This document shows, in pieces, positions 1-64,000 of a DNA stretch of 64,000 bases. This stretch comes from Pedobacter nanyangensis (GTDB lineage: Bacteria; Bacteroidota; Bacteroidia; Sphingobacteriales; Sphingobacteriaceae), in the NCBI RefSeq assembly GCF_003313505.1, contig NZ_QMHO01000013.1, positions 1 to 64,000 on the forward strand, written 5' to 3'. Position numbers and translations under genes: made by a program. Numbering within the stretch: the first letter of the stretch is position 1; every line of letters begins with the position of its first letter. Under the pieces are notes generated by a model. That model did no database searches. It was given only the letters and a program-made list of their open reading frames with translations, and was not told where the DNA came from.

Positions 1-118
1 ACTATGGCATGTTGCCAAACCCGGCAATGGCTAACAGGCTATGCCGATTGGCCGTGTTGTGCGAAGAGGGAGCGGGCTGATGTTTGCTTTTGTTCTGTCC
101 TTTCTTGAATGCATCTTT

Positions 119-202
119 AGCTTATAGGTTGGCTGTAGTTGCCGTCCCCGCCAACTGCTGGCTTTAGCTTTATAGGTTGCTGTAGTTGGCGTCCCCGCCA
201 AC
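119..202. repeat. Two tandem REP-like hairpin units
   Basis: Two near-identical 37-base units lie at 119-155 and 166-202, a period of 47 bases. The core of the second unit is GTTGGCG-TCCC-CGCCAAC, a perfect 7-bp stem with a 4-base loop. The first unit has one mismatch in the stem. The rest of each unit shares AGCTT, TATAGGTTG and CTGTAGTTG. That it is a dispersed family is inferred from resemblance to Pedobacter intergenic repeats, not shown within this window. Confidence 0.7.
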
Positions 203-238
203 GGGCTGTTGTTTGATATTTGCAATGTATGTATTGAA

Positions 239-330
239 ATAGACTGGATGGAAACGGAAACCCCACAGCCAAGCGTAGCGCGGGCGAGGAGTTGTAGTGT
301 ACAGCCAGGCTTGCGGGAGATAGTAGCAAT
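239..330. repeat. GC-rich degenerate intergenic repeat
   Basis: A block containing AGCGCGGGCGAGGAGTTGTA, followed by a GGCTTGCGGGA segment, stands out in composition from the AT-rich spacer around it. It resembles degenerate repeats often found downstream of genes in Bacteroidota. There is no second copy in this window, so the call rests on composition and recollection of the family. Confidence 0.4.
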
Positions 331-373
331 GAAACTGCTCTTCTAAAAATAAATGGCTAGCTTACGGTACATC

Positions 374-413
374 AAAAAATCCCAACCAGCTTTTTACACT
401 GATTGGGATTTGG
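374..413 (-). terminator. Rho-independent terminator of acnA
   Basis: An inverted repeat AAATCCCAA (377-385) / TTGGGATTT (403-411), extended inward by CAG/CTG after one mismatch, lies 33 bases beyond the acnA stop codon. Read on the minus strand the stem is followed by a run of T. Confidence 0.75.
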
Positions 414-445
414 TTGTCTTTCCGTTTTTTTAAACTTGCGGACTA

Positions 446-2728
446 TTAAGCTTGCGCCGCTTTAGCGGCTGCTTCTTTTCTGATAATATTTAAGGCACCG
501 CCTGCTTTGAACCATTCAATTTGTTGCTCGTTATAGCTGTGGTTAACGTCAAATTGCTCAGTAGTGCCATCTGCATGGTGTAGTACCAGGGTTAACGGTT
601 TGTTTGGGGCAAATTCTGTTAAACCTAGGATATCGATGGTGTCATCTTCCTGGATTTTGTTATAATCTTCTTTATTGGCGAAGGTTAAGCCCAGCATGCC
701 TTGTTTTTTCAGGTTGGTTTCGTGGATACGGGCAAAAGATTTTACCAATACCGCACGTACACCCAAATGACGAGGCTCCATAGCCGCATGCTCACGAGAT
801 GAACCTTCACCATAGTTTTCATCACCTACTACAATTGAACCAATGCCATCGGCTTTATAAGCGCGTTGGGTAGCTGGTACCGGGCCGTACTCGCCAGTCA
901 ATTGGTTTTTAACGGTATCGGTTTTATCGTTAAAGAAGTTAACGGCACCAATTAGCAAGTTATTGGAAATGTTGTCCAAGTGGCCGCGGAATTTCAACCA
1001 AGGCCCAGCCATGGAGATGTGGTCGGTGGTACATTTGCCTTTAGCTTTGATGAGTAGCTTTAGGCCTTTAAGGTCAGTGCCTTCCCAGGGGGCAAAGGGA
1101 TCTAATAATTGCAAGCGGTGCGAAGTGGGAGAAACCTTAACTTCTACGCTAGAACCGTCTTCGGCAGGAGCTTGGTACCCAGCGTCGTCAACGGCATAAC
1201 CTTTTTCAGGCAGTTCCCAGCCGGTTGGTTCGTCTAGTTTTACCTGTTCTCCTTTATCGTTGGTTAAGGTATCGGTAAGAGGGTTAAAGCCTAAATCGCC
1301 TGCGATAGCCAATGCGGCTACGATTTCTGGAGAGGTTACAAAAGCGTAGGTGTTGGGGTTACCGTCGGCACGTTTAGCGAAGTTACGGTTAAACGAGTGT
1401 ACAATGGTATTTTTCTCTGCTTTCTCGGCACCGGTTCTGTCCCACATTCCAATACAGGGGCCGCAGGCGTTGGTGAAGATGGTGGCATCCAGGTTAGTGA
1501 AAGTGCTTAGCAGGCCGTCTCTATCGGCAGTGTAGCGAACCTGTTCAGAGCCTGGGTTAATCCCAAACTCGGCTTTTTTGCCCAAGCCTTTAGCTATAGC
1601 TTGCCTTGCTACCGAAGCAGCGCGGGATAAATCCTCGTATGAGGAGTTGGTACAAGAACCGATCAGTCCCCACTCTACCTTGGTGGGCCAGCCATTTGCT
1701 GCGGCAACGTCTTTCATTTGTGAAATTGGGGTAGCCAAATCAGGGGTGAATGGACCGTTCAGGTAGGGCTCCAGTTCATCAAGGTTAATTTCGATTAATT
1801 GGTCGAAATATTTTTCAGGTTCGGCATAAACCTCGGGATCACCGGTTAAGTGTGCGGCAACTGTGTTGGCTGCATCGGCAACATCGGCACGGTTAGTAGC
1901 ACGCAGGTAACGTTCCATGCTATGGTCATAACCAAAAGTGGAGGTAGTAGCACCAATTTCGGCGCCCATGTTACAGATTGTGCCTTTGCCGGTACAGCTT
2001 AAGTTTGTGGCGCCATCGCCAAAATATTCTACAATAGCACCGGTACCACCTTTTACGGTTAAAATACCCGCTACTTTCAGGATTACATCTTTGGCCGAAG
2101 TCCAACCGCTTAATTTTCCGGTTAGCTTGATTCCGATTAGTTTAGGAAATTTAAGCTCCCAGGGTAAACCAGCCATCACATCGCAGGCATCGGCACCGCC
2201 AACGCCAATGGCCAGCATGCCTAAACCACCTGCATTTACGGTGTGGCTATCGGTACCAATCATCATCCCGCCAGGGAAAGCATAGTTTTCCAAAATCACT
2301 TGGTGGATAATTCCTGCGCCTGGTTTCCAGAAACCGATACCATATTTGTTGGAAACCGATGAAAGGAAGTCGAAGACTTCCGCACTCTCGGTTTTGGCAT
2401 GAGGCAAGTCAATTTCGGCACCTAATTTGGCAGTGATGAGGTGATCACAGTGTACAGAAGAAGGCACTGCTACTTTCGGTCGGCCAGCTTGCATAAACTG
2501 CAAAAGGGCCATTTGAGCCGTTGCGTCCTGCATTGCTACTCTATCTGGAGCAAAATCCACGTAGTCTACACCACGATTAAATGCTCTGTTGGATTTTCCG
2601 TCCCAAAGGTGAGCGTATAATATCTTTTCTGAAAGGGTTAAAGGCCTGCCTACTAATTCACGAGCGGCATCTACGCGTTCGCCAAAAGTTGCATATACCT
2701 TTTTGATCATTTCTATATCAAAAGCCAT
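446..2728 (-). CDS. acnA: Aconitate hydratase, mitochondrial type
   Basis: Cytosolic [4Fe-4S] enzyme interconverting citrate and isocitrate in the TCA cycle. The 760-aa length matches the eukaryotic mitochondrial-type aconitase rather than the roughly 890-aa E. coli AcnA. The three cluster ligands are visible: C359 in GSCTNSS, and C422 and C425 in ACGPCIGMW. The C-terminal swivel domain carries [10 protein letters not shown], the family active-site loop. The start is the ATG at 2728, beginning [10 protein letters not shown]. The upstream neighbour on the same strand is acnB, separated by a terminator, so the two are probably transcribed separately. Palindromic TTGTCAA-like sites lie 20-90 bases upstream. 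Function is highly confident; the symbol follows common usage. Confidence 0.96.
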
Positions 2729-2745
2729 ACTTTATTTTGTTTAAA

Positions 2746-2815
2746 ATTATTGTCAATAATGACATTATCTAAAATTAGATATTTTTTGACAGACTTATTT
2801 TTGAGATTTGTCAAA
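2746..2815. promoter_or_regulatory. Candidate operator cluster upstream of acnA
   Basis: Three TTGTCAA-type motifs lie within 70 bases upstream of acnA: the palindrome ATTATTG-T-CAATAAT (2746-2760), TTTGACA (2785-2791) and TTTGTCAAA (2807-2815). The last two are inverted relative to each other. A separate palindrome ATCTAA-AA-TTAGAT lies at 2767-2780. No good TAnnTTTG box was found. This could be a repressor or activator site; the regulator is unknown. Confidence 0.4.
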
Positions 2816-2856
2816 TTATGTTATTTAAAACCATTCTATACAATGTGTTTTATAAG

Positions 2857-2892
2857 CAAAAAAGGCTATCCAATTGATTGGATAGCCTCCTG
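2857..2892 (-). terminator. Terminator downstream of acnB
   Basis: A 12-bp perfect stem AGGCTATCCAAT / ATTGGATAGCCT with a very short loop lies at 2863-2888, some 30 bases after the acnB stop. On the minus strand it is followed by a T run. It separates acnB from acnA. Confidence 0.85.
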
Positions 2893-2921
2893 TTTTTAAC
2901 AAATGATTTGCTGATTTGTTC

Positions 2922-5687
2922 TTATTGTTTTGTAGAAATTGGGGTGAACTTGGTTAAGTTGATGCCTTCTACGGCCAATTTATATTCTTCGATGCTTGGA
3001 ATGCGGCCTAAAATTGCGGAAAGAACCACCACTGGCGTAGATGCCAATAAAGATTCTCCTTTTTTGCCGTCTTTGTCTTCTACTACACGGCCTTGGAACA
3101 AACGGGTAGACGTGGCCATTACCGTATCGCCTTTGGCGGCCTTTTCTTGGTTTCCCATGCACAAGTTACAGCCTGGACGCTCTAGGTACATGATGTTTTG
3201 GTACTCAGTACGTGCTGTGCTTTTAGGTAGGGCATCGCTAAATTCGAAGCCAGAGTATTTTTGCAAATATTCCCAGTCGCCTTCGGCTTTCAGCTCATCA
3301 ATGATGTTATAGGTTGGGGCCGCAACTACCAATGGTGCTTTAAATTCTACGGTGCCGGTTTGGGTTTCTACGTTTTTCAGCATTTGCGAAACAATTTTCA
3401 AATCGTCTTTATGCACCATGCACGAACCTACGAAACCAAGGTCCACTTTTTTGTCGCCACCGTAGTAAGTCAGGTCTCTAATGGTATCATGTGTATAACG
3501 TTTGGAAACGTCCGCATTGTTCACGTCTGGATCGGCAATCATTGGTTCGTTGATCACATCCAGATCAATCACTACCTCTGCATAGTATTTAGCATTGTCA
3601 TCAGGTGTTAATGCTGGTTTGATGCCGGTTTTAATTTCCTCGATACGTTTGTTGGCCTTGTTGATCAAACCTTGTAGCACTTGGTTATGGTTGTCCATAC
3701 CTTTTTCTATCATGATTTGAATACGGTTTTTGGCAATCTCTAATGATTGGATTAGTGTGTCGTCCTGCGAAATACAGATCGAAGCTTTTGCTTTCATTTC
3801 TGCGGTCCAATCGGTAAAAGTAAAGGCTTGGTCTGCTAGTAAAGTACCAATGTGAACCTCAATAATTCTGCCTTGGAATACGTTTTCACCATCAAACTGT
3901 TGTAGCATTTGCAGTTGTGTTGCATGAACCACATCACGGAAATCCATGTGCTCTTTCATTTGACCTTTGAAAGTCACTTTTACCGACTCAGGGATTGGCA
4001 TAGAAGCCTCGCCTGTTGCCAAAGCTAGTGCTACTGTACCAGAATCGGCACCGAAAGCTACTCCTTTTGACATGCGAGTATGCGAGTCGCCACCAATGAT
4101 GATTGCCCATTCGTCGATGGTGATGTCATTCAATACTTTGTGGATTACGTCGGTCATGGAATGATAAACGCCTTTAGGGTCACGAGCCGTGATAACGCCA
4201 AAGTCGTTCATGAACTTCATCAGTTTTGGAATGTTTGCCTGTGCTTTTTTGTCCCAAACGGATGCGGTATGGCATCCCGACTGGTAAGCGCCATCAACAA
4301 TTGGAGAAATAACCGTTGCTGCCATGGCCTCTAGTTCCTGGGCGGTCATTAAGCCGGTAGTGTCCTGAGAACCAATAATGTTTACTTCAACACGTACATC
4401 GGAACCTGCATGTAAAACCTTGCCTTGCGCAATACCTACTGCATTTCTGTTGAATATTTTTTCTACCGCAGTTAAGCCTTGGCCTTCAATGGATACTTCT
4501 TTGGCCGGGGCAAACACTACAGGGGCTTCAACCTCTAAAGTTTTGGCCGCAAAAGTTTGGATTTTTTTACCAAATACGATGGCGTAAGAACCTCCCGCTT
4601 TGATAAATTCCATTTTCTGTGGCGTTAAAGCTTTCGAAATGTCAATTAACTCTTGGTTGCCGTTGTATAGTTTTTTTGTTTTGGTGTTAATGGTAAGTAC
4701 AGTTCCTGTCGCTACGGAATATACTTCTTCTAAAACTGGTTCGTCGTTCTCGTTACGCACTACGTTGCCGTTTTCGTCAGTTTTCTTTACCCAGTTTTTA
4801 AGATCGATACCAATACCGCCAGTTACGTCAACTGTAGTTAAGAAGATTGGAGAAATACCATTGGTGCCTCCTACAATTGGCGCAATGTTTACAAACGGAA
4901 CATAAGGACTGGCTTGTTTTCCTGTCCAAAGTGCTACATTGTTTACGCCCGACATCCGTGAAGATCCTACGCCCATGGTACCTTTTTCGGCTACCAGCAT
5001 AACGCTTTTGTCGGGGTGTTGTGCTTGTAAATCTCTGATGGCTTGCTGTGCCTCGGGAGTGATCATACATTTGCCATGCAGTTCACGATCTGAACGGGAG
5101 TGCGCCTGGTTGCCTGGCGACAATAAATCCGTAGAAATATCGCCAATGCCCGCAATAAACGTTACCACCTTGATTTCTTCCGCTACTTCGGGAAGTTTGG
5201 TGAAAAACTCAGCCTGAGCATAGCTTTCTAGTATTTGTTTGGCAATCTCATTGCCGTTATGGTAAGCTTCTTTTAAACGGTCGGTATCTGCGTCGTACAA
5301 GAAAACCTGTGTTTTAAGCACTTCAGCTGCTTTTTTGGCTTTATCGCCGTTATCAGCCAAAGCGATGTCTAACAATACTTTAATGGATGGACCGCCTTTC
5401 ATGTGCGACAACAATTCGAAAGCAAAATCGGGGGTGATTTCAGACACGATGGTTTCACCCAAAATGATTTCTTTTAAAAATTGTGCTTTTACGCCAGCGG
5501 CACCCGTGGTACCCGGTAGGGTGTTATATATAAAAAAATTAACAGCGTCCTGTCTGTTAAAATTATTTACATTTTTAATTTGTTCGATGATTTCGCTTAA
5601 TAATTCAGCGCTGTCAATAGGTTTGGGATGAAGGTCTTGGGCTTTTCTTTCTTCAATCTCCTGGATATAATCGTTATAAATACTCAT
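2922..5687 (-). CDS. acnB: Aconitate hydratase B / 2-methylisocitrate dehydratase
   Basis: Second aconitase, of the AcnB class, which has an N-terminal HEAT-like domain and a permuted swivel domain. It acts on citrate/isocitrate and often also on 2-methylisocitrate. At 921 aa it is longer than the roughly 865 aa of E. coli AcnB. The iron-sulfur ligands are C756 (GSCMVHKDD) and C840 and C843 (RPGCNLCMGNQ). The active-site region GGDSHTRMSKGVAFGADSGT is also visible. The start is the ATG at 5687. A strong -33/-7 promoter (5817-5847) and an inverted repeat lie upstream and a terminator downstream, so it is probably monocistronic. The dehydratase activity on methylisocitrate is family knowledge, not seen here. 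Confidence 0.96.
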   Translation of the reverse strand: MSIYNDYIQEIEERKAQDLHPKPIDSAELLSEIIEQIKNVNNFNRQDAVNFFIYNTLPGTTGAAGVKAQFLKEIILGETIVSEITPDFAFELLSHMKGGPSIKVLLDIALADNGDKAKKAAEVLKTQVFLYDADTDRLKEAYHNGNEIAKQILESYAQAEFFTKLPEVAEEIKVVTFIAGIGDISTDLLSPGNQAHSRSDRELHGKCMITPEAQQAIRDLQAQHPDKSVMLVAEKGTMGVGSSRMSGVNNVALWTGKQASPYVPFVNIAPIVGGTNGISPIFLTTVDVTGGIGIDLKNWVKKTDENGNVVRNENDEPVLEEVYSVATGTVLTINTKTKKLYNGNQELIDISKALTPQKMEFIKAGGSYAIVFGKKIQTFAAKTLEVEAPVVFAPAKEVSIEGQGLTAVEKIFNRNAVGIAQGKVLHAGSDVRVEVNIIGSQDTTGLMTAQELEAMAATVISPIVDGAYQSGCHTASVWDKKAQANIPKLMKFMNDFGVITARDPKGVYHSMTDVIHKVLNDITIDEWAIIIGGDSHTRMSKGVAFGADSGTVALALATGEASMPIPESVKVTFKGQMKEHMDFRDVVHATQLQMLQQFDGENVFQGRIIEVHIGTLLADQAFTFTDWTAEMKAKASICISQDDTLIQSLEIAKNRIQIMIEKGMDNHNQVLQGLINKANKRIEEIKTGIKPALTPDDNAKYYAEVVIDLDVINEPMIADPDVNNADVSKRYTHDTIRDLTYYGGDKKVDLGFVGSCMVHKDDLKIVSQMLKNVETQTGTVEFKAPLVVAAPTYNIIDELKAEGDWEYLQKYSGFEFSDALPKSTARTEYQNIMYLERPGCNLCMGNQEKAAKGDTVMATSTRLFQGRVVEDKDGKKGESLLASTPVVVLSAILGRIPSIEEYKLAVEGINLTKFTPISTKQ

Positions 5688-5784
5688 CTTTGATGGGGTG
5701 TTTTCTTACTAAAGGCTAGCGCTACAGGGTGTGCACTTACTTTCTGCGAAAGAAACACTATTTTGTATATTAAATTTGTGTTTA

Positions 5785-5814
5785 TTGACCAAGAAAACTC
5801 AAATTTTTGGTCAA
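5785..5814. promoter_or_regulatory. Inverted repeat, candidate operator of acnB
   Basis: TTGACCAA (5785-5792) and TTGGTCAA (5807-5814) form a perfect 8-bp inverted repeat. The half-site centres are 22 bases apart, two helical turns. It lies just downstream of the predicted -7 box, where a bound repressor would block initiation. Confidence 0.5.
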
Positions 5815-5816
5815 AG

Positions 5817-5847
5817 CAAAAATAGCAAAAACAACCTTTAAATGCAA
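5817..5847 (-). promoter_or_regulatory. Promoter of acnB
   Basis: On the minus strand a TTG (-33 element, 5845-5847) is followed by exactly 20 bases and then TATTTTTG (5817-5824), matching the Bacteroidota TTG-N19/20-TAnnTTTG consensus. The leader to the acnB start would be about 120 bases. Confidence 0.7.
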
Positions 5848-6043
5848 TTAAAGCAGCTCATTAGATGATTTGAATTTATGCTGAAACCCAAGGACGTGAA
5901 ATTGTGGGTTTTAATTTTTAATCATCTGTTTTTCAGTGTTTTGTTTGTTTTTTTGTAAAATATTTTATGGCGCTGCATATTTTTCTATAATAATCTTTCT
6001 GTAAAAAAACTAAAGACTAATTTGATTAAAACATCTACCTCTT

Positions 6044-6643
6044 TTAATCAGCACAGATATTTTTGTCTACATCGTAAAAATAATTTAGGCTTTTGGTTCT
6101 TACGTTTCCTAGTGTGTCAATGTGAACTTTGAAAGCTTCTGTTTGCATTGGGCAGAGATGAAATTTAGCCAGGTGCAAATCAAAACCGTTTATTGTTTTT
6201 CGATAGGCACCTGTAATTTTTCTTTTTGAATCAACGCAGAAGTTCAATGTTTGAGCTATGATTAGAGCTTCCGCTAACTTATCTACTTTTCCGATGAATT
6301 TTTGAAGACTTTTGGCATCATATACATATCTTAGTTCGTTTCCGTCATGATATGCAATGTAATAGTATCCTGTCCATTTTTTATTTATGAAACCTGTTTT
6401 AGGAACTTGATATTTAAGGTTTTTGAGGCTTGAGCTATCTCCTAAAATAACAATTGTTCTTGATGATTTTTGTTGATAATCTTTAAAAACACATTCCCAA
6501 TAAACATTTTTGTTTGCAGGGCTAATATGTTTAATAAGACTTTCTGTATCGTTTAGTTCCGCTGGTATTTGCTTGAAATCTTTCTCCATAGATGGTGTGC
6601 AGGCAACTAAATATGTCAGCAAAAATAAAAAGAGATATCGCAT
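6044..6643 (-). CDS. Putative lipoprotein of unknown function
   Basis: 199-aa protein. The N-terminus MRYLFLFLLTYLVACTP has a hydrophobic core ending in a lipobox-like LVAC, so membrane anchoring at the lipid-modified Cys is likely. I recognise no domain in the remainder. It is rich in lysine and has a few cysteines near the C-terminus. The next gene on the strand, at 6773, is 129 bases upstream and could be co-transcribed. Base composition is somewhat more AT-rich than the surrounding genes. Function cannot be assigned. Confidence 0.75.
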   Translation of the reverse strand: MRYLFLFLLTYLVACTPSMEKDFKQIPAELNDTESLIKHISPANKNVYWECVFKDYQQKSSRTIVILGDSSSLKNLKYQVPKTGFINKKWTGYYYIAYHDGNELRYVYDAKSLQKFIGKVDKLAEALIIAQTLNFCVDSKRKITGAYRKTINGFDLHLAKFHLCPMQTEAFKVHIDTLGNVRTKSLNYFYDVDKNICAD

Positions 6644-6772
6644 TAGAATTTGACTTGATTGCCATAAGTTGCCAGTTGCCTTCTCACCGTTAAGCCCGAT
6701 AGGTTTTAAAATACTTGAGATTTTTTGTGCTACGCTTTGGATAATAACAAAACTTGCTTGTGGTTGTCCAGG

Positions 6773-7699
6773 TTATTTCTTCGTCAGGTTCTTAATCTCC
6801 TTTTTGGTCATTTCCTTCTGGATAATTTCGGGTGTAATTACTGAGGTGTAATATTTTTGGTTGGTTAATACCCCATTAGCATTTTCGGTGGTACAGAAAT
6901 ATGGTGTGATAAAACCATATAGGCTTTTGGTTTCCTTTGGATTCTTTTTGGCAGCGCCGATTTCTGCTGATTTAAGATAGGTAATCAACAATGAAATGCC
7001 ATATCTTTCGTTGGTCATGCTGTTAATGCCCAAGGCAGTGCCAGGAAATACCGTTTGTCCTTCTTTCACCAAAACTCCTTTTTTAAAGCCTTTATAGGTG
7101 GCCAAGGTACCGTCTGCGTGTTCTACAATTACGGTATTTACTTTACTGGTATATTTTAAATCTTTGGTGTCTTCATCATATATATCGCTTACATTTACTA
7201 CAATGCCTTTTCTAATGGCCGTAACAGTATCGGCATTCTCGGTGTAAAAGCGGTAAGCTTTCCAATCGTCGGGAGTGGTAGACCCAAAATAAGTGGCATT
7301 AAGGAAAGTAGATTCTACGGCCCTTACTTTTTTACCCTGAGCATAAGGCAAGGCATACAAAAAAAGCGGACTGTATTTAGGATTAAGTTTACCTCTAATG
7401 TAGCTGTAACTATATGAATAGCCAATGCCTTGGTCTTTATTGATAGGGGTTAAGGTTAAAAAATTATCGTTGCTGTGCCTTATTTCATAAACTGGGTTGC
7501 TTGCAATGCTCGAATTGTTGAGATCTCTAAAATTTAACACCACCGTGTAGGTGCCAGGCGAGGTTTTTTCGGCGGTGAGGGTTACACTTTTGTCGGAATT
7601 TGTTTTGCTACTAATGCTAAGCTCCTTTTCCTGGGCTTGGCTAATGGATACCGATAATACGCAAATAAATGATAATGCGACTTTGTAAAATTTGTTCAT
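6773..7699 (-). CDS. Secreted M23 (LytM)-like protein, apparently catalytically degenerate
   Basis: 308 aa with a signal peptide ending SISQAQ. Residues about 165-250 follow the LytM/M23 fold pattern: NTVIVEHADGTLATYKGF, then LVKEGQTVFPGTALG, then YGISLLITYL. The places where an active peptidase has its zinc ligands (HxxxD and the HxH of the HLHFE motif) are occupied by other residues, so peptidase activity is unlikely. Non-catalytic LytM proteins often act as activators or structural envelope proteins; that role here is inference. Annotation as an M23 family peptidase would be nominally right but misleading. Confidence 0.7.
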   Translation of the reverse strand: MNKFYKVALSFICVLSVSISQAQEKELSISSKTNSDKSVTLTAEKTSPGTYTVVLNFRDLNNSSIASNPVYEIRHSNDNFLTLTPINKDQGIGYSYSYSYIRGKLNPKYSPLFLYALPYAQGKKVRAVESTFLNATYFGSTTPDDWKAYRFYTENADTVTAIRKGIVVNVSDIYDEDTKDLKYTSKVNTVIVEHADGTLATYKGFKKGVLVKEGQTVFPGTALGINSMTNERYGISLLITYLKSAEIGAAKKNPKETKSLYGFITPYFCTTENANGVLTNQKYYTSVITPEIIQKEMTKKEIKNLTKK

Positions 7700-7875
7700 G
7701 TTTACGATTTAGATGGCTAAGCTAGTTTTTTGTTGTGATTTTAATGCTAAGATGAAGAAGAATGCATAAATCCACAAATGATGTAAATTATTCACTTTAA
7801 AATATGGAAAATCTAGATTGTCAAATATTTGATCGGCAATGATGGTTGTATGCAAATAGATTTGATAAAATCAGC

Positions 7876-8538
7876 TTACAAGGTTTTAAATTGGTAGCCT
7901 TGTTGTAATAGATATTCGATGCTTTTGGGTAGCGCATATGCTAATCGATCCCATGCCTTTAAACTGTCATGAAAAACAATGATAGAGCCGTTTCTGGTAT
8001 GTTTGATCACGTTTTGATAGCACTTTTCGGGAGAAAGCTTTAGGTCAAAATCTCCACTGAGGACGTCCCACATTATAATATTGAGTTGTGGGTTATGGCT
8101 TATGGGTGGTAAGTTGCCCGAAACCTTTAACTTGTAACTTGTAACTAATTCCTTTATCTGAGATTTTTTAATCCTGCCATAAGGCGGCCTAAACAAATTG
8201 GTGCCAGTCAGTTCTTGGCATTTCCAGAAATTGTCAACATAGGTTTTGTTGTTGGTTTTCCAGCCTTTTAAGTGGTTGTAGGTATGGTTGCCAACGGCAT
8301 GTCCATCAGCTTTGATTTGTTCAAACACCTGTGGATGCTTGTTGATATTGTCGCCAATGCAAAAAAAAGTAGCTTTAACATTAAAACTTTTTAGGGTATT
8401 TAACACAAAGCTTGTAACATTTGGGATGGGGCCATCGTCAAATGTGAGGTAAACAAATTTTTCTGTGCTATCTTTATTCCAAATTAAATTATTGCGATAA
8501 TACCATTTGAGAAAAAAGGGCGGCCTAACGGTGTACAT
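7876..8538 (-). CDS. Polysaccharide deacetylase family protein (NodB domain)
   Basis: Metal-dependent carbohydrate esterase family 4 type enzyme, 220 aa. Motif 1 is TFDDGP (D34, D35), motif 2 HTYNH (H85, H89), motif 3 RPPYG (117-121), then MWDVLSGDFD and the His of IIVFHDS. All catalytic and metal-binding positions are retained. Between the KEL after RPPYG and IIMWDVL there are about 21 residues, where homologues as I remember them have only a few. The DNA there (8080-8148) looks like an inserted repeat. The protein lacks a clear signal peptide and starts MYTVRPPFFLKWYY. The substrate (peptidoglycan, exopolysaccharide or another) is unknown. It is divergent from tolC, sharing a short promoter region. 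Confidence 0.9.
   Translation of the reverse strand: MYTVRPPFFLKWYYRNNLIWNKDSTEKFVYLTFDDGPIPNVTSFVLNTLKSFNVKATFFCIGDNINKHPQVFEQIKADGHAVGNHTYNHLKGWKTNNKTYVDNFWKCQELTGTNLFRPPYGRIKKSQIKELVTSYKLKVSGNLPPISHNPQLNIIMWDVLSGDFDLKLSPEKCYQNVIKHTRNGSIIVFHDSLKAWDRLAYALPKSIEYLLQQGYQFKTL
8080..8148. repeat. Repeat-like insertion inside the deacetylase gene
   Basis: The stretch contains ACTTGTAACTTGTAACT and TTGAGTTGTGGGTTATGG, simple-sequence wording typical of intergenic repeats in Sphingobacteriaceae and unlike the rest of the gene. It remains in frame and encodes the extra loop between conserved motifs 3 and 4. The identification as a dispersed repeat is inferred from memory of such sequences. Confidence 0.5.
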
Positions 8539-8622
8539 GCTGTAAATGTAAACATTAAAGGCTGTAGTTAAAAAATTACAGAAAGCAACCCCTTGTTTAT
8601 TTATAATTGTGAAACTTAATTT

Positions 8623-9969
8623 ATGAAGAAAATTTATAGCCTAGGTTTATTGTTTGGAGTGGTACTGTCCACAACTGTTGGCGGTCAGGTAGTTTTTGCA
8701 CAGGAAGTGATTACTATTCAAGACGCCATCGACAAAACCCTTAAAAATAACCTACAGGTTAAGCAGTCGCAGTTTAGCGAAAGCCTTAATGATGTTAATT
8801 TACAACAATCAAGGGCTGCTTTATATCCTACTTTAAACGCAAGTATTAGCCAAGATATTGGTTGGGGACGTAACCAGGTAGCATCAGGTTTATTTCAAAA
8901 TACCCAAAACTATAGAACAACCGCTGGTGCCAGTACCAACCTCGATTTGTTTAATGGTTTTTCTAAAATAAACCAGATTAAACAAAATAAAGCGCTGATA
9001 GAAGCTGGAAAGACCAATACAGAGAAAATAAAAAACGATTTAATCCTTTCTGTAATTACCTCTTACATGCAAATTCTTTTCAATAAGGATTTCCTGAAGG
9101 CTGCACAACAACAATTGGAAGTAGCAAAGCAACAGTTGAATCAGCAGGCGCAACTCCTGGAGGTAGGAAATAAAACATTGGCGGATGTCTCTCAAGCAAA
9201 ATCACAGGTAGCGTCTGCAGAGTTGAGCGTTACTGATGCAGAAAATGCACTAGCGATCTCTTATTTAACTTTGGCACAATTGATGGATATTCCTTCGGCT
9301 ACAGTTTACCAAGTGCAGGCACCTTTGATAGATAGTTTCAAGCAACCATCAGCAAAATATAATGCAGAAGATGTTTATCAAACCGCATTGAAACAGTTTC
9401 CGGATATTAAGTTGTCCAGTGCCAATACACGTGCGGCCGAACTGGGTGTTGAGGTGGCCAAAGGAAACCTTTATCCGCGTTTGTCGTTCAATGGAAATAT
9501 AGGTACAACTTACTTTTACAGTGAAAACCCTTTGATTGTTAATGACTCTTTTGAAAAGCAGTTGAAAGACAATATCTCGAAGGGCATTGGTTTGAGCTTA
9601 ACTATCCCAATATTTAATGGGTTGTCGGCCAAAACGGGTGTTAAAAGAGCTAAGATCAACTTGATGCAAACGCAAACACAAGAGCAACTGGCTAAAAATA
9701 ACCTTAACAAAGTAATCTATCAGGCTGTTGCGGATTTGAGAGCCGCAGAAAGTAAATATCAATCTGCCCAAAATGCTTTTGATGCTCAGAAAGATGCATT
9801 TTATGTAATCGAACAGCGTTACAATGTTGGTTTGGCCAATTCGGTAGAGTACAGTACTGCCTTAACGAATAAAAACAAGGCAGAAATAGATATGATACAA
9901 GCCAAGTATGATCTGTTGTTCAAATCAAAAGTGATTGATTATTATTTAGGCAAGCAAATTGCATTTTAA
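8623..9969 (+). CDS. tolC: TolC family outer membrane efflux protein
   Basis: 448-aa outer membrane channel of the TolC/OEP family, forming the exit duct of a tripartite exporter. A signal peptide ends near VVFAQE. Two OEP repeats follow: residues about 30-225 and 250-440, each with long helical heptad-rich segments (for example ESLNDVNLQQSRAALYPTL). It is followed after 44 bases by an HlyD-type adaptor, so the two are an operon. The matching inner membrane pump is not next to them. The start ATG gives a standard signal peptide. The substrate cannot be predicted. Confidence 0.92.
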   Translation: MKKIYSLGLLFGVVLSTTVGGQVVFAQEVITIQDAIDKTLKNNLQVKQSQFSESLNDVNLQQSRAALYPTLNASISQDIGWGRNQVASGLFQNTQNYRTTAGASTNLDLFNGFSKINQIKQNKALIEAGKTNTEKIKNDLILSVITSYMQILFNKDFLKAAQQQLEVAKQQLNQQAQLLEVGNKTLADVSQAKSQVASAELSVTDAENALAISYLTLAQLMDIPSATVYQVQAPLIDSFKQPSAKYNAEDVYQTALKQFPDIKLSSANTRAAELGVEVAKGNLYPRLSFNGNIGTTYFYSENPLIVNDSFEKQLKDNISKGIGLSLTIPIFNGLSAKTGVKRAKINLMQTQTQEQLAKNNLNKVIYQAVADLRAAESKYQSAQNAFDAQKDAFYVIEQRYNVGLANSVEYSTALTNKNKAEIDMIQAKYDLLFKSKVIDYYLGKQIAF

Positions 9970-10013
9970 AAAAGATTAAAAACAAGCTATCAAAAGCATA
10001 TTTGAAATAAATT

Positions 10014-11360
10014 ATGAAGTTAAAACACATTTTAATAGGCGCTGGAGCAATTATCGCATTACTGATTGTATTGAAATTAACAGGGGTAATTGGTAAGGAA
10101 CAGATTGAAAAGGTAACTGTAGAGAAAGCTGGGGAAAGAACAGTGATTGAAACCGTAACCGCCAGTGGTAAGATACAGCCCGAAACCGAAGTGAAATTAA
10201 GCTCCGAGGTATCAGGAGAGGTAACTGAACTTTTGGTAAAAGAAGGTGACGTGGTGAAGAAAGGACAATTGCTTTGTAAGGTACGTCCCGATATTTTGCA
10301 ATCAGGTTATGAGAGAGCAGTAGCTTCTTATAACTCGCAAAAAGCTAGTGTAGCAGCATCACAACAACAGCTAGTACAGTCGCAAGCTAACTTTGTAAAC
10401 GCCGAAGCTACCTATAAACGTAATGTAGAGCTTTATAATAAAAAAGTGATCTCGGCAGCCGAGTTTGATAACGCAAAAGCAGCTTATCTAACCGCAAAAT
10501 CAACTTTGGAAAGCTCCAAGGAAAACGTAACCGGTGCAAAATTTGGACTGGAGCAGTCGGCAGCTAACGTAAAAGAGGCCGGAGCCAACTTGGCCCGGAC
10601 GACTATTTATGCACCAGTTGATGGCGTAGTTTCTAAACTTTCTATTGAGCTTGGCGACCGTATTTTGGGTACTTCGCAAATGGCAGGTACAGAAATTATG
10701 CGCATATCTAACCTGAGCAATATGGAGGTTAACGTTGATGTAAACGAGAACGACATTAACCGCGTAACTTTGGGCGATAGCGCTACTGTAGAAGTAGATG
10801 CTTTTTCTGGTAAGAAATTTAGGGGAGTGGTAACTGAAATTGCCAGTTCCTCTACTAACGTTGGTGCAACCACCACAGCATCTGTAGATCAGGTAACCAA
10901 CTTCTCTGTAAAAGTGAGATTGCTGGCCGAATCATACAGCACTGTTAAAGGTGGGGCCAAAGATTTGCCGTCTCCTTTCAGGCCGGGGCTTTCAGCTACG
11001 GTGGATATTGAGAGCGAAACCGTAAAAGGTTTGGCCGTACCTATCCAGGCTATTTTTACCGATAACAAAAATGATAGCGGTAGCGGCGGCGATGATGCCG
11101 AAAAACAGAAAAACAAACTGAACGACAAGCAGATTAAACAATATGTATATCTTTTTGATGCCAAAACATCAACCGTTAAAAAGGCAGAAGTGAGCACAGG
11201 TATCCAGAATGATCAGTATATTATCGTTAAAAAAGGTTTAAAAGCAGGCGAGCAAATTGTTTCAGGGCCTTATTCGGCTATCCAAAACAAGCTGAAAGAT
11301 GGAACCAAAGTGGAGCAAACCACTAAGGATAAATTGTTTACTGCCGGAAGTAAAAAGTAG
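10014..11360 (+). CDS. Efflux RND/ABC periplasmic adaptor subunit (HlyD/MacA family)
   Basis: 448-aa membrane fusion protein that bridges an inner membrane pump and TolC. An N-terminal membrane segment (residues 5-25) anchors it. The first lipoyl half is ASGKIQPETEVKLSSEVSGE, then a long coiled-coil hairpin (about 95-195), a second lipoyl half (YAPVDGVVSKLSIELGDRI) and beta-barrel/MP domains. It pairs with the upstream TolC. A MacB-type ABC transporter would be the expected partner, but the next gene is gpsA, so the pump must be encoded elsewhere. The C-terminal region contains a low-complexity insertion rich in G, S, D and K (about residues 350-375). Confidence 0.9.
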   Translation: MKLKHILIGAGAIIALLIVLKLTGVIGKEQIEKVTVEKAGERTVIETVTASGKIQPETEVKLSSEVSGEVTELLVKEGDVVKKGQLLCKVRPDILQSGYERAVASYNSQKASVAASQQQLVQSQANFVNAEATYKRNVELYNKKVISAAEFDNAKAAYLTAKSTLESSKENVTGAKFGLEQSAANVKEAGANLARTTIYAPVDGVVSKLSIELGDRILGTSQMAGTEIMRISNLSNMEVNVDVNENDINRVTLGDSATVEVDAFSGKKFRGVVTEIASSSTNVGATTTASVDQVTNFSVKVRLLAESYSTVKGGAKDLPSPFRPGLSATVDIESETVKGLAVPIQAIFTDNKNDSGSGGDDAEKQKNKLNDKQIKQYVYLFDAKTSTVKKAEVSTGIQNDQYIIVKKGLKAGEQIVSGPYSAIQNKLKDGTKVEQTTKDKLFTAGSKK

Positions 11361-11384
11361 TCGTAGCAAATCATAATATTTAGT

Positions 11385-11392
11385 TATTTTTG
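11385..11392 (+). promoter_or_regulatory. -7 box upstream of gpsA
   Basis: TATTTTTG fits TAnnTTTG and lies 54 bases before the upstream gpsA ATG. No convincing TTG is present 19-20 bases further upstream, so it is only half a promoter by sequence. Confidence 0.5.
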
Positions 11393-11446
11393 TAAAGGTT
11401 TAAGGAAGTGCACACCGCATTTTTTTAAACCTTTTGTTTTTAGCCG

Positions 11447-12484
11447 ATGTTTAACGGTAATACAGCAGAACTAACAACTGATATGAGCAGACCGAAAATA
11501 GCCATGATTGGCGGTGGAAGCTGGGCAACAGCTATTATTAAAATGCTTTCCGATAACGAATCCGAAAAGGAGATTTTTTGGTGGATGCGTAATGAAGAAG
11601 CGATTGACCATATCAGAAACTACAAGCATAATCCCAGTTACCTGAGTGCCGTTGAAATTAAGCTGAAGTCCGAAAACGTTTCGTCAGATATCGAGTATAT
11701 CATTTCGCAGGCCGATTATGTGATCCTAAATGTACCTGCAGCTTTCCTAAACGATACGTTAAAAGATATCAGCCCCGCACAGTTGAAGGGCAAAAAACTG
11801 ATTTCTGCCATCAAAGGTATCGTGCCCGAAGAAAACTTGATCATCGGTGATTTCCTACACCAAAAATTTGAAGTGCCCTACCAAGATATCGTAGTGATTA
11901 GCGGGCCTTGCCATGCGGAAGAAGTGGCCTTGGAGAAACTTTCCTACCTTACCATTGCTTCCACAGATGTTGCCCTGGCCCAAAGCTTTGCGCAGCATTT
12001 AAATACAAGGTATATCAAAACCAATATCTCCGATGACATTTTTGGTACCGAATATGCTGCGGTGTTGAAAAACATCTATGCAGTAGCCAGTGGTATTTGC
12101 CATGCGGTAGGCTATGGGGATAACTTTCAAGCGGTGCTCATTTCAAATGCCATCCGCGAAATAGAACGTTTTGTAGACGTAGTTCACCCGATTGAGCGTG
12201 ACATCAAGGAATCGGCTTATTTAGGCGATTTGATGGTAACTGCTTATTCGCAATTTAGCCGAAACCGTACTTTTGGCAATATGATAGGGAAGGGCTACAC
12301 GGTAAAATCGGCACAATTGGAAATGGCCATGATTGCCGAAGGGTATTATGCAGCAAACTCCATGCACCACATCAATAAAAAATATGGCGTGGACATGCCC
12401 ATTTCCGAAGCGGTTTACCAAATCCTTTACGAAAGAAAATCTGCTCATTTGGAAATGAAAGCATTGACGGAGAAGCTAAGCTAA
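11447..12484 (+). CDS. gpsA: NAD(P)H-dependent glycerol-3-phosphate dehydrogenase
   Basis: Cytosolic enzyme reducing dihydroxyacetone phosphate to sn-glycerol-3-phosphate for phospholipid synthesis. The Rossmann motif IGGGSWATAI is present near the N-terminus, followed by the family motifs ISAIKGI, ISGPCHAEEVA, LKNIYAVASGI and the SRNRTFG segment. The frame opens at the ATG at 11447 (345 aa), but the ATG at 11483 (MSRPKIAMIGGG, 333 aa) puts the nucleotide-binding motif at the usual distance from the start and is a good alternative. A -7 box sits upstream, so it is probably not part of the tolC operon. Confidence 0.94.
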   Translation: MFNGNTAELTTDMSRPKIAMIGGGSWATAIIKMLSDNESEKEIFWWMRNEEAIDHIRNYKHNPSYLSAVEIKLKSENVSSDIEYIISQADYVILNVPAAFLNDTLKDISPAQLKGKKLISAIKGIVPEENLIIGDFLHQKFEVPYQDIVVISGPCHAEEVALEKLSYLTIASTDVALAQSFAQHLNTRYIKTNISDDIFGTEYAAVLKNIYAVASGICHAVGYGDNFQAVLISNAIREIERFVDVVHPIERDIKESAYLGDLMVTAYSQFSRNRTFGNMIGKGYTVKSAQLEMAMIAEGYYAANSMHHINKKYGVDMPISEAVYQILYERKSAHLEMKALTEKLS

Positions 12485-12898
12485 CCCTTAATCAAAACGG
12501 TTTAACTCCTTTTTTTATATCGACGGACGGAATGTCCCCGTCATTTCGATCCCGAGTTTTCGGGAGAGAAATCTAAAAACTTTGTCCTTTATCACATGTC
12601 TTTTAAGACCTCGGAGAGGTCAAATCTCTATCGCATAGCTGACTAATATCAGTGCGACTCTGTAGGAGTCGTATGCTTTTGTATGTGTGCTTTTGCTATA
12701 ACGATTGAAATCCTTCGGATTTTCGATTAAGACTCCTGTTTGTGCACGTATTGTTATTCCTTTAGAGAGAAATCTAAAGATTTGGTTTGTGGGACAGATG
12801 GCTAAGTTGGTTCTCCTCTATTCCTATTGAGTAATAGGTATCCGTTCAAAACCAAATTGTTCCCTCATTTGTTCTGTCCTCATAAAAACCAAAAGGAA
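12485..12898. other. Repeat-rich intergenic region
   Basis: About 400 bases between gpsA and the small secreted protein gene. Most of it (12541-12790) is a cluster of unrelated small hairpins between two copies of a 14-base direct repeat. The last part (about 12790-12898) is the leader of the next gene. I see no coding region. Confidence 0.65.
12541..12790. repeat. Cluster of small palindromes flanked by 14-base direct repeats
   Basis: GAGAGAAATCTAAA occurs at 12564-12577 and again at 12765-12778. In and between lie four different hairpins: CCCGA/TCGGG (12551-12564), GACCTC/GAGGTC (12607-12621), CGACTC/GAGTCG (12655-12671) and AAATCC/GGATTT (12708-12722). An imperfect GACGGAC/GTCC-CGTC hairpin precedes them (about 12522-12542). 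The arrangement looks like a mosaic of REP-type elements inserted into each other. Confidence 0.6.
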
Positions 12899-13243
12899 AT
12901 GAAAAAGGGATATATCATAGGCTTATTTGCTGTAGCAGCATTTAGCCTGTTTTCATTAAATACTAACGCTCAAGAAAAAAAAGAGAAAAAAACAGAAGTA
13001 GGAAAAGCCCTCCAAAAAACAGGCAAGGCTGTAGAGAAAGGCGCTAATGCCGTGGGCAACAAAACCGCCGAGGTAGCGGTTAAAGGCAGCGCTAAGGTGG
13101 TAGATCAGACCTATAAAGGCAAAATGGCACCTGATGGTTCCAATGTTTACATTGATGGTAAAAACCGTAAATATTACGTGAACAAAAAAGGAGCAAAAAT
13201 TTATTTAAAAGCCAGCCAAATTAGGAATAAACCCGTTCAGTAG
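12899..13243 (+). CDS. Small secreted basic protein with KYYxNKxGxK motif
   Basis: 114 aa from the ATG at 12899, which is preceded by AAAGGA and gives a clear signal peptide ending SLNTNAQE. An ATG-less extension to 12827 lacks both features. The mature part is lysine- and alanine-rich, with a repetitive KxxEVGKALQKTGKAVEKG helical stretch. It ends with a segment (GKNRKYYVNKKGAKIYLKAS) resembling the short basic adaptor motif found in PBCV-1-like and some bacterial proteins. That resemblance is from memory. It shares a bidirectional terminator with the convergent deaD gene. Function unknown. Confidence 0.75.
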   Translation: MKKGYIIGLFAVAAFSLFSLNTNAQEKKEKKTEVGKALQKTGKAVEKGANAVGNKTAEVAVKGSAKVVDQTYKGKMAPDGSNVYIDGKNRKYYVNKKGAKIYLKASQIRNKPVQ

Positions 13244-13299
13244 TTTTCAATTTCCAGCGAGCAGTTTTCAATGATTAATCGTTCAGCTGTAACGTAAAT

Positions 13300-13331
13300 A
13301 AAAAAAGTCCCGCAATGCGGGACTCTTTTTT
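13300..13331. terminator. Bidirectional terminator between small secreted protein gene and deaD
   Basis: A perfect 8-bp stem AGTCCCGC / GCGGGACT with loop AAT (13306-13324) is bordered by an A run on the left and a T run on the right, so it can stop transcription from both convergent genes. Confidence 0.9.
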
Positions 13332-13352
13332 ATTAGTTGTGTAAACTGAAAA

Positions 13353-15236
13353 CTAAGATCTACGTCTTCTGTCGCTTCCGCCTTCTCTTCTTCCACTGCT
13401 TCTCTCTTCGCGGCTACGTCCAGAGAAATCCCTGAAACCGCCTTCGCTTCCGCCATTAGAACGTCTTCCGCTTCCGCCACTGCTTCTTCTGTCGCCACCT
13501 CTGTAGCCACCGCCTTCGCGTCTTCTATCGCCGCCAAAACCACCTCGGTCTCCACTACGTCGGCCATCACGGCTGCCGCTGCGGGCAGGCTCGCCACTCA
13601 CTTCAATCCTAACCTCTCTACCATTGTATTGAACATCCTTAAAGTTGGCCAAAAGTGTTTCGGCAGTAGCGCTTTCCACTTCAACAAAAGAGAAAACACC
13701 TTTCAGGTCAATTTTACCAACAGCTTTCCCGCTAATACGGCCGTGGTTGCAAACAAAGCTCAATAAATCACCTCTGGTGAAATCATCTACCGAGCCAACA
13801 TTGATGAACAAACGGGCATATCCCGCTTCTGCACCTCTGCCTCCGCGTTCTCCACGTTCTCCACGTTCTCTTCTTTCGCCACGTTCGCCACGTTCACGTT
13901 CATCAGCACTGATATTAAGATCTGGAGCATTCTGGTAGTATTCTAAGAAGCGGTTAAACTCTAACGACGCAAATTTCTTGATCACTTCCTCTTTGCTCAA
14001 GTCGGCAAACTCATCGTTGATACGAGACATATATTTGTCGATTTGCTCTTCGTTAACCTCCACGTTGTGCACGCGGTGGATCAAGCCAAACAATTGCTTT
14101 TCGCAAACATCAAAGCCAGTAGGTAAATCAGCCTTGGTAAATTTCTTGCCAATAATTTTTTCAATCTGGCGGATTTTGCCCAGCTCTTTCGAGTTGATGA
14201 TACAGATAGAAGTACCGGTTTTACCAGCCCTGGCCGTACGGCCGCTTCTGTGCGTATAACTTTCAATCTCATCAGGCAAAGCGAAGTTGATCACGTGGGT
14301 AACGTCGTTCACGTCAATACCACGGGCCGCAACATCAGTAGCAATCAATAGCTGCATACTTCTTTCGCGGAAACGTTTCATCACCTTATCGCGTTGCTGC
14401 TGAGAAAGGTCGCCATGTAAAGCATCGGCATTGTAGCCATCCTTAATCAAATGCTCCGCAACATCCTGGGTGTCCATCTTGGTCTTGCAGAAAACCACAC
14501 CAAAAATATCTGGATTATAATCAACAATACGTTTTAGGGCCGCATATTTGTCACGGGCACGCACTACGTAGTACTCATGTTCAATATTAGCGTTGCCAGT
14601 ATTCTTGGTGCCCATGGTTAACTCAATAGGGTTTTCCATATAGTTTTTTGCTATGCGGCGCACCTCTGGTGGCATCGTAGCAGAAAACAACCAAGTTTTT
14701 TTGTCCTCCGGAGTAGTAGAAAGGATGTCGTTGATGTCTTCTTGGAAGCCCATGTTCAACATTTCATCCGCCTCATCTAAAACTACATAGTTCACATTAG
14801 AAAAATCAATGGCTTTACGGCCAATAATATCCAACATACGGCCGGGCGTGGCCACAACAATCTGCACTCCGTTTCTAATTTCGCGGAGTTGCTGCATAAT
14901 GTTAGCGCCACCGTAAACGGCAACCACGCTAGCACCAGGCTTGTTTTTTGAGAAATTTTTGATGTCGTTTGCAATCTGCAAACAAAGCTCACGAGTAGGG
15001 CACAATATAAGTGCCTGTGGCTTATTGCTCTTAAAGTCGATTAATTCTAACAACGGCAAACCAAATGCGGCTGTTTTTCCTGTTCCTGTTTGGGCCAAAC
15101 CAACAAAGTCGTTACTACCCTCTAACAGTACAGGAATGGCTTGCTCCTGAATAGGCGTAGGATTTTCAAATCCTAGCTCTTTAACGGCATTAACAACGTC
15201 ATCACTTATCCCCAATTTACTAAATGGGTTTATCAT
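13353..15236 (-). CDS. deaD: DEAD-box ATP-dependent RNA helicase, DeaD/CsdA-like
   Basis: 627-aa RNA helicase, probably acting in ribosome assembly and RNA turnover, especially in the cold. Motifs in order: Q motif (PTPIQEQAIP), AQTGTGKTAAF, PTRELC, VLDEADEMLN, SATMPP, then the second RecA domain with ATDVAARGIDV and HRSGRTARAG. A DbpA/CsdA-type RNA-binding domain follows at about 455-540 (RLFINVGSVDDF...GVFSFVEVES). A repetitive R/E/G linker precedes this domain, and an RGG-rich basic tail of about 75 residues ends the protein. Such tails bind RNA non-specifically. The gene has a -7 box 24 bases upstream and a strong terminator downstream. Confidence 0.94.
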   Translation of the reverse strand: MINPFSKLGISDDVVNAVKELGFENPTPIQEQAIPVLLEGSNDFVGLAQTGTGKTAAFGLPLLELIDFKSNKPQALILCPTRELCLQIANDIKNFSKNKPGASVVAVYGGANIMQQLREIRNGVQIVVATPGRMLDIIGRKAIDFSNVNYVVLDEADEMLNMGFQEDINDILSTTPEDKKTWLFSATMPPEVRRIAKNYMENPIELTMGTKNTGNANIEHEYYVVRARDKYAALKRIVDYNPDIFGVVFCKTKMDTQDVAEHLIKDGYNADALHGDLSQQQRDKVMKRFRERSMQLLIATDVAARGIDVNDVTHVINFALPDEIESYTHRSGRTARAGKTGTSICIINSKELGKIRQIEKIIGKKFTKADLPTGFDVCEKQLFGLIHRVHNVEVNEEQIDKYMSRINDEFADLSKEEVIKKFASLEFNRFLEYYQNAPDLNISADERERGERGERRERGERGERGGRGAEAGYARLFINVGSVDDFTRGDLLSFVCNHGRISGKAVGKIDLKGVFSFVEVESATAETLLANFKDVQYNGREVRIEVSGEPARSGSRDGRRSGDRGGFGGDRRREGGGYRGGDRRSSGGSGRRSNGGSEGGFRDFSGRSREERSSGRREGGSDRRRRS

Positions 15237-15259
15237 TATAACATTTTTAAATTAAGGCG

Positions 15260-15267
15260 CAAAGGTA
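15260..15267 (-). promoter_or_regulatory. -7 box of deaD
   Basis: On the minus strand TACCTTTG fits TAnnTTTG and lies 23 bases before the deaD start codon, giving a short leader. The -33 region lacks a TTG at the ideal distance. Confidence 0.5.
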
Positions 15268-15455
15268 CGCTTAATAATCCGTAATTTATAGTGTTAACAT
15301 GAATTAGTTTTTTTCTTAATAAATTGTAAATAAGAAAGTTAAATAAGATCTGCTTTGCTTTATGCCCTTTTACAGGTTTTGGAGCGCATTTGTACTGCCT
15401 CGCACTGCGGAAAGTCCCGCTTTTCGCTGCAATCTTTTTGTGGCTGTTAGTGCTT

Positions 15456-15488
15456 AAGCCTCACAGGTTTTTAAAACCTGCGAGGCTT
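15456..15488. repeat. 33-base near-perfect inverted repeat
   Basis: AAGCCTC-a-CAGGTTTT and AAAACCTG-c-GAGGCTT pair over 15 of 16 positions with a one-base centre. It is embedded in a GC-richer block whose left part includes TGCGGAAAGTCCCGCTTTTC. Palindromes of this wording are widespread between genes in Bacteroidota genomes; that is recollection, and only one copy is in this window. Confidence 0.7.
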
Positions 15489-15582
15489 TTCCGCGGCCTA
15501 CAACAAAAAGTATTTTCGCTTCAATCGGGGCTATTAGGCAGCGGCCTCACACCACTAGGATCGTTTGAGGTAAGGCGTAAAT

Positions 15583-15620
15583 AAAAAAAAGCCAGTTCGC
15601 GTAATGAACCGGCTTTTTTA
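15583..15620. terminator. Terminator downstream of T9SS protein gene
   Basis: GCCaGTTC / GAACcGGC with one mismatch and a 7-base loop lies between an A8 run (15583-15590) and a T run (15613-15619). It lies about 45 bases beyond the stop of the minus-strand gene at 15662. Confidence 0.85.
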
Positions 15621-15661
15621 TGAGCCCGCAAAGCTTTTACAGCGGGTACCTCAAAGGGTTT

Positions 15662-16900
15662 TTATTGAATAAATTTTTGTGTAACGGTTTCGGTTGCTGT
15701 AGTTAATGAGGCCACGTGTAAGCCATTGGCACCATTAAAAGGCACCGAAACATTGGTGTAGCCCTTATTCAAGCTCAGTTGCAGCTCCGTTAATTTACGG
15801 CCGTTTAAATCGTAAATCCTAAGTGAACCTTTGCCTTCATTGGCAGCAAAAATAGTGAGTTTAACCGTGCCTTCCTGTTTGTTGGCAAATACCCTAAAGT
15901 TGCTGGCCGCCACGTTTGATTTTATGGCTATAATTTCCGAATCGGAGCTTTTGCCGTCCACATCAAACTGTTTTAGCTGGTAATAACTTACCCCTGGTAA
16001 AGCATCTTTATCGGTAAAGGCATAGTTTTTTGCCGTACTGCTATTGCCCGCACCTTTTACCTCGCCAATTTTTGAAAATGTTTTTCCATCCCCAGAACGT
16101 AAAATGTCGAAATGGGAATTGTCTTTTTCTGAAGCGGTGTTCCATGCTAAATCAATGTTTTGCAAATTGGCTTTTGCGGTGAAAGAAGTTAAGGAAACTG
16201 GCAGTGGCGCATGATTAGGCGTTAAACTGAAATCATCAACAGCTAGGCCGTCATCCGCTCCTGAGGCATCAACATCATCCCATCTAATGAAAATAGTTCC
16301 TCCTACTGGAATGTTTAGTCCTGTTATTACTGAACTGATGGCGGTTCTATAAGTTGCGTCATTTCCATCTCTAGCACCTGCAGTAGCAGTTGTAGGGCTT
16401 ATAAAGTCCAAAGCACTCACACTAGTCCAAGTTCCAGTGGTAAGTGAGGTAGCATCGGTGCTGTATGAAAATGCCAATTGATCTGTTCTTCCAACAGTTC
16501 CAAGTCTCCACTGTTCGCCGGTGTAAGATATCTGTATGCTTGTAACCGGTGCGCCCGTATTATTCGTGAAAAATGCTCCGAATACAGAAATTAAAGTTCC
16601 AGATCTCAAGCTACCGATAGCTCTATCTGTAGAAGCCGCTGACCCATAACTATAGGTGTCTCCAGTAGTACTACTTCCAGCATCTACCGCATATTGTTCA
16701 TTGTCTCTGGCACCTCCACCTGTCTCAGTCAAGAACCAGCCAGGTATTGTTAAATTGTTGGTTGTACTTCCTGCTGTGTTTGATAGAAGGTCGAAATTTT
16801 GGGTATAAGCTACTCCCGCTTGAGTTAAGCTGATAGATTGACCCGAGGAATTAACAGCTATACCAAGAAATAATGATAATCCGAGTAAAAGTTTTTTCAT
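15662..16900 (-). CDS. Secreted protein with C-terminal T9SS sorting domain
   Basis: 412 aa with a signal peptide (MKKLLLGLSLFLGIAVNSSG). Residues about 20-225 form a beta-rich, Ser/Thr/Gly-rich domain without recognised motifs, in which calcium- or sugar-binding jelly-roll folds are plausible. Residues about 230-325 form an FN3-like module (LPVSLTSFTAKANLQNIDLA, then SYYQLKQFDVDGK). The last 80 residues (FRVFANK, LRIYDLNGRKL, VTQKFIQ) have the type A T9SS sorting pattern, so the protein is expected to be exported to the cell surface. The C-terminal half is clearly related to the protein at 22048-23667. The cargo function is unknown. Confidence 0.8.
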   Translation of the reverse strand: MKKLLLGLSLFLGIAVNSSGQSISLTQAGVAYTQNFDLLSNTAGSTTNNLTIPGWFLTETGGGARDNEQYAVDAGSSTTGDTYSYGSAASTDRAIGSLRSGTLISVFGAFFTNNTGAPVTSIQISYTGEQWRLGTVGRTDQLAFSYSTDATSLTTGTWTSVSALDFISPTTATAGARDGNDATYRTAISSVITGLNIPVGGTIFIRWDDVDASGADDGLAVDDFSLTPNHAPLPVSLTSFTAKANLQNIDLAWNTASEKDNSHFDILRSGDGKTFSKIGEVKGAGNSSTAKNYAFTDKDALPGVSYYQLKQFDVDGKSSDSEIIAIKSNVAASNFRVFANKQEGTVKLTIFAANEGKGSLRIYDLNGRKLTELQLSLNKGYTNVSVPFNGANGLHVASLTTATETVTQKFIQ

Positions 16901-16983
16901 AAAAGGGGGGGTAAGTAAATTATCCTTGAAAATAGTAAAAACCTAATAATTAAGCGATTGAAAATGTATTTTTTAATGTAAAT

Positions 16984-17430
16984 TTAACGTAGCCTATCAG
17001 CCGAACGAATTAATTTTTCGTCCTTTTTAATGCCCCTAACAGCTAATAGGGTAAAAATAACGGCTATTAACGGAAGAAATATCCCCGGCTCAACGTCAAT
17101 TTGGGTTAGCCCACTTACGCTTTTTACAATTTGAAAAAACCAAACCGACAACGCCAAAATCAAAACCACGTTCAATAAGGCAATGCGTATCTGGAGTTTC
17201 CTGTTTCTAAAATTAAAAATGTTCACCACGCTAATAAGCCCAGCAAAAACAGTGCTGATCAGCAAAGGAAAGTTGGTAGCTGAAGTGCCTGCTCCAGTTG
17301 TTTTAAGCCCAGAGCCGTACAGCACCTGATAAACGTTGCCTGATCCAAGGCCAACAATTGGGATAAACAATAAACAAAAAATAGTAATCGCGGCAAGTAA
17401 AAACCAAATAGATTGAATTCTCTGAATCAT
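16984..17430 (-). CDS. DUF4293 family membrane protein
   Basis: 148 aa with four hydrophobic segments (about 6-26, 50-70, 80-100 and 115-135). It starts MIQRIQSIWFLLAAI, the characteristic opening of the Bacteroidota DUF4293 family. It lies between the T9SS protein gene and truA and is divergent from truA. Function is unknown. Family assignment is from memory of the N-terminal pattern. Confidence 0.8.
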   Translation of the reverse strand: MIQRIQSIWFLLAAITIFCLLFIPIVGLGSGNVYQVLYGSGLKTTGAGTSATNFPLLISTVFAGLISVVNIFNFRNRKLQIRIALLNVVLILALSVWFFQIVKSVSGLTQIDVEPGIFLPLIAVIFTLLAVRGIKKDEKLIRSADRLR

Positions 17431-17472
17431 AATGAGATGAAATTTTTTACAAACTTAACTTTTTTGGAGATA

Positions 17473-17576
17473 AAAGAACAAGGATCAAAGAGCAAAGACT
17501 AACACTATCCTAAATTACCTATGCAATTTGTTTTCTGCTATAATCTTTATTCGTTATTCTTTATTCCTTGTTCTTT
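17473..17576. repeat. Imperfect 30-base inverted repeat upstream of truA
   Basis: The purine-rich arm 17473-17502 (AAAGAACAAGGATCAAAGAG...) is the reverse complement of 17547-17576 at 24 of 30 positions, with a 44-base spacer. The arms have the simple A/G versus T/C wording seen in Sphingobacteriaceae intergenic repeats. It occupies the region that a longer truA reading frame would otherwise translate. Confidence 0.6.
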
Positions 17577-17580
17577 CCTT

Positions 17581-17588
17581 TATTTTTG
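17581..17588 (+). promoter_or_regulatory. -7 box immediately upstream of truA start
   Basis: TATTTTTG fits TAnnTTTG and ends 4 bases before the predicted TTG start codon of truA. If used, the mRNA would be leaderless or nearly so. No good -33 TTG lies 19-20 bases upstream. Confidence 0.4.
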
Positions 17589-17592
17589 CAGC

Positions 17593-18354
17593 TTGGAAAC
17601 AAAACGTTATTTCGTCGAACTTAGCTATGATGGTACCCCCTTCCATGGCTGGCAAATACAACCTAACGGGATTACTGTTCAGGAATGTTTGGATAAGGCG
17701 CTAAGCACCTATTTCAGGCAGGAAATCGTTTCTTTGGGATGCGGGCGTACGGATACTGGTGTACATGCCACGCAGTTTTATGCGCATGTTGATTTGGCTG
17801 ATGTAAGCCCTAAGCAACTGGCCAATGCAACCACTGGAATAAATGCGCTTTTGCCCTATAGCATTGCCGTGCATCGCATTTTTGAAGTGGCGGCAAATGC
17901 TCACGCCCGTTTTGACGCGACGGCTAGAGAATACAAATACTATATTCATTTCCAAAAAGATCCTTTCAAGTTGGATCGTTCATGGTTATATAAAGGTGAA
18001 TTGGATGTCGAGAAGATGAACCAAGCGGCGCAATTGCTACTGCAGTACATTGATTTTTCTTGTTTCAGTAAATCGAATACGCAAACATTTACCAATAACT
18101 GTAAAATTAGCCACGCAATGTTTGAATTACAGCCAAACGGAATTATTTTTACCATCAAGGCCGATAGGTTTTTGCGCAATATGGTGCGGGCTATCATGGG
18201 TACCTTGGTAATGGTGGGCCGTGGCGATATTGAAGCGCAGGACGTTTCAACAATTGTAGAAAGTAAAAACCGGGGTAACGCAGGTCAATCCGTACCTGCT
18301 TGCGGACTTTATTTGGTGGCGGTGGAATATCCATATATTAAAAATGATGATTAG
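17593..18354 (+). CDS. truA: tRNA pseudouridine(38-40) synthase TruA
   Basis: Converts uridines 38-40 of the tRNA anticodon arm to pseudouridine. The catalytic Asp is D54 in GRTDTGVHA; downstream family motifs are FDATAREYKYYIH and RFLRNMVRAIMGTLV. I place the start at the TTG at 17593 (LETKRYFVELSYDG), giving 253 aa. The 24 extra N-terminal residues of the frame starting at 17521 are hydrophobic and fall in a repeat, and no ATG lies near the conserved start. The ABC exporter gene follows after 35 bases and may be co-transcribed. Confidence 0.9.
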   Translation: METKRYFVELSYDGTPFHGWQIQPNGITVQECLDKALSTYFRQEIVSLGCGRTDTGVHATQFYAHVDLADVSPKQLANATTGINALLPYSIAVHRIFEVAANAHARFDATAREYKYYIHFQKDPFKLDRSWLYKGELDVEKMNQAAQLLLQYIDFSCFSKSNTQTFTNNCKISHAMFELQPNGIIFTIKADRFLRNMVRAIMGTLVMVGRGDIEAQDVSTIVESKNRGNAGQSVPACGLYLVAVEYPYIKNDD

Positions 18355-18389
18355 CTAATTAGCTAATGGTCAAATTAACTAATTGTAGA

Positions 18390-20174
18390 ATGTCAAAAGT
18401 AACCGGAGACGCATTTAATTTTAGCTTGTTAAAAAGGGTAATGGCCTATGTGCGGCCCTATCGGGCTATCTTTATTTGGTCGGTTGCACTTACCATTTTA
18501 CTGGCGGCCATTGCTCCGGCTAGGCCGCTGCTGGTGGGCTACACGCTGGATAAGCATATCCTTAAAGGCGACTATTATGGCTTGCTTAACATCACCATTT
18601 TAATGCTGGTGTTGCTGGTATTACAAACTATTTTCCAATATGTGCACACGCTGCTCACCAATAAGCTTGGGCAATCGGCCATAAGGGACCTGCGGATCAA
18701 CGTTTTTAACCATATCAGTAAGTTAAGGCTTAAATTTTTTGATAAAACGCCCATTGGCCAGCTCATTACCCGCACGGTGTCTGACCTGGAAACCATTGCT
18801 GATATCTTCTCTGAAGGATTAATTGCCATGATTGGCGATATGTTGCAGGTGATTGTACTGATGAGCATCATGTTTTGGATGGATTGGAAGCTTACCCTGG
18901 CAGTATTAATCCCCATGCCGTTTTTGATCATCGCTACCCGTATTTTCCAGAAGGCCATAAAAGTGGCTTTTCAGGAAGTAAGGGCCGAAGTATCCAATCT
19001 AAATACCTTTTTACAGGAACATATCAGCGGTATCGCTATTATCCAATATTTTGCAAGGGAAGACCAAGAGTATCAAAAGTTTGAAAAAATCAATTCGCGC
19101 TACCGCGATGCCAATATCCGATCCAATTGGTATTACTCTATTTTCTTCCCCGTAGTGGAGTTGATTTCGGCCATGTCGTTAGGGCTGCTAATTTGGTATG
19201 GCGCAAAAACGGTGTTGGCCAAGCCCGATCTGGATCCGGGAATCATCACTACATTTATCATGTTCATCAACATGTTGTTTAGGCCCATTAGGGAGCTGGC
19301 AGATAAATTTAATACCCTGCAAATGGGAATGGTAGGTGCTGAGCGTGTTTTTAAAGTATTGGACACCCAAGAAATCACGGTAAACTCTGGAAAATTGGCT
19401 CCAAAAAAACTGGATGGCAATATTACTTTCAAAAATGTTTGGTTCAGCTACGATCAAGACGGAGAGGAAAACCCAAAATATGTGCTGAAGGACATTTCCT
19501 TTGAAGTAAAATCTGGACAAACTATTGCTTTGGTAGGGGCTACCGGAGCTGGTAAATCATCTACCATCAACATCCTGAACCGCTTTTACGAAATCCAAAA
19601 AGGTAGCATCACAATCGATGGAAATAACATCCAAGATTATGATCTGTCTTATTTGCGCCGAAACATTGCCACCGTTTTGCAGGATGTTTTTCTCTTTTCG
19701 GATACTGTTTTCAACAACATCACTTTAAATAATGCGGATATTGATTACCAGGAAGTAATAGCGGCCGCTAAAAAAGTGGGCGCACATGATTTTATTGAGC
19801 GCTTGCCCGGTGGCTATCACTATAATGTGATGGAAAGAGGCGCTACCTTATCGGCAGGGCAGGCCCAGTTAATTTCTTTTATCAGGGCCTTGGTTTATAA
19901 ACCGGCCATTTTAGTATTGGATGAGGCCACTTCCTCGGTAGATACCGAAACAGAACTATTGATCCAAAATGCCATCGATAAACTGATGCAGGACAGGACC
20001 TCCATCGTTATTGCCCACCGCTTGTCAACCATCCAAAAAGCCGACCTGATTATCGTGTTGGATAAGGGAGAAATTAAGGAAAAGGGCACCCACCAGCAAT
20101 TGCTGAAATTAGACGGCTACTATAAACGTTTATACGATTTGCAGTTTTCTTCGGTAGGTATCGCAAAAGACTAA
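18390..20174 (+). CDS. ABC exporter, fused permease and ATPase (MsbA/MdlB-like)
   Basis: 594-aa half-transporter that works as a homo- or heterodimer in the inner membrane, probably exporting lipids or drugs. Six membrane helices occupy residues about 20-310. The ATPase domain has Walker A GATGAGKSS, signature LSAGQ (where LSGGQ is the canonical form), Walker B AILVLDEATSSVD and the H-loop IVIAHRLSTI. The start at 18390 (MSKVTGDAFN) fits the family better than an ATG 24 bases upstream, which follows a TTAGCTAA tandem repeat. Substrate is unknown. Confidence 0.9.
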   Translation: MSKVTGDAFNFSLLKRVMAYVRPYRAIFIWSVALTILLAAIAPARPLLVGYTLDKHILKGDYYGLLNITILMLVLLVLQTIFQYVHTLLTNKLGQSAIRDLRINVFNHISKLRLKFFDKTPIGQLITRTVSDLETIADIFSEGLIAMIGDMLQVIVLMSIMFWMDWKLTLAVLIPMPFLIIATRIFQKAIKVAFQEVRAEVSNLNTFLQEHISGIAIIQYFAREDQEYQKFEKINSRYRDANIRSNWYYSIFFPVVELISAMSLGLLIWYGAKTVLAKPDLDPGIITTFIMFINMLFRPIRELADKFNTLQMGMVGAERVFKVLDTQEITVNSGKLAPKKLDGNITFKNVWFSYDQDGEENPKYVLKDISFEVKSGQTIALVGATGAGKSSTINILNRFYEIQKGSITIDGNNIQDYDLSYLRRNIATVLQDVFLFSDTVFNNITLNNADIDYQEVIAAAKKVGAHDFIERLPGGYHYNVMERGATLSAGQAQLISFIRALVYKPAILVLDEATSSVDTETELLIQNAIDKLMQDRTSIVIAHRLSTIQKADLIIVLDKGEIKEKGTHQQLLKLDGYYKRLYDLQFSSVGIAKD

Positions 20175-20180
20175 GGCATT

Positions 20181-20603
20181 TTATTTCCTGAAATCTCTTT
20201 CGATAATGTGTGAAACCACATTGTTGCCAACAGTTTCTTTTCGGGTGTAAACCAGCTTAAAATATCCTGTTCTCAGGTATTCGATATGCCAAGTACTATC
20301 AGGACTGGTAGAAAATTTGATGTTTTCGCCAGCGGCATCAACAGTAAAATCCACTGTTGTGGCTCTTCTGGTAAACTTAAGCTCACTTGTAAATGAAGTG
20401 GTATCTGTGGGGTTAAAGGTGGTGGTATCTCGAGGGCTCGCTGTACCGTTGGTGATCGTGCTGCTGATTTCCATTCTTAACGGCCACTTGCCTATGAGGT
20501 AGCGCTCTACAAAAAGTTTGCTATCTACGGGTTCCTTTTTGCAGGCATAACCTATTGCTCCAACCGTAAGCAAACCCATCAAAACAAACTTTAGTTTACG
20601 CAT
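20181..20603 (-). CDS. Lipocalin-like lipoprotein
   Basis: 140 aa with a lipoprotein signal ending GAIGYACKKEP. The mature part starts with an LIGKW motif and alternating beta-strand pattern reminiscent of small lipocalin-like domains of Bacteroidota. It resembles in layout the protein at 60578-61000 (CKK followed by a G[KR]W motif). It converges with the ABC exporter gene, 6 bases apart. Function unknown. Confidence 0.75.
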   Translation of the reverse strand: MRKLKFVLMGLLTVGAIGYACKKEPVDSKLFVERYLIGKWPLRMEISSTITNGTASPRDTTTFNPTDTTSFTSELKFTRRATTVDFTVDAAGENIKFSTSPDSTWHIEYLRTGYFKLVYTRKETVGNNVVSHIIERDFRK

Positions 20604-20737
20604 TGCCTTTTTATTTATGGCAAATATACAAAACTAAAGCTTTTAATAGGGTTAATGGAGCGTATTAAATGGATAAAGGAGTATTGATACATGTTCAAAA
20701 TTGTTATTATCTTTCCTGCTTCAAACCAATACTATAC

Positions 20738-22021
20738 ATGAAGAAAATTATTTCAAACCTAACTTTTCAGGTTCTTGTAGCCATATCGTTAGGTATTTTA
20801 GTGGGGGTAGTTTATCCCGGTTTTGCCCCACATGCCGAACTGATCAGCAAGAGCTTTATTAACATGATCAGCATGTTGATTGCCCCAATCATTTTTTTTA
20901 CCATTGTGCTTGGTATTGCCCACATGGGCGATATGAAAAAAGTGGGGATTGTTGGAGGAAAGGCCCTTCTTTATTTTGAAATTGTAACCACCATTGCCAT
21001 TGTAATTGGCTTGGTAGTGGCTAATATATTAAAGCCTGGCGTAGGTGTAGAAGTGCCTGCTGGCGATGTGGCCAAAATGGATGCCTATGCCAAGCAAGCG
21101 GGTTCTATCAACTGGTTGGAGTTTATTGCACATATCTTCCCTAAAAATATCTTCGAAGCATTTTCAAAAGGCGAAATCTTGCAAATATTGGTGTTTGCCA
21201 TTTTGTTTGGTTACGGCCTAAGTAAAATGGGGCAAACGGGACAGTCGCTATTGGTTTCATTTGATAAAATTGCCAAAGTGTTATTTAATATGATGAAGGT
21301 GATCATGCGTTTAGCACCTTTGGGAGCTTTTGGTGGAATGGCTTATAGTGTGGGCAAGTTTGGTTTGCATACGCTGCTGCCCATGGCCAAACTGATGGGA
21401 GCGGTTTATTTAACCTGCTTTCTGTTCATTTTTGTGGTGCTTAATGCCATTTGCCGTTACTACAAATTCAGTTTGTGGAAATATCTGAAATTCATCCGTC
21501 AGGAAATTTTGATCGTATTGGGTACCTCTTCGTCAGAATCGGTTTTACCGAGTATGATGAAGAAAATGGAAGATATTGGCTGTAACAAATCAGTAGTGGG
21601 TTTGGTTATCCCCACTGGGTATTCTTTTAACCTCGACGGAACTTCTATTTATCTGGCCATGGCCGTTATTTTCCTGACCCAGGTTTTTGGTATTGATTTA
21701 ACCATTGGCGAACAGGTTTCTATTATGATGGTGCTGATGGTAACCAGCAAGGGGGCCGCAGGTGTTACCGGAAGCGGTTTTATTGTGCTGGCCAGTACAC
21801 TTACAGCTTTAAAGATTATGCCTGTGGAGCACATTGCCATTTTGCTTGGCGTAGATCGGTTTATGAGCGAGGCAAGAGCCATTACCAACATGATTGGAAA
21901 CGGTATTGCTTCTATCGTAATTGCCAAAAGCGAAAACGAATTTGACGAGGCAAAATATCTGCGTGCAACCAGCCCGGCAGCTATTGAAATGTCTGAAGAA
22001 GAGAATATTATGAAGGAGTAA
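20738..22021 (+). CDS. Dicarboxylate/amino acid:cation symporter (DctA/GltP family)
   Basis: 427-aa inner membrane symporter importing C4-dicarboxylates or acidic amino acids with sodium or protons. The start at 20738 (MKKIISNLTFQVLVAISLG) is the family N-terminus; an upstream in-frame ATG would add 23 unlikely residues. Family motifs: the serine-rich loop GTSSSESVLP, NLDGTSIYLAMAVIF in TM7, and TSKGAAGVTGSGFIVLA in the re-entrant loop 2 region. It stands alone between two minus-strand genes. Substrate is not certain; the two aconitase genes are too distant to infer a link. Confidence 0.92.
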   Translation: MKKIISNLTFQVLVAISLGILVGVVYPGFAPHAELISKSFINMISMLIAPIIFFTIVLGIAHMGDMKKVGIVGGKALLYFEIVTTIAIVIGLVVANILKPGVGVEVPAGDVAKMDAYAKQAGSINWLEFIAHIFPKNIFEAFSKGEILQILVFAILFGYGLSKMGQTGQSLLVSFDKIAKVLFNMMKVIMRLAPLGAFGGMAYSVGKFGLHTLLPMAKLMGAVYLTCFLFIFVVLNAICRYYKFSLWKYLKFIRQEILIVLGTSSSESVLPSMMKKMEDIGCNKSVVGLVIPTGYSFNLDGTSIYLAMAVIFLTQVFGIDLTIGEQVSIMMVLMVTSKGAAGVTGSGFIVLASTLTALKIMPVEHIAILLGVDRFMSEARAITNMIGNGIASIVIAKSENEFDEAKYLRATSPAAIEMSEEENIMKE

Positions 22022-22047
22022 GCCAAATTACCCCTTCATTTTTGTGG

Positions 22048-23667
22048 TTATTTTAAAAACTTGGCATTCAAAACTTCATTGCTGGTTGTAATACTGATCA
22101 TGTACAGGCCTTGTTGTGGTGGTGCAAAGGGCAGCGAAATTTCATTTGTGCCAAGGGACACAATCGTTTTTCCGTGATAGATTTTTTTGCCGTTCAAATC
22201 AGCAATAAGTATTTGTGCAGCGCCATGTTGCGAACTGTTGAACGATAAGTTTAAGGTTTGCGGGTTAGCGGCCCATACTTTCAGCTGGGTTTGCTGTAAA
22301 TCGAAATTTATGGCTATTACATTTGATTTCTCACGCTTGCCATCAAAATCTACCTGTTCAAGTTGATAGTAGTTAGTGCCGCTTTGCGGACTATGGTCCA
22401 TGAAAGTATAAAACTGGTTGGTGGTGCTATTGCCCTTGCCCTTAAGTTGCCCTATTTTTGAAAAGTGCTCGGAGTCCTTACTTCTCCATATTTCAAAATA
22501 AGCATTGTTGGTTTCGGCAGCTGTATTCCAATTTAAGCTAATTCCGTTCAATTTCTTTTGGCCTTTAAAGGAAACGAGCTTCACCGGGAGCGTAGTTTCT
22601 GGTGCAGTGCCGGGTGTAAAGGTTACGCTTCTGAAAATAGTATTATTGGCTGCCGTAGCCAATACCAAGGGTACGTTATCGGTATTGTTGATCATGCTGC
22701 TTGCAGCGTTTGCATCCGTAATTTTCAGTAATTGGGAAGCTACTTTTGGGCTGCCTAAATTCCCTAAAGTAGTAGCATAAAGTTCAATGTCGGCACCAGA
22801 TACTTTTCCCGTAACACTTTTTAAACCATCGGTAATGCCCGCAATTTTAATAAAGCCTTTTGCGGTCCAGATATTGCCCTCCAATACAAATTTATGAAGT
22901 CCCGCATCAGCTAGGTTAGCCCCATCATTAGCTGCGTAAATGATGTTGGGAGTCCCATCTCCATCAGAATCGAACAACGCAATTTGGTTAACGTTGCTGA
23001 TACCCGTCAAATTGATGTTTCCGGAAGTAGGCGTTCCTGATGCGGTGGGCAAGTTATTCAAATAAGGAACCTGTGTGGAGTTGTTGGCGCAGTACAACGT
23101 ATTGTTGAAAATGGTAAAACTACGTGCATTGCTCACATTGGTGTTTACCTCCACAGAAGTAGAGGTGCCAACTATAGAATATCTGATTCCTCCCTGTAAA
23201 ATGGAGCTGTAAACGGCATTACCTCCAGGCAGTGCAATGGCAGCTCTGGCTGGAGATCGGCCAGTAAGCGTAGTGGAGGTATTGACCACACCTTGTGCAT
23301 TGATCAGTCCAACTACCTTAACGGTATTGTCGTCTACGGTACCGTTGGTGGTTTGGTCGTACCCGATAATGGCCAGGTGGTTCCCATCGGGTGATAGGCC
23401 AGACATGCCCTCTAGCTGGAAAACGGTATTGCTTGTTCGGATGATTCCTGTAAACCTGTTGTTCCCATCGGTAACAGGTACAGTATAAGCCGCAGTTTGA
23501 TTGGCGCCCGAGGTCAGGTATTCGTCTAAAAATACCGCAGAGGTTCTGTTGTTGGTAAGTGCAGTGCCATCGCCAATGCGGTACACCGCTAATCTGTTGG
23601 CGGTAAATTGTGCTGAAGCCTTTAAGGCAAGTGCACAAAGCAAAATCATGAGTAATTGTTTTTTCAT
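22048..23667 (-). CDS. Secreted beta-propeller-like protein with T9SS sorting domain
   Basis: 539 aa from the ATG at 23667 (MKKQLLMILLCALALKASAQ). Residues about 20-345 are beta-rich and repetitive, with SPDGNHLAIIGYD- and SDGDGTPNIIYAANDG-like blades, suggesting a propeller. Residues about 360-460 form an FN3-like module (TLPVKLVSFKGQKKLNGISL). A C-terminal type A T9SS tail follows (LNLSFNSSQHGAAQILIADL, then LNAKFLK). The C-terminal half is paralogous to the protein at 15662-16900. Exposure at or release from the cell surface is expected. It is divergent from the PUL regulator gene, but nothing shows that it belongs to the PUL. Confidence 0.78.
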   Translation of the reverse strand: MKKQLLMILLCALALKASAQFTANRLAVYRIGDGTALTNNRTSAVFLDEYLTSGANQTAAYTVPVTDGNNRFTGIIRTSNTVFQLEGMSGLSPDGNHLAIIGYDQTTNGTVDDNTVKVVGLINAQGVVNTSTTLTGRSPARAAIALPGGNAVYSSILQGGIRYSIVGTSTSVEVNTNVSNARSFTIFNNTLYCANNSTQVPYLNNLPTASGTPTSGNINLTGISNVNQIALFDSDGDGTPNIIYAANDGANLADAGLHKFVLEGNIWTAKGFIKIAGITDGLKSVTGKVSGADIELYATTLGNLGSPKVASQLLKITDANAASSMINNTDNVPLVLATAANNTIFRSVTFTPGTAPETTLPVKLVSFKGQKKLNGISLNWNTAAETNNAYFEIWRSKDSEHFSKIGQLKGKGNSTTNQFYTFMDHSPQSGTNYYQLEQVDFDGKREKSNVIAINFDLQQTQLKVWAANPQTLNLSFNSSQHGAAQILIADLNGKKIYHGKTIVSLGTNEISLPFAPPQQGLYMISITTSNEVLNAKFLK

Positions 23668-23922
23668 ACTGTTTATTTTGGTGGTTTGCATCACACCAAA
23701 TCAAAAAACGGCACTACTTACAGGCTAAAACGCCTTTCATGCAAAATTTAAATTTGGTTATACTATTCCAAATCTATTTAAGGTGTTTGTGGTGGGAGTG
23801 GCAATATTGTCCAAATCATTTGATAAAATAGTCTGTTGGGGCAGACGAGCTATTTTATTCCAAATAGGAAATTCCTATCTTGCTTTCTACTTTTCCGTAA
23901 CCAATTTATAAGCCATAGTTTC

Positions 23923-26900
23923 ATGAGATACCTGTTTTGGTTGTTGCTGCTCTTCGTTTCATCCCCTGTGGCCACTGCGCAGAAAACAATTGCTACACTC
24001 CAACATCGGGATTTGATGGCGGAGCAAACACTTAAGATTACGCAGGACCAAAAAGGTTTCATCTGGATTTCGAACCGCTTTGGTATTGATCGGTACGATG
24101 GCTACCATGTAAAGCATTACGAAATTCCAATGCTGGCCAATGCCAATCCTGTGAGGTACATCAACGTGCTGTCTAACAATAAAAAGCAGGTTTTTGCCTA
24201 TACCAGTAACGGAGGGATTTATCAATACCATGCCGCTGCGGATACTTTCCAATTGCTCACTAACCTTAATTTTTATGTAAGAACCTTGAGTATTGATTCC
24301 GATGGTGACATCTGGTTTGGAACCAACGGCCGTTTTGGCCTCTTTAAAGATGGAAAAGTGACCAACCTGCTGGCGCCACCGCCGCTCAAAGGGCTTTTAG
24401 TAAAAGACATTATCGAATACGGCGCCAACCAAAAAATTATCGTAGCGGATTATGGATTGTTTTGGCTTAGTGAAAATAACTTAAAACTTAGCCATTTTTT
24501 TGACCAACCGTTGCGGCAAAGCTTAGGCAATTTGCAGATAGAGACTGCACATTGGGACAAAGCCCTGCAAACGTTATGGATTGGAACAGTAGGAGGTAGA
24601 TTGTTGAGCTATCATCTGCCCTCAAAGAAATTGGAATCGATCGCGTTGTCTTCAGCCAATCAAGCCATGATCATGTGTATTGCCGAATCCAATAGCCGTA
24701 CACTGGTGGTTGGTACAGATGGGGCAGGAGTTTTTTTAATAGATAAGCTAAAGAAAAGCGTGGTTGGCAAATATAGCCAATACGAAACCGTGGAGCATTT
24801 AAGTGGCGACGCCATTTACGATATTTTTAAGGACAAGGATAACCGAATGTGGATTGCCACCAACGGCGGAATAAACCTAATGGAAACGCCGTTAAATGGG
24901 TTTCATGTGGAATTTAGACATGATGATAAACCCAATTTAATTGCAAAGGACGTGGTTACTTGCTTAATGCAGGACCGCCGTAAAAACCTGTGGTTTGGTA
25001 CCAACGGAGGTTTATCGTTAAAAAATGCAACTAATGGCGTTGTGAGTTTTCTGCTTAATTCGGTCTATATCCTTTCTATTTACCAGGCTAAAGATGGCCG
25101 TATTTGGGTAGGTACTTATGGGGCCGGGGTTTATGTGCTTAATGAACAGGGCAGTATTTTGGCCCATTATGTGAAGAAGAATAACCAAGCCAACGGTATC
25201 GGCACTAATTTCATTTACAGCATTACCGAAGATCAGGATGGGAACCTTTGGCTAGGCGGGAAAAAGGGGCCCAGCAGTAAGCTTGATCTCAAAACACAGC
25301 AGTTTAGCCATATTGCCTTGAGCCAGGTTAATCATTTGACCAAAAATTTAAAAGGCCATATTTTGGCTGCCACCGAAGTTGGGCTTTTTGAAATAGCGCC
25401 ACAAACGCTTAAGGTACAAGAGCATCCCATCACCAAAGCATTAAAAAGTAAATATGTTTGCGATGTTTATTTGCAGGGTGATAGTACTTTATGGCTAGCT
25501 ACCTACGGTGGGGGCTTGCTACGCTACCAAAACAAAAAGGGCAAACTGCAATATGTGAACACCTATCACCGTAGTGCGCAGGAAATAGCCTACAGTTTGG
25601 TGCCTGATGGTGATGCGCAACTTTGGGTAGCCTTTAAAGACAAAATTGCCGCCGTGAACACCAAAACTCTGGCGGTGAAAAACTATCCTAAAAAGCTGAT
25701 GCCCCTGAACATGAGCTTTTTTCAAACCGCAAGGATGAGGAGCAGTTCGGGAGAAATTTTCTTTGGCGGTACCAAAGGTTTTATTTCTTTCCATCCAAAA
25801 ACCATTAGTACACCAAGCTATTCAGAAAATATCGTATTCCTAAATTTCAATTTGTTTAATAAAGAAGTTAAGGCTGGAGAAAAAGATTCGCCTTTGGCGC
25901 AACCGCTCGATAATACTTCGTTCATTACCCTACAACATCATCAGCATTCCTTTTCGCTAACATTTACCACCGTTAATTTTAGTCAGGCCGTAGAACGAAA
26001 ATTTATTTGGAAATTAGATGGGCTTGACAAAAACTGGGTGGGGCCATCGGCAGAAAATACGGCAAATTATACCAACCTGGCGCCGGGGAAATATTTTTTT
26101 CACGTAAAAGCGATAGGGAACAATAACGAAGTATTGGACGAAAGGTCAATTGCACTGATCATTAAGCCCGCATTTTATAAAACCTGGTATGCCTACCTGC
26201 TTTACCTTGCCGTAGTTTGCGGATTGGTTTATTGGTGGATGCGCCAAACCAAAATGAGGGCTTATCTAGAAAGTTCACTCGCTTTTGAAAAGAAAGAAAA
26301 GCAACGCACCGAGGAATTGGCGCAAGCTAAGCTGAGTTTTTTCACCAATGTTTCGCACGAAATCAGGACACCGGTAACTCTTATTCTTGGCCAAACCGAA
26401 AATTTGATGAACGTGAGCAGCCTGCAACCTAGTTTACAGCAAAAGTTGGCGGGAATACATAAAAATGCCTCGAGTTTGGGTGCATTGATTAACGAATTAC
26501 TTGATTTCAGGAAACAGGAACAGGGCCATGTAAACCTAAAACTAGAAACTACCGATCTTGTGGCTTTGCTGCATGAATTTTTGAATGGTTTTTTTGCGCT
26601 TGCCCAACAACAGCATATCCATTTGAAGTACCAACATCCTCCAGAAGAAATAAGGTTACACTTGGACAGGAAGCAGATGGAAAAAGTGGTCAACAATTTA
26701 CTCTCCAATGCCTTTAAGGCGTGCAAGCCAGGTGATACGATTACCGTTAAAGTGGAAACAGAGGATCAGGAAGTACTGATAAGCGTAGCAGATACCGGAA
26801 AAGGCATTGCACAGGACCAGCTCATCCATGTTTTTGACGCATTTTATCAGGTTGATCCTTCAGCAAACCCCGGCACGGGAATAGGTTTGGCAATTTCAAA

Positions 26901-27867
26901 AAGTATCGTGGAACTGCATGGGGGAAGTATTCAGGTTTCATCTAAGGAAGGCGGGGGAAGTACGTTCGTGGTAAGGATGAAGCGGGAGGTTTTGGCCTCT
27001 GTACCGCAACATAGGTTTTTGCTTGATGGGGCAGAAGCCGCAAATACGGAAGAAACCAGCGAAACAATGTTGGATCCTAACTTGGCACAGGAAATTGAAA
27101 AAAGAAAACTGTTGTTGGTAGAGGATAATGACGAATTGAGAGCATTTGTAGGCGAAATTTTAAAACCTTTGTTTAGGGTAATTACGGCCAATAATGGTGA
27201 AACAGGTTTAGAATTGGCCAGAAAAGAACAGCCCGATTTGCTCATCAGTGATGTGATGATGCCTGGGATGTCGGGCACGGAGCTTTGTGCCAAAATTAAA
27301 AGCAATTTTGATACTTGCCACATTCCTGTAGTGCTGTTAACGGCTAAATCAGCAGTGGAACATCAATTGGAAGGCCTGCGTACCGGAGCCGACGACTATA
27401 TTACCAAACCATTTCATACCAAACTGCTTATACAACGTTGCAGTAATTTGGTTAATGCAAGGCAAGTACTAAAAGCCAAGTATTTTAACCAACCCGGATT
27501 GGCGCAACAACAGGAAGTGGCTACCACCGAAATGGATCGAAAATTTATTGACCAAGCCACGGCAATTGTCGAAAACCATTTGCACGGCGAAATAGATGTG
27601 AACCTGCTTGCTGCGGGAATGGGCCTCAGCAGATCGTCGCTGTTCAGTAAATTAAAAGGTGTTACAGGACTTACACCCAATACTTTCATTTCCAATATCC
27701 GTTTAAAAAAGGCTGCTGATATGTTGCAACATTCACATGAACTGAACATTAGCCAAATTGCTTATCACCTGGGTTTCAGCAGCCCAAGATATTTTAATAA
27801 ATGCTTTAAGGAATTGTATGGCTATGCGCCGCAGGAATATCGCAAAAAGTATCACGGATATTCCTAA
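23923..27867 (+). CDS. Hybrid two-component system sensor/regulator (HTCS) of the PUL
   Basis: 1314-aa one-protein two-component system. From the ATG at 23923 a signal peptide (ends VATAQK) leads to a periplasmic sensor of about 14 Reg_prop beta-propeller blades (DxxGxIWFGT-type repeats) and a Y_Y_Y domain (about 650-740). One membrane helix follows (about 760-780). Then come HisKA with H812 in FFTNVSHEIRTP, HATPase (NNLLSNAF, DTGKGI, GTGIGLAIS), a receiver domain with D1110 in LLISDVMMPG, and a C-terminal AraC-type helix-turn-helix (last 100 residues). In such proteins the propeller binds an oligosaccharide released from the target glycan and switches on the adjacent susC operon. All catalytic residues are present. 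Confidence 0.95.
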   Translation: MRYLFWLLLLFVSSPVATAQKTIATLQHRDLMAEQTLKITQDQKGFIWISNRFGIDRYDGYHVKHYEIPMLANANPVRYINVLSNNKKQVFAYTSNGGIYQYHAAADTFQLLTNLNFYVRTLSIDSDGDIWFGTNGRFGLFKDGKVTNLLAPPPLKGLLVKDIIEYGANQKIIVADYGLFWLSENNLKLSHFFDQPLRQSLGNLQIETAHWDKALQTLWIGTVGGRLLSYHLPSKKLESIALSSANQAMIMCIAESNSRTLVVGTDGAGVFLIDKLKKSVVGKYSQYETVEHLSGDAIYDIFKDKDNRMWIATNGGINLMETPLNGFHVEFRHDDKPNLIAKDVVTCLMQDRRKNLWFGTNGGLSLKNATNGVVSFLLNSVYILSIYQAKDGRIWVGTYGAGVYVLNEQGSILAHYVKKNNQANGIGTNFIYSITEDQDGNLWLGGKKGPSSKLDLKTQQFSHIALSQVNHLTKNLKGHILAATEVGLFEIAPQTLKVQEHPITKALKSKYVCDVYLQGDSTLWLATYGGGLLRYQNKKGKLQYVNTYHRSAQEIAYSLVPDGDAQLWVAFKDKIAAVNTKTLAVKNYPKKLMPLNMSFFQTARMRSSSGEIFFGGTKGFISFHPKTISTPSYSENIVFLNFNLFNKEVKAGEKDSPLAQPLDNTSFITLQHHQHSFSLTFTTVNFSQAVERKFIWKLDGLDKNWVGPSAENTANYTNLAPGKYFFHVKAIGNNNEVLDERSIALIIKPAFYKTWYAYLLYLAVVCGLVYWWMRQTKMRAYLESSLAFEKKEKQRTEELAQAKLSFFTNVSHEIRTPVTLILGQTENLMNVSSLQPSLQQKLAGIHKNASSLGALINELLDFRKQEQGHVNLKLETTDLVALLHEFLNGFFALAQQQHIHLKYQHPPEEIRLHLDRKQMEKVVNNLLSNAFKACKPGDTITVKVETEDQEVLISVADTGKGIAQDQLIHVFDAFYQVDPSANPGTGIGLAISKSIVELHGGSIQVSSKEGGGSTFVVRMKREVLASVPQHRFLLDGAEAANTEETSETMLDPNLAQEIEKRKLLLVEDNDELRAFVGEILKPLFRVITANNGETGLELARKEQPDLLISDVMMPGMSGTELCAKIKSNFDTCHIPVVLLTAKSAVEHQLEGLRTGADDYITKPFHTKLLIQRCSNLVNARQVLKAKYFNQPGLAQQQEVATTEMDRKFIDQATAIVENHLHGEIDVNLLAAGMGLSRSSLFSKLKGVTGLTPNTFISNIRLKKAADMLQHSHELNISQIAYHLGFSSPRYFNKCFKELYGYAPQEYRKKYHGYS

Positions 27868-28224
27868 AATAGCTTTCGCTGGATGATTTTGTCAAAATCT
27901 TTGGATGATATTATCACCCTCAGGCCAAATTACCGCGCTAAATTTGTTGAATGTTGTTGCCATTCCGGCATGCCAACCGCTGCGGATGAAACCTAACCTT
28001 TAACCAAATATTAAGCTTTATGACGAAGTTGGTACTACAAGTATTAGCCTTACCGCTAACTGTAATTATTGAGCAATTATTGGCCAGGGCCAATACCACT
28101 TTCATGGTGCAATTCTTAAATGCTCAGGAAACCCCAAATCTTAATTTAAACTTTAGGGCAATTGCCACACGATAGTTTCTGAGATGAACTGTAGAAACTA
28201 ATTTCCCAAACGATCAAACCAGAT
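27868..28224. other. Control region between HTCS gene and susC
   Basis: 357 bases that should hold the HTCS-dependent promoter of the PUL operon. TAAATTTG at 27939-27946 fits the -7 consensus, but no TTG lies at the right distance upstream, which would suit an activator-dependent promoter. If this is the promoter the susC leader is about 270 bases. A 51-codon open frame (28020-28175) lies inside. No strong palindrome was seen. Confidence 0.5.
28020..28175 (+). CDS. Possible small ORF in the susC leader
   Basis: A 51-codon frame from ATG (MTKLVLQVLALPLTVIIEQL...) to TAG. Its first 35 residues are hydrophobic and could form a membrane or amphipathic helix. No ribosome-binding site is visible and no family is recognised. 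It may be spurious; it is listed because it lies in the leader of the PUL operon and is too short for ordinary gene calls. Confidence 0.2.
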   Translation: MTKLVLQVLALPLTVIIEQLLARANTTFMVQFLNAQETPNLNLNFRAIATR

Positions 28225-31200
28225 ATGCAACTAAAAACCAATAAATTAAAACAGCCATTTTTCACCAAGTTAGTTTTAGCTGTGCTTAGTGTAATGTGTT
28301 GTGCCTTAGCGGCAAGTGCCCAAAACGTAAAAGGTAAAATTACCGATGATGAGAACCTGGGCATGCCAGGTGTAAGTATTTCCCTAAAAGGTACAGCAAC
28401 GGTGGCTTTGTCTGATAGTTTGGGCAATTACAGCATCAACATCCCGGCAGGCAATGGTAATCCTGTACTGGTTTTTTCGATGTTGGGTTTTCAGCGCCAG
28501 GAAATCATCGTAAACCAAAGAACATTACTTAACATTAAGCTTGTACGCGAAATTAATGACCTGAGCGAAGTAGTGGTGATTGGTTATGGAACCGTAGCCA
28601 AACGTGATTTAACTGGAGCGGTAGATAAGGCTGATATCAAAGAAATGCAAAAGGCCTCGGTGTTGGGCTTCGACCAAAGTTTGGCAGGCCGTGTGGCCGG
28701 AGTAAACGTGGTATCAGGCGAAGGTAGGCCCGGGGCTGAGGCTGATATCGTGATCAGAGGTGCAAACTCGTTAACCCAAAATAACAACCCTTTGTATGTG
28801 ATTGATGGTTTCCCTGTAGAAACGTCGATGAGTAACGCCATTGATCCAAAAGATATCGAGTCCATAGAAATTTTGAAGGATGCATCGGCAACAGCCATTT
28901 ATGGAGCAAGAGGCGCCAATGGGGTTGTAATGATTACTACCAAAACTGGAAAGGACGCTAAACCAACCATTAGTTATGATGGCTTTTACGGTGTCCAGTC
29001 GGTACTGAAAAAAATGGAAATGATGGATGGTTATGAGTTTGTGAAGTTGCAAGGCGAAGTTTTTGGAACTCAAACCATGGAAGACTACTACTTTTTTGGT
29101 GGACGAACTTTGGAAAGTTACCGTGGAACAGGAAAAGACTTCCAGGATGATATGTTTAGAACGGCACCTATGCAAAAACATGGACTTTCTATCCTTTCGG
29201 GCAACGCAGGCACTAAATACAATCTTTCCTTTTCCTACACCGGGCAAGATGGCGTAGTGCTCAATACTGGTTTTGATCGCGTTCAGGGACGTTTTTCTTT
29301 AGATCAAGATGTTAGGAAGTGGTTAAAGCTAGGTGCAAAACTAACCTACTCCAGAAGTAAGTATAGCGGCACTTTCCTTTCTGATGGTACAGCTACTTAT
29401 AATATCATGCAAAATACTTGGGCCTACAGGCCAGTGACGGGCTCTAGTAATTTTGATCTGGAAAATGATCTTTTCGACCCCATCCTTAATTCCAATGATA
29501 ATTACAGGATTAACCCAGTAGTTGCAGTTAAAAATGAGCAAAACGACAATGTCTTTACATTTATGATGGCCAATGGCTATGTGGATGTTAATATCCTACG
29601 TAATCTAAAATTTAGGACCATTGTTGGCTACTCCAAAAATAACATCCGCAACGATATTTTTAACAACTCGAAAAGCCGTAGTGGCAACCCACTTACCACA
29701 ACTTTAGGCGTTAATGCCGGGCAAATGTATGATGAAAAATCAAACTGGCTGAACGAAAACACCCTAACCTATAACCTAAAAAAACGTAAACATGCTTTCG
29801 AGGCCATGGGCGGTTTTTCGTTACAGTACGAAGACCATTTGTACAACTATACCCGCATGCAGCAAATCCCTTATGAAACCTTGGGCATGAGCGGCATGGA
29901 TCAGGGCAGTTTCTACTCCATGAACACTTATCGCAACGATTGGACCCTCATGTCGTACTATAGCCGTATAAACTACAACTACGCCGGTAAATACTATTTT
30001 ACGGGTACCATGCGGGCCGACGGTTCTTCCAAATTTTCGCCGCAAAACCGCTGGGGCTATTTTCCTTCTGCGTCCCTGATGTGGCGTTTTAGCAGCGAAA
30101 AATTCATGAAATCATTCAAGTTTGTGGACGACGCCAAACTTCGCCTAAGCTGGGGAACTACAGGCAATAACCGGGTAGGTGAATATGCTTCTCTTCCGCA
30201 AATTACCGCACTAAGGCCCGATCGCTATTATTTTGGTGGCGAGCTGATTATTGGCAGCGCCAAAACGGTAATGGGCAATCCCGAGTTGAAGTGGGAAAGT
30301 ACCGTAATGACAAACATTGGGCTTGATTTAAGCATGCTGAAAAAACGGCTAAACCTTACCGTTGAAGTGTATCAGAAAAGAACGAAAGACCTTTTGTTAA
30401 ATGCACAATTGCCAGGATCATCGGGATACCTCAGTTCCTTTAAAAATATTGGGGAAGTAGAAAACCGTGGATTGGAAATTACGCTCAACACCATTAACAT
30501 GAAAAAACGGGATTTCATGTGGACTTCCAGTTTCAACATCGCTTTCAATAGAAATAAAGTGATTTCGCTAACCGAAAATCAAGAAACCCTAGCTACTTCG
30601 GTGTGGTGGGAATATAGCCGTGATACGCAACCAGCCTACATTGCCAGAAAAGGCGAACCGGTAGGTTTAATGTTCGGATTTGTTTACGACGGCACCTACA
30701 AGCCAAGCGAGTTTACCCAAACTGGAAGTACCTATTATTTAAAAGACAACATTGCCTATCCAGGCTCTAGGGCAAACGTCAGACCAGGTGATATGAAATA
30801 TCGCGACATTAATGGCGATGGGATTATTGACGCTAACGACCGAACAGTGATTGGCAACGGATTTCCGCTGCACACTGGCGGCTTGAACAATACTTTTAGC
30901 TATAAGAATTTCGATTTAAGCGTGTTTTTCCAATGGAGTTATGGAAACGACATCCTGAATGCCAACAAATATATGTTTGAGCGTTATTATATGCCACATT
31001 CTAACATGTATGCTTCTTATGCCAACAGGTGGACGCCCGAAAATCCGAACAGTAATATTCCGAGGGTTAATGAAGGTTCGGGCAGTTACTATTCATCTTA
31101 CGGTATTGAAGATGGTTCCTATTTGCGCTTAAAAACCGTTGCCTTGGGCTACAACCTGCCAGCAAAACTGTTAGGTAAATCATTTGTCCAAAGCTTGAGA

Positions 31201-31359
31201 ATGTATGTTTCGGCGCAAAACTTATGGACCTGGACCAACTATACAGGGATGGACCCGGAAGTTTCAACGAGGCCCGGAGCACTAACCCCTGGTTTTGATT
31301 TCTCGGCTTACCCAAGATCCAATACCATCACATTTGGTTTAAATATGAATTTAAAATAG
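28225..31359 (+). CDS. SusC/RagA-type TonB-dependent outer membrane transporter
   Basis: 1044-aa outer membrane transporter that imports oligosaccharides with its SusD partner. After the signal peptide (ends LAASAQ) comes a carboxypeptidase-regulatory-like domain (KGKITDDENLGMPGVSISLK, about 35-110). A TonB box region (LSEVVVIGYGT) and plug domain (about 120-230, with NPLYVIDGFPVE and ILKDASATAIYGARGANGV) follow, then a 22-strand barrel ending in NTITFGLNMNLK. The ending on an aromatic/leucine-rich beta-signal is normal. It is the first gene of the PUL operon, 9 bases ahead of susD. Confidence 0.96.
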   Translation: MQLKTNKLKQPFFTKLVLAVLSVMCCALAASAQNVKGKITDDENLGMPGVSISLKGTATVALSDSLGNYSINIPAGNGNPVLVFSMLGFQRQEIIVNQRTLLNIKLVREINDLSEVVVIGYGTVAKRDLTGAVDKADIKEMQKASVLGFDQSLAGRVAGVNVVSGEGRPGAEADIVIRGANSLTQNNNPLYVIDGFPVETSMSNAIDPKDIESIEILKDASATAIYGARGANGVVMITTKTGKDAKPTISYDGFYGVQSVLKKMEMMDGYEFVKLQGEVFGTQTMEDYYFFGGRTLESYRGTGKDFQDDMFRTAPMQKHGLSILSGNAGTKYNLSFSYTGQDGVVLNTGFDRVQGRFSLDQDVRKWLKLGAKLTYSRSKYSGTFLSDGTATYNIMQNTWAYRPVTGSSNFDLENDLFDPILNSNDNYRINPVVAVKNEQNDNVFTFMMANGYVDVNILRNLKFRTIVGYSKNNIRNDIFNNSKSRSGNPLTTTLGVNAGQMYDEKSNWLNENTLTYNLKKRKHAFEAMGGFSLQYEDHLYNYTRMQQIPYETLGMSGMDQGSFYSMNTYRNDWTLMSYYSRINYNYAGKYYFTGTMRADGSSKFSPQNRWGYFPSASLMWRFSSEKFMKSFKFVDDAKLRLSWGTTGNNRVGEYASLPQITALRPDRYYFGGELIIGSAKTVMGNPELKWESTVMTNIGLDLSMLKKRLNLTVEVYQKRTKDLLLNAQLPGSSGYLSSFKNIGEVENRGLEITLNTINMKKRDFMWTSSFNIAFNRNKVISLTENQETLATSVWWEYSRDTQPAYIARKGEPVGLMFGFVYDGTYKPSEFTQTGSTYYLKDNIAYPGSRANVRPGDMKYRDINGDGIIDANDRTVIGNGFPLHTGGLNNTFSYKNFDLSVFFQWSYGNDILNANKYMFERYYMPHSNMYASYANRWTPENPNSNIPRVNEGSGSYYSSYGIEDGSYLRLKTVALGYNLPAKLLGKSFVQSLRMYVSAQNLWTWTNYTGMDPEVSTRPGALTPGFDFSAYPRSNTITFGLNMNLK

Positions 31360-31368
31360 CATCCAAAC

Positions 31369-33000
31369 ATGAAAAATAACATCCTATTCATCAGCTTGTT
31401 CAGCGTGTTGCTATTGAGCAGCTCTTGCAAGAAATTTTTAGAAACTACGCCCAAAGATTTCCTCTCCCCAGAAAATTATTTCCGTAACGAAGCCGAAGTG
31501 AAAAGTGCTTTAGCTGGTATCTATGTAACTCTCGGCAGTCACTTTACCTACGGTAGGTACATGGTAATTGACGGCGCAATGGACGATTTAGGCTATTGGA
31601 ACCAGGCCGAAGTAAACCTGATTGATCGCCTTTCAGGCTGGAACTACACCGCTGCGCAGCCACAAATTATGATGATGTGGCAACGCCTGTACGAAGGCAT
31701 TGAACGGGCAAACGTGCTTTTGGAAAATATTGATAAGGCTGAAATGGACAATGCGGTACGCGTTAAATACATTGGCGAAACCAGATTTTTAAGAGCCTAT
31801 TACCATTACCTGCTCACCGATTTGTGGGGCGATATTCCGGTACGCTTAAAATCAAATGCAAGCGTTACCCATGTAAATATACCACAAACAGCATCAAGTG
31901 AGGTATTGCAAATGGTAGTTGCCGAAATGGAAGATGTGATCAATGCCAACACCTTGGAGCCTGCCACCGCTTATAGCCATACCAGCAGAGTGAGCATTAC
32001 GGTAGCACAGGCCATACTCGCACGTATTTATCTTAAAATGGCAGGCGAGCCCCTAAAAATGGCAGGCATGTATGAAAAGGCCCTTTTTTGGGCTACTAAA
32101 GTCAAAGAAAGTGGGTTGCACAAACTCAATCCAAACTATGATGAAATCTTTACCAACCACTCTAAAAACATTTACGAAACGCAATATCGTGAGAGCATGT
32201 GGGAAGCTGATTTTACTGGAAACCCAACCACCGATCCGGGGAAAGATGATAAATATAGCTGGGTTGGGGTCACCAATGGCATTATTTGTTATGATGAGTC
32301 CGATGCTTTAGGCTATTCCTACGGTTATATCAGGGTAAGGCTAAAACTTTGGGATTTGTTTGAGGATACCGACAAGCGCAAGTATCGCAGCATTGCCCCG
32401 CACCGTTACAACGTGACCAGCCCAGGGCCTTATAATCAAAAGCTAACCACTTTTACTGCTATTGCAGATAGGTGTTCGGCAAAATGGCGCAGGGAGGAGG
32501 AAACGCTGAAGCCAAAAGTGAAAAACAACAACGAAACTAATTTCCCCATCATCAGATATTCAGATGTGCTTTTAATGATTGCAGAAGCGGAGAATGAATT
32601 GCATGGCATAACCAATGTTGCATTGGAAGCCATTAACGAGGTGAGGGCAAGAGCCGGGGTAAAACCTTACGCCACTTCTACAGGTAGTACGGTAATCACC
32701 ATTACGAACACGGATGACCTGCGACAAGTAATTAGGGACGAAAGAGCCAGAGAACTATGTTTTGAGGGAATTAGAAAGCATGATTTAATACGTTGGGGCA
32801 TATTTGAACAAGCCATGCAACAGGCCGCTGCCGAACCGTTCCTTTCAGCAAATAACGGAAACGGACGTACTGCAAATGCTTCACAGCGTACCATTATGGC
32901 GGCAATAGCAAGTAAGATGACCGAAAAATACAGGCTGTTCCCTATCCCGCAAAAAGAACTGAACCTTAACAATCAAATGAAACAAAATAGATTTTGGTAG
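31369..33000 (+). CDS. SusD/RagB-type glycan-binding outer membrane lipoprotein
   Basis: 543-aa surface lipoprotein that forms a lid over the SusC barrel and captures glycan. The lipoprotein signal ends LLLSSSCKKFLE. The N-terminal part has the typical opening (CKKFLETTPKDFLSPENYF), TPR-like helices follow, and the C-terminal RagB domain includes FPIIRYSDVLLMIAEAENEL, RDERARELCFEG and KHDLIRWG. It follows susC by 9 bases and precedes the next gene by 2 bases. Confidence 0.96.
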   Translation: MKNNILFISLFSVLLLSSSCKKFLETTPKDFLSPENYFRNEAEVKSALAGIYVTLGSHFTYGRYMVIDGAMDDLGYWNQAEVNLIDRLSGWNYTAAQPQIMMMWQRLYEGIERANVLLENIDKAEMDNAVRVKYIGETRFLRAYYHYLLTDLWGDIPVRLKSNASVTHVNIPQTASSEVLQMVVAEMEDVINANTLEPATAYSHTSRVSITVAQAILARIYLKMAGEPLKMAGMYEKALFWATKVKESGLHKLNPNYDEIFTNHSKNIYETQYRESMWEADFTGNPTTDPGKDDKYSWVGVTNGIICYDESDALGYSYGYIRVRLKLWDLFEDTDKRKYRSIAPHRYNVTSPGPYNQKLTTFTAIADRCSAKWRREEETLKPKVKNNNETNFPIIRYSDVLLMIAEAENELHGITNVALEAINEVRARAGVKPYATSTGSTVITITNTDDLRQVIRDERARELCFEGIRKHDLIRWGIFEQAMQQAAAEPFLSANNGNGRTANASQRTIMAAIASKMTEKYRLFPIPQKELNLNNQMKQNRFW

Positions 33001-33002
33001 AT

Positions 33003-33977
33003 ATGATAATAAAGAAATTGATCTTATTGGTTGGCGTTATCATTGTTTTTGCATCATGTAAAAACAATGATTTAGCTACACCCGAATTTAGTGTAAGCGT
33101 AGCCACTGAAAATGCAGTGCAAACCGATGATGGCATTCCCGTTTTTAAAGTGGGAAGCAGTGTAAGGTTTAATTTTAGCGGTGCCGTTGATATGGTAACT
33201 TTTTATTCCGGAGAACCAGGAATGATGTACCAGCACCGCGATAGAACTAAAATACAAGGATTGCCCTACCTACAGTTTAACACACAGATAGAAAATGGAA
33301 ATATGCCCTCTGGCTTTTTCCATGTGCTACTCTCGTCTGATTTTGCGGGCTTTACCAAAGATCGTGTAAAGGATGCCGAAAATATTACCAAGGCCACTTG
33401 GACTGATATTACCGATCAATGTAATCTCCCAACCACACAAACTACACAGCTATCTCCTAAAATTGATTTAACTGCGTATGCGAGTAAACCTTTATATGTT
33501 GCCTTTAAATACGATAGGCCAGTGAATACCGACTTCCCTCGCTATCAGGTGCGGAATTTTAGGGTAGCCAACCAAGCCGACGGCACCGATTATGATATTA
33601 TGAGAACAGGAAACGCCGGATGGACAGCTTTTGATTTCAACGCAAGGCCAACCGAAGACCCTTATCTGGCCACGGGTGGGGCGGCGGCTAACCGCATTTG
33701 GGATTTCAGGAATGCTTCAAGCGACGACAGGATCAGCATTGGCTACAACAGTACTTTGGCCAGTAACGATTGGGCCGTCACCACGGCAATTGACCTTACT
33801 TCCATCTCTCCCGATTTGGGGCAGGGAATTAAGGCATATAACGATGATCGTTTAAAAGAATACCAATTCATTTACAATAAAGTAGGAACTTTTACCGTAA
33901 GCTTTGTCGCCACAAATTCCAAATATGATCAAGCGGTAACCACCGTAAAAGAAGTCAAAATTAAAATCATTAACTAA
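33003..33977 (+). CDS. DUF5017-like PUL surface lipoprotein, probable glycan-binding
   Basis: 324 aa from the ATG at 33003, two bases after the susD stop. The lipoprotein signal ends IVFASCKNND. The mature protein begins with a short PKD-like strand pattern (PEFSVSVATENAVQTDDGIP), then a segment with VTFYSGEPG and a central beta-sandwich with YVAFKYDRP, consistent with the DUF5017/choice-of-anchor type family seen next to SusD genes. The position suggests a surface glycan-binding protein like SusE or SusF. Binding itself is inference. Confidence 0.75.
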   Translation: MIIKKLILLVGVIIVFASCKNNDLATPEFSVSVATENAVQTDDGIPVFKVGSSVRFNFSGAVDMVTFYSGEPGMMYQHRDRTKIQGLPYLQFNTQIENGNMPSGFFHVLLSSDFAGFTKDRVKDAENITKATWTDITDQCNLPTTQTTQLSPKIDLTAYASKPLYVAFKYDRPVNTDFPRYQVRNFRVANQADGTDYDIMRTGNAGWTAFDFNARPTEDPYLATGGAAANRIWDFRNASSDDRISIGYNSTLASNDWAVTTAIDLTSISPDLGQGIKAYNDDRLKEYQFIYNKVGTFTVSFVATNSKYDQAVTTVKEVKIKIIN

Positions 33978-33987
33978 GCCATAAACC

Positions 33988-35238
33988 ATGAAACCTAAAG
34001 CGATCTTGCCGATACTATTTCTTGCCCTCAGCACCTTGCTGGCCTTTGTAGCCGATCCAAACGAAATGTCTTTTGTGAAACAGCATTTTTCTGCTTCCGA
34101 AAAACAGCTCGGTAAATTATTAGATACCGCCAACCGGGTGGACACGCTCTACCCCAGAACAATTGATCAATGCGGTAAGGTAATATTCACCAATATGTAT
34201 GAATGGACCTCTGGCTTTTTTGCAGGTAGTTTGTGGTACGGCTATGAAGGTACCGGAAACCCTCAGCTTAAAGCCCAAGCCATTAAATGGACCGAAAAGT
34301 TAGAACCTCTAAAAAGCTTTACCGAGCATCACGATTTAGGTTTCATGGTTTATTGTAGCTACGGCAATGCCTATCGCATGACTAAAAACGAAAAATATAA
34401 AGATATTTTGGTGCAGGCAGCCCAGTCGTTAAGTACACGTTTTAGTGAAAAAACCGGTGTAATTAAATCATGGGACAAGTTTGGCTCTTGGGATGGGAAA
34501 GGCCGCTATGATTTTCCGGTAATTATCGATAACATGATGAACCTTGAACTGTTATTTTTTGCTTCAAAGGTTACCGGCAACCAAAGCTATCGGGAAATTG
34601 CGTTGAGCCATGCCGAAAAGACCATGCAAAACCAAATACGTGATGATTACAGTTCCTATCATGTGGTATGTTACGATCCGCAAAATGGAAAAGTACTTTC
34701 GAGGGAAACGGCCCAGGGCTACGCCAATAATTCTACCTGGGCCAGGGGGCAGTCGTGGGGCATTTATGGATTTACCATGACCTATCGGGAAACGCAGGAT
34801 CCTAGATATTTGAAAGTTGCCTCAAAAATGGCTGATTATTATATTGATCACAGCGATTTACCTTCTGATTTTGTGGCCTACTGGGATTTTAACGCTAACC
34901 AAAACGGATACACTCCATCAATACGCTCAAAAGCCAAAGATACGCCCACCAATTATCGCGATGCCTCGGCAGCCGCCGTTACAGCATCAGCCCTGCTGGA
35001 ATTAAGTACTTTTAGTGGTATAAACGCCAAAAAATATCGCGATGCCGGAGTAAAAATTCTTAAAAGCCTAAGCGGTTCGGCCTATTTTGCAAAATATGGT
35101 ACCAACGGTGGGTTTTTGTTGAGGCATAGCGTGGGCAGCATAGCCCATGGTGTAGAGATAGATGTGCCTTTAGTTTACGCAGATTATTATTATCTTGAAG
35201 CTTTGAATAGATACAGGAAAATATTATCGGCAGCCTAG
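33988..35238 (+). CDS. GH88 unsaturated glucuronyl hydrolase
   Basis: 416 aa with an N-terminal signal (MKPKAILPILFLALSTLLAF). It removes 4,5-unsaturated uronic acid from the non-reducing end of oligosaccharides made by polysaccharide lyases. The fold is an alpha6/alpha6 barrel. The two catalytic aspartates of the family match D116 (EHHDLGFM) and D181 (VIIDNMMNLE); other family stretches are NMYEWTSGFFAG and TWARGQSWGIYG. It is placed directly before the lyase that would generate its substrate, pointing to periplasmic completion of uronate-glycan breakdown. The GH105 family is the alternative, but the motif set favours GH88. Confidence 0.92.
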   Translation: MKPKAILPILFLALSTLLAFVADPNEMSFVKQHFSASEKQLGKLLDTANRVDTLYPRTIDQCGKVIFTNMYEWTSGFFAGSLWYGYEGTGNPQLKAQAIKWTEKLEPLKSFTEHHDLGFMVYCSYGNAYRMTKNEKYKDILVQAAQSLSTRFSEKTGVIKSWDKFGSWDGKGRYDFPVIIDNMMNLELLFFASKVTGNQSYREIALSHAEKTMQNQIRDDYSSYHVVCYDPQNGKVLSRETAQGYANNSTWARGQSWGIYGFTMTYRETQDPRYLKVASKMADYYIDHSDLPSDFVAYWDFNANQNGYTPSIRSKAKDTPTNYRDASAAAVTASALLELSTFSGINAKKYRDAGVKILKSLSGSAYFAKYGTNGGFLLRHSVGSIAHGVEIDVPLVYADYYYLEALNRYRKILSAA

Positions 35239-35250
35239 TTTTTAAATGAG

Positions 35251-37101
35251 ATGAAATTTTTAACCCTGCTGGTCAGTCTGTTTTTTGCAAGTGCCACCTA
35301 TGCACAGCAAATAGATGTTGCTAAAATCAAGGCACATCCCCGTTTATTGCTTCTGCAAGGCGACGAAGAACACATTAAAACCGAAATCAAAAAAGAGAAA
35401 GCTTGGGCTGACGTGAACTATGCCATTATAGAAGAAAGTAAGGCCATCTTAAAACTTGCGCCCATGGAAAGAAAGTTGATTGGTCGCCGTTTGCTTCAGG
35501 TTTCCAGGGAAGCATTGCGCCGCGTATTCTATCTTTCCTACGCATGGCGGATGACAGGCAGTGACGAGTATTTTAAAAAATGTGAAGAAGAACTATTAGC
35601 GGTTTCCGGTTTCGAAGATTGGAATCCCAGTCACTTTTTGGACGTGGCCGAAATGACTATGGCCGTATCCATCGGTTACGATTGGTTGTATCCGAAGTTA
35701 TCAAAAAACTCCAGAGACATGATCAGCAGGGCAATTATTGAAAAAGGCTTAACTCCAGCCCTTGATCCGAAATACAATGGTTGGCAAAGAGGGAAGAACA
35801 ACTGGAACCAAGTATGCAATACGGGAATTAGCTACGGGGCGCTTGCCGTTTTTGAGCAACAGCCTGAAATATCTACGCAAATCATCCAAAAAGCTATCCA
35901 AAGTATCAAATTGCCTATGGCCGCTTATGCACCCGAAGGAAATTATATGGAAGGCTACAGCTATTGGGCCTACGGAACTTCGTTTAACGTGTTTTTTATC
36001 AGTGCGCTCGAAAAACTTTTCGGTACCGATTTTGGCTTGTCGGCACAACCAGGGTTTCTGCAAACTGCAGCTTTTTACGAAAATCTGGTTGGTACCTCAG
36101 GCCTAGCCTTTAACTATGGCGATGCAGGCGGAATAGAAGGGTTGCAGCCAGCAATGTTTTGGTTTGCCGATAAACTAAAAGATCAATCGCTGCTCTTTAT
36201 CGAAAAAGAATACCTGCTTACTTCAAAATACAATGTCAAATCAAACCGCTTGTTGCCTGCCGCCATGATTTGGGCAAAAGGCGTTAAAATAAATGATATT
36301 GCCACTCCCACTACAAACCTTTGGTTTGGTAAAGCTGAAAATGAAATTGCGGTGCTAAGAAGCGGCTGGACAAAAGGAAAAGATATTTATGTAGGTTTCA
36401 AGGGCGGAACCGCTTCGGTGGGGCATGCCCACATGGATGCCGGATCTTTTGTGCTGGATATGGATGGGGTAAGATGGGCTTCGGAACTTGGCATGCAACA
36501 ATATAATTCGCTTGAATCTGCCGGTTTGAGCATTTGGGACATGAGCCAGAAATCACAACGCTGGCAGGTTTTCCGCTTAAATAACCATTCCCACAATACC
36601 TTAACCGTTAACGGTAAGCTACACAATATGGCTGGCAATGCTAAACTGGTTTCCAAAACAACGGATCCCAATTTTACCGCCGCGGTTTTTGATCTTTCTA
36701 CGGTGTTTTGGCCCGATTTGAGCCAAGCCCAAAGGGAAATTTCCATCATTAATAAAACACGAGTGGCCTTGCAGGATGAACTCACCGCAGGCGATAAGGA
36801 AGTGACCGTAAGATGGGCCATGCTTACCCAGGCAAAAATAGAAAGTTTAACAAATGGCACCGCACTTTTAAGCAGTAAGGGCAAGCAATTGAAAGTTCAT
36901 GTGGAAGGTTTGGCTGAAGTAAAACTGCAAACCTGGACTACCGATCCGCCAAAAAGTTACGATGCGCCAAACCCAGGAACCATTCTATTGGGCTTCGAAT
37001 TTAAGCTCCCCGCCAACAGCAAAAAAAACATTCGGGTCTTATTTACCTCTCCCGATAAAAATGAATCAACTAAAGCCAATTTAAAACCGCTCGAGAACTA
37101 A
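35251..37101 (+). CDS. Heparinase II/III-type polysaccharide lyase
   Basis: 616 aa with a signal peptide ending SATYAQQ, so periplasmic or surface. Residues about 25-330 form an alpha/alpha toroid with NNWNQVCNTG (183-192) and NYMEGYSYWAYG (231-242), which carry the Asn and Tyr residues expected at the catalytic site. Residues about 340-600 form the heparinase II/III beta-sandwich with GHAHMDAGSF (H392, H394) and HSHNTLTVNG. Such enzymes cleave uronic-acid glycans by beta-elimination, leaving the unsaturated end that GH88 removes. I cannot assign a PL family (PL12, 15, 17, 21, 33 and others share this fold). With no sulfatase nearby, a heparin-like substrate is unlikely. Confidence 0.88.
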   Translation: MKFLTLLVSLFFASATYAQQIDVAKIKAHPRLLLLQGDEEHIKTEIKKEKAWADVNYAIIEESKAILKLAPMERKLIGRRLLQVSREALRRVFYLSYAWRMTGSDEYFKKCEEELLAVSGFEDWNPSHFLDVAEMTMAVSIGYDWLYPKLSKNSRDMISRAIIEKGLTPALDPKYNGWQRGKNNWNQVCNTGISYGALAVFEQQPEISTQIIQKAIQSIKLPMAAYAPEGNYMEGYSYWAYGTSFNVFFISALEKLFGTDFGLSAQPGFLQTAAFYENLVGTSGLAFNYGDAGGIEGLQPAMFWFADKLKDQSLLFIEKEYLLTSKYNVKSNRLLPAAMIWAKGVKINDIATPTTNLWFGKAENEIAVLRSGWTKGKDIYVGFKGGTASVGHAHMDAGSFVLDMDGVRWASELGMQQYNSLESAGLSIWDMSQKSQRWQVFRLNNHSHNTLTVNGKLHNMAGNAKLVSKTTDPNFTAAVFDLSTVFWPDLSQAQREISIINKTRVALQDELTAGDKEVTVRWAMLTQAKIESLTNGTALLSSKGKQLKVHVEGLAEVKLQTWTTDPPKSYDAPNPGTILLGFEFKLPANSKKNIRVLFTSPDKNESTKANLKPLEN

Positions 37102-37118
37102 TGCAAATCCTTTGAGAA

Positions 37119-39053
37119 ATGAAAAAAGCAGCTTATTTACTATTCTTTCTGAGCTTATGGATATGCTCGGCCCATGGAGATGTAACCCTGCCAAAGCTTG
37201 TGAGCAATGGCATGATACTACAACGAGACCAAAAAGTAAAACTCTGGGGCTGGGCCTCTCCTAACGAAGAAATTACCATCGAATTTAATGGACATACCGT
37301 TAAAACCATTGCCGGGCAAGACCAAAAATGGCAAGCCTTTTTACCTGCAATGAAAGCAGGGGGTCCCTATCAAATGACCATAAAAGGAAATAACACGATG
37401 GTGCTAAAAGATATTTTGTTAGGTGATGTTTGGCTATGCTCTGGACAATCCAATATGGAATTCCTGCTCTCTAAATCCAAGGAGCTTTACAGGAACGAAA
37501 TTGCCAGTTCTACGAACAATCAAATCAGGGAATTTTCAGTGAAGAACAGATATAGCTATGTTTTACGACAAGACATTGATGAAGGTTCATGGAAAAGTGC
37601 CAATCCGCAAAATGTTTTGGGCTTTAGCGCCGTTGGTTACTTCTTTGCCCTTAACCTTTACCAAAAATATAAAGTGCCCATTGGCATTATCCACTCAAGC
37701 TACCCCGGCTCCCCGGCAGAGGCCTGGATGAGCGACGAAGCATTGCAACAATACCCACATTATCTGAAAAAAGCCGCTCCATATAAAGATGAAGCCTTTG
37801 CACAGGCCGCATTGCAAAAAGACAAACAAACTCATGATCAATGGTTTGTGGAACTTAATAAAAATGATAAAGGATTGAATGGTAGAACACCGATATGGTC
37901 AAAGCCTAATATCAATGTTGCCGAGTGGAAAAAAATTAAAGTGCCGGGCGCATGGGAAGATCAGGGAGTGGATGTTGATGGTGTAGTTTGGATGCGCAAA
38001 CAAGTAAATGTGCCCCGTGAAATGCTTGACAAACCCAATTACCTCGAACTGGGTTTGATAGATGATATTGATACCACTTATTTAAATGGCGTTGCCCTTG
38101 GAACAAAGAATAACCGATATTTGGAAAGACGCTACCAAATCCCAAATGGTTTACTAAAAGCGGGGGAAAATGTCATTGCCGTAAGAGTTGTGGATAAAGA
38201 AGGTAGGGGTGGTATCATCCCTGGTAAGCAATATCGATTGGGCAACGCAGAAAAATATATCGATTTAACTGGCGACTGGCTTTATCAAATTGGCCACCAA
38301 ATGCCAGCTATGCCAGTAAAAACCTTTTTAAGGCTGGAGTACATGCCCGGGATCCAATATTTTAGCAAACTGCTACCTATTGCGGGCTATACCATTAAAG
38401 GCGTAGCCTGGTATCAGGGAGAGGCCAACACCGGTAACCCTAATGAGTATAGAACACTGTTGCCGGCCATGATCAAAGATTGGCGTAACTTATGGGGACA
38501 GGGAGAATTCCCTTTTCTGATTGTGCAATTGGCCAATTATTTGGCACCTCCTACTGAACCTCAAGACGGTGGCTGGCCAAGGCTACGCGAAGCACAGGCC
38601 TTTGTGGCCAATACGGTGCCCCATGCTGGCTTAGCTTTGGCCATCGATATTGGGGAGGCAAATGATATTCACCCCCTAAATAAAAAAGATGTAGGCTACC
38701 GGCTTGCCTTAAGCGCCTACAAAGTGGCTTATGGAGATAAAAATGTCATTGATCCAGTTACACAATATGATTCCATGAAAGTGGAAGGCGATAAAATCAT
38801 CATTTCATTTAAAAATTTAGGCCATGGGCTACAGGCAAAAAATGGTGAATTAAAACAGTTTGCCATTGCTGGTGCCGACAAAAAGTTTTACTGGGCCAAA
38901 GCAACCATCAAAAATGGTAAGGTAGAAGTTTGGAGTAGCCAAGTGAAGCAGCCCGTGGCAGTACGCTATGCCTGGGCAAACAACCCCGAAGGAAGTAACC
39001 TATATAATCTAAATGGCTTGCCAGTAGCACCGTTCCGAACCGATAACTGGTAG
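37119..39053 (+). CDS. Sialate O-acetylesterase-type SGNH carbohydrate esterase
   Basis: 644 aa with a signal peptide ending SAHGDV. The SGNH hydrolase core is split by an inserted beta-sandwich (about 255-365, with YLELGLIDDIDTTYLNG), the usual arrangement of this family. The nucleophile is S111 in CSGQSNME, the oxyanion segment is WYQGEANTG, and D516/H518 lie in NDIHPLN. The family includes sialate 9-O-acetylesterases but also plant-polysaccharide acetylesterases. In this operon, which has no sialidase, removal of acetyl groups from the target glycan is the better guess. Confidence 0.9.
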   Translation: MKKAAYLLFFLSLWICSAHGDVTLPKLVSNGMILQRDQKVKLWGWASPNEEITIEFNGHTVKTIAGQDQKWQAFLPAMKAGGPYQMTIKGNNTMVLKDILLGDVWLCSGQSNMEFLLSKSKELYRNEIASSTNNQIREFSVKNRYSYVLRQDIDEGSWKSANPQNVLGFSAVGYFFALNLYQKYKVPIGIIHSSYPGSPAEAWMSDEALQQYPHYLKKAAPYKDEAFAQAALQKDKQTHDQWFVELNKNDKGLNGRTPIWSKPNINVAEWKKIKVPGAWEDQGVDVDGVVWMRKQVNVPREMLDKPNYLELGLIDDIDTTYLNGVALGTKNNRYLERRYQIPNGLLKAGENVIAVRVVDKEGRGGIIPGKQYRLGNAEKYIDLTGDWLYQIGHQMPAMPVKTFLRLEYMPGIQYFSKLLPIAGYTIKGVAWYQGEANTGNPNEYRTLLPAMIKDWRNLWGQGEFPFLIVQLANYLAPPTEPQDGGWPRLREAQAFVANTVPHAGLALAIDIGEANDIHPLNKKDVGYRLALSAYKVAYGDKNVIDPVTQYDSMKVEGDKIIISFKNLGHGLQAKNGELKQFAIAGADKKFYWAKATIKNGKVEVWSSQVKQPVAVRYAWANNPEGSNLYNLNGLPVAPFRTDNW

Positions 39054-39081
39054 CCCTCAAATAAAGAAAGGAACCACTCAC

Positions 39082-40608
39082 ATGATTTGTAAAAACAGCA
39101 TCATCAGGATTTGTATTGCCCTAACTTTTTTGGGCATTGGCCTAGCTTCTTGCAAAAAGAAAGCCGCAGAACAGCCCGTAAACCCAGAAAAGGAATTGCC
39201 CAAACCTAACTTAATACAAACGGTAGGAGTTAGATCGGTTAATAATTTTGAATTCCTAAAAGGAGCCGATATTAGTCATGTTACGATGATGGAACAGCAA
39301 AATCGATTGTTCTTTAACACTACCGATCAGCAGGATTTATTTCTACTGTTAAAGCAACGAGGCCTAAACAGCATCAGGTTGAGGGTTTGGGTTAATCCGG
39401 CAGGGCCATATTTTTACAGCAGCATTGCCGATGTGGTTGCCAAAGCACTGCGTGCAAAAGCTGCAGGACTATCTATCTTATTGTCGTTTCATTATAGTGA
39501 TAGCTGGGCTGATCCTTCCCAGCAAAATATTCCGGCCGCTTGGACCAGCTATACCTTGGCCCAAATGAAAACTGCGTTGGCCAGCCATACCACAGATTGT
39601 TTAAATGCCCTTAAGGCCAATGGCATTACTCCAAAATATGTGCAAATTGGCAATGAAACCGATTATGGTATGTTGTGGCCAATGGCCGATATCAGGATTG
39701 CTGGCAATATGGTTAACTATGCAGCTTTGCATAAAGCTGGCTATGATGCGGTAAAGGCGATTGATCCCTCTATTAAAGTAATGGTGCAGTTTTCTAAAGG
39801 TTATGATAATGCTAACTGCAAAGCGGTTTTAAATGGTTTAATTGCCAATGCCGCAACTTTTGATGTTGTAGGGATTTCGGTTTATCCGGTGCTCGAAACT
39901 TATCATGCCAATATAGAAGACAGTTTGGACAATCTAGCGGATTTAGTAGCCACTTATAACAAAGAGGTAATGGTGGTAGAATGTGGCTATTATCAAAATG
40001 ACCCTAAACGCACACGGGAAATGATTTTTAGACTGTTAGACGGCGTACATGCTTTAGCCAACCAAAAAGGCTTGGGGGTTTATTATTGGGAACCTCAGTA
40101 TTATCATCGGCCGCCAATTAACAAAAGTACTTTTGATGCCACTACAAAAAGCCCAACAATCGGACTAGATGGCTTCTCCCTGGTAAGAAATCCGGGATTT
40201 GAAGTGGATGAAGCAGCTGCGGCATCGCCGGCACAATGGCAAACCGCGGGCAGTAATCCCGATGCAAACTACTTGGAGGGCAATCCGCATACCGGAAGTT
40301 ATCGGTTAACACATTTTAAAAATAGCGGTTATAATGTAGAAACCAATCAAACCATAACAGGTTTAACCAACGGCATGTACACGTTGCAAGCTTGGGTAAG
40401 AAGTGGTACTGGATTGCTGGAAAATTACCTTTTCGCACGTGATTTTGGAGGAGCCCAAATGAAAGTAGCCATCAGCCCGGGCTCAACCTGGACCAAGCTA
40501 AGGATAGAGAACATCAATGTGAGCAACGGGCAGTGCATTATTGGCATGTACACCCGAGGCAACAACATCTACAGTAGTGTCGATAATTTCCAATTTTATA
40601 AACAATAA
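39082..40608 (+). CDS. GH53 arabinogalactan endo-beta-1,4-galactanase with C-terminal jelly-roll
   Basis: 508-aa lipoprotein (signal ends GLASCKKK), so probably on the cell surface. Residues about 55-365 are a GH53 (beta/alpha)8 barrel: FLKGADISHV, GLNSIRLRVWVNP, SFHYSDSWADPS, acid/base E192 in QIGNETDYGMLW and nucleophile E300 in VMVVECGYY. Residues about 370-508 form a beta-sandwich (LVRNPGFEVDEA...VDNFQFYK) resembling carbohydrate-binding modules appended to other GH53 enzymes, such as CBM61. The presence of GH53 argues that the target glycan contains beta-1,4-galactan. Its place in a lyase/GH88 operon is unusual. Confidence 0.93.
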   Translation: MICKNSIIRICIALTFLGIGLASCKKKAAEQPVNPEKELPKPNLIQTVGVRSVNNFEFLKGADISHVTMMEQQNRLFFNTTDQQDLFLLLKQRGLNSIRLRVWVNPAGPYFYSSIADVVAKALRAKAAGLSILLSFHYSDSWADPSQQNIPAAWTSYTLAQMKTALASHTTDCLNALKANGITPKYVQIGNETDYGMLWPMADIRIAGNMVNYAALHKAGYDAVKAIDPSIKVMVQFSKGYDNANCKAVLNGLIANAATFDVVGISVYPVLETYHANIEDSLDNLADLVATYNKEVMVVECGYYQNDPKRTREMIFRLLDGVHALANQKGLGVYYWEPQYYHRPPINKSTFDATTKSPTIGLDGFSLVRNPGFEVDEAAAASPAQWQTAGSNPDANYLEGNPHTGSYRLTHFKNSGYNVETNQTITGLTNGMYTLQAWVRSGTGLLENYLFARDFGGAQMKVAISPGSTWTKLRIENINVSNGQCIIGMYTRGNNIYSSVDNFQFYKQ

Positions 40609-40619
40609 CAATTTAATCA

Positions 40620-41165
40620 ATGAAAAAGAAACTGATTTTTGCTGCTTTGGGAGCTTTAGCTTACCTCAGTGCGAATGCGCAAAATACACCGATTATCCCC
40701 AATGGAGATATGGAAATTTGGAATGCGGGTAAACAATTTCCAAAACAATGGGGTACATTTTATACGATAGAAAAGGAAGGGATTTTCTCCCGGTCAACCG
40801 AAGCGCATTCTGGAAAATTTGCCATACAAGCCACTTTTGAACCTCAAAAAGAATTTGATAACCGTCGGTTTTTTGCGCAGCCCTTTAATTTGGAGGCTGG
40901 CAAGCACCAAGTTAAATTATTCTTGAAAGGAAGTGGCGATATCCGTTTTGTTGCGCTACATAAAAAAGACAGCAACGCTGCGGGTAAAAACAGTAGTTCT
41001 AATATTGCGGGTACACCGTTCATTGGCAAGGTAGAACATCAGGAATGGAAAGAGTACATCTTAGATTTTGATATCATTGATGCCGACAGCTACCAACTTA
41101 CCATTTGCTTTAATGCAGCAAATAAGCTACTGTTCGACGATATAACCGTAATAAAACTGAAATAA
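40620..41165 (+). CDS. Small secreted jelly-roll protein, probable carbohydrate-binding
   Basis: 181 aa with a signal peptide ending YLSANAQN. The mature protein is a single beta-sandwich of the CBM4/9-like type (IPNGDMEIWNAG, HSGKFAIQ, then LLFDDITVIKL). It follows GH53 by 11 bases and closes the PUL operon. It has no catalytic motif. It may bind the target polysaccharide or its products; this is inferred from fold pattern and position. Confidence 0.75.
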   Translation: MKKKLIFAALGALAYLSANAQNTPIIPNGDMEIWNAGKQFPKQWGTFYTIEKEGIFSRSTEAHSGKFAIQATFEPQKEFDNRRFFAQPFNLEAGKHQVKLFLKGSGDIRFVALHKKDSNAAGKNSSSNIAGTPFIGKVEHQEWKEYILDFDIIDADSYQLTICFNAANKLLFDDITVIKLK

Positions 41166-41171
41166 ATAAAA

Positions 41172-41202
41172 TGGGTTTAGCAATTTGGTTGGCTAAACCC
41201 AA
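41172..41202. terminator. Hairpin at convergent ends of PUL operon and PPTase gene
   Basis: TGGGTTTAGC (41172-41181) and GCTAAACCCA (41192-41201) form a perfect 10-bp stem. T-rich sequence follows on the minus strand, so it mainly serves the phosphopantetheinyl transferase gene, whose stop codon lies inside the stem. On the plus strand no T run follows. Confidence 0.6.
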
Positions 41203-41894
41203 TTCCATAATGTTAACTCCTTTTGGTCTATAGCAGTGGCAATACTGGCCACATAGTTTTCGCCAATGGTAAAGGTTCGCATTTTAAAAATTTCCTCGTC
41301 CCAACGCAACTGTTCATTTAAGCATTCTATTAAATGGAGGTTGTCGCTAACTCCTTCACCACTAGCTTTTAATAAAGCCTCCTTTCGGGTCCACATAACG
41401 TAAAAATTTTTAGGGTCTACACGTTTTTCTCCAATAAAGGCAATTTCGTTTTTAGAAAAAGTAATGTCCAAAATGGATTTGAAATCAAATTCCCCATTTA
41501 AAAACTCAATATCAATACCTACCGCTTTGGGGCTAATGGCAATAAGTACATAATCGCCGGTATGGCTAATGTTAAACTCTATGCCCTTTACCGTTGGTTT
41601 TCTAAATTCATGGAAAATAAATTCAATGGCCTGCGGAGTGGTATTTAAGCACAAGGATAAGATGCTGCGCAAACAAAATTTACTCACCACGTAACGTTCT
41701 TTGTCTTTTTGGGTGAACATTCTGCTGGCCTTTTCTTGTTCCCGTTCAGAGAGCACGTCGGCCAGTTCTTTCTTGATTTTCTGGAAATGATTGTTGATAT
41801 CAATCCTGAATACGTGCGTTTTGTCTGTATCTAGCGATTGTCCGGTGGAATAAGGTTTCCAGGCATGATCGTAGCTCAACAGCGAGTCTATCAT
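41193..41894 (-). CDS. 4'-phosphopantetheinyl transferase superfamily (Sfp type)
   Basis: 233 aa. Transfers the 4'-phosphopantetheine arm from coenzyme A to a carrier protein. The metal-binding motif VGIDIE (D128, E130) and the W(S/T)xKEA motif (WTRKEALLKASGEG, about 168-181) are intact, as is the upstream RKPTVKGIEFNISHTGDY block. No carrier protein, polyketide or fatty-acid gene lies near it, so its partner is unknown. It converges with the PUL operon and is unlikely to be part of it. Confidence 0.9.
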   Translation of the reverse strand: MIDSLLSYDHAWKPYSTGQSLDTDKTHVFRIDINNHFQKIKKELADVLSEREQEKASRMFTQKDKERYVVSKFCLRSILSLCLNTTPQAIEFIFHEFRKPTVKGIEFNISHTGDYVLIAISPKAVGIDIEFLNGEFDFKSILDITFSKNEIAFIGEKRVDPKNFYVMWTRKEALLKASGEGVSDNLHLIECLNEQLRWDEEIFKMRTFTIGENYVASIATAIDQKELTLWNWV

Positions 41895-42043
41895 TTTTAA
41901 TGTTTAGTATAGTTAGTTTCAGCTCGAGAACTTGTAAGTAAATATCGTTAAATTTCTTTTCTGGGCGAATTTATTGTGGGAATTTTATAAAATATTGCCT
42001 TGTTGTTGGTAAAACAGGTGAAAAAAGAGCTGAAAAACTGTTT

Positions 42044-42742
42044 TCAGTTGTCTTTGTTTTTTAATGCCAGCAGGTATTTGTCAATATATAATTGTTTTTC
42101 TCGGGATTTGTATTGTTGGATAAATCGTGGGTGTTCCAGTATGCTCAGTTTTTCAAATAATTTTTCCGTATGGTTAATTTTTTGGATAAAATTTGCGTTT
42201 TTCTTGCCTAAAATAAAAACCTCAGAAGTGTCTAACCCTAAGCTGATGTGTTTTTTTAAAGATAAAACCATAAAATCTTTCACCATCTCAAATAGCTTGG
42301 CGTCATCGTAATAATTGGCGTTAAGCCATTTGCCATCTTTCGCCCTTCGGATAATGGCCAAAGGAAAGGGCGAGTTGATATAGAAATCCTGATAAAAGGT
42401 GGCCGCCCCACCATAGGCCGAAATCATGTCATACATAAAAACCGAAGAGATTTCATGCGTACGGGCCGATTGCATTTTGATCCCGCAAACACTTTCCAAC
42501 CGTTTGGTATCCGTAAAGGGAACGCCTGTTACCCCGGCGCCGTGGCGGCTTGGATTAATGCCAACTATAAATTTTCGAGGGCCAAAATCACTGTAATATT
42601 TATGATAAAACTGCTGCATAACCTCCATGGTTTCTGGATGGTTCATATAGGGGTTCAATACCTGAAAATCATTAGGGAGTGCCCCATGGTAATGCAGTTG
42701 ACGATTGAAAGCAATGACTTGGCTGGCAAAGTTTTTTTCCAT
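42044..42742 (-). CDS. SMUG2-type uracil-DNA glycosylase family protein
   Basis: 232 aa. The segment FIVGINPSRHGAGVTGVPFT matches the SMUG2 branch of the uracil-DNA glycosylase superfamily, in which GxNPS...G forms the catalytic loop. The family is implicated in removal of damaged or deaminated bases. The second conserved region contains FVYMDISAY-like and SSVFMYDMISAYGG residues. It is a single gene between the PPTase and sucD genes. Enzyme specificity is not predictable from the sequence. Base composition resembles the neighbours. Confidence 0.8.
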   Translation of the reverse strand: MEKNFASQVIAFNRQLHYHGALPNDFQVLNPYMNHPETMEVMQQFYHKYYSDFGPRKFIVGINPSRHGAGVTGVPFTDTKRLESVCGIKMQSARTHEISSVFMYDMISAYGGAATFYQDFYINSPFPLAIIRRAKDGKWLNANYYDDAKLFEMVKDFMVLSLKKHISLGLDTSEVFILGKKNANFIQKINHTEKLFEKLSILEHPRFIQQYKSREKQLYIDKYLLALKNKDN

Positions 42743-42847
42743 GTGAGAAATAATGCTTAAAAATAGATCGTTTTTGATCAGATATCAAGATCATACCTGT
42801 ATGATTTGTAAAGAAATAAGTAGATGAGAAATAATATACTTTTAGAG

Positions 42848-42878
42848 TTGACATTCCGTAGCATTTAACTTAAGTTTG
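42848..42878 (+). promoter_or_regulatory. Promoter of sucD
   Basis: TTG (42848-42850, within TTGACA), then exactly 20 bases, then TAAGTTTG (42871-42878): a full match to the Bacteroidota housekeeping promoter. The start codon follows 18 bases later. Confidence 0.8.
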
Positions 42879-42896
42879 CACAAAAAAATAGATACA

Positions 42897-43769
42897 ATGA
42901 GTGTTTTAGTAAATAAAGATTCTAAAGTAATTGTTCAGGGTTTTACCGGAAATGAAGGTACTTACCATGCTGAACAAATGATAGCTTACGGTACAAACGT
43001 TGTTGGTGGGGTAACCCCTGGCAAAGGCGGTCAGGAACATTTAGGCAGGCCTGTTTTTAACACGGTTAAAGATGCGGTTGATAAAGCTGGCGCTGATGTA
43101 TCTATTATTTTCGTACCTCCTCCGTTTGCAGCTGATGCCATTATGGAAGCTGCAGAAGCAGGCATTAAAGTGATCGTTTGTATTACTGAAGGCATCCCAA
43201 CCAAAGACATGATTGCGGTGAAATCTTACCTTTCTGATAAAGATAGCCGTTTAATTGGTCCTAACTGCCCAGGTGTAATCACTGCTGACGAAGCTAAAAT
43301 CGGTATTATGCCAGGTTTTATCTTCAAAAAAGGTAATGTTGGGGTAGTTTCTAAATCTGGTACTTTAACCTACGAGGCAGTTGATCAGGTGGTTAAAGCT
43401 GGTTTAGGTATCACTACCGCAATTGGTATCGGTGGTGACCCCATTATTGGTACTCCTACTAAAGAAGCGGTAGAGTTATTGATGAACGATCCAGAAACTG
43501 AAGGTATCATCATGATTGGTGAAATTGGCGGTGGCATGGAAGCCGAAGCTGCTCGTTGGATCAAAGAAAACGGTACTAAGCCAGTAGTAGGTTTTATCGC
43601 TGGTCAAACTGCGCCTGCTGGACGTAGAATGGGCCATGCCGGTGCAATTGTTGGCGGCGCTGATGATACCGCTGCTGCAAAAATGAAAATTATGCGTGAG
43701 TGTGGTATCACCGTAGTAGAAAGCCCTGCGGAAATTGGTGCTGCAATGGCGGCTTTGTTGAAAAAATAG
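42897..43769 (+). CDS. sucD: Succinyl-CoA synthetase, alpha subunit
   Basis: 290 aa. Forms succinate and ATP or GTP from succinyl-CoA in the TCA cycle, together with the beta subunit SucC, which is not in the window. Motifs: [20 protein letters not shown] (CoA binding), [25 protein letters not shown], and the phosphohistidine H247 in [10 protein letters not shown]. The ATG at 42897 is chosen; a TTG 21 bases upstream overlaps the -7 box and cannot be the start of a transcript from that promoter. A terminator follows. Confidence 0.97.
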
Positions 43770-43788
43770 TCTCGACAAATATATTTTT

Positions 43789-43819
43789 TAAAAGCGTCCC
43801 AACTTTTGGGGCGCTTTTT
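43789..43819 (+). terminator. Terminator of sucD
   Basis: AAAGCG-T-CCCAA / TTGGG-G-CGCTTT with a short loop (43791-43816) is followed by T5CT5. The stem of about 12 bp contains one G-T pair. Confidence 0.85.
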
Positions 43820-43877
43820 CTTTTTACAGGGAATGCAAAACTTACTTCGGTATGAAAATCAACAAACGATTAATGTT

Positions 43878-43885
43878 TATTTTTG
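43878..43885 (+). promoter_or_regulatory. -7 box of msrB
   Basis: TATTTTTG fits TAnnTTTG and lies 38 bases before the msrB start. No TTG was found at the ideal -33 distance. Confidence 0.5.
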
Positions 43886-43923
43886 TTTAAAGGCATAAGC
43901 CCATTACCAATTGTAAACCCGCC

Positions 43924-44415
43924 ATGAAATCAATTTTTAATCGTATCACACTAATTGGGTTACTTGCGCTGAGCAGCAGTTTTGTAGCTTGCGCCCAACA
44001 AAAGGAAGAAAAGAAAGCAACCCCATCAAAAACTACAAAAAAAATGGAATGGAATAAGTTAACACCCGAAGAAGAGAGAATTATTGTAAACAAGGGAACC
44101 GAATACCCTGGCACGGGCAAATACGATAAGTTTTTTGAAAAGGGAACTTATATCTGCAAAAGATGTAATGCGCCTTTGTACAGATCAGATTCGAAATTTG
44201 ATGCTCATTGCGGCTGGCCAGCCTTTGACGACGAAATTAAAGGAGCCGTAAAGCGAATCCCAGACCCTGATGGGCAGCGTACAGAAATTGTTTGCGCCAA
44301 TTGTGAGGCACATTTGGGCCACGTATTTGTAGGAGAATTTTTAACTGCCAAAAATACACGCCATTGCGTAAATTCCCTTTCCATGACGTTTGTTCCGGAT
44401 AAAAAAGAGCAATAG
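43924..44415 (+). CDS. msrB: Peptide-methionine (R)-S-oxide reductase, lipoprotein form
   Basis: 163 aa. Reduces methionine-R-sulfoxide in oxidised proteins. A lipoprotein signal ends FVAC (C23), so it is an exported, membrane-anchored form. The zinc ligands C78/C81 and C124/C127, the HCGWPAF motif (C96) and the catalytic C148 in TRHCVNS are all present. After C23 comes AQQKEEKK, which contains a K-(D/E)2 pattern like the lipoprotein surface-export signal described in Bacteroidota. It has its own -7 box and terminator. Confidence 0.95.
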   Translation: MKSIFNRITLIGLLALSSSFVACAQQKEEKKATPSKTTKKMEWNKLTPEEERIIVNKGTEYPGTGKYDKFFEKGTYICKRCNAPLYRSDSKFDAHCGWPAFDDEIKGAVKRIPDPDGQRTEIVCANCEAHLGHVFVGEFLTAKNTRHCVNSLSMTFVPDKKEQ

Positions 44416-44446
44416 AAAGACATCGTCGTAAAATTTGGCAATATTT

Positions 44447-44491
44447 AAAAAAGAAAGCGGAGTAAACGTTTAAAGTTTGCGCCGCTTTTTT
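44447..44491. terminator. Terminator of msrB
   Basis: AAAGCGG (44454-44460) pairs with CCGCTTT (44482-44488), and within it GTAAAC pairs with GTTTGC. It is bordered by an A-rich run and a T6 run, so it could also act on the opposite strand. Confidence 0.8.
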
Positions 44492-44500
44492 ATTTCTATT

Positions 44501-44531
44501 CGCCATTGCGAGGAAGAATGACGAAGCAATC
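44501..44531. repeat. REP-like element (CATTGCGAGGAAGAATGACG type)
   Basis: The 31-base stretch contains ATTGCGAGGA and TGACGAAGCAAT; ATTGC and GCAAT are complementary ends. It closely resembles the widespread bacterial intergenic repeat of the form CATTGCGAGG...CGAAGCAAT. Only one arm or copy is here. Confidence 0.6.
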
Positions 44532-44608
44532 CTAAAGCATTAGTTGCATCGTGTAATTGGATGCTTTTGTCCCTCACAATTACGGTTAAATGTGTAAGCT
44601 GATAAAAA

Positions 44609-45823
44609 TTAAACGGCTTCCGTTATTGCCTCTTCAATTTCTATTTTACTTGCCACTTTTTCCGAAGCTTTCGTTTTCGAAAATCTTCTGATTAGCCCAT
44701 AAGCAAAAAAAGATCCGCATAGCGCCATGCCAGCTCCAACTAAAGAAGGATAGTTGTAGCTCAAGCCATAAACTAATGGGAAACCTCCAAATAGGGCGCC
44801 TAAGGCGTTACCTATGTTAAAACTGGCTTGGCTGGCTGAGGCAGCAATCATTTCAGAACCCTTGGCGGTTTTAATCATCAACATTTGAATAGGTGCTGCA
44901 GAAGCAAAAGCAATTGCGCCAGTTAAAAAAGTAGTAATTAAGGCTAACGTTGGGCTGGATGAAACGAAGAAAACAATCACCAAAATGGAGCACATGGCAA
45001 GCAGTAGCGAAACGCAGGCTTTGGCTGGCGAAAACTTGTCGGCCAAATAGCCGCCAAAAAAATTGCCTAAAAGCATGCCCAGTCCTGCCAGCATGAGGAT
45101 GTAGGTTACACTGCCTTCGGCGAAACCTGCTACGTCGGTCATTAAAGGATTGATATAGCTGATCCAGCAAAACAAACCGCCTGTGCCTATGGAAATCATT
45201 AAGATGATGATCCATGCTTCACGTTTAGCAAAAAAACTAAGCTCACTTTTGATGTCGCGATTTTTAACTGGTGGTAAAAATGGCAACCAGTATCTTAAGC
45301 TCACCAAGGTAATGATACCCACTGCGGCAACAATAGCAAAAGAATACCGCCATGAAAAATTATGGCCAATGTAAGTGCCCAGTGGTACGCCAAACAAATT
45401 GGCAATGGTAAGTCCGGCAAACATCAGGGAAACTGCCTGTGCCTCTTTTCCCTTTGGAGCAATGCGGCTGGCCACTACCGAGCCTACGCCAAAAAAGGCT
45501 CCATGGGGTAAGCCCGAAAACAGTCGGGCGATAAATAAAGTGGTATAACTTGGTGCAAAAGCAGATAAGGCATTGAATACCGTAAATAAGCCCATTAAAG
45601 CAATTAGGATATATTTTGGGGGATATTTGCCTGCAATAATGGCTAACAAAGGTGCGCCAATCACTACACCTAGGGCGTAGGCCGAAATCAGATGTCCTGC
45701 TTGAGGAATGGTAATTGATAGGTCTTTGGCAATATCAGGCAATAGTCCCATCATCACAAATTCTGTAATGCCTATTCCTAAGCCACCAAATGTAAGGGGA
45801 ATGAGTTTTTTGTTAACAAGCAT
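44609..45823 (-). CDS. MFS transporter, AraJ-like efflux family
   Basis: 404 aa with 12 predicted membrane helices. It starts MLVNKKLIPLTFGGLGIGITE, and motif A-like AGKYPPKYIL occurs in loop 2-3. FIARLFSGLPHGAFFGVGSV is characteristic of the DHA1 sugar/drug efflux branch (AraJ, YdhP, PbuE-like). It probably exports small toxic compounds, sugars or nucleosides; the substrate is not predictable. A perfect palindrome between its -7 box and start codon indicates control by a dimeric repressor, whose gene is not adjacent. Confidence 0.9.
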   Translation of the reverse strand: MLVNKKLIPLTFGGLGIGITEFVMMGLLPDIAKDLSITIPQAGHLISAYALGVVIGAPLLAIIAGKYPPKYILIALMGLFTVFNALSAFAPSYTTLFIARLFSGLPHGAFFGVGSVVASRIAPKGKEAQAVSLMFAGLTIANLFGVPLGTYIGHNFSWRYSFAIVAAVGIITLVSLRYWLPFLPPVKNRDIKSELSFFAKREAWIIILMISIGTGGLFCWISYINPLMTDVAGFAEGSVTYILMLAGLGMLLGNFFGGYLADKFSPAKACVSLLLAMCSILVIVFFVSSSPTLALITTFLTGAIAFASAAPIQMLMIKTAKGSEMIAASASQASFNIGNALGALFGGFPLVYGLSYNYPSLVGAGMALCGSFFAYGLIRRFSKTKASEKVASKIEIEEAITEAV

Positions 45824-45825
45824 AT

Positions 45826-45850
45826 GCTTAGTGTTTTGTTTACACTAAGC
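45826..45850. promoter_or_regulatory. Operator palindrome of the MFS exporter
   Basis: GCTTAGTGT (45826-45834) and ACACTAAGC (45842-45850) are perfect 9-bp inverted repeats separated by 7 bases. They lie between the MFS start codon (45821-45823) and the -7 box (45850-45857). The geometry suits a TetR-, MarR- or HxlR-type repressor dimer. Confidence 0.65.
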
Positions 45851-45857
45851 AAAGGTA
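45850..45857 (-). promoter_or_regulatory. -7 box of the MFS exporter
   Basis: On the minus strand TACCTTTG fits TAnnTTTG. Its downstream edge touches the operator palindrome, so repressor binding would overlap the initiation site. Confidence 0.5.
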
Positions 45858-45910
45858 GCCGTTTTTATGATAGGATTTTGTCAGCTTAGGGTTAATTATC
45901 CTATTCATAA

Positions 45911-45936
45911 GAAAGGCCAGCAATGCTGGCCTTTTA
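45911..45936 (-). terminator. Terminator of the 60-aa protein gene
   Basis: AAAGGCCAGC-AAT-GCTGGCCTTT is a perfect 10-bp stem at 45912-45934, directly after the stop codon of the small gene. Trailing T content is modest on the minus strand and slightly better on the plus strand. Confidence 0.8.
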
Positions 45937-46119
45937 CTAACGCTTTTTAGCGTATTTTAAAATCTTGGCTATCGTTTCCGCTGAGGGTTCTCTGTACAGC
46001 TCGTCTAATTTAGGCTTAAGGGCTTCATACAATTTTTGGTCGGGGCTATCGGCCTGTTCCAAAGTGGGCTTCGATAAATTTTTTAATGAAGTTTGAGTAA
46101 AGGTTTTTGTCATACGCAT
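45937..46119 (-). CDS. Small conserved-looking protein next to ECF sigma factor
   Basis: 60 aa (58 if the second ATG at 46113 is used). It is hydrophilic and helical: SLKNLSKPTLEQADSPDQKL, then LKPKLDELYREPSAETIAKI, ending in KYAKKR. No signal peptide or membrane segment. A strong terminator directly after the stop and the position 171 bases downstream of the sigma factor gene on the same strand support a real gene. No domain is recognised. A role with the sigma factor is possible but unproven. Confidence 0.65.
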   Translation of the reverse strand: MRMTKTFTQTSLKNLSKPTLEQADSPDQKLYEALKPKLDELYREPSAETIAKILKYAKKR

Positions 46120-46290
46120 TTATATCTTTTTGTTTAGAAATTAAACGCCGGCCAATAACCTTTATTTTATACTGATGATATTAAAATTAAAATAATTTAA
46201 AAAAGCCAATCGAAATAAGGCTAAACCTCTGTTAAAATGATAGTGGAGGTATTTGTTCCTCTATCAAGCCGCTTGTAACATTGTTGTTGC

Positions 46291-46902
46291 TTAGTTTCGG
46301 CTAACGCTTACTTCCTTAATGTTCATCATTTTTCGCAAATTGCTCAATGCGTAACGCATACGTCCCAACGCTGTATTGATACTCACATCGGTAAGTTCGG
46401 CAATTTCTTTAAAGCTCAAATCCGCATAATGGCGCATAATGAGTACTTCTTTCTGCTCGTCGGGCAAATGATGGATCATTTTACGCAAATCAGTATGTGT
46501 TTGTTCCCTGAGCATGCGCTCTTCGGCACTTTCTTCATGAATTTGGATCAAATTAAGCACGTCGGTTCCGTCAGAACTGGTAATGGTTGGCGTACGTTTT
46601 TCTTTCCTGAAGTAGTCAATTACCAAGTTATGGGCAATGCGCATTACCCAGGGTAAAAATTTGCCTTCTTCATTGTATCTGCCTGATCGTAGGGTATTAA
46701 TTACTTTAATAAAAGCATCTTGGAAAATATCTTCAGCCAAATACTGATCTTTTACCAATAAATAAATAGAAGTGAAAATTTTGGATTTGTGCCTACGTAA
46801 AAGTTCTTCTATAACAGCTTCGTCACCGCCGATATATAACTTCACCAAGTCCTGATCACTAACCTGTTGTAACCTCATAGGAGTGTGTTTGATTAAACCC
46901 AT
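46291..46902 (-). CDS. ECF-type RNA polymerase sigma factor
   Basis: 203 aa. Region 2 spans about 35-105 (LAEDIFQDAFIKVINTLRSG, then FLPWVMRIAHNLVIDYFRKE) and binds core polymerase and the -10 element. Region 4 spans about 140-195 (LPDEQKEVLIMRHYADLSF, then LGRMRYALSNLRKMM) with the -35-binding helix-turn-helix. No anti-sigma gene with a membrane domain is adjacent, unlike many ECF pairs. This type is a widely conserved Bacteroidota sigma factor. A later start at M9 (MRLQQVSDQDLVKLY) is possible. Confidence 0.92.
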   Translation of the reverse strand: MGLIKHTPMRLQQVSDQDLVKLYIGGDEAVIEELLRRHKSKIFTSIYLLVKDQYLAEDIFQDAFIKVINTLRSGRYNEEGKFLPWVMRIAHNLVIDYFRKEKRTPTITSSDGTDVLNLIQIHEESAEERMLREQTHTDLRKMIHHLPDEQKEVLIMRHYADLSFKEIAELTDVSINTALGRMRYALSNLRKMMNIKEVSVSRN

Positions 46903-47177
46903 CTTTATTAAACAATAAACACGTAAAAGTTTTAATCTATAGCTTTTCTCCTTTTAGTTTTTGGTTGGTGAATAATGAATGTTAATGTGTTACAATTTCA
47001 AAAGAAACATTTTTTTGTGAGATTCAAAGAATTAAATTGTTAAAAATTGTAAAAATGCCGAATAAACGCTAAAATCTTATGTCTTTTGATAATCGTTAAT
47101 TTCATTTGCCTCCTTTAAATGTCCTAAAGAGACTTTCGTTATGCTGTCAAATTTTATACCAAATATAGTGAGCTGTT

Positions 47178-47333
47178 TTAAATTCCAGGAAAAGCATCCA
47201 GAAGATTCTTGGCATCGGGCCAAGGTATGTCCTGGCCATACAGCTGTTTTTGATCAGTTGTTAAAAACGGAGGACCAAAATGTTCCAGGTGGTATGCTGC
47301 TGCCAGAGTAGCTGAAAAAGGCAGGTCCTGGCA
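47178..47333 (-). pseudogene. Possible C-terminal remnant of an unidentified gene
   Basis: Following an in-frame TGA, a 51-codon stretch to TAA reads like a real protein C-terminus: SATLAAAYHLEHFGPPFL, then DQKQLYGQDIPWPDAKNLLD, ending AFPGI. There is no start codon in it. Composition (Pro/Trp/Leu/Ala in a plausible order, no low complexity) differs from the other frames, which are cysteine- or serine-rich nonsense. I do not recognise the family. Confidence 0.4.
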
Positions 47334-47459
47334 TCACCATCCAAATTTCTGTTTTTACAAGGGCCAAAGCAGTTTAAACGATAAAAGCTATTGAGGGCCC
47401 TACTACTTTTTCGAATGCCTACTTTCCACTTTCGGCCAACAATTTTCAACTTAATAAGT

Positions 47460-47467
47460 TATCTTTG
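47460..47467 (+). promoter_or_regulatory. -7 box of uvrA
   Basis: TATCTTTG fits TAnnTTTG and lies 24 bases before the uvrA ATG. The leader contains AGAGGT, a weak ribosome-binding site. No TTG at the ideal -33 distance. Confidence 0.5.
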
Positions 47468-47491
47468 TAAATTACAGCGAAGAGGTAATCC

Positions 47492-50293
47492 ATGAGCAAG
47501 GAACTAGAGAAAGATCCACATCAACATATATTAATTAAAGGGGCAAGGGTACATAATTTAAAAAATGTTGACGTTGCCATTCCAAAAAACAAATTTGTAG
47601 TCATTACAGGAATGTCTGGCTCGGGCAAGTCGTCATTAGCATTTGACACGCTGTATGCCGAAGGGCAACGGCGGTATGTGGAGAGCCTTTCGGCCTATGC
47701 CCGCCAATTTATGGGACGTATGAACAAGCCCGATGTGGATTATATCAAGGGCATTGCACCGGCTATTGCCATTGAGCAAAAAGTGATTACCTCCAACCCT
47801 AGGTCAACCGTTGGAACTTCTACTGAGATATATGATTACCTCAAGCTTCTTTATTCACGTATCGGCAGAACGTACTCCCCAATCTCGGGCAATGAGGTGA
47901 AAAAGGATACCGTGAGTACGGTTGTTGATTTTGTATCGGCATTGGCCGATGAGGAAGTGGTCACGATATTTTGTCCGCTGCATCCCCAAAATAAAAGAAC
48001 CATTAAGGAAGAATTAGCCATCCTGCTACAAAAAGGCTTTCTGAGAGTTTCTTATCAAGGAGCAGTTAAAAAAATTGAAGACATTTTAGAAGACGATTCG
48101 ATTAAGGATATAGAACTGACGGAACAAGATCAGGTTTTTATTTTGATTGACCGTATTGTGGTAGCCCACGATGATGAAACCCTGAGCCGTATTGCGGACT
48201 CGGCGCAAACCGCTTTCTTTGAAGGAAAGGGCGATTGCTATGTAGAACATGCCGGGAAACAGCACTTTTTTTGTGATAGGTTTGAGCTGGATGGGCTGAA
48301 ATTTGAAGAGCCTACGCCAAATTTTTTCAGTTTCAATAATCCATACGGTGCCTGTAAACGTTGCGAAGGTTATGGAAACATCATTGGTATTGATGAAGAT
48401 TTGGTCATTCCAGATAAAAGCAAAAGCATTTACGATAATGCCATTGCCCCCTGGCGTGGCGAAAAAATGGGCGATTGGCTAAAGCAATTCGTTAAAAATG
48501 CCGATAAATTCGATTTTCCAATCCACAGATCATATAGCGAACTTACTGAAGCGCAACAACAATTACTGTGGACCGGCAATAAATATGTTAGAGGTTTAGA
48601 TGAGTTTTTTAAAGAACTGGAGGAACAAACCTATAAAATACAGTACAGGGTAATGTTATCACGCTACCGTGGCAAAACCAATTGCCCTGATTGCAGGGGT
48701 ACACGTTTGCGCAAAGACGCGTCCTATGTAAAAGTAGGCGGAAAGTCTATTCTGGAGTTGGTTTTAATGCCGCTTTCAAGCATTTTGCCTTTCTTTGAGG
48801 GCCTTGATTTGACTGAAAACGAGCAAAAAATAAGTAAGCGTTTGCTTTCGGAAATCAGCAGCCGCATTTTATACCTCAATAATGTTGGTTTAGGATATTT
48901 AACCCTCAACCGTTTGTCAAACACCCTTTCGGGCGGCGAGAGCCAGCGCATCAATCTGGCTACTTCTTTGGGAAGTAGTTTGGTAGGCTCGGTGTATGTG
49001 CTGGACGAACCTAGCATTGGTTTACACCCCCGCGATACGCACCGGTTAATTGGCGTACTTGAATCGTTAAGGAACGTGGGTAACACCGTTTTGGTGGTGG
49101 AGCACGAGGAAGAAGTGATGAAAGCTGCCGATCATTTGATTGATATTGGGCCCGAAGCAGGAACCCAAGGGGGTAATTTAGTGTTCAGTGGTACCTACAA
49201 TCAAATCATTAAAGATAAAAAATCTCTAACAGGAAAGTATTTATCTGGGGAGGAAAGTATTGAGGTCCCTAAAAAGCGTAGGAACTGGCACGACCATATC
49301 CTGATCAAAGGCGCCAGAGAAAATAATCTCAAAAATATCCAAGTAAAATTCCCATTGGGCGTGTTCACCTGTGTAAGCGGTGTTTCGGGATCGGGCAAAA
49401 CAAGTTTGGTGAAGCGAATTTTATACCCCGCTTTGCAAAAGGCCATAGGTAACTATGCCGGTGAACAAACCGGTGCTTATGATGGCATTTTTGGGAATAT
49501 TGATTTGGTACACCAGGTGGAAATGGTGGATCAAAATCCCATTGGCAGATCTTCGCGCTCCAACCCTGTAACTTATGTAAAAGCTTGGGATGATATCCGT
49601 ACCTTATATGCTTCGCAAGCATCTGCTAAGGCCGCAGGCCTAAAACCATCGGCCTTTTCTTTCAACGTAGAAGGCGGTCGCTGCGATGTTTGCCAGGGTG
49701 AGGGTGAAGTGAAGATAGAAATGCAGTTCATGGCTGATATTTATCTGCCTTGCGAAGCCTGTAATGGAAAAAGATTTAAGCAACAGGTATTGGATGTAAC
49801 ATATCAGGACAAAAATGTGTCTGATGTGTTGGATATGACCATTGACGAGGCCGTATTTTTTTTCGCCAAAGAACCCAAGATTATGGCAAAACTACAGCCT
49901 TTAGTTGAGGTAGGCTTGGGCTATGTGCATTTAGGGCAATCCTCAAATACCCTTTCGGGGGGCGAAGCTCAGCGTATTAAGCTGGCTTCATTCCTGATTA
50001 AAGGTAACAATGCTCAAAAAGCGGTTTTTATTTTTGATGAGCCAACAACGGGATTGCATTTCCACGATATTAAAAAATTATTGAAAGCATTAAATACACT
50101 GATAGAGCAGGGCAGTACGGTAATAGTGATAGAGCATAATATGGATATGATTAAGAGTGCAGACTGGGTGATTGATATTGGTCCGGAAGGTGGCGACAAG
50201 GGCGGAAATGTCGTTTTTGAAGGCAAGCCAGAAGACCTAATTCGTGTAGAAAATTCATACACCGGACAGTTTTTAAAAGCACACCTTAAATAG
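47492..50293 (+). CDS. uvrA: Excinuclease ABC subunit A
   Basis: 933-aa damage-recognition ATPase of nucleotide excision repair; loads UvrB on damaged DNA. Two ABC ATPase modules: Walker A GMSGSGKSSLAFD and GVSGSGKTSLVKR; signatures LSGGESQRINLA and LSGGEAQRIKLA; Walker B VYVLDEPSIGL and VFIFDEPTTGLH. Zinc-binding Cys pairs: CKRCEGYG and CPDCRGTR (first), CDVCQGEGE and CEACNGKRF (second). Length is normal. Many Bacteroidota have two UvrA paralogues, so this may be the accessory one. A LysE-type gene follows after 14 bases. Confidence 0.95.
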   Translation: MSKELEKDPHQHILIKGARVHNLKNVDVAIPKNKFVVITGMSGSGKSSLAFDTLYAEGQRRYVESLSAYARQFMGRMNKPDVDYIKGIAPAIAIEQKVITSNPRSTVGTSTEIYDYLKLLYSRIGRTYSPISGNEVKKDTVSTVVDFVSALADEEVVTIFCPLHPQNKRTIKEELAILLQKGFLRVSYQGAVKKIEDILEDDSIKDIELTEQDQVFILIDRIVVAHDDETLSRIADSAQTAFFEGKGDCYVEHAGKQHFFCDRFELDGLKFEEPTPNFFSFNNPYGACKRCEGYGNIIGIDEDLVIPDKSKSIYDNAIAPWRGEKMGDWLKQFVKNADKFDFPIHRSYSELTEAQQQLLWTGNKYVRGLDEFFKELEEQTYKIQYRVMLSRYRGKTNCPDCRGTRLRKDASYVKVGGKSILELVLMPLSSILPFFEGLDLTENEQKISKRLLSEISSRILYLNNVGLGYLTLNRLSNTLSGGESQRINLATSLGSSLVGSVYVLDEPSIGLHPRDTHRLIGVLESLRNVGNTVLVVEHEEEVMKAADHLIDIGPEAGTQGGNLVFSGTYNQIIKDKKSLTGKYLSGEESIEVPKKRRNWHDHILIKGARENNLKNIQVKFPLGVFTCVSGVSGSGKTSLVKRILYPALQKAIGNYAGEQTGAYDGIFGNIDLVHQVEMVDQNPIGRSSRSNPVTYVKAWDDIRTLYASQASAKAAGLKPSAFSFNVEGGRCDVCQGEGEVKIEMQFMADIYLPCEACNGKRFKQQVLDVTYQDKNVSDVLDMTIDEAVFFFAKEPKIMAKLQPLVEVGLGYVHLGQSSNTLSGGEAQRIKLASFLIKGNNAQKAVFIFDEPTTGLHFHDIKKLLKALNTLIEQGSTVIVIEHNMDMIKSADWVIDIGPEGGDKGGNVVFEGKPEDLIRVENSYTGQFLKAHLK

Positions 50294-50307
50294 TAACTTC
50301 GTAAAAT

Positions 50308-50964
50308 ATGCTTTTGCTCGAATTTCTAATTGGCGTAGCTCTTAATGCGATGGGATACATCCCCCCCGGAAACATTAACCTTACCTTAGCCCGTTTAACC
50401 ATTAACAGGGGAATGCGCCAGGCTTGGGGCTTTATCCTTGCTTTCTCGTGTGTAGAGGTGTTTTTTACCTTCGGTATGATGCGTTTTGCCCGTTGGGTTT
50501 CTAGCGATGTTGATATTGAAGCCATTAAGGTGGGCACCTTTAAGCTTAGTTTCCTCGTAGATGTTTTCATGATCGTGCTGCTATTGGTAATGGCAACCTT
50601 GGCCTGGAAAAACCGCGATAAGGTGCACCAGCCAAAAGCACAAGAAGAAAGCAGGCGGGGCAGCGTCATCTATGGCTTGGTTTTGGGAGTGCTCAACCCT
50701 GTTCAAATCCCATTTTGGCTGTTTTTTGGCAACTATATTATTTTGCACGAGTGGGTTACCACTGATTATCTTTCGCTGGTAATTTTCAGTATAGGCTCAG
50801 GGGCAGGCTCGGCTTTGGCCTTGTATGCGTATGCTTATTTTGCAAAGTATATTCAGGAGAAATTTACTTTAAGCAGCTGCCTTATCAACAAATGTATTGC
50901 CATTTTTCTTTATTGCCTGGCGCTTTATCTTATCGTGAAGCAGGTTATTACCTATTGGGCATAA
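50308..50964 (+). CDS. LysE family membrane protein
   Basis: 218 aa with about six hydrophobic segments. The N-terminus LIGVALNAMGYIPPGNINLTL carries the PPG(P/N) motif typical of the LysE/RhtB amino-acid exporter superfamily; GVLNPVQIPFWLFF is the second family region. It likely exports an amino acid or related small molecule. It follows uvrA by 14 bases and may be read from the same transcript, but a functional link is not evident. Confidence 0.82.
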   Translation: MLLLEFLIGVALNAMGYIPPGNINLTLARLTINRGMRQAWGFILAFSCVEVFFTFGMMRFARWVSSDVDIEAIKVGTFKLSFLVDVFMIVLLLVMATLAWKNRDKVHQPKAQEESRRGSVIYGLVLGVLNPVQIPFWLFFGNYIILHEWVTTDYLSLVIFSIGSGAGSALALYAYAYFAKYIQEKFTLSSCLINKCIAIFLYCLALYLIVKQVITYWA

Positions 50965-51011
50965 AAATTTTATTTGAAAGGCGTATTTGCTTACTTTATG
51001 GTGCTGTAGCC

Positions 51012-51278
51012 CTATTGTACGATGCTATTTCTTAGTGGATTATGTAATAAAGATGGAAGGTGTGGTGGATTGCAAAAACTGTAGAAAAGGGCCGCTGCAA
51101 AAACCAATCGGCCAATGCCCAAACCAATAGGTAGCGTAACCCCGGGAGCGCTAAATTTTAGCCATGCTTCCATAAAGCTAACGGCACAAATAAAACCTAT
51201 CCAGGTAAAAGCGCAGATGAATGCTACAGGTTGCTCTACTTTTGATTTCTTTGGTATTGTGTTTAGGTCAATTGTTAA
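51012..51278 (-). pseudogene. Truncated membrane-protein gene without start codon
   Basis: An 89-codon open stretch on the minus strand begins after a TAA and has no ATG, GTG or TTG near the front. Its first part reads as a genuine membrane protein N-terminus: VAFICAFTWIGFICAVSFME, then AWLKFSAPGVTLPIGLGIGR and LVF. After that point the sequence loses family character (SFCNPPHLPSLLHN). This looks like a gene that lost its start and C-terminal part. It lies 10 bases downstream of the truncated haemoglobin gene. The parent family is a small Bacteroidota membrane protein that I recall but cannot name. Confidence 0.5.
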
Positions 51279-51288
51279 TTAAAAACGG

Positions 51289-51681
51289 TTATAATAAAGG
51301 CTGTGCATTATTATTACGGTAGTAATCAATTTTGAACATAAACATTTCGGCCATTCGGCTGCCACGCCATTTGGCTTCTTCCGCTTTTTCGCCTACAAAA
51401 AACTCATCTAAAGTGCCGTGCCAAAGCTGTAACCAGGTATCAAAATGAAGCTGGCTTACGGGTAGTTTAGCGTGTGGCGGAAATGGGCTTCCCGAATAGG
51501 TTGGAACCTCAAGCAAAATCGTTTGCCAAAAACGGTACATCTTTTCCAGGTGCTCGGGCCACCTATTTTTTAGGATGTCATTGAATATTGGGCCTAAAAG
51601 TTCGTTTTCCCTTACTCTTGAATAGAAGGTGTTGACCAATAATTGAATGTCCTGTAGGTTGCTTATATCTTCCGATGCCAT
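51289..51681 (-). CDS. Group III truncated haemoglobin
   Basis: 130 aa, a 2-on-2 globin binding haem. The proximal histidine is H79 in QLHFDTWL; the PFPPHAKL segment (H70) and the N-terminal LVNTFYSRVRENELLGPIF are typical of group III. Group III members have been linked to oxygen or nitric oxide handling and oxidative metabolism. The gene is monocistronic or followed only by a decayed gene. Confidence 0.9.
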   Translation of the reverse strand: MASEDISNLQDIQLLVNTFYSRVRENELLGPIFNDILKNRWPEHLEKMYRFWQTILLEVPTYSGSPFPPHAKLPVSQLHFDTWLQLWHGTLDEFFVGEKAEEAKWRGSRMAEMFMFKIDYYRNNNAQPLL

Positions 51682-51897
51682 TTTTTATTTCTTTGTGATA
51701 CAAAGATACGGCTTATCTGCCTGCATTTTTTCTGATACAGGTCATGTAATTGCTTAACCGTTATCAAAATATTGTGTTCGGTTTAATATACTTTAGGGCG
51801 TTTCAAAAACTTCTTAAAGAATGAACCTTGCATGTGCTTATCAGTAACTCTTGTGGTTAAAACCCCTAAAAAATGTGAGGGTTAAACGGTTTAAGAT

Positions 51898-52938
51898 CTA
51901 TTTTTTCATAAACTCCAAGCTCCATATTTTTTCTGCCTTGCGTCCAATCAATACAAAGGATATCCCTAATACGCTAAAGAATATGGCTTTGTGCCAGTTG
52001 TCCCAAAAGTATTCGAAATACCTGGTGTATAGATTGATAAATAAAAAGATGATGCCAAATTCCCTGAGCATGGCATCGTTTTTCTTGAGGCCAATTACAA
52101 TGGCCACCACACAAACCACAGCCGAAATAATTGCCCAATAAAATAGGGATAATTGTTTGATGCTGTACCACTCTTCCAAACTGCCGTAATTCCCAAAAAC
52201 GGAAAGCAGCAGTAAAGAAGTGAATAGGTAAAGCAGTCCGCCAAAGTAGGTGATGTCAAAAAAATAGGATAACTTTTGGCGCTTGTGCATAAATATGGAT
52301 ACCAGGGTAAGTGCTAAGCCAAAAACAACAAACCTTAGTGGGTAGTTGAGGCCCAAAAAATACCAATTCCCCTTTGATAGGTAGCCTGTTTCGGTGCCAA
52401 ACCAAGCTCCCAAAGCCAAAAGTGCAAAAGCCCAAATCAATCTCGATTTAAAAAAATAGGCCAGGCTGAGGTAAATGATCACTGAAAAAAGAATGAGCAA
52501 TGAAAAATGGTTGCTGCTGCTGTTGAGCGCCTTGCCCAAATAGGCTACTGCATTTGCGGTAAGCATCACGCCTGAAAAAATTATCGCTTCGTTACTGAAT
52601 ACCTGTTGGGGCCTGTACTTTTTTCGGCGGATGCCAAAAACATAACAAGCTGCTGCCAAAAGTGCCGAAACGATACTGATGATGATGTTGGGAGTGTTGT
52701 ACAGGTTTTTAAGATAATCGAGCAAAGATTTATCTACCAATAAAGCGCTAAGCGCTACCACGCCACAGCCCATGGCAATCCAGAAGGAATATTGTGCCAG
52801 TCGCCTCCAGTCAAAAGCTTTTGGTTCATAGCTGTTTTTTAGTTGTTGTGCCTCGGCATCAGTTAGCAGTTTCTCAGATTGCCAGTAATCCAGCATCTCA
52901 TCTAAAAACTCGCTATGGTCACGATCTATCTTTTTCAT
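51898..52938 (-). CDS. DUF2157-type membrane protein
   Basis: 346 aa. A soluble N-terminal stretch (LDEMLDYWQSEKLLTDAEAQ, about 10-40) resembles the start of DUF2157 proteins. About nine hydrophobic helices fill residues 50-330, ending in FVLIGRKAEKIWSLEFMKK. It lies 56 bases downstream of the cation:proton antiporter gene on the same strand and may be co-transcribed. Function unknown. Confidence 0.8.
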   Translation of the reverse strand: MKKIDRDHSEFLDEMLDYWQSEKLLTDAEAQQLKNSYEPKAFDWRRLAQYSFWIAMGCGVVALSALLVDKSLLDYLKNLYNTPNIIISIVSALLAAACYVFGIRRKKYRPQQVFSNEAIIFSGVMLTANAVAYLGKALNSSSNHFSLLILFSVIIYLSLAYFFKSRLIWAFALLALGAWFGTETGYLSKGNWYFLGLNYPLRFVVFGLALTLVSIFMHKRQKLSYFFDITYFGGLLYLFTSLLLLSVFGNYGSLEEWYSIKQLSLFYWAIISAVVCVVAIVIGLKKNDAMLREFGIIFLFINLYTRYFEYFWDNWHKAIFFSVLGISFVLIGRKAEKIWSLEFMKK

Positions 52939-52994
52939 GGAAATGCCCCAATGTTTTTAATAACATCGGGAGCATAAATATAGTTTTTCTGGCC

Positions 52995-55220
52995 TTATTT
53001 CAATAACTCGGGGATACGTTTGTTGTTGCCCACAATCCATACGATATCCTCGTTTTCAAATACCAGGTTCGAATCTGGGTTCAGGATACGTTGGCCATTT
53101 CGTTCTATGCCTACAACCAATCCTTGGGTTTTTTCTCTAATGCCGCTGTCTCTAATGGTTTGCCCAAAAACGGGCGATTTACTGTTGATCACAATTTTTT
53201 GCAGGGACATGTCCTGTTTAGGGAAAGTTTCTTCTTCGCTCATTTCCGTATGGTCGCCTTCAAATAGGTGCTTTACACTTGCCAACTGATCATCGGTACC
53301 TATAACCAAAACCTTATCATTAGGGTATAAGCGTTCATCCCGTTTTGGTGTAGGGATCATGATCTTGCCACGCTCAATCATGGCAATGTTAATCCCGTAT
53401 TTCTCCCTCACGGCCAAGTCCACCAAGGTTTGTCCTACCAATTTCGATTCGGGAGCTACGGTAAGCTCCAACAAGTGGGTGTCCCAGGGTAAAATTTCAG
53501 GTTGTTTTTTGGCGGCTTCCCTGGCATTGAGGTTGTAGAAAAACCGGTTTTCCATACGTTCGTAAAAGCTTTGCAGTTTACGGGAGAAAATGACCATCAC
53601 CAAAATGATCAATCCAAGTGCAATGCCAGCGGCAATCCAGGTATCAAAAAATTCATACATCAGGAAGCCCACAAAGAAGATTCCCAAGGCAATTCTAAAA
53701 ATCTCAATGGCAATTAAAGGCCCCCGGGTATATCTTTTATTAAGCCACAAATGCGCGTATGCCGTTTTTTCAATCCTTTTTACCGACAGGGCCCATAAAA
53801 ACGGCGCCATGGTCAGGAAAGAAATAACTACACTAATGATTACTCCGTTTTTGCCATTGGTGATGTTATTTTCAATAAATGGGTGCAAATAGCGCGAAGC
53901 CAAAAACACGATGGCAATGATGATTACCGAGTGGATGATGGTGTTGATGATATACGATCTCAGTAGCACTTTCCAGTCGCTCAGGGTGGTAATGCCTTCG
54001 GTACTATTGCTGTAACGGCTAATGGCATCCAGCCATCTCTGCGGAAGGATCTTCGCCAGAAAATGATAAAAGCCTTCGGAGTATTTGATGAGATATGGGG
54101 TGGTAAAGGTGGTAATTGCCGATACTGCTACGGTAATTGGGTACAGGAAATCGCTGGTAACCTTTAAGCTCAAACCAAGTGTGGCAATAATGAAAGAGAA
54201 TTCTCCGATTTGGGTTAAACTTAATCCGGTTTGTACCGATGTTTTTAAAGGCTGTCCCGATAGTAAAGCGCCGCTCCCGGTGGTAATTAGCTTACCTACA
54301 ATAGTTACGCCTGTAATGATTAAAATTGGTTGCCAGTAGGCCAATAATATCTTAGGATCGATCAGCATGCCTACCGATACAAAGAAGATTGCCCCAAACA
54401 AATCTTTAACGGATTTAGTAAGATGTTCTATTTTTTCTGCTTGGGTGGTTTCTGCTAAAATAGAACCCATGATAAAGGCGCCCAAGGCAGGAGAAAAGCC
54501 AACTTTAACGGCTAAAATCACCATCACCAGGCATAAAGCTAAGGACACCACCAAAAGCATTTCATCGTTCATGAGTTTTTTGGTGAGCTTTAAAAATGTT
54601 GGGATGATGAAAATACCGCCCAAAAACCAGAGAATGAGGAAGAAGCTTAGTTTAAGTATGGAAATAAGCATGTCTGCACCGGCAAACTGCTGACTCACGG
54701 CTACGGTGGTAAGTAATACCATAATTAAAATAGCCGCCAAATCTTCTACAATAAGTGCCCCAAAAACCAAGTTTGCAAACTTTTTATGCTTTACGCCAAG
54801 TTCATCAAAGGCCCTAATGATGATGGTGGTTGAGGAAACGGACAGGACTGCCCCCAAGAAAATACTGTCCATGGTTTTCCAGCCCATGAGCTTTCCTGCA
54901 AAATAGCCAATCAAACACATGCCAATAATTTCTACCAATGCGGTAATTGAGGAGGAGCCCCCAACTTTTACCAGTTTCTTAAAGCTAAATTCTAATCCCA
55001 AACTAAAGAGCAAGAAAATAACCCCAATTTCGGCCCAAATGGTAATGTTGGCATTATCTGAAACGGTTGGGATAAATTTAAAATGCGGACCAACTAAAAG
55101 TCCTGCAATGATATAGCCTAAAACCAGGGGTTGTTTAATTTTTTTGAAAATAATGGTGGTGATACCACCTGCGGCAAGTATTAATCCTAAGTCTGCAATG
55201 AGTACCGGTAAGTGTGTCAT
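52995..55220 (-). CDS. Cation:proton antiporter with C-terminal TrkA-C domains (CPA2, KefB-like)
   Basis: 741 aa. Residues about 5-390 form a Na+/H+ exchanger domain (VLGYIIAGLLVGPHF, then LGAVLSVSSTTIIIRAFDEL). A second membrane part follows at about 415-540. Two TrkA-C (RCK_C) regulatory domains end the protein: about 580-655 (LLELTVAPESKLVGQTL) and 665-741 (IVINSKSPVFGQTIRDSGI). There is no TrkA-N nucleotide-binding domain between them, so NAD(H) gating as in KefB is not expected; the RCK_C pair may sense another ligand. K+ or Na+ specificity is open. Confidence 0.92.
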   Translation of the reverse strand: MTHLPVLIADLGLILAAGGITTIIFKKIKQPLVLGYIIAGLLVGPHFKFIPTVSDNANITIWAEIGVIFLLFSLGLEFSFKKLVKVGGSSSITALVEIIGMCLIGYFAGKLMGWKTMDSIFLGAVLSVSSTTIIIRAFDELGVKHKKFANLVFGALIVEDLAAILIMVLLTTVAVSQQFAGADMLISILKLSFFLILWFLGGIFIIPTFLKLTKKLMNDEMLLVVSLALCLVMVILAVKVGFSPALGAFIMGSILAETTQAEKIEHLTKSVKDLFGAIFFVSVGMLIDPKILLAYWQPILIITGVTIVGKLITTGSGALLSGQPLKTSVQTGLSLTQIGEFSFIIATLGLSLKVTSDFLYPITVAVSAITTFTTPYLIKYSEGFYHFLAKILPQRWLDAISRYSNSTEGITTLSDWKVLLRSYIINTIIHSVIIIAIVFLASRYLHPFIENNITNGKNGVIISVVISFLTMAPFLWALSVKRIEKTAYAHLWLNKRYTRGPLIAIEIFRIALGIFFVGFLMYEFFDTWIAAGIALGLIILVMVIFSRKLQSFYERMENRFFYNLNAREAAKKQPEILPWDTHLLELTVAPESKLVGQTLVDLAVREKYGINIAMIERGKIMIPTPKRDERLYPNDKVLVIGTDDQLASVKHLFEGDHTEMSEEETFPKQDMSLQKIVINSKSPVFGQTIRDSGIREKTQGLVVGIERNGQRILNPDSNLVFENEDIVWIVGNNKRIPELLK

Positions 55221-55280
55221 CTATGCTAAAAAATGTGTTGTTGAGTTGTTTACTATTTTGTTTGCAAGGGCAAAATGGTA

Positions 55281-55613
55281 TTACCAAAACGCATGTTTAG
55301 GATATAGGTAGTTGAAAACAGATTTATAATCGAGATATTTAAAAAATGAACCCCTCGGCTTAAAATCATTAGGTAGGGGAAGCGCCGTTTCTTTCTCGGC
55401 AATTTTGGGTAAAGCGTATTCGGCTATTGCGGTTCGGGCTTTTTGCAGAAGAAGCTTAATTTTTACAAAAACTGTTTTTTTATTTTTGTGAAAATCAGGG
55501 CTAAATGAAATATAGCTTGATAGATCTTTTGGGGTAGGGGATATGGTTTCGCCGGCAGATAACGAAAAGCAACAAACCATTAAGCATCCGCAAAAGAGTA
55601 ACATCAATCTCAT
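55281..55613 (-). CDS. Small secreted or membrane-anchored protein of unknown function
   Basis: 110 aa from the ATG at 55613; a TTG three codons upstream is less likely. The N-terminus MRLMLLFCGCLMVCCFSLSA is strongly hydrophobic with a cysteine-rich end, signal- or lipobox-like. The mature part is basic, with FHKNKKTVFVKIKLLLQKAR. It sits between ribF and the antiporter gene on the same strand. No family is recognised. Confidence 0.55.
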   Translation of the reverse strand: MRLMLLFCGCLMVCCFSLSAGETISPTPKDLSSYISFSPDFHKNKKTVFVKIKLLLQKARTAIAEYALPKIAEKETALPLPNDFKPRGSFFKYLDYKSVFNYLYPKHAFW

Positions 55614-55689
55614 AGCCCACAAAATACTAAAAAATATTGGGTTTTTGAACTATAAAATAGGTGCCAGCCGCTAAAAAGACACTTCGCTG

Positions 55690-56634
55690 TTATTTTCCTG
55701 CAAAAAAGGCCAACGTATCTTCTTTGTCTTTTTGCAGTTGTTTGGTTAAGGCCTCCAATCCGGTAAACTTCACATCTTCCCTTAAAAAAGCCAAAAAGTT
55801 CATCTTGATATTTTGGCCGTAGATTTCGCGGTTGAAATCAAAAATATTTACTTCAATGTTGCGTGTCATGCCGTTGATGGTAGGGCGTTGCCCGATATAG
55901 GCCATGCCACGGTATACTTCGGGGTTTTTCTCTTCGCCCATTTCTACGGTAACGGCATAAATACCGTCGCCAGGGATTAGTTTGTAGGTTTCTGGGACAA
56001 AGATGTTTGCGGTAGGAAAGCCAATCGTCCGTCCAATTTTATCACCTTTAATTACAGGACCATAAATAGAAAAAGCGTAGCCCAGATATTTGTTGGCCAA
56101 AGCTACGTCGCCATCTAATAATGCTTTTCGTATTTTGGTTGAGCTTACCGCAACATCGTTAATATCTTGTTCGGGTATTTCCTCTACCAGGTAGCCATAA
56201 TTGCTGGCATTTTGCATCAATGTGTTAATGTTTCCCAGCCTGTCTTTGCCAAAACGGTGGTCGTAGCCGATGATGATTTTTTTAGTTCCAATGGCATCCA
56301 CCAAAATATTCTTGATGTAGTCGGTGGCACTCAGGTTAGAGAAATCTCTGGTGAATGGGGTAATGATCAAATGGTCAACGCCTAGCCCTGCTAATATTTG
56401 GGCTTTCTCCTCAATGGTGTTGATCATTTTCAGCGCTTGGTTTTCGGGGTCGATAATCATCCGCGGGTGCGGGAAAAAAGTAAGCAATACACTTTCTCCT
56501 CCGGATGATTTTGCCAGTTCACAAAGCCGTTTGATGATTTTCTGATGGCCAAAATGAACCCCATCAAAAGTGCCAATGGTTACTATGGCATTGTCTAATT
56601 TCTTAAAATCCGAAAGTTGGGTATATCTCTTCAA
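55690..56634 (-). CDS. ribF: Bifunctional riboflavin kinase / FAD synthetase
   Basis: 314 aa. Makes FMN from riboflavin and FAD from FMN. The FAD synthetase half has TIGTFDGVHFGHQKII and a later SSTKIRKALLDG motif; the riboflavin kinase half (about 185-310) has GRTIGFPTANI and the NGMTRNIEVNIFDF region. The start is the TTG at 56634; there is no ATG between it and the conserved GTFDGVH motif, and a stop lies just upstream. It ends the ftsX-uppP-truB cluster, 100 bases after yitT. Confidence 0.94.
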   Translation of the reverse strand: MKRYTQLSDFKKLDNAIVTIGTFDGVHFGHQKIIKRLCELAKSSGGESVLLTFFPHPRMIIDPENQALKMINTIEEKAQILAGLGVDHLIITPFTRDFSNLSATDYIKNILVDAIGTKKIIIGYDHRFGKDRLGNINTLMQNASNYGYLVEEIPEQDINDVAVSSTKIRKALLDGDVALANKYLGYAFSIYGPVIKGDKIGRTIGFPTANIFVPETYKLIPGDGIYAVTVEMGEEKNPEVYRGMAYIGQRPTINGMTRNIEVNIFDFNREIYGQNIKMNFLAFLREDVKFTGLEALTKQLQKDKEDTLAFFAGK

Positions 56635-56734
56635 AATATTTAAATCTTTTTTAGGTTTAACCGCATAATAGCTAGTTTTTTGGCCATTAGCAAAGGTTCT
56701 ATGTATTGATGCTCCTCTCTTGGTAGCTAAAATC

Positions 56735-57598
56735 TTAATGGAAAGCCTGACGTTTTACGACGCCACCTTTCAAATCGGCAATTTGTTGTTGAACTACAAA
56801 AGCGTTAGGGTCTATTTCGTCAATCTTATCCTGTAGTTTGCTTAATTCCAGTTTGGTCACTACGGTGTAGATGATATCAATATCTTTTTTCTGCAAATAG
56901 CCGCCTTCGCCTTTGTAAATAGTTACACCGCGTTTCATGTCGTTGATGATAAATGATTTGATGATTTCATTTTCTTCGGATATAATGGTGACTCCCGTGT
57001 AGGCCTCCAAGCGGTTAACGATAAAATCAATGGTGTTGGTTGCTGAAAGGTAAGTTAATATGGCATATAAGGCTGTATCGATATTGATGAAATAAGCGGC
57101 AAAAAGGAAGATGACGATGTTGAGCATGAAGATGATGTTGCCTACGGTAAGCTGGCTGTTTCGGCTAATGTAAAGTGCAAGTACTTCGGTGCCATCAATT
57201 ACGCAGCCGCCACGCATAGCCAGGCCAATTCCTCCGCCCAAAAAGAACCCGCCAAAAAAGGCTACCAAAACCTTTTCATGTGTAATGGGCTGAAAGGGGA
57301 TAAAAATTAGGCCAATTGAAAGTGCGGTAATGGCAATGGCGGTTTTAAATGCAAAAACTTTTCCAATCTGTTTATACCCCAAAATAATAAAAGGGATATT
57401 GATCAGGATAATCAGGTAGGATAGCTTCCATCCGGTAAGGGTACTTACCAAAAGCGAAATGCCCGTAACCCCACCATCGATAAAATGTTCGGGCATTAAA
57501 AAACTTTTTAGGCCAAAACATGCCGAGATAACGCCAAGGCACATAAAGAGGATTTCTTTTGCCGAGCGTATTTTTTCTGCCTTGCTGGTTTTTTGCAT
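56735..57598 (-). CDS. YitT family membrane protein (DUF161 + DUF2179)
   Basis: 287 aa from the ATG at 57598; a GTG one codon upstream overlaps the truB stop (TAGTG). Five to six membrane helices at about 15-185 belong to the DUF161 part (IDGGVTGISLLVSTLTGWKL, GGGIGLAMRGGCVIDGTEVL). A cytosolic DUF2179 domain follows at about 210-285 (MKRGVTIYKGEGGYLQKKDI). Function in the family is uncertain. It is inserted between truB and ribF, which are often direct neighbours in this cluster. Confidence 0.9.
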   Translation of the reverse strand: MQKTSKAEKIRSAKEILFMCLGVISACFGLKSFLMPEHFIDGGVTGISLLVSTLTGWKLSYLIILINIPFIILGYKQIGKVFAFKTAIAITALSIGLIFIPFQPITHEKVLVAFFGGFFLGGGIGLAMRGGCVIDGTEVLALYISRNSQLTVGNIIFMLNIVIFLFAAYFINIDTALYAILTYLSATNTIDFIVNRLEAYTGVTIISEENEIIKSFIINDMKRGVTIYKGEGGYLQKKDIDIIYTVVTKLELSKLQDKIDEIDPNAFVVQQQIADLKGGVVKRQAFH

Positions 57599-57600
57599 CA

Positions 57601-58344
57601 CTAAGGTTGATTAGCGTTGTTTTTATTCTCTTCTTTCTTGGTACGAAGATAAGCAATCAACTCTTTGAGCTCAAAAGCATTGCTCAATAAAAAATTACCG
57701 CTCCTGGTGCGGGTTAATTTAGACAGATAGGCACCATTGCCCAGGGCTTTCCCAAAATCAGAAACCAATGACCTGATGTAGGTGCCTTTGCTACAAACTA
57801 CCCTGAAATCTATTTCGGGCAAGGCTACCCGGGTGATTTCGAACTCGCTAACGGTTACAAAACGTTTTTTAAGCTCAACTTCTTCGCCCAAACGAGCTTT
57901 TACGTAAAGCCGCTCGCCGTTTACTTTTACGGCCGAGTGGGCCGGGGGGTATTGCGAAATATCACCAATAAAAGGTTTGGTGGCTTCGTAAAGCTGTTCA
58001 TGGGTAATGTTGGAAATATCGAACCTGGCATCTATCTCGGTTTCCAGGTCAAAAGAAGGCGTAGTGGCCCCTAAAACCAACGTTCCGGTATATTCTTTTT
58101 CCTCTGCTTGGAAAGTATCAATCTGCTTGGTAAGCTTACCTGTACAGATAATCAATAAGCCGGTAGCCAAAGGATCTAAAGTACCAGCATGGCCCACCTT
58201 CAGTTTCAGCGGTTTTAGGGTGTTCCTGATTTTTCCAACCACGTCAAATGAAGTCCACTCATAAGGTTTGTTGATGAGCAGGAGTTCTCCCTCAGGGAAA
58301 TTAAATTCTGGAAATTCAGCGTTCGAGTTTTCTTCCTTAAGCAT
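57601..58344 (-). CDS. truB: tRNA pseudouridine(55) synthase TruB
   Basis: 247 aa. Makes pseudouridine 55 in the T-loop of tRNA. The catalytic Asp is D57 in VGHAGTLDPLATGLL; other family motifs are INKPYEWTS, PPAHSAVKVNG and CSKGTYIRSLVSDFGKALG. The ATG overlaps the uppP stop by one base (TAATG), so translational coupling is likely. The protein is shorter than E. coli TruB, lacking most of the C-terminal PUA region, which is common in Bacteroidota. Confidence 0.95.
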   Translation of the reverse strand: MLKEENSNAEFPEFNFPEGELLLINKPYEWTSFDVVGKIRNTLKPLKLKVGHAGTLDPLATGLLIICTGKLTKQIDTFQAEEKEYTGTLVLGATTPSFDLETEIDARFDISNITHEQLYEATKPFIGDISQYPPAHSAVKVNGERLYVKARLGEEVELKKRFVTVSEFEITRVALPEIDFRVVCSKGTYIRSLVSDFGKALGNGAYLSKLTRTRSGNFLLSNAFELKELIAYLRTKKEENKNNANQP

Positions 58345-59138
58345 TAAAGTATCGTAATTTCAATCCCGGCAAAGTACAATCCTAAAATAAGGATGCCTAT
58401 TGCAATTCTATACCACCCAAAGATACGGAAGCCGTGTTTTGTTAAGAAACTGATGAAAGATTTAATGGCAATGATGGCAACAATGAAGGCTACTACATTC
58501 CCGAAAAGCAATATCTTGATGTTGTCGGCATTTAAAAGTTCATAACCTTTTAGCAGCTTATATCCGGTTGCGGCCACCATGGTAGGTACAGCAAGGAAAA
58601 ATGAGAACTCTGCGGCAACGCTTTTGGTAAGCTTTTGCTGCATACCGCCAATAATGGTAGCGGCGCTCCTGCTCAAACCAGGAAAACACACGGCCAATAC
58701 TTGGTACAAGCCAATCTTGAAAGCAGTGGCATTGGTGATGTGGTTCTCGTTGGTTATCGTAGGATTTTTAAATATTTTATCGATAAATAGCAGGATAATC
58801 CCGCCCACCAATAAAATCACGGCGATGAAAATGGGGTTGCCCAGTTTACTGTCGATAAAATCGTTCAGTAAATAACCGAAAAGCAGCGCCGGTATTACCG
58901 CAATGGCCAGTTTAGCATAAAAGGCAAAACTGTTGAGGTTAACAAACTTTTTCCAGTAAACCACTACTACGGCAAGGATAGCTCCAAGTTGTATGGCAAT
59001 GGTAAAAAGCTTTACGAAATCATCGGTAGCGATGCCCATAATAGCACTGGCAATCACCATATGTCCGGTTGATGAAACAGGCAAAAACTCGGTCAGTCCT
59101 TCAATAATGGCAAGGATGAGGGCTTGTAAGTAATTCAT
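58344..59138 (-). CDS. uppP: Undecaprenyl-diphosphate phosphatase
   Basis: 264-aa membrane enzyme that recycles the lipid carrier of cell wall synthesis by hydrolysing undecaprenyl diphosphate. The active-site signatures are EGLTEFLPVSSTGHM near the N-terminus and PGLSRSAATIIGG at about 155-167. About eight membrane helices. It is the third gene of the ftsX-DUF3098-uppP-truB operon and overlaps truB by one base. Confidence 0.96.
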   Translation of the reverse strand: MNYLQALILAIIEGLTEFLPVSSTGHMVIASAIMGIATDDFVKLFTIAIQLGAILAVVVVYWKKFVNLNSFAFYAKLAIAVIPALLFGYLLNDFIDSKLGNPIFIAVILLVGGIILLFIDKIFKNPTITNENHITNATAFKIGLYQVLAVCFPGLSRSAATIIGGMQQKLTKSVAAEFSFFLAVPTMVAATGYKLLKGYELLNADNIKILLFGNVVAFIVAIIAIKSFISFLTKHGFRIFGWYRIAIGILILGLYFAGIEITIL

Positions 59139-59188
59139 TTAGGAATTTACGATTTTAGAATTTCGACGGCAATATCAGGGAAAATGGG

Positions 59189-59416
59189 TTATTTTTTCAA
59201 TACCGCATACACGCCAAATGCGAAACCGAACAAAACCACTAAAGGAGCAATCAAAGTTCTTCTGGTATCGTAAATGTCGCCGTCGGCACCCATCATCAAA
59301 ATAAAGCCAAGCACTACAATGGCGATACTGATTAATAATAATTGATAGTTCTTCTTGCTGAACACTAATTCTTCTTTTTGTTTCTGCGTTGCAGAAGTAG
59401 ATTTTTGATCTGCCAT
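59189..59416 (-). CDS. DUF3098 small membrane protein
   Basis: 75 aa. A charged N-terminus is followed by two membrane helices (about 26-45 and 52-72) around the short loop GADGDIYDTRRTLIAPLVVL, the hallmark of DUF3098 in Bacteroidota. Its ATG overlaps the ftsX stop by one base. The constant position next to ftsX suggests an envelope role linked to cell division, which is inference. Confidence 0.85.
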   Translation of the reverse strand: MADQKSTSATQKQKEELVFSKKNYQLLLISIAIVVLGFILMMGADGDIYDTRRTLIAPLVVLFGFAFGVYAVLKK

Positions 59417-60294
59417 TATCTGTATAAATCGTAAATTTTTAAACGTAAATATTTGCTTACCGCAAACCAGGTGCTAATTGCGGTAATGAAAATGCCAATG
59501 GCAATCATGCTGATAAATACCACACCAAACTCGGTAAAGTTTCTCAGGATGATAATTTCTGGCAGCTCTTGCTGAGCATAATATAGCAATCCCAAAAGGA
59601 TAATAATTGCAATAAAAGAAGCAATGATACCGTGCAGTGCGGCCACCAGGATAAAAGGTTGTCTGATAAAATTTTTGGTAGCACCTACCAATTGCATGCT
59701 TTTGATGAGGAAACGTTGCGAGAAAATGGCCAAACGAATGGTGTTGTTGATCAAAGCAACGGCAATAATCAAAAGGATTACCGCAAAGCCAAGTACTACT
59801 AAACTAATGGTGTTGATATTTTTGTTCACCATATCAATTAAGGAACTTTGATAAACCACTTCCTTCACGATAGGATTTTTCTCGATGTTCTTTCTTAGCG
59901 CATCAATGTTTTGGTTGTTGGCATAATCAGCTTTTAAATACACGTCAATGCTTGAAAGTAAGGGATTATAGCCCAAAAAATTCACAAAATCTTCCCCTAA
60001 ATCTTTGGTAAGGTTGTGCTGTGCCACTTCTTTATTCACATACTGTGTTTGCTTAACGGCAATATTGTTGTCCAAAGTTTTCTTAAAAGCCAGTACTTCG
60101 GTTTCTTTGGCACCTTCATCTACAATGATGTTAAGTACAATGTTTTCTTTTACATAGTTAGACAAGTTTTTGGCGTGTACCAAGATTAAACCAAGCATGC
60201 CCAACATTAACAACACTAAAGCGATACTAAAAATAGTAGAAACGTATACTGTTTTGGTTTTTTTTGCGGCTTGGCTTACTTCAAATTCTTCCAT
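59416..60294 (-). CDS. ftsX: Cell division ABC transporter permease FtsX
   Basis: 292 aa, inner membrane. Four membrane helices (about 22-42, 165-190, 215-240, 255-280) and a large periplasmic loop (about 45-160, with NIVLNIIVDEGAKETEVLAF). With the ATPase FtsE it activates peptidoglycan hydrolases at the division site. ftsE is not adjacent, as is usual in Bacteroidota. First gene of the minus-strand operon. A TATTTTCG sequence about 15-25 bases upstream approximates a -7 box. Confidence 0.92.
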   Translation of the reverse strand: MEEFEVSQAAKKTKTVYVSTIFSIALVLLMLGMLGLILVHAKNLSNYVKENIVLNIIVDEGAKETEVLAFKKTLDNNIAVKQTQYVNKEVAQHNLTKDLGEDFVNFLGYNPLLSSIDVYLKADYANNQNIDALRKNIEKNPIVKEVVYQSSLIDMVNKNINTISLVVLGFAVILLIIAVALINNTIRLAIFSQRFLIKSMQLVGATKNFIRQPFILVAALHGIIASFIAIIILLGLLYYAQQELPEIIILRNFTEFGVVFISMIAIGIFITAISTWFAVSKYLRLKIYDLYR

Positions 60295-60577
60295 ATGTAC
60301 TCAATTGTTTCTGCGAAAATAAGTAAAGATAAGCTAAAACTTAAATTATGCGCTTATTGTTTTGTGTAAACAACTTTTTTGTAGATCCAAAGTTGCGAAA
60401 AAATGTTTTGGTTTCATGTATTTTAACATTCCTTAACTAAGTTTTTATGAACGGTTAACCACCGATTTTAGCCTTCGCAAATCATGTTTTTTGCTCAACA
60501 GAATACGAGTGGCACACGTATTGTTAACGGAATGTCATCTAAGTTGCGCAGTTAAATAACCCTAACCCTTAAAACAA

Positions 60578-61000
60578 ATGAGAAAACAAGTTGTATTGCT
60601 AGGCGCTATCTTAATTGCCATGGTTATTTTCGGCAGCTGTAAGAAACAGGACGAGGCCACCAAACCACTTTCTGAAAAGCTTTTTGGCCGATGGTCGGTA
60701 GAGAAAGTGGTTACCACCACGCAAACAGGAACAGGCACTCAATCTGCCACTCAAAATTATCAGGCATCAGATTACATGGACTTCAGGAAAAGCGAAAACA
60801 ATGACGTTGAGGTGAAATTGGGAGCCAATACCAGTTTAGGCACTTTTACCACCACTGTTGACCAAACGTTGTACCTAACCATTTTTGGCAAAAGCTTGGT
60901 TTGTCAAATGGACCAAATCACCGATAGCAGAGCCCAATTTACGGGTACGGTTACGGGCTCAAATCCCAAAGTAACAGAAACCTACTATTTATATCGATAA
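60578..61000 (+). CDS. Lipocalin-like lipoprotein
   Basis: 140 aa. The lipoprotein signal ends VIFGSCKKQDE. The mature part opens with a LFGRWSVEKV motif and has an alternating beta pattern (TVDQTLYLTIFGKSLVCQMD) consistent with a small lipocalin-like fold. Similar size and layout to the protein at 20181-20603. It has its own terminator; function unknown. Confidence 0.75.
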   Translation: MRKQVVLLGAILIAMVIFGSCKKQDEATKPLSEKLFGRWSVEKVVTTTQTGTGTQSATQNYQASDYMDFRKSENNDVEVKLGANTSLGTFTTTVDQTLYLTIFGKSLVCQMDQITDSRAQFTGTVTGSNPKVTETYYLYR

Positions 61001-61022
61001 AACCAAAAATAAGTTGATGAAG

Positions 61023-61052
61023 CACCGCTATTTCCCGTAGCGGTGTTTTTTG
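61023..61052 (+). terminator. Terminator of the lipoprotein gene
   Basis: CACCGCTA / TAGCGGTG is a perfect 8-bp stem with a 7-base loop (61023-61045), followed by seven bases that are all T. It lies 20 bases after the stop codon. Confidence 0.9.
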
Positions 61053-61085
61053 TTTAAAGCTTTACCAAAACAGGCTTAATTTCCT

Positions 61086-61093
61086 TACTTTTG
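61086..61093 (+). promoter_or_regulatory. -7 box of leuS
   Basis: TACTTTTG fits TAnnTTTG and lies 25 bases before the leuS ATG. The -33 element is not convincing. Confidence 0.5.
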
Positions 61094-61118
61094 CAAACTA
61101 TTTAGAAACAGCATATTA

Positions 61119-63899
61119 ATGGATTATCAATTTGCAGCCATAGAGCAAAAGTGGCAGAAATACTGGGCCGATCACCAATCATTTAAAGCCGAAGCCAATT
61201 CAGACAAACCGAAATACTATGTTTTAGACATGTTTCCGTATCCTTCGGGAGCAGGTTTGCACGTAGGACATCCACTGGGCTATATCGCTTCTGATATCTT
61301 TGCCAGATACAAACGTTTAAAAGGTTTTAACGTGTTGCACCCTATGGGCTACGATTCGTTTGGCCTGCCTGCAGAGCAATACGCCATCCAAACTGGGCAA
61401 CATCCGGCGGTAACTACCGAAACCAACATCAATACTTACCGCCGTCAGTTGGACCAAATTGGTTTTTCATTTGACTGGAGTAGGGAGGTGCGTACCAGTG
61501 AGCCATCTTACTATAAATGGACGCAATGGATTTTCATGCAATTGTTCAACTCTTGGTATAATTTGGAGGCTGACAAAGCAGAACATATCTCTACCTTAAT
61601 TGAAAAATTTAATACCGCTGGCAGTGCGGATATTAAGGCTGCCTGCGATGAGGATACCAGAACCTTTTTGCCAAGTGATTGGGCAAATTTCTCGGAAGCA
61701 GAAAAGCAGGAAGAGCTATTAAAATACCGCTTGACCTATTTGAAAGAAAGTACCGTAAACTGGTGCCCTGCTTTAGGTACCGTTTTGGCCAATGATGAAG
61801 TGAAAGACGGTTTTTCGGAACGCGGGGGATATCCGGTAGAGCAAAAGAAAATGATGCAGTGGAGCATGCGCATTACCGCCTATGCTGAGCGTTTGCTACA
61901 AGGTTTGGATACCATTGACTGGCCCGAGCCGATGAAGGAAATGCAACGCAACTGGATCGGCAAAAGCTCGGGAGCATCGGTAAAGTTTAAAGTTGAAAAC
62001 AGTGACCTACAGATAGAAGTGTTCACTACAAGGGTAGACACGATTTTTGGGGTTTCTTATTTGGTGTTGGCACCTGAACACGAATGGGTGGCTCAGTTGA
62101 CCACTCCTGAACAAAAAGCTGCCATTGAAGATTATATTGCCCAAACCAAAAAGAAATCGGAATTGGACCGCATGGCTGATGCCAAAACCGTTTCCGGTGC
62201 TTTTACTGGAACTTACGTAGTTAACCCAGTGAGTGGCGAGCGTGTTCCGCTATGGATTGCCGATTATGTATTGGCCGGCTATGGAACTGGTGCGGTAATG
62301 GGCGTGCCAAGCGGCGACCAACGCGACTGGTTGTTTGCCACGCATTTCAACTTGCCTATCGTACAGATTTTGGATAGCCAAAAGGAAATTGATGTACAGG
62401 CCGATCCTACCAAGGAGGGGAAATACATCAATTCTGGTTTCATTAACGGCATGGAATATAAGGAGGCGGTTGCTTTCCTAAACCAATGGTTAGAAGACCA
62501 AGGTGTGGGCAAAGCCAAAACCAATTACCGTCAGCGTGATGCTATTTTTGGCCGCCAACGCTATTGGGGCGAACCCATTCCGGTATATTTTAAAGAGGGG
62601 CTGCCTTACCTGTTGAAAGAGGAAGAGTTGCCATTGTTGTTGCCAGAAATTGATAAATATTTGCCAACGGAAACAGGTGAACCGCCACTAGGCAGGGCCG
62701 AAGGTTGGAAATATGAAGGTAAATACGAGTACGAACTTTCGACCATGCCAGGTTGGGCGGGCAGTAGCTGGTACTGGTACCGTTACATGGATGCACAAAA
62801 TGATCAAGTTTTTGCAGATCAAAAGGCTATCGAATATTGGAAAGATGTGGACTTGTACATCGGCGGTTCTGAGCATGCTACGGGGCATTTGTTGTACAGC
62901 CGTTTTTGGAACAAATTTTTGAAAGATCTGGGTTTTGCCAAAGAAGAAGAACCTTTCAAGAAATTGATTAACCAGGGAATGATCCAAGGTAGAAGCAATT
63001 TTGTATATCGAGTGGTGGATGAAGAGGGCAGGGGCACCAACAAGTTGGTTTCTTATAACCTTCGAAAAGACTATAAAACCATTGCCTTACATGTGGATGT
63101 AAACATTGTGGAGAACGATGTTTTAAATATCGAGAAGTTCAAGGTATGGCGAGATGAGTTTGCCAATGCTGAGTTTGTGTTGGAAAACGGCAAGTACATT
63201 TGCGGCGTTGAAGTGGAGAAGATGTCGAAATCTAAATTCAACGTGGTTAATCCAGATGTGTTGATTGCGCAATACGGTGCTGATACCTTAAGGATGTACG
63301 AAATGTTTTTGGGCCCTTTGGAGCAAAGCAAGCCTTGGAATACCAACGGTATTGAGGGGGTTTTCAAATTCTTGCGCAAATTCTGGCGTTTGTTCCATAA
63401 CGAAGCCTGGGAGTTTGCCGTGAGCAACGAAGCCCCTAGCAAAGCGGAACTGAAATCGTTGCATAAAATCATTAAAAAGGTACAGGAAGACATTGAGCGT
63501 TTCTCGTTCAACACTTCGGTATCAAGCTTTATGATTGCCGTGAACGAATTAACGGATCTGAAATGTAATAAGCGAGCGATATTGCAGGATTTAGTGGTAG
63601 TATTAGCGCCTTATGCACCGCACATTTGTGAAGAATTATGGTCGTTATTGGGCAATAAAGATCTATCCACCGCCCAATATCCAATTTTCAATCCTGAATA
63701 TTTGGTAGAAGACGAGTTTGCCTACCCCATTTCCATCAACGGAAAAATGAAGATGAACCTGAATTTAAGTTTAACACTTGAAGCTAAAGCAGCTGAAGAA
63801 GCCGTTTTGGCCAACGAACAGGTTCAAGGATTTTTAAATGGCGCAGTTCCTAAGAAAATCATTTTTGTAAAAGGGAAAATCGTAAATATTGTGGTTTAA
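61119..63899 (+). CDS. leuS: Leucine--tRNA ligase
   Basis: 926-aa class I aminoacyl-tRNA synthetase charging tRNA-Leu. The HIGH motif is HVGH in PYPSGAGLHVGHPLGY; the KMSKS motif is exact in EKMSKSKFNV. The editing domain (about 240-440) contains the TTRVDTIFGVSYLVLAPEH and GTGAVMGVPSGDQRDW segments. The length exceeds the roughly 860 aa of E. coli LeuS because of two inserts: one at about 152-200 (STLIEKFNTAGSADIKAACD...) and one before KMSKS at about 640-700. Both are probably lineage features of Bacteroidota. Confidence 0.97.
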   Translation: MDYQFAAIEQKWQKYWADHQSFKAEANSDKPKYYVLDMFPYPSGAGLHVGHPLGYIASDIFARYKRLKGFNVLHPMGYDSFGLPAEQYAIQTGQHPAVTTETNINTYRRQLDQIGFSFDWSREVRTSEPSYYKWTQWIFMQLFNSWYNLEADKAEHISTLIEKFNTAGSADIKAACDEDTRTFLPSDWANFSEAEKQEELLKYRLTYLKESTVNWCPALGTVLANDEVKDGFSERGGYPVEQKKMMQWSMRITAYAERLLQGLDTIDWPEPMKEMQRNWIGKSSGASVKFKVENSDLQIEVFTTRVDTIFGVSYLVLAPEHEWVAQLTTPEQKAAIEDYIAQTKKKSELDRMADAKTVSGAFTGTYVVNPVSGERVPLWIADYVLAGYGTGAVMGVPSGDQRDWLFATHFNLPIVQILDSQKEIDVQADPTKEGKYINSGFINGMEYKEAVAFLNQWLEDQGVGKAKTNYRQRDAIFGRQRYWGEPIPVYFKEGLPYLLKEEELPLLLPEIDKYLPTETGEPPLGRAEGWKYEGKYEYELSTMPGWAGSSWYWYRYMDAQNDQVFADQKAIEYWKDVDLYIGGSEHATGHLLYSRFWNKFLKDLGFAKEEEPFKKLINQGMIQGRSNFVYRVVDEEGRGTNKLVSYNLRKDYKTIALHVDVNIVENDVLNIEKFKVWRDEFANAEFVLENGKYICGVEVEKMSKSKFNVVNPDVLIAQYGADTLRMYEMFLGPLEQSKPWNTNGIEGVFKFLRKFWRLFHNEAWEFAVSNEAPSKAELKSLHKIIKKVQEDIERFSFNTSVSSFMIAVNELTDLKCNKRAILQDLVVVLAPYAPHICEELWSLLGNKDLSTAQYPIFNPEYLVEDEFAYPISINGKMKMNLNLSLTLEAKAAEEAVLANEQVQGFLNGAVPKKIIFVKGKIVNIVV

Positions 63900-63918
63900 G
63901 CGTTTTTCTACTCGCCGC

Positions 63919-63979
63919 CATTCTGAATTTATTTCGGGCTCTGTGATGTATCATAAAAAACGAAAATAAATTCAGCATG
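63919..63979. repeat. REP-like long hairpin after leuS
   Basis: CTGAATTTATTT (63923-63934) is the exact reverse complement of AAATAAATTCAG (63964-63975), and the stem extends outward by CAT/ATG after one mismatch. The right arm continues as CATGACGAAGC, matching the common CATGCTGAA...TTCAGCATGACG repeat theme. It could also act as the leuS terminator. Confidence 0.6.
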
Positions 63980-64000
63980 ACGAAGCGTTAAAGAAAAATC

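Follow-up and report, generated by a model that had tools for sequence, protein, structure and literature searches.

A cluster of nine genes in Pedobacter nanyangensis brings familiar components together in an unfamiliar combination, namely a lyase of a family so far assayed on animal-type glucuronic-acid polymers and a galactan-cutting enzyme. The cluster lies in a stretch of 64,000 nucleotides (the window), part of a 4.74-Mb genome, and it couples a subclade of polysaccharide lyase family 35 (PL35) to a subclade of GH53. The best explanation, to which about an even chance is given, is a polysaccharide utilization locus (PUL) for one non-sulfated, O-acetylated polysaccharide with 4-linked beta-D-glucuronic acid in it and beta-1,4-galactan attached, with GH53 at the cell surface and CE20, PL35 and GH88 in the periplasm. 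A preliminary description of this DNA had proposed a single acetylated uronic-acid polymer with galactan segments, and this is still the best reading, as the combination is found repeatedly and PL35, GH88 and GH53 stay in company; a pectic (galacturonate) backbone is unlikely. We infer from the coupling of PL35 with GH53 that galactan and glucuronan belong to one molecule, and the identity of this polymer, probably a polysaccharide new to description, is likewise a proposal.

Gene content and layout of the locus

Nine open reading frames are present at positions 23923–41165 and were assigned to families with Pfam and NCBIfam; the nine genes of the preliminary description were all found in place with the starts given there, including ATG starts at 23923 for the HTCS gene and at 33003 for the DUF5017 gene. 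Gene content, order and family membership were observed directly, with Pfam matches above the cut-off for the HTCS domains, Plug/CarbopepD_reg_2, SusD, DUF5017, GH88, Hepar_II_III_C, SASA and GH53. All nine genes are on the plus strand. The first encodes an HTCS hybrid two-component sensor/regulator (23923–27867; Reg_prop, Y_Y_Y, HisKA, HATPase_c, Response_reg and HTH_18), followed by a SusC-like TonB-dependent transporter (28225–31359; TIGR04056, 912.5 bits), a SusD-like lipoprotein (31369–33000; PF07980 and PF14322) and a DUF5017 lipoprotein (33003–33977; PF16409, 125.3 bits), presumed from the place of its gene to be a surface glycan-binding protein. The genes for the GH88, PL35, CE20, GH53 and jelly-roll proteins come next. 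The gaps from SusC onwards measure 9, 2, 10, 12, 17, 28 and 11 bp, the same 2–28 bases as reported before. With adjoining SusC and SusD genes, a regulator and CAZymes in a single gene run, the locus is a PUL. The 357-bp gap between the HTCS and SusC genes (27868–28224) is, judged by position only, the likely site of the operon promoter, and a promoter scan of 27800–41300 stayed at chance level (34 found against a mean of 29.7 in shuffles). Downstream, an inverted repeat (GGGTTTAGC/GCTAAACCC, 41173–41200), read from the sequence and lacking an entry in the terminator scan, may be a terminator between convergent genes. The absence of a sulfatase was confirmed, with no PF00884 match on the contig and eight elsewhere in the genome. 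Likewise, the GH2 catalytic domain (GH2_C) had no match on the contig and nine elsewhere, in agreement with the earlier remark that the locus does not fit known galactan PULs, which have GH53 with GH2. The locus is also without a beta-galactosidase gene, which was counted against the galactan-bearing one-polymer reading.

The GH88 protein (33988–35238, plus strand), a predicted unsaturated glucuronyl hydrolase with a signal peptide and, by reading, no lipobox, matched PF07470 with 54.8 bits (cut-off 26.6) and the solved structures 3wiw (E 1.2e-98) and 1vd5 (E 5.9e-57). The secreted jelly-roll protein (40620–41165, plus strand) gave no Pfam match and no PDB sequence match. A fold search with its model (pLDDT 69) indicated a CBM-like fold, with 1k42 (CBM4, E 1.3e-4) and 2xom (CBM61, E 1.1e-3) as matches. 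Five of six members of the jelly-roll family matched the BT4411 hyaluronan (HA)-binding family weakly (best E 2e-4), the window's own protein reaching 16.9 bits, far below the cut-off of 220. Of the 251 family genomes, four have a homologue with 47–100% identity, in each case at this locus; a single further match, of 32%, lies elsewhere.

The lyase, the esterase and the GH53 protein

The lyase (35251–37101, plus strand; signal peptide without lipobox, by reading) had been described as heparinase II/III-type, which holds for its Hepar_II_III_C match above the cut-off; more exactly, it belongs to PL35, with E values of 8.9e-209 against 8khv (GAGase II), 3.3e-166 against 8khw (GAGase VII) and, in the search of solved structures, 3.8e-73 against 9o3q, titled a PL35 chondroitinase. 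Alignment with GAGase II placed the catalytic Asn192, Tyr246 and His401 at N184, Y238 and H392 and Asn191 at N183, all four invariant in the eight lyases from clusters of this kind that were aligned. Among the 19 residues catalytic, docked or mutated in GAGase II, as given in section 8 of PMC12088678, 18 are identical in the window lyase and in all eight aligned lyases; the exception is Glu428, which is N419 in all eight. As 18 of the 19 residues are kept, the lyase should cut non-sulfated glucuronic-acid chains. The alginate-active GAGase III has His where GAGase II has Asn191 (PMC12088678), and N183 in all eight rows differs from this type. The classical heparinase and alginate-lyase readings were ruled out by the PL35 match and the active-site residues, and a pectin-lyase reading was set aside on account of the GAGase-type active-site residues; a galacturonate (pectic) backbone would be an unlikely substrate for such an active site. 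The closest named lyases, among the matches listed, are those of Pedobacter ureilyticus, P. chitinilyticus, P. helvus and 'Flavobacteriaceae bacterium PS02338' (77–80% identity).

The lyases of heparin and chondroitin sulfate (CS) PULs belong to PL12, PL13 and PL21 or to PL8 and are accompanied by sulfatases; the present locus, with a PL35 lyase and no sulfatase match on the contig, is of another kind. PL35 enzymes have been characterised on animal glycosaminoglycans (GAGs) and one on alginate (PMC11262172; PMC12088678). Their described activity covers hyaluronan as well as GAG domains that are non-sulfated or carry 6-O- or N-sulfate (PMC11262172), and the substrates used in assays include hyaluronan, unsulfated chondroitin and domains of heparan sulfate (PMC11262172; PMC12269599), the B. 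caccae enzyme preferring unsulfated chondroitin (PMC12269599). The earlier comparison with heparin PULs is thus not supported, since an enzyme that favours chains free of sulfate can do without a sulfatase and the absence of one is no surprise in this family.

The esterase (37119–39053, plus strand), previously called an SGNH esterase, does match SASA above the cut-off and is more exactly a CE20-type acetylesterase. Its nearest solved relatives are 9h4u (Fl8CE20_II, E 1.2e-192), 9ega (PpCE20_II, E 3.8e-170) and 7kmm (XacXaeA, E 1.6e-119). The SGNH domain carries an inserted ancillary domain, with SASA matched in two stretches and a GH2-N-like beta-sandwich (PF02837, residues 269–359, just under the cut-off) between them, and S111 (in GQSNM) and D516-x-H518 sit at the places expected for CE20 (PMC12313940). 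Both 9h4u and 9ega belong to CE20 cluster II, which is linked to xylan and marked by a loop with T/S331, Y332, Y334, P335 and R337 (PMC12313940). The same loop here reads N331, N332, Y334, L335 and R337, so that two of the five residues seem kept, going by raw numbering alone.

The GH53 protein (39082–40608, plus strand) is an endo-beta-1,4-galactanase-like lipoprotein with a PF07745 score of 262.1 bits (cut-off 24); the motifs of its two catalytic glutamates, E192 and E300, align with 6gp5, and the barrel motifs are conserved. It is the only GH53 of the genome, and no other enzyme encoded in the window's locus has a clear lipobox; the lipobox Cys24 is invariant in all ten members of its clade. 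The C-terminal domain (40183–40605) is CBM61-like by profile comparison with 2xom (TmCBM61; E 1.7e-9 over positions 1–140 of 141) and 9fli (E 3.9e-12), and the title of 2xom describes a structure solved with beta-1,4-galactotriose. The AlphaFold model of the protein was poor (pLDDT 62.7) and was left unused. The protein is regarded as a candidate beta-1,4-galactan hydrolase; it belongs to a clade of its own, so this activity is not to be assumed.

Recurrence and linkage of the gene set

PL35-like genes were found 61 times in 46 of the 251 family genomes (E 1e-40 or better), and 40 of the 60 neighbourhoods other than the window's were read. The core order SusC-SusD-DUF5017-GH88-PL35 was kept in seven of the 40, five with GH53 and five with CE20. 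A wider contig scan gave at least 564 PL35 relatives, and among the best 80, some of them on short contigs where the core could be cut off, nine had the core, one with two genes inserted (a Chitinophagales MAG, in which a GH16 protein lies between DUF5017 and GH88 and GH53 is missing). Going by the lengths of their contigs, four loci are common to the sets of nine and seven, and the distinct core loci, with the window, number 13, of which ten carry GH53, eight CE20 and six both. The full set with the jelly-roll gene is present in five (the window, P. ureilyticus, P. chitinilyticus, P. helvus and PS02338); the others belong to Sphingobacterium chuzhouense, Niastella OAS944, Terrimonas ferruginea, Desertivirga xinjiangensis, the MAG and the genomes G066, G228 and G073. 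T. ginsenosidimutans has a PL35-CE20 pair without the core. A chance grouping of genes is unlikely, the core order being seen again in other genera, and a chance neighbourhood was ruled out by this recurrence together with co-location. The SusC proteins form two groups, with 73–88% and 42–46% identity to that of the window, and each group includes loci with GH53 and loci with CE20. As GH53 is missing from three of the 13 loci and CE20 from five, both genes are accessory to the core and not essential to it. The Desertivirga GH88 starts with a lipobox-like LFAC, and two of the GAGases, VII and VIII, are listed as predicted lipoproteins (PMC11262172), so a periplasmic place of the lyase or of GH88 need not hold in every case.

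Linkage was likewise observed directly. GH53 lies within 5 kb of six of the 61 PL35 genes, against 0.065 expected by chance under random placement in 5.2-Mb genomes. The 251 family genomes, with up to six candidates scored per genome, contain six GH53s of the clade (58–100% identity), all within 2.3 kb of a PL35 gene, and the next match has 48% identity. In 395 genomes of the class, with up to three candidates scored per genome, the longest match outside the family reached 49% and one short match 50%, and no PL35 match was found within about 9 kb on each side of the longest. CE20 behaves likewise, though the gap is narrower: with up to four candidates scored per genome, the top six matches in the family (53–100%) are beside PL35, the next, among the matches listed, having 50%. 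A quick tree of 83 PL35s placed 16 on one side of a branch with SH-aLRT 100, and 13 of the 16 have the core (L079, L080 and L082 do not). A GH53 tree of 56 sequences (ten PL35-linked and 46 others, out of 127 matches) united the ten in one clade (100/100) apart from the 46. The stem of this clade measures 1.22 changes per site. Long branches drew a warning from the program, mainly on account of L207, and with so long a stem the deeper position of the clade calls for caution. Further GH53s that are long or divergent (L198–L207, G607, G307 and G177) had no PL35 match in the stretches read. That this GH53 derives directly from a galactan PUL of the usual kind was ruled out by the tree and the identity gap. 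The PL35 subclade and the GH53 subclade are therefore coupled.

Possible substrates and a neighbouring sorted protein

The activities and locations of the enzymes are predicted from what is known of their families, and under the one-polymer reading they would work as follows. GH53 and its CBM61-like domain would grip and cut the galactan parts at the cell surface, and the released acidic chains would be bound by DUF5017 and SusD and imported by SusC. In the periplasm, CE20 would take off acetyl groups, PL35 would act by beta-elimination at hexose(amine)-1,4-GlcA bonds and GH88 would remove the unsaturated glucuronyl residue, while HTCS would sense a breakdown product. The surface role of GH53 and the periplasmic place of the lyase and GH88 are suggested by the lipobox of the former and the lack of one in the window's lyase and GH88. 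The small size of the core might be explained by PL35 and GH88 being sufficient to give monosaccharides from a strictly alternating glucuronan. Conceivable substrates are glucuronomannan gums, amylovoran-type EPS, fungal mucoran and acetylated polyglucuronate; to our knowledge, no polymer fits a galactan-bearing acetylated glucuronan exactly. Tentatively, the locus may represent a dedicated system for a new class of galactan-bearing, acetylated, non-sulfated glucuronan, with the PL35-linked GH53s as a new functional subfamily adapted to it.

The main rival is that galactan and glucuronan are both present but separate, the core serving a GAG-like glucuronan and GH53 and CE20 another polymer, such as pectic galactan or an acetylated hemicellulose, around or alongside it. 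This is rather unlikely, even though GH53 and CE20 come and go among the core loci, the lyase followed by GH88 could alone finish a disaccharide-repeat glucuronan, and the locus may be the sole galactan tool of a genome with a single GH53. The xylan link of the nearest solved CE20s is also a hint of another acetylated polymer and speaks against one polymer. Nevertheless, the GH53s are a separate clade whose six members in the 251 family genomes were found only beside PL35, and the contig has no GH2 catalytic-domain match. That PL35, GH88 and GH53 occur together speaks for a single substrate or for two that are physically joined. An improbable alternative is a shift in the specificity of the GH53 clade, whose target would be a beta-1,4-galactosyl or related bond within the acidic polymer itself and not pectic galactan. 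The long stem may reflect such a change, which was counted against the galactan-cutting reading, and the identity to other matched GH53s of at most 49% at full length (50% over the catalytic part) and the tight linkage to PL35 and GH88 point the same way; E192, E300 and the barrel motifs are nevertheless conserved, and the attached domain resembles one solved with a galactotriose. An ordinary hyaluronan, chondroitin or heparosan PUL with two hitchhiking genes is very improbable. PL35 and GH88 of B. caccae do act so on chondroitin (PMC12269599), and the jelly-roll protein has a weak likeness to a hyaluronan-binding family; yet mere passengers would scarcely persist in ten and eight of the 13 loci, which span at least two families, and the GH53s make up a clade by themselves.

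The locus was also compared with known systems. The B. caccae chondroitin PUL25 (BcPL35, BcGH88, BcGH109 and BcGDH) is described, like the window, with PL35 and GH88 and without a CS sulfatase of its own; the nine genes of the window lack its GH109, dehydratase and M60-like peptidase and add GH53 with the CBM61-like domain, CE20 and DUF5017 (PMC12269599). The pectic galactan PUL BT4667–BT4673 of B. thetaiotaomicron shares HTCS, SusCD and an extracellular GH53, but has GH2 (PMC5238430), whereas the window's locus has PL35, GH88 and CE20, and its GH53, which carries a CBM61-like domain, falls in a clade apart. Neither of these two systems, as described, has the enzymes of the other (PMC12269599; PMC5238430). 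GAGases I–VIII share the lyase family and catalytic residues (PMC11262172; PMC12088678). Among the contigs scanned here, the PL35 loci of Spirosoma and Larkinella, read over at most 10 kb to either side, gave no match to SusC, SusD or GH88. Fl8CE20_II and PpCE20_II, nearest to the window's esterase among solved structures, share its family and catalytic motifs and are linked to xylan, whereas the window's locus has no xylanase (PMC12313940). No report of a locus pairing GH53 with PL35 was found among the open-access papers listed, which does not prove absence from print; of these, a yak faecal metagenome study alone mentions both families (PMC7547465). By tying a PL35 subclade to a galactanase subclade, the cluster offers a route to the natural polymer of PL35 in environmental bacteria, and it bears on whether GH53 holds more than one specificity. 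The hosts of the PL35-GH53 loci are, we assume, environmental Bacteroidota.

Beyond the coordinates covered by the preliminary description, a gene for a T9SS-sorted protein of 548 aa (22048–23694, minus strand; TIGR04183, 29.3 bits, cut-off 23; PF18962 below the cut-off) lies divergent from the HTCS gene. No homologue was found in the flanks read of G205, G066, G228 and G073, and the GH16 protein of the MAG starts with a module weakly like it in a single comparison (E 1e-6), which was not found at 1e-6 in the flank search. Paralogues in the genome are weaker (33–34% over nearly the full length). Homologues with 64–66% identity are divergent from HTCS in P. ureilyticus and P. chitinilyticus, and one with 52% lies directly downstream of CE20 in Desertivirga. 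The gene adjoins the locus in all three Pedobacter loci read that far, the loci of P. helvus and PS02338 ending before its position, and its product is probably an associated part that acts with the PUL at the cell surface.

T9SS-sorted protein beside the locus

The HTCS gene of the window is adjoined by a gene for a T9SS-sorted protein (22048-23694, minus strand), which may be part of the PUL system, since its Desertivirga homologue lies directly downstream of CE20.

Putative hydrolase genes in related PL35 loci

The Chitinophagales PL35 PUL (L091) was found to lack GH53 and to encode a 957-aa protein with a GH16 domain at its end (L091:4977-7847). The PL35 locus of Terrimonas ginsenosidimutans presented a 498-aa ORF between SusD and PL35 (L080:8467-9960), possibly an undescribed hydrolase, whose sole match was a weak one to a GH2 barrel, under the cut-off.

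Further PL35 loci

A second PUL with PL35 was observed in the genome of the window (G000:C2:552617-564104; collected loci L060 and L061), in which SusCD and one PL35 stood divergent from a PL35-containing ORF of ~1190 aa; GH88, HTCS and CE20-like genes, the last at 42% identity, were also present. A similar divergent pair was present in genome G108. PL35s of the Pedobacter soli type were observed in loci L131, L139, L142, L144, L145 and L151 (about 10000-11800). Their neighbours were proteins of ~270/290 aa and a conserved one of ~868 aa, and neither SusC nor SusD was matched in the vicinity.

GH53 genes of Desertivirga

The long GH53s (508-509 aa) of two loci on one Desertivirga contig (L198 and L199, G006:C21) grouped on a long branch of the GH53 tree as a further pair of diverged sequences, and SusD matches were also present in both loci. 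A further GH53 gene of this genome (L200, G006:C11:529127-529982) was apparently split between two reading frames.
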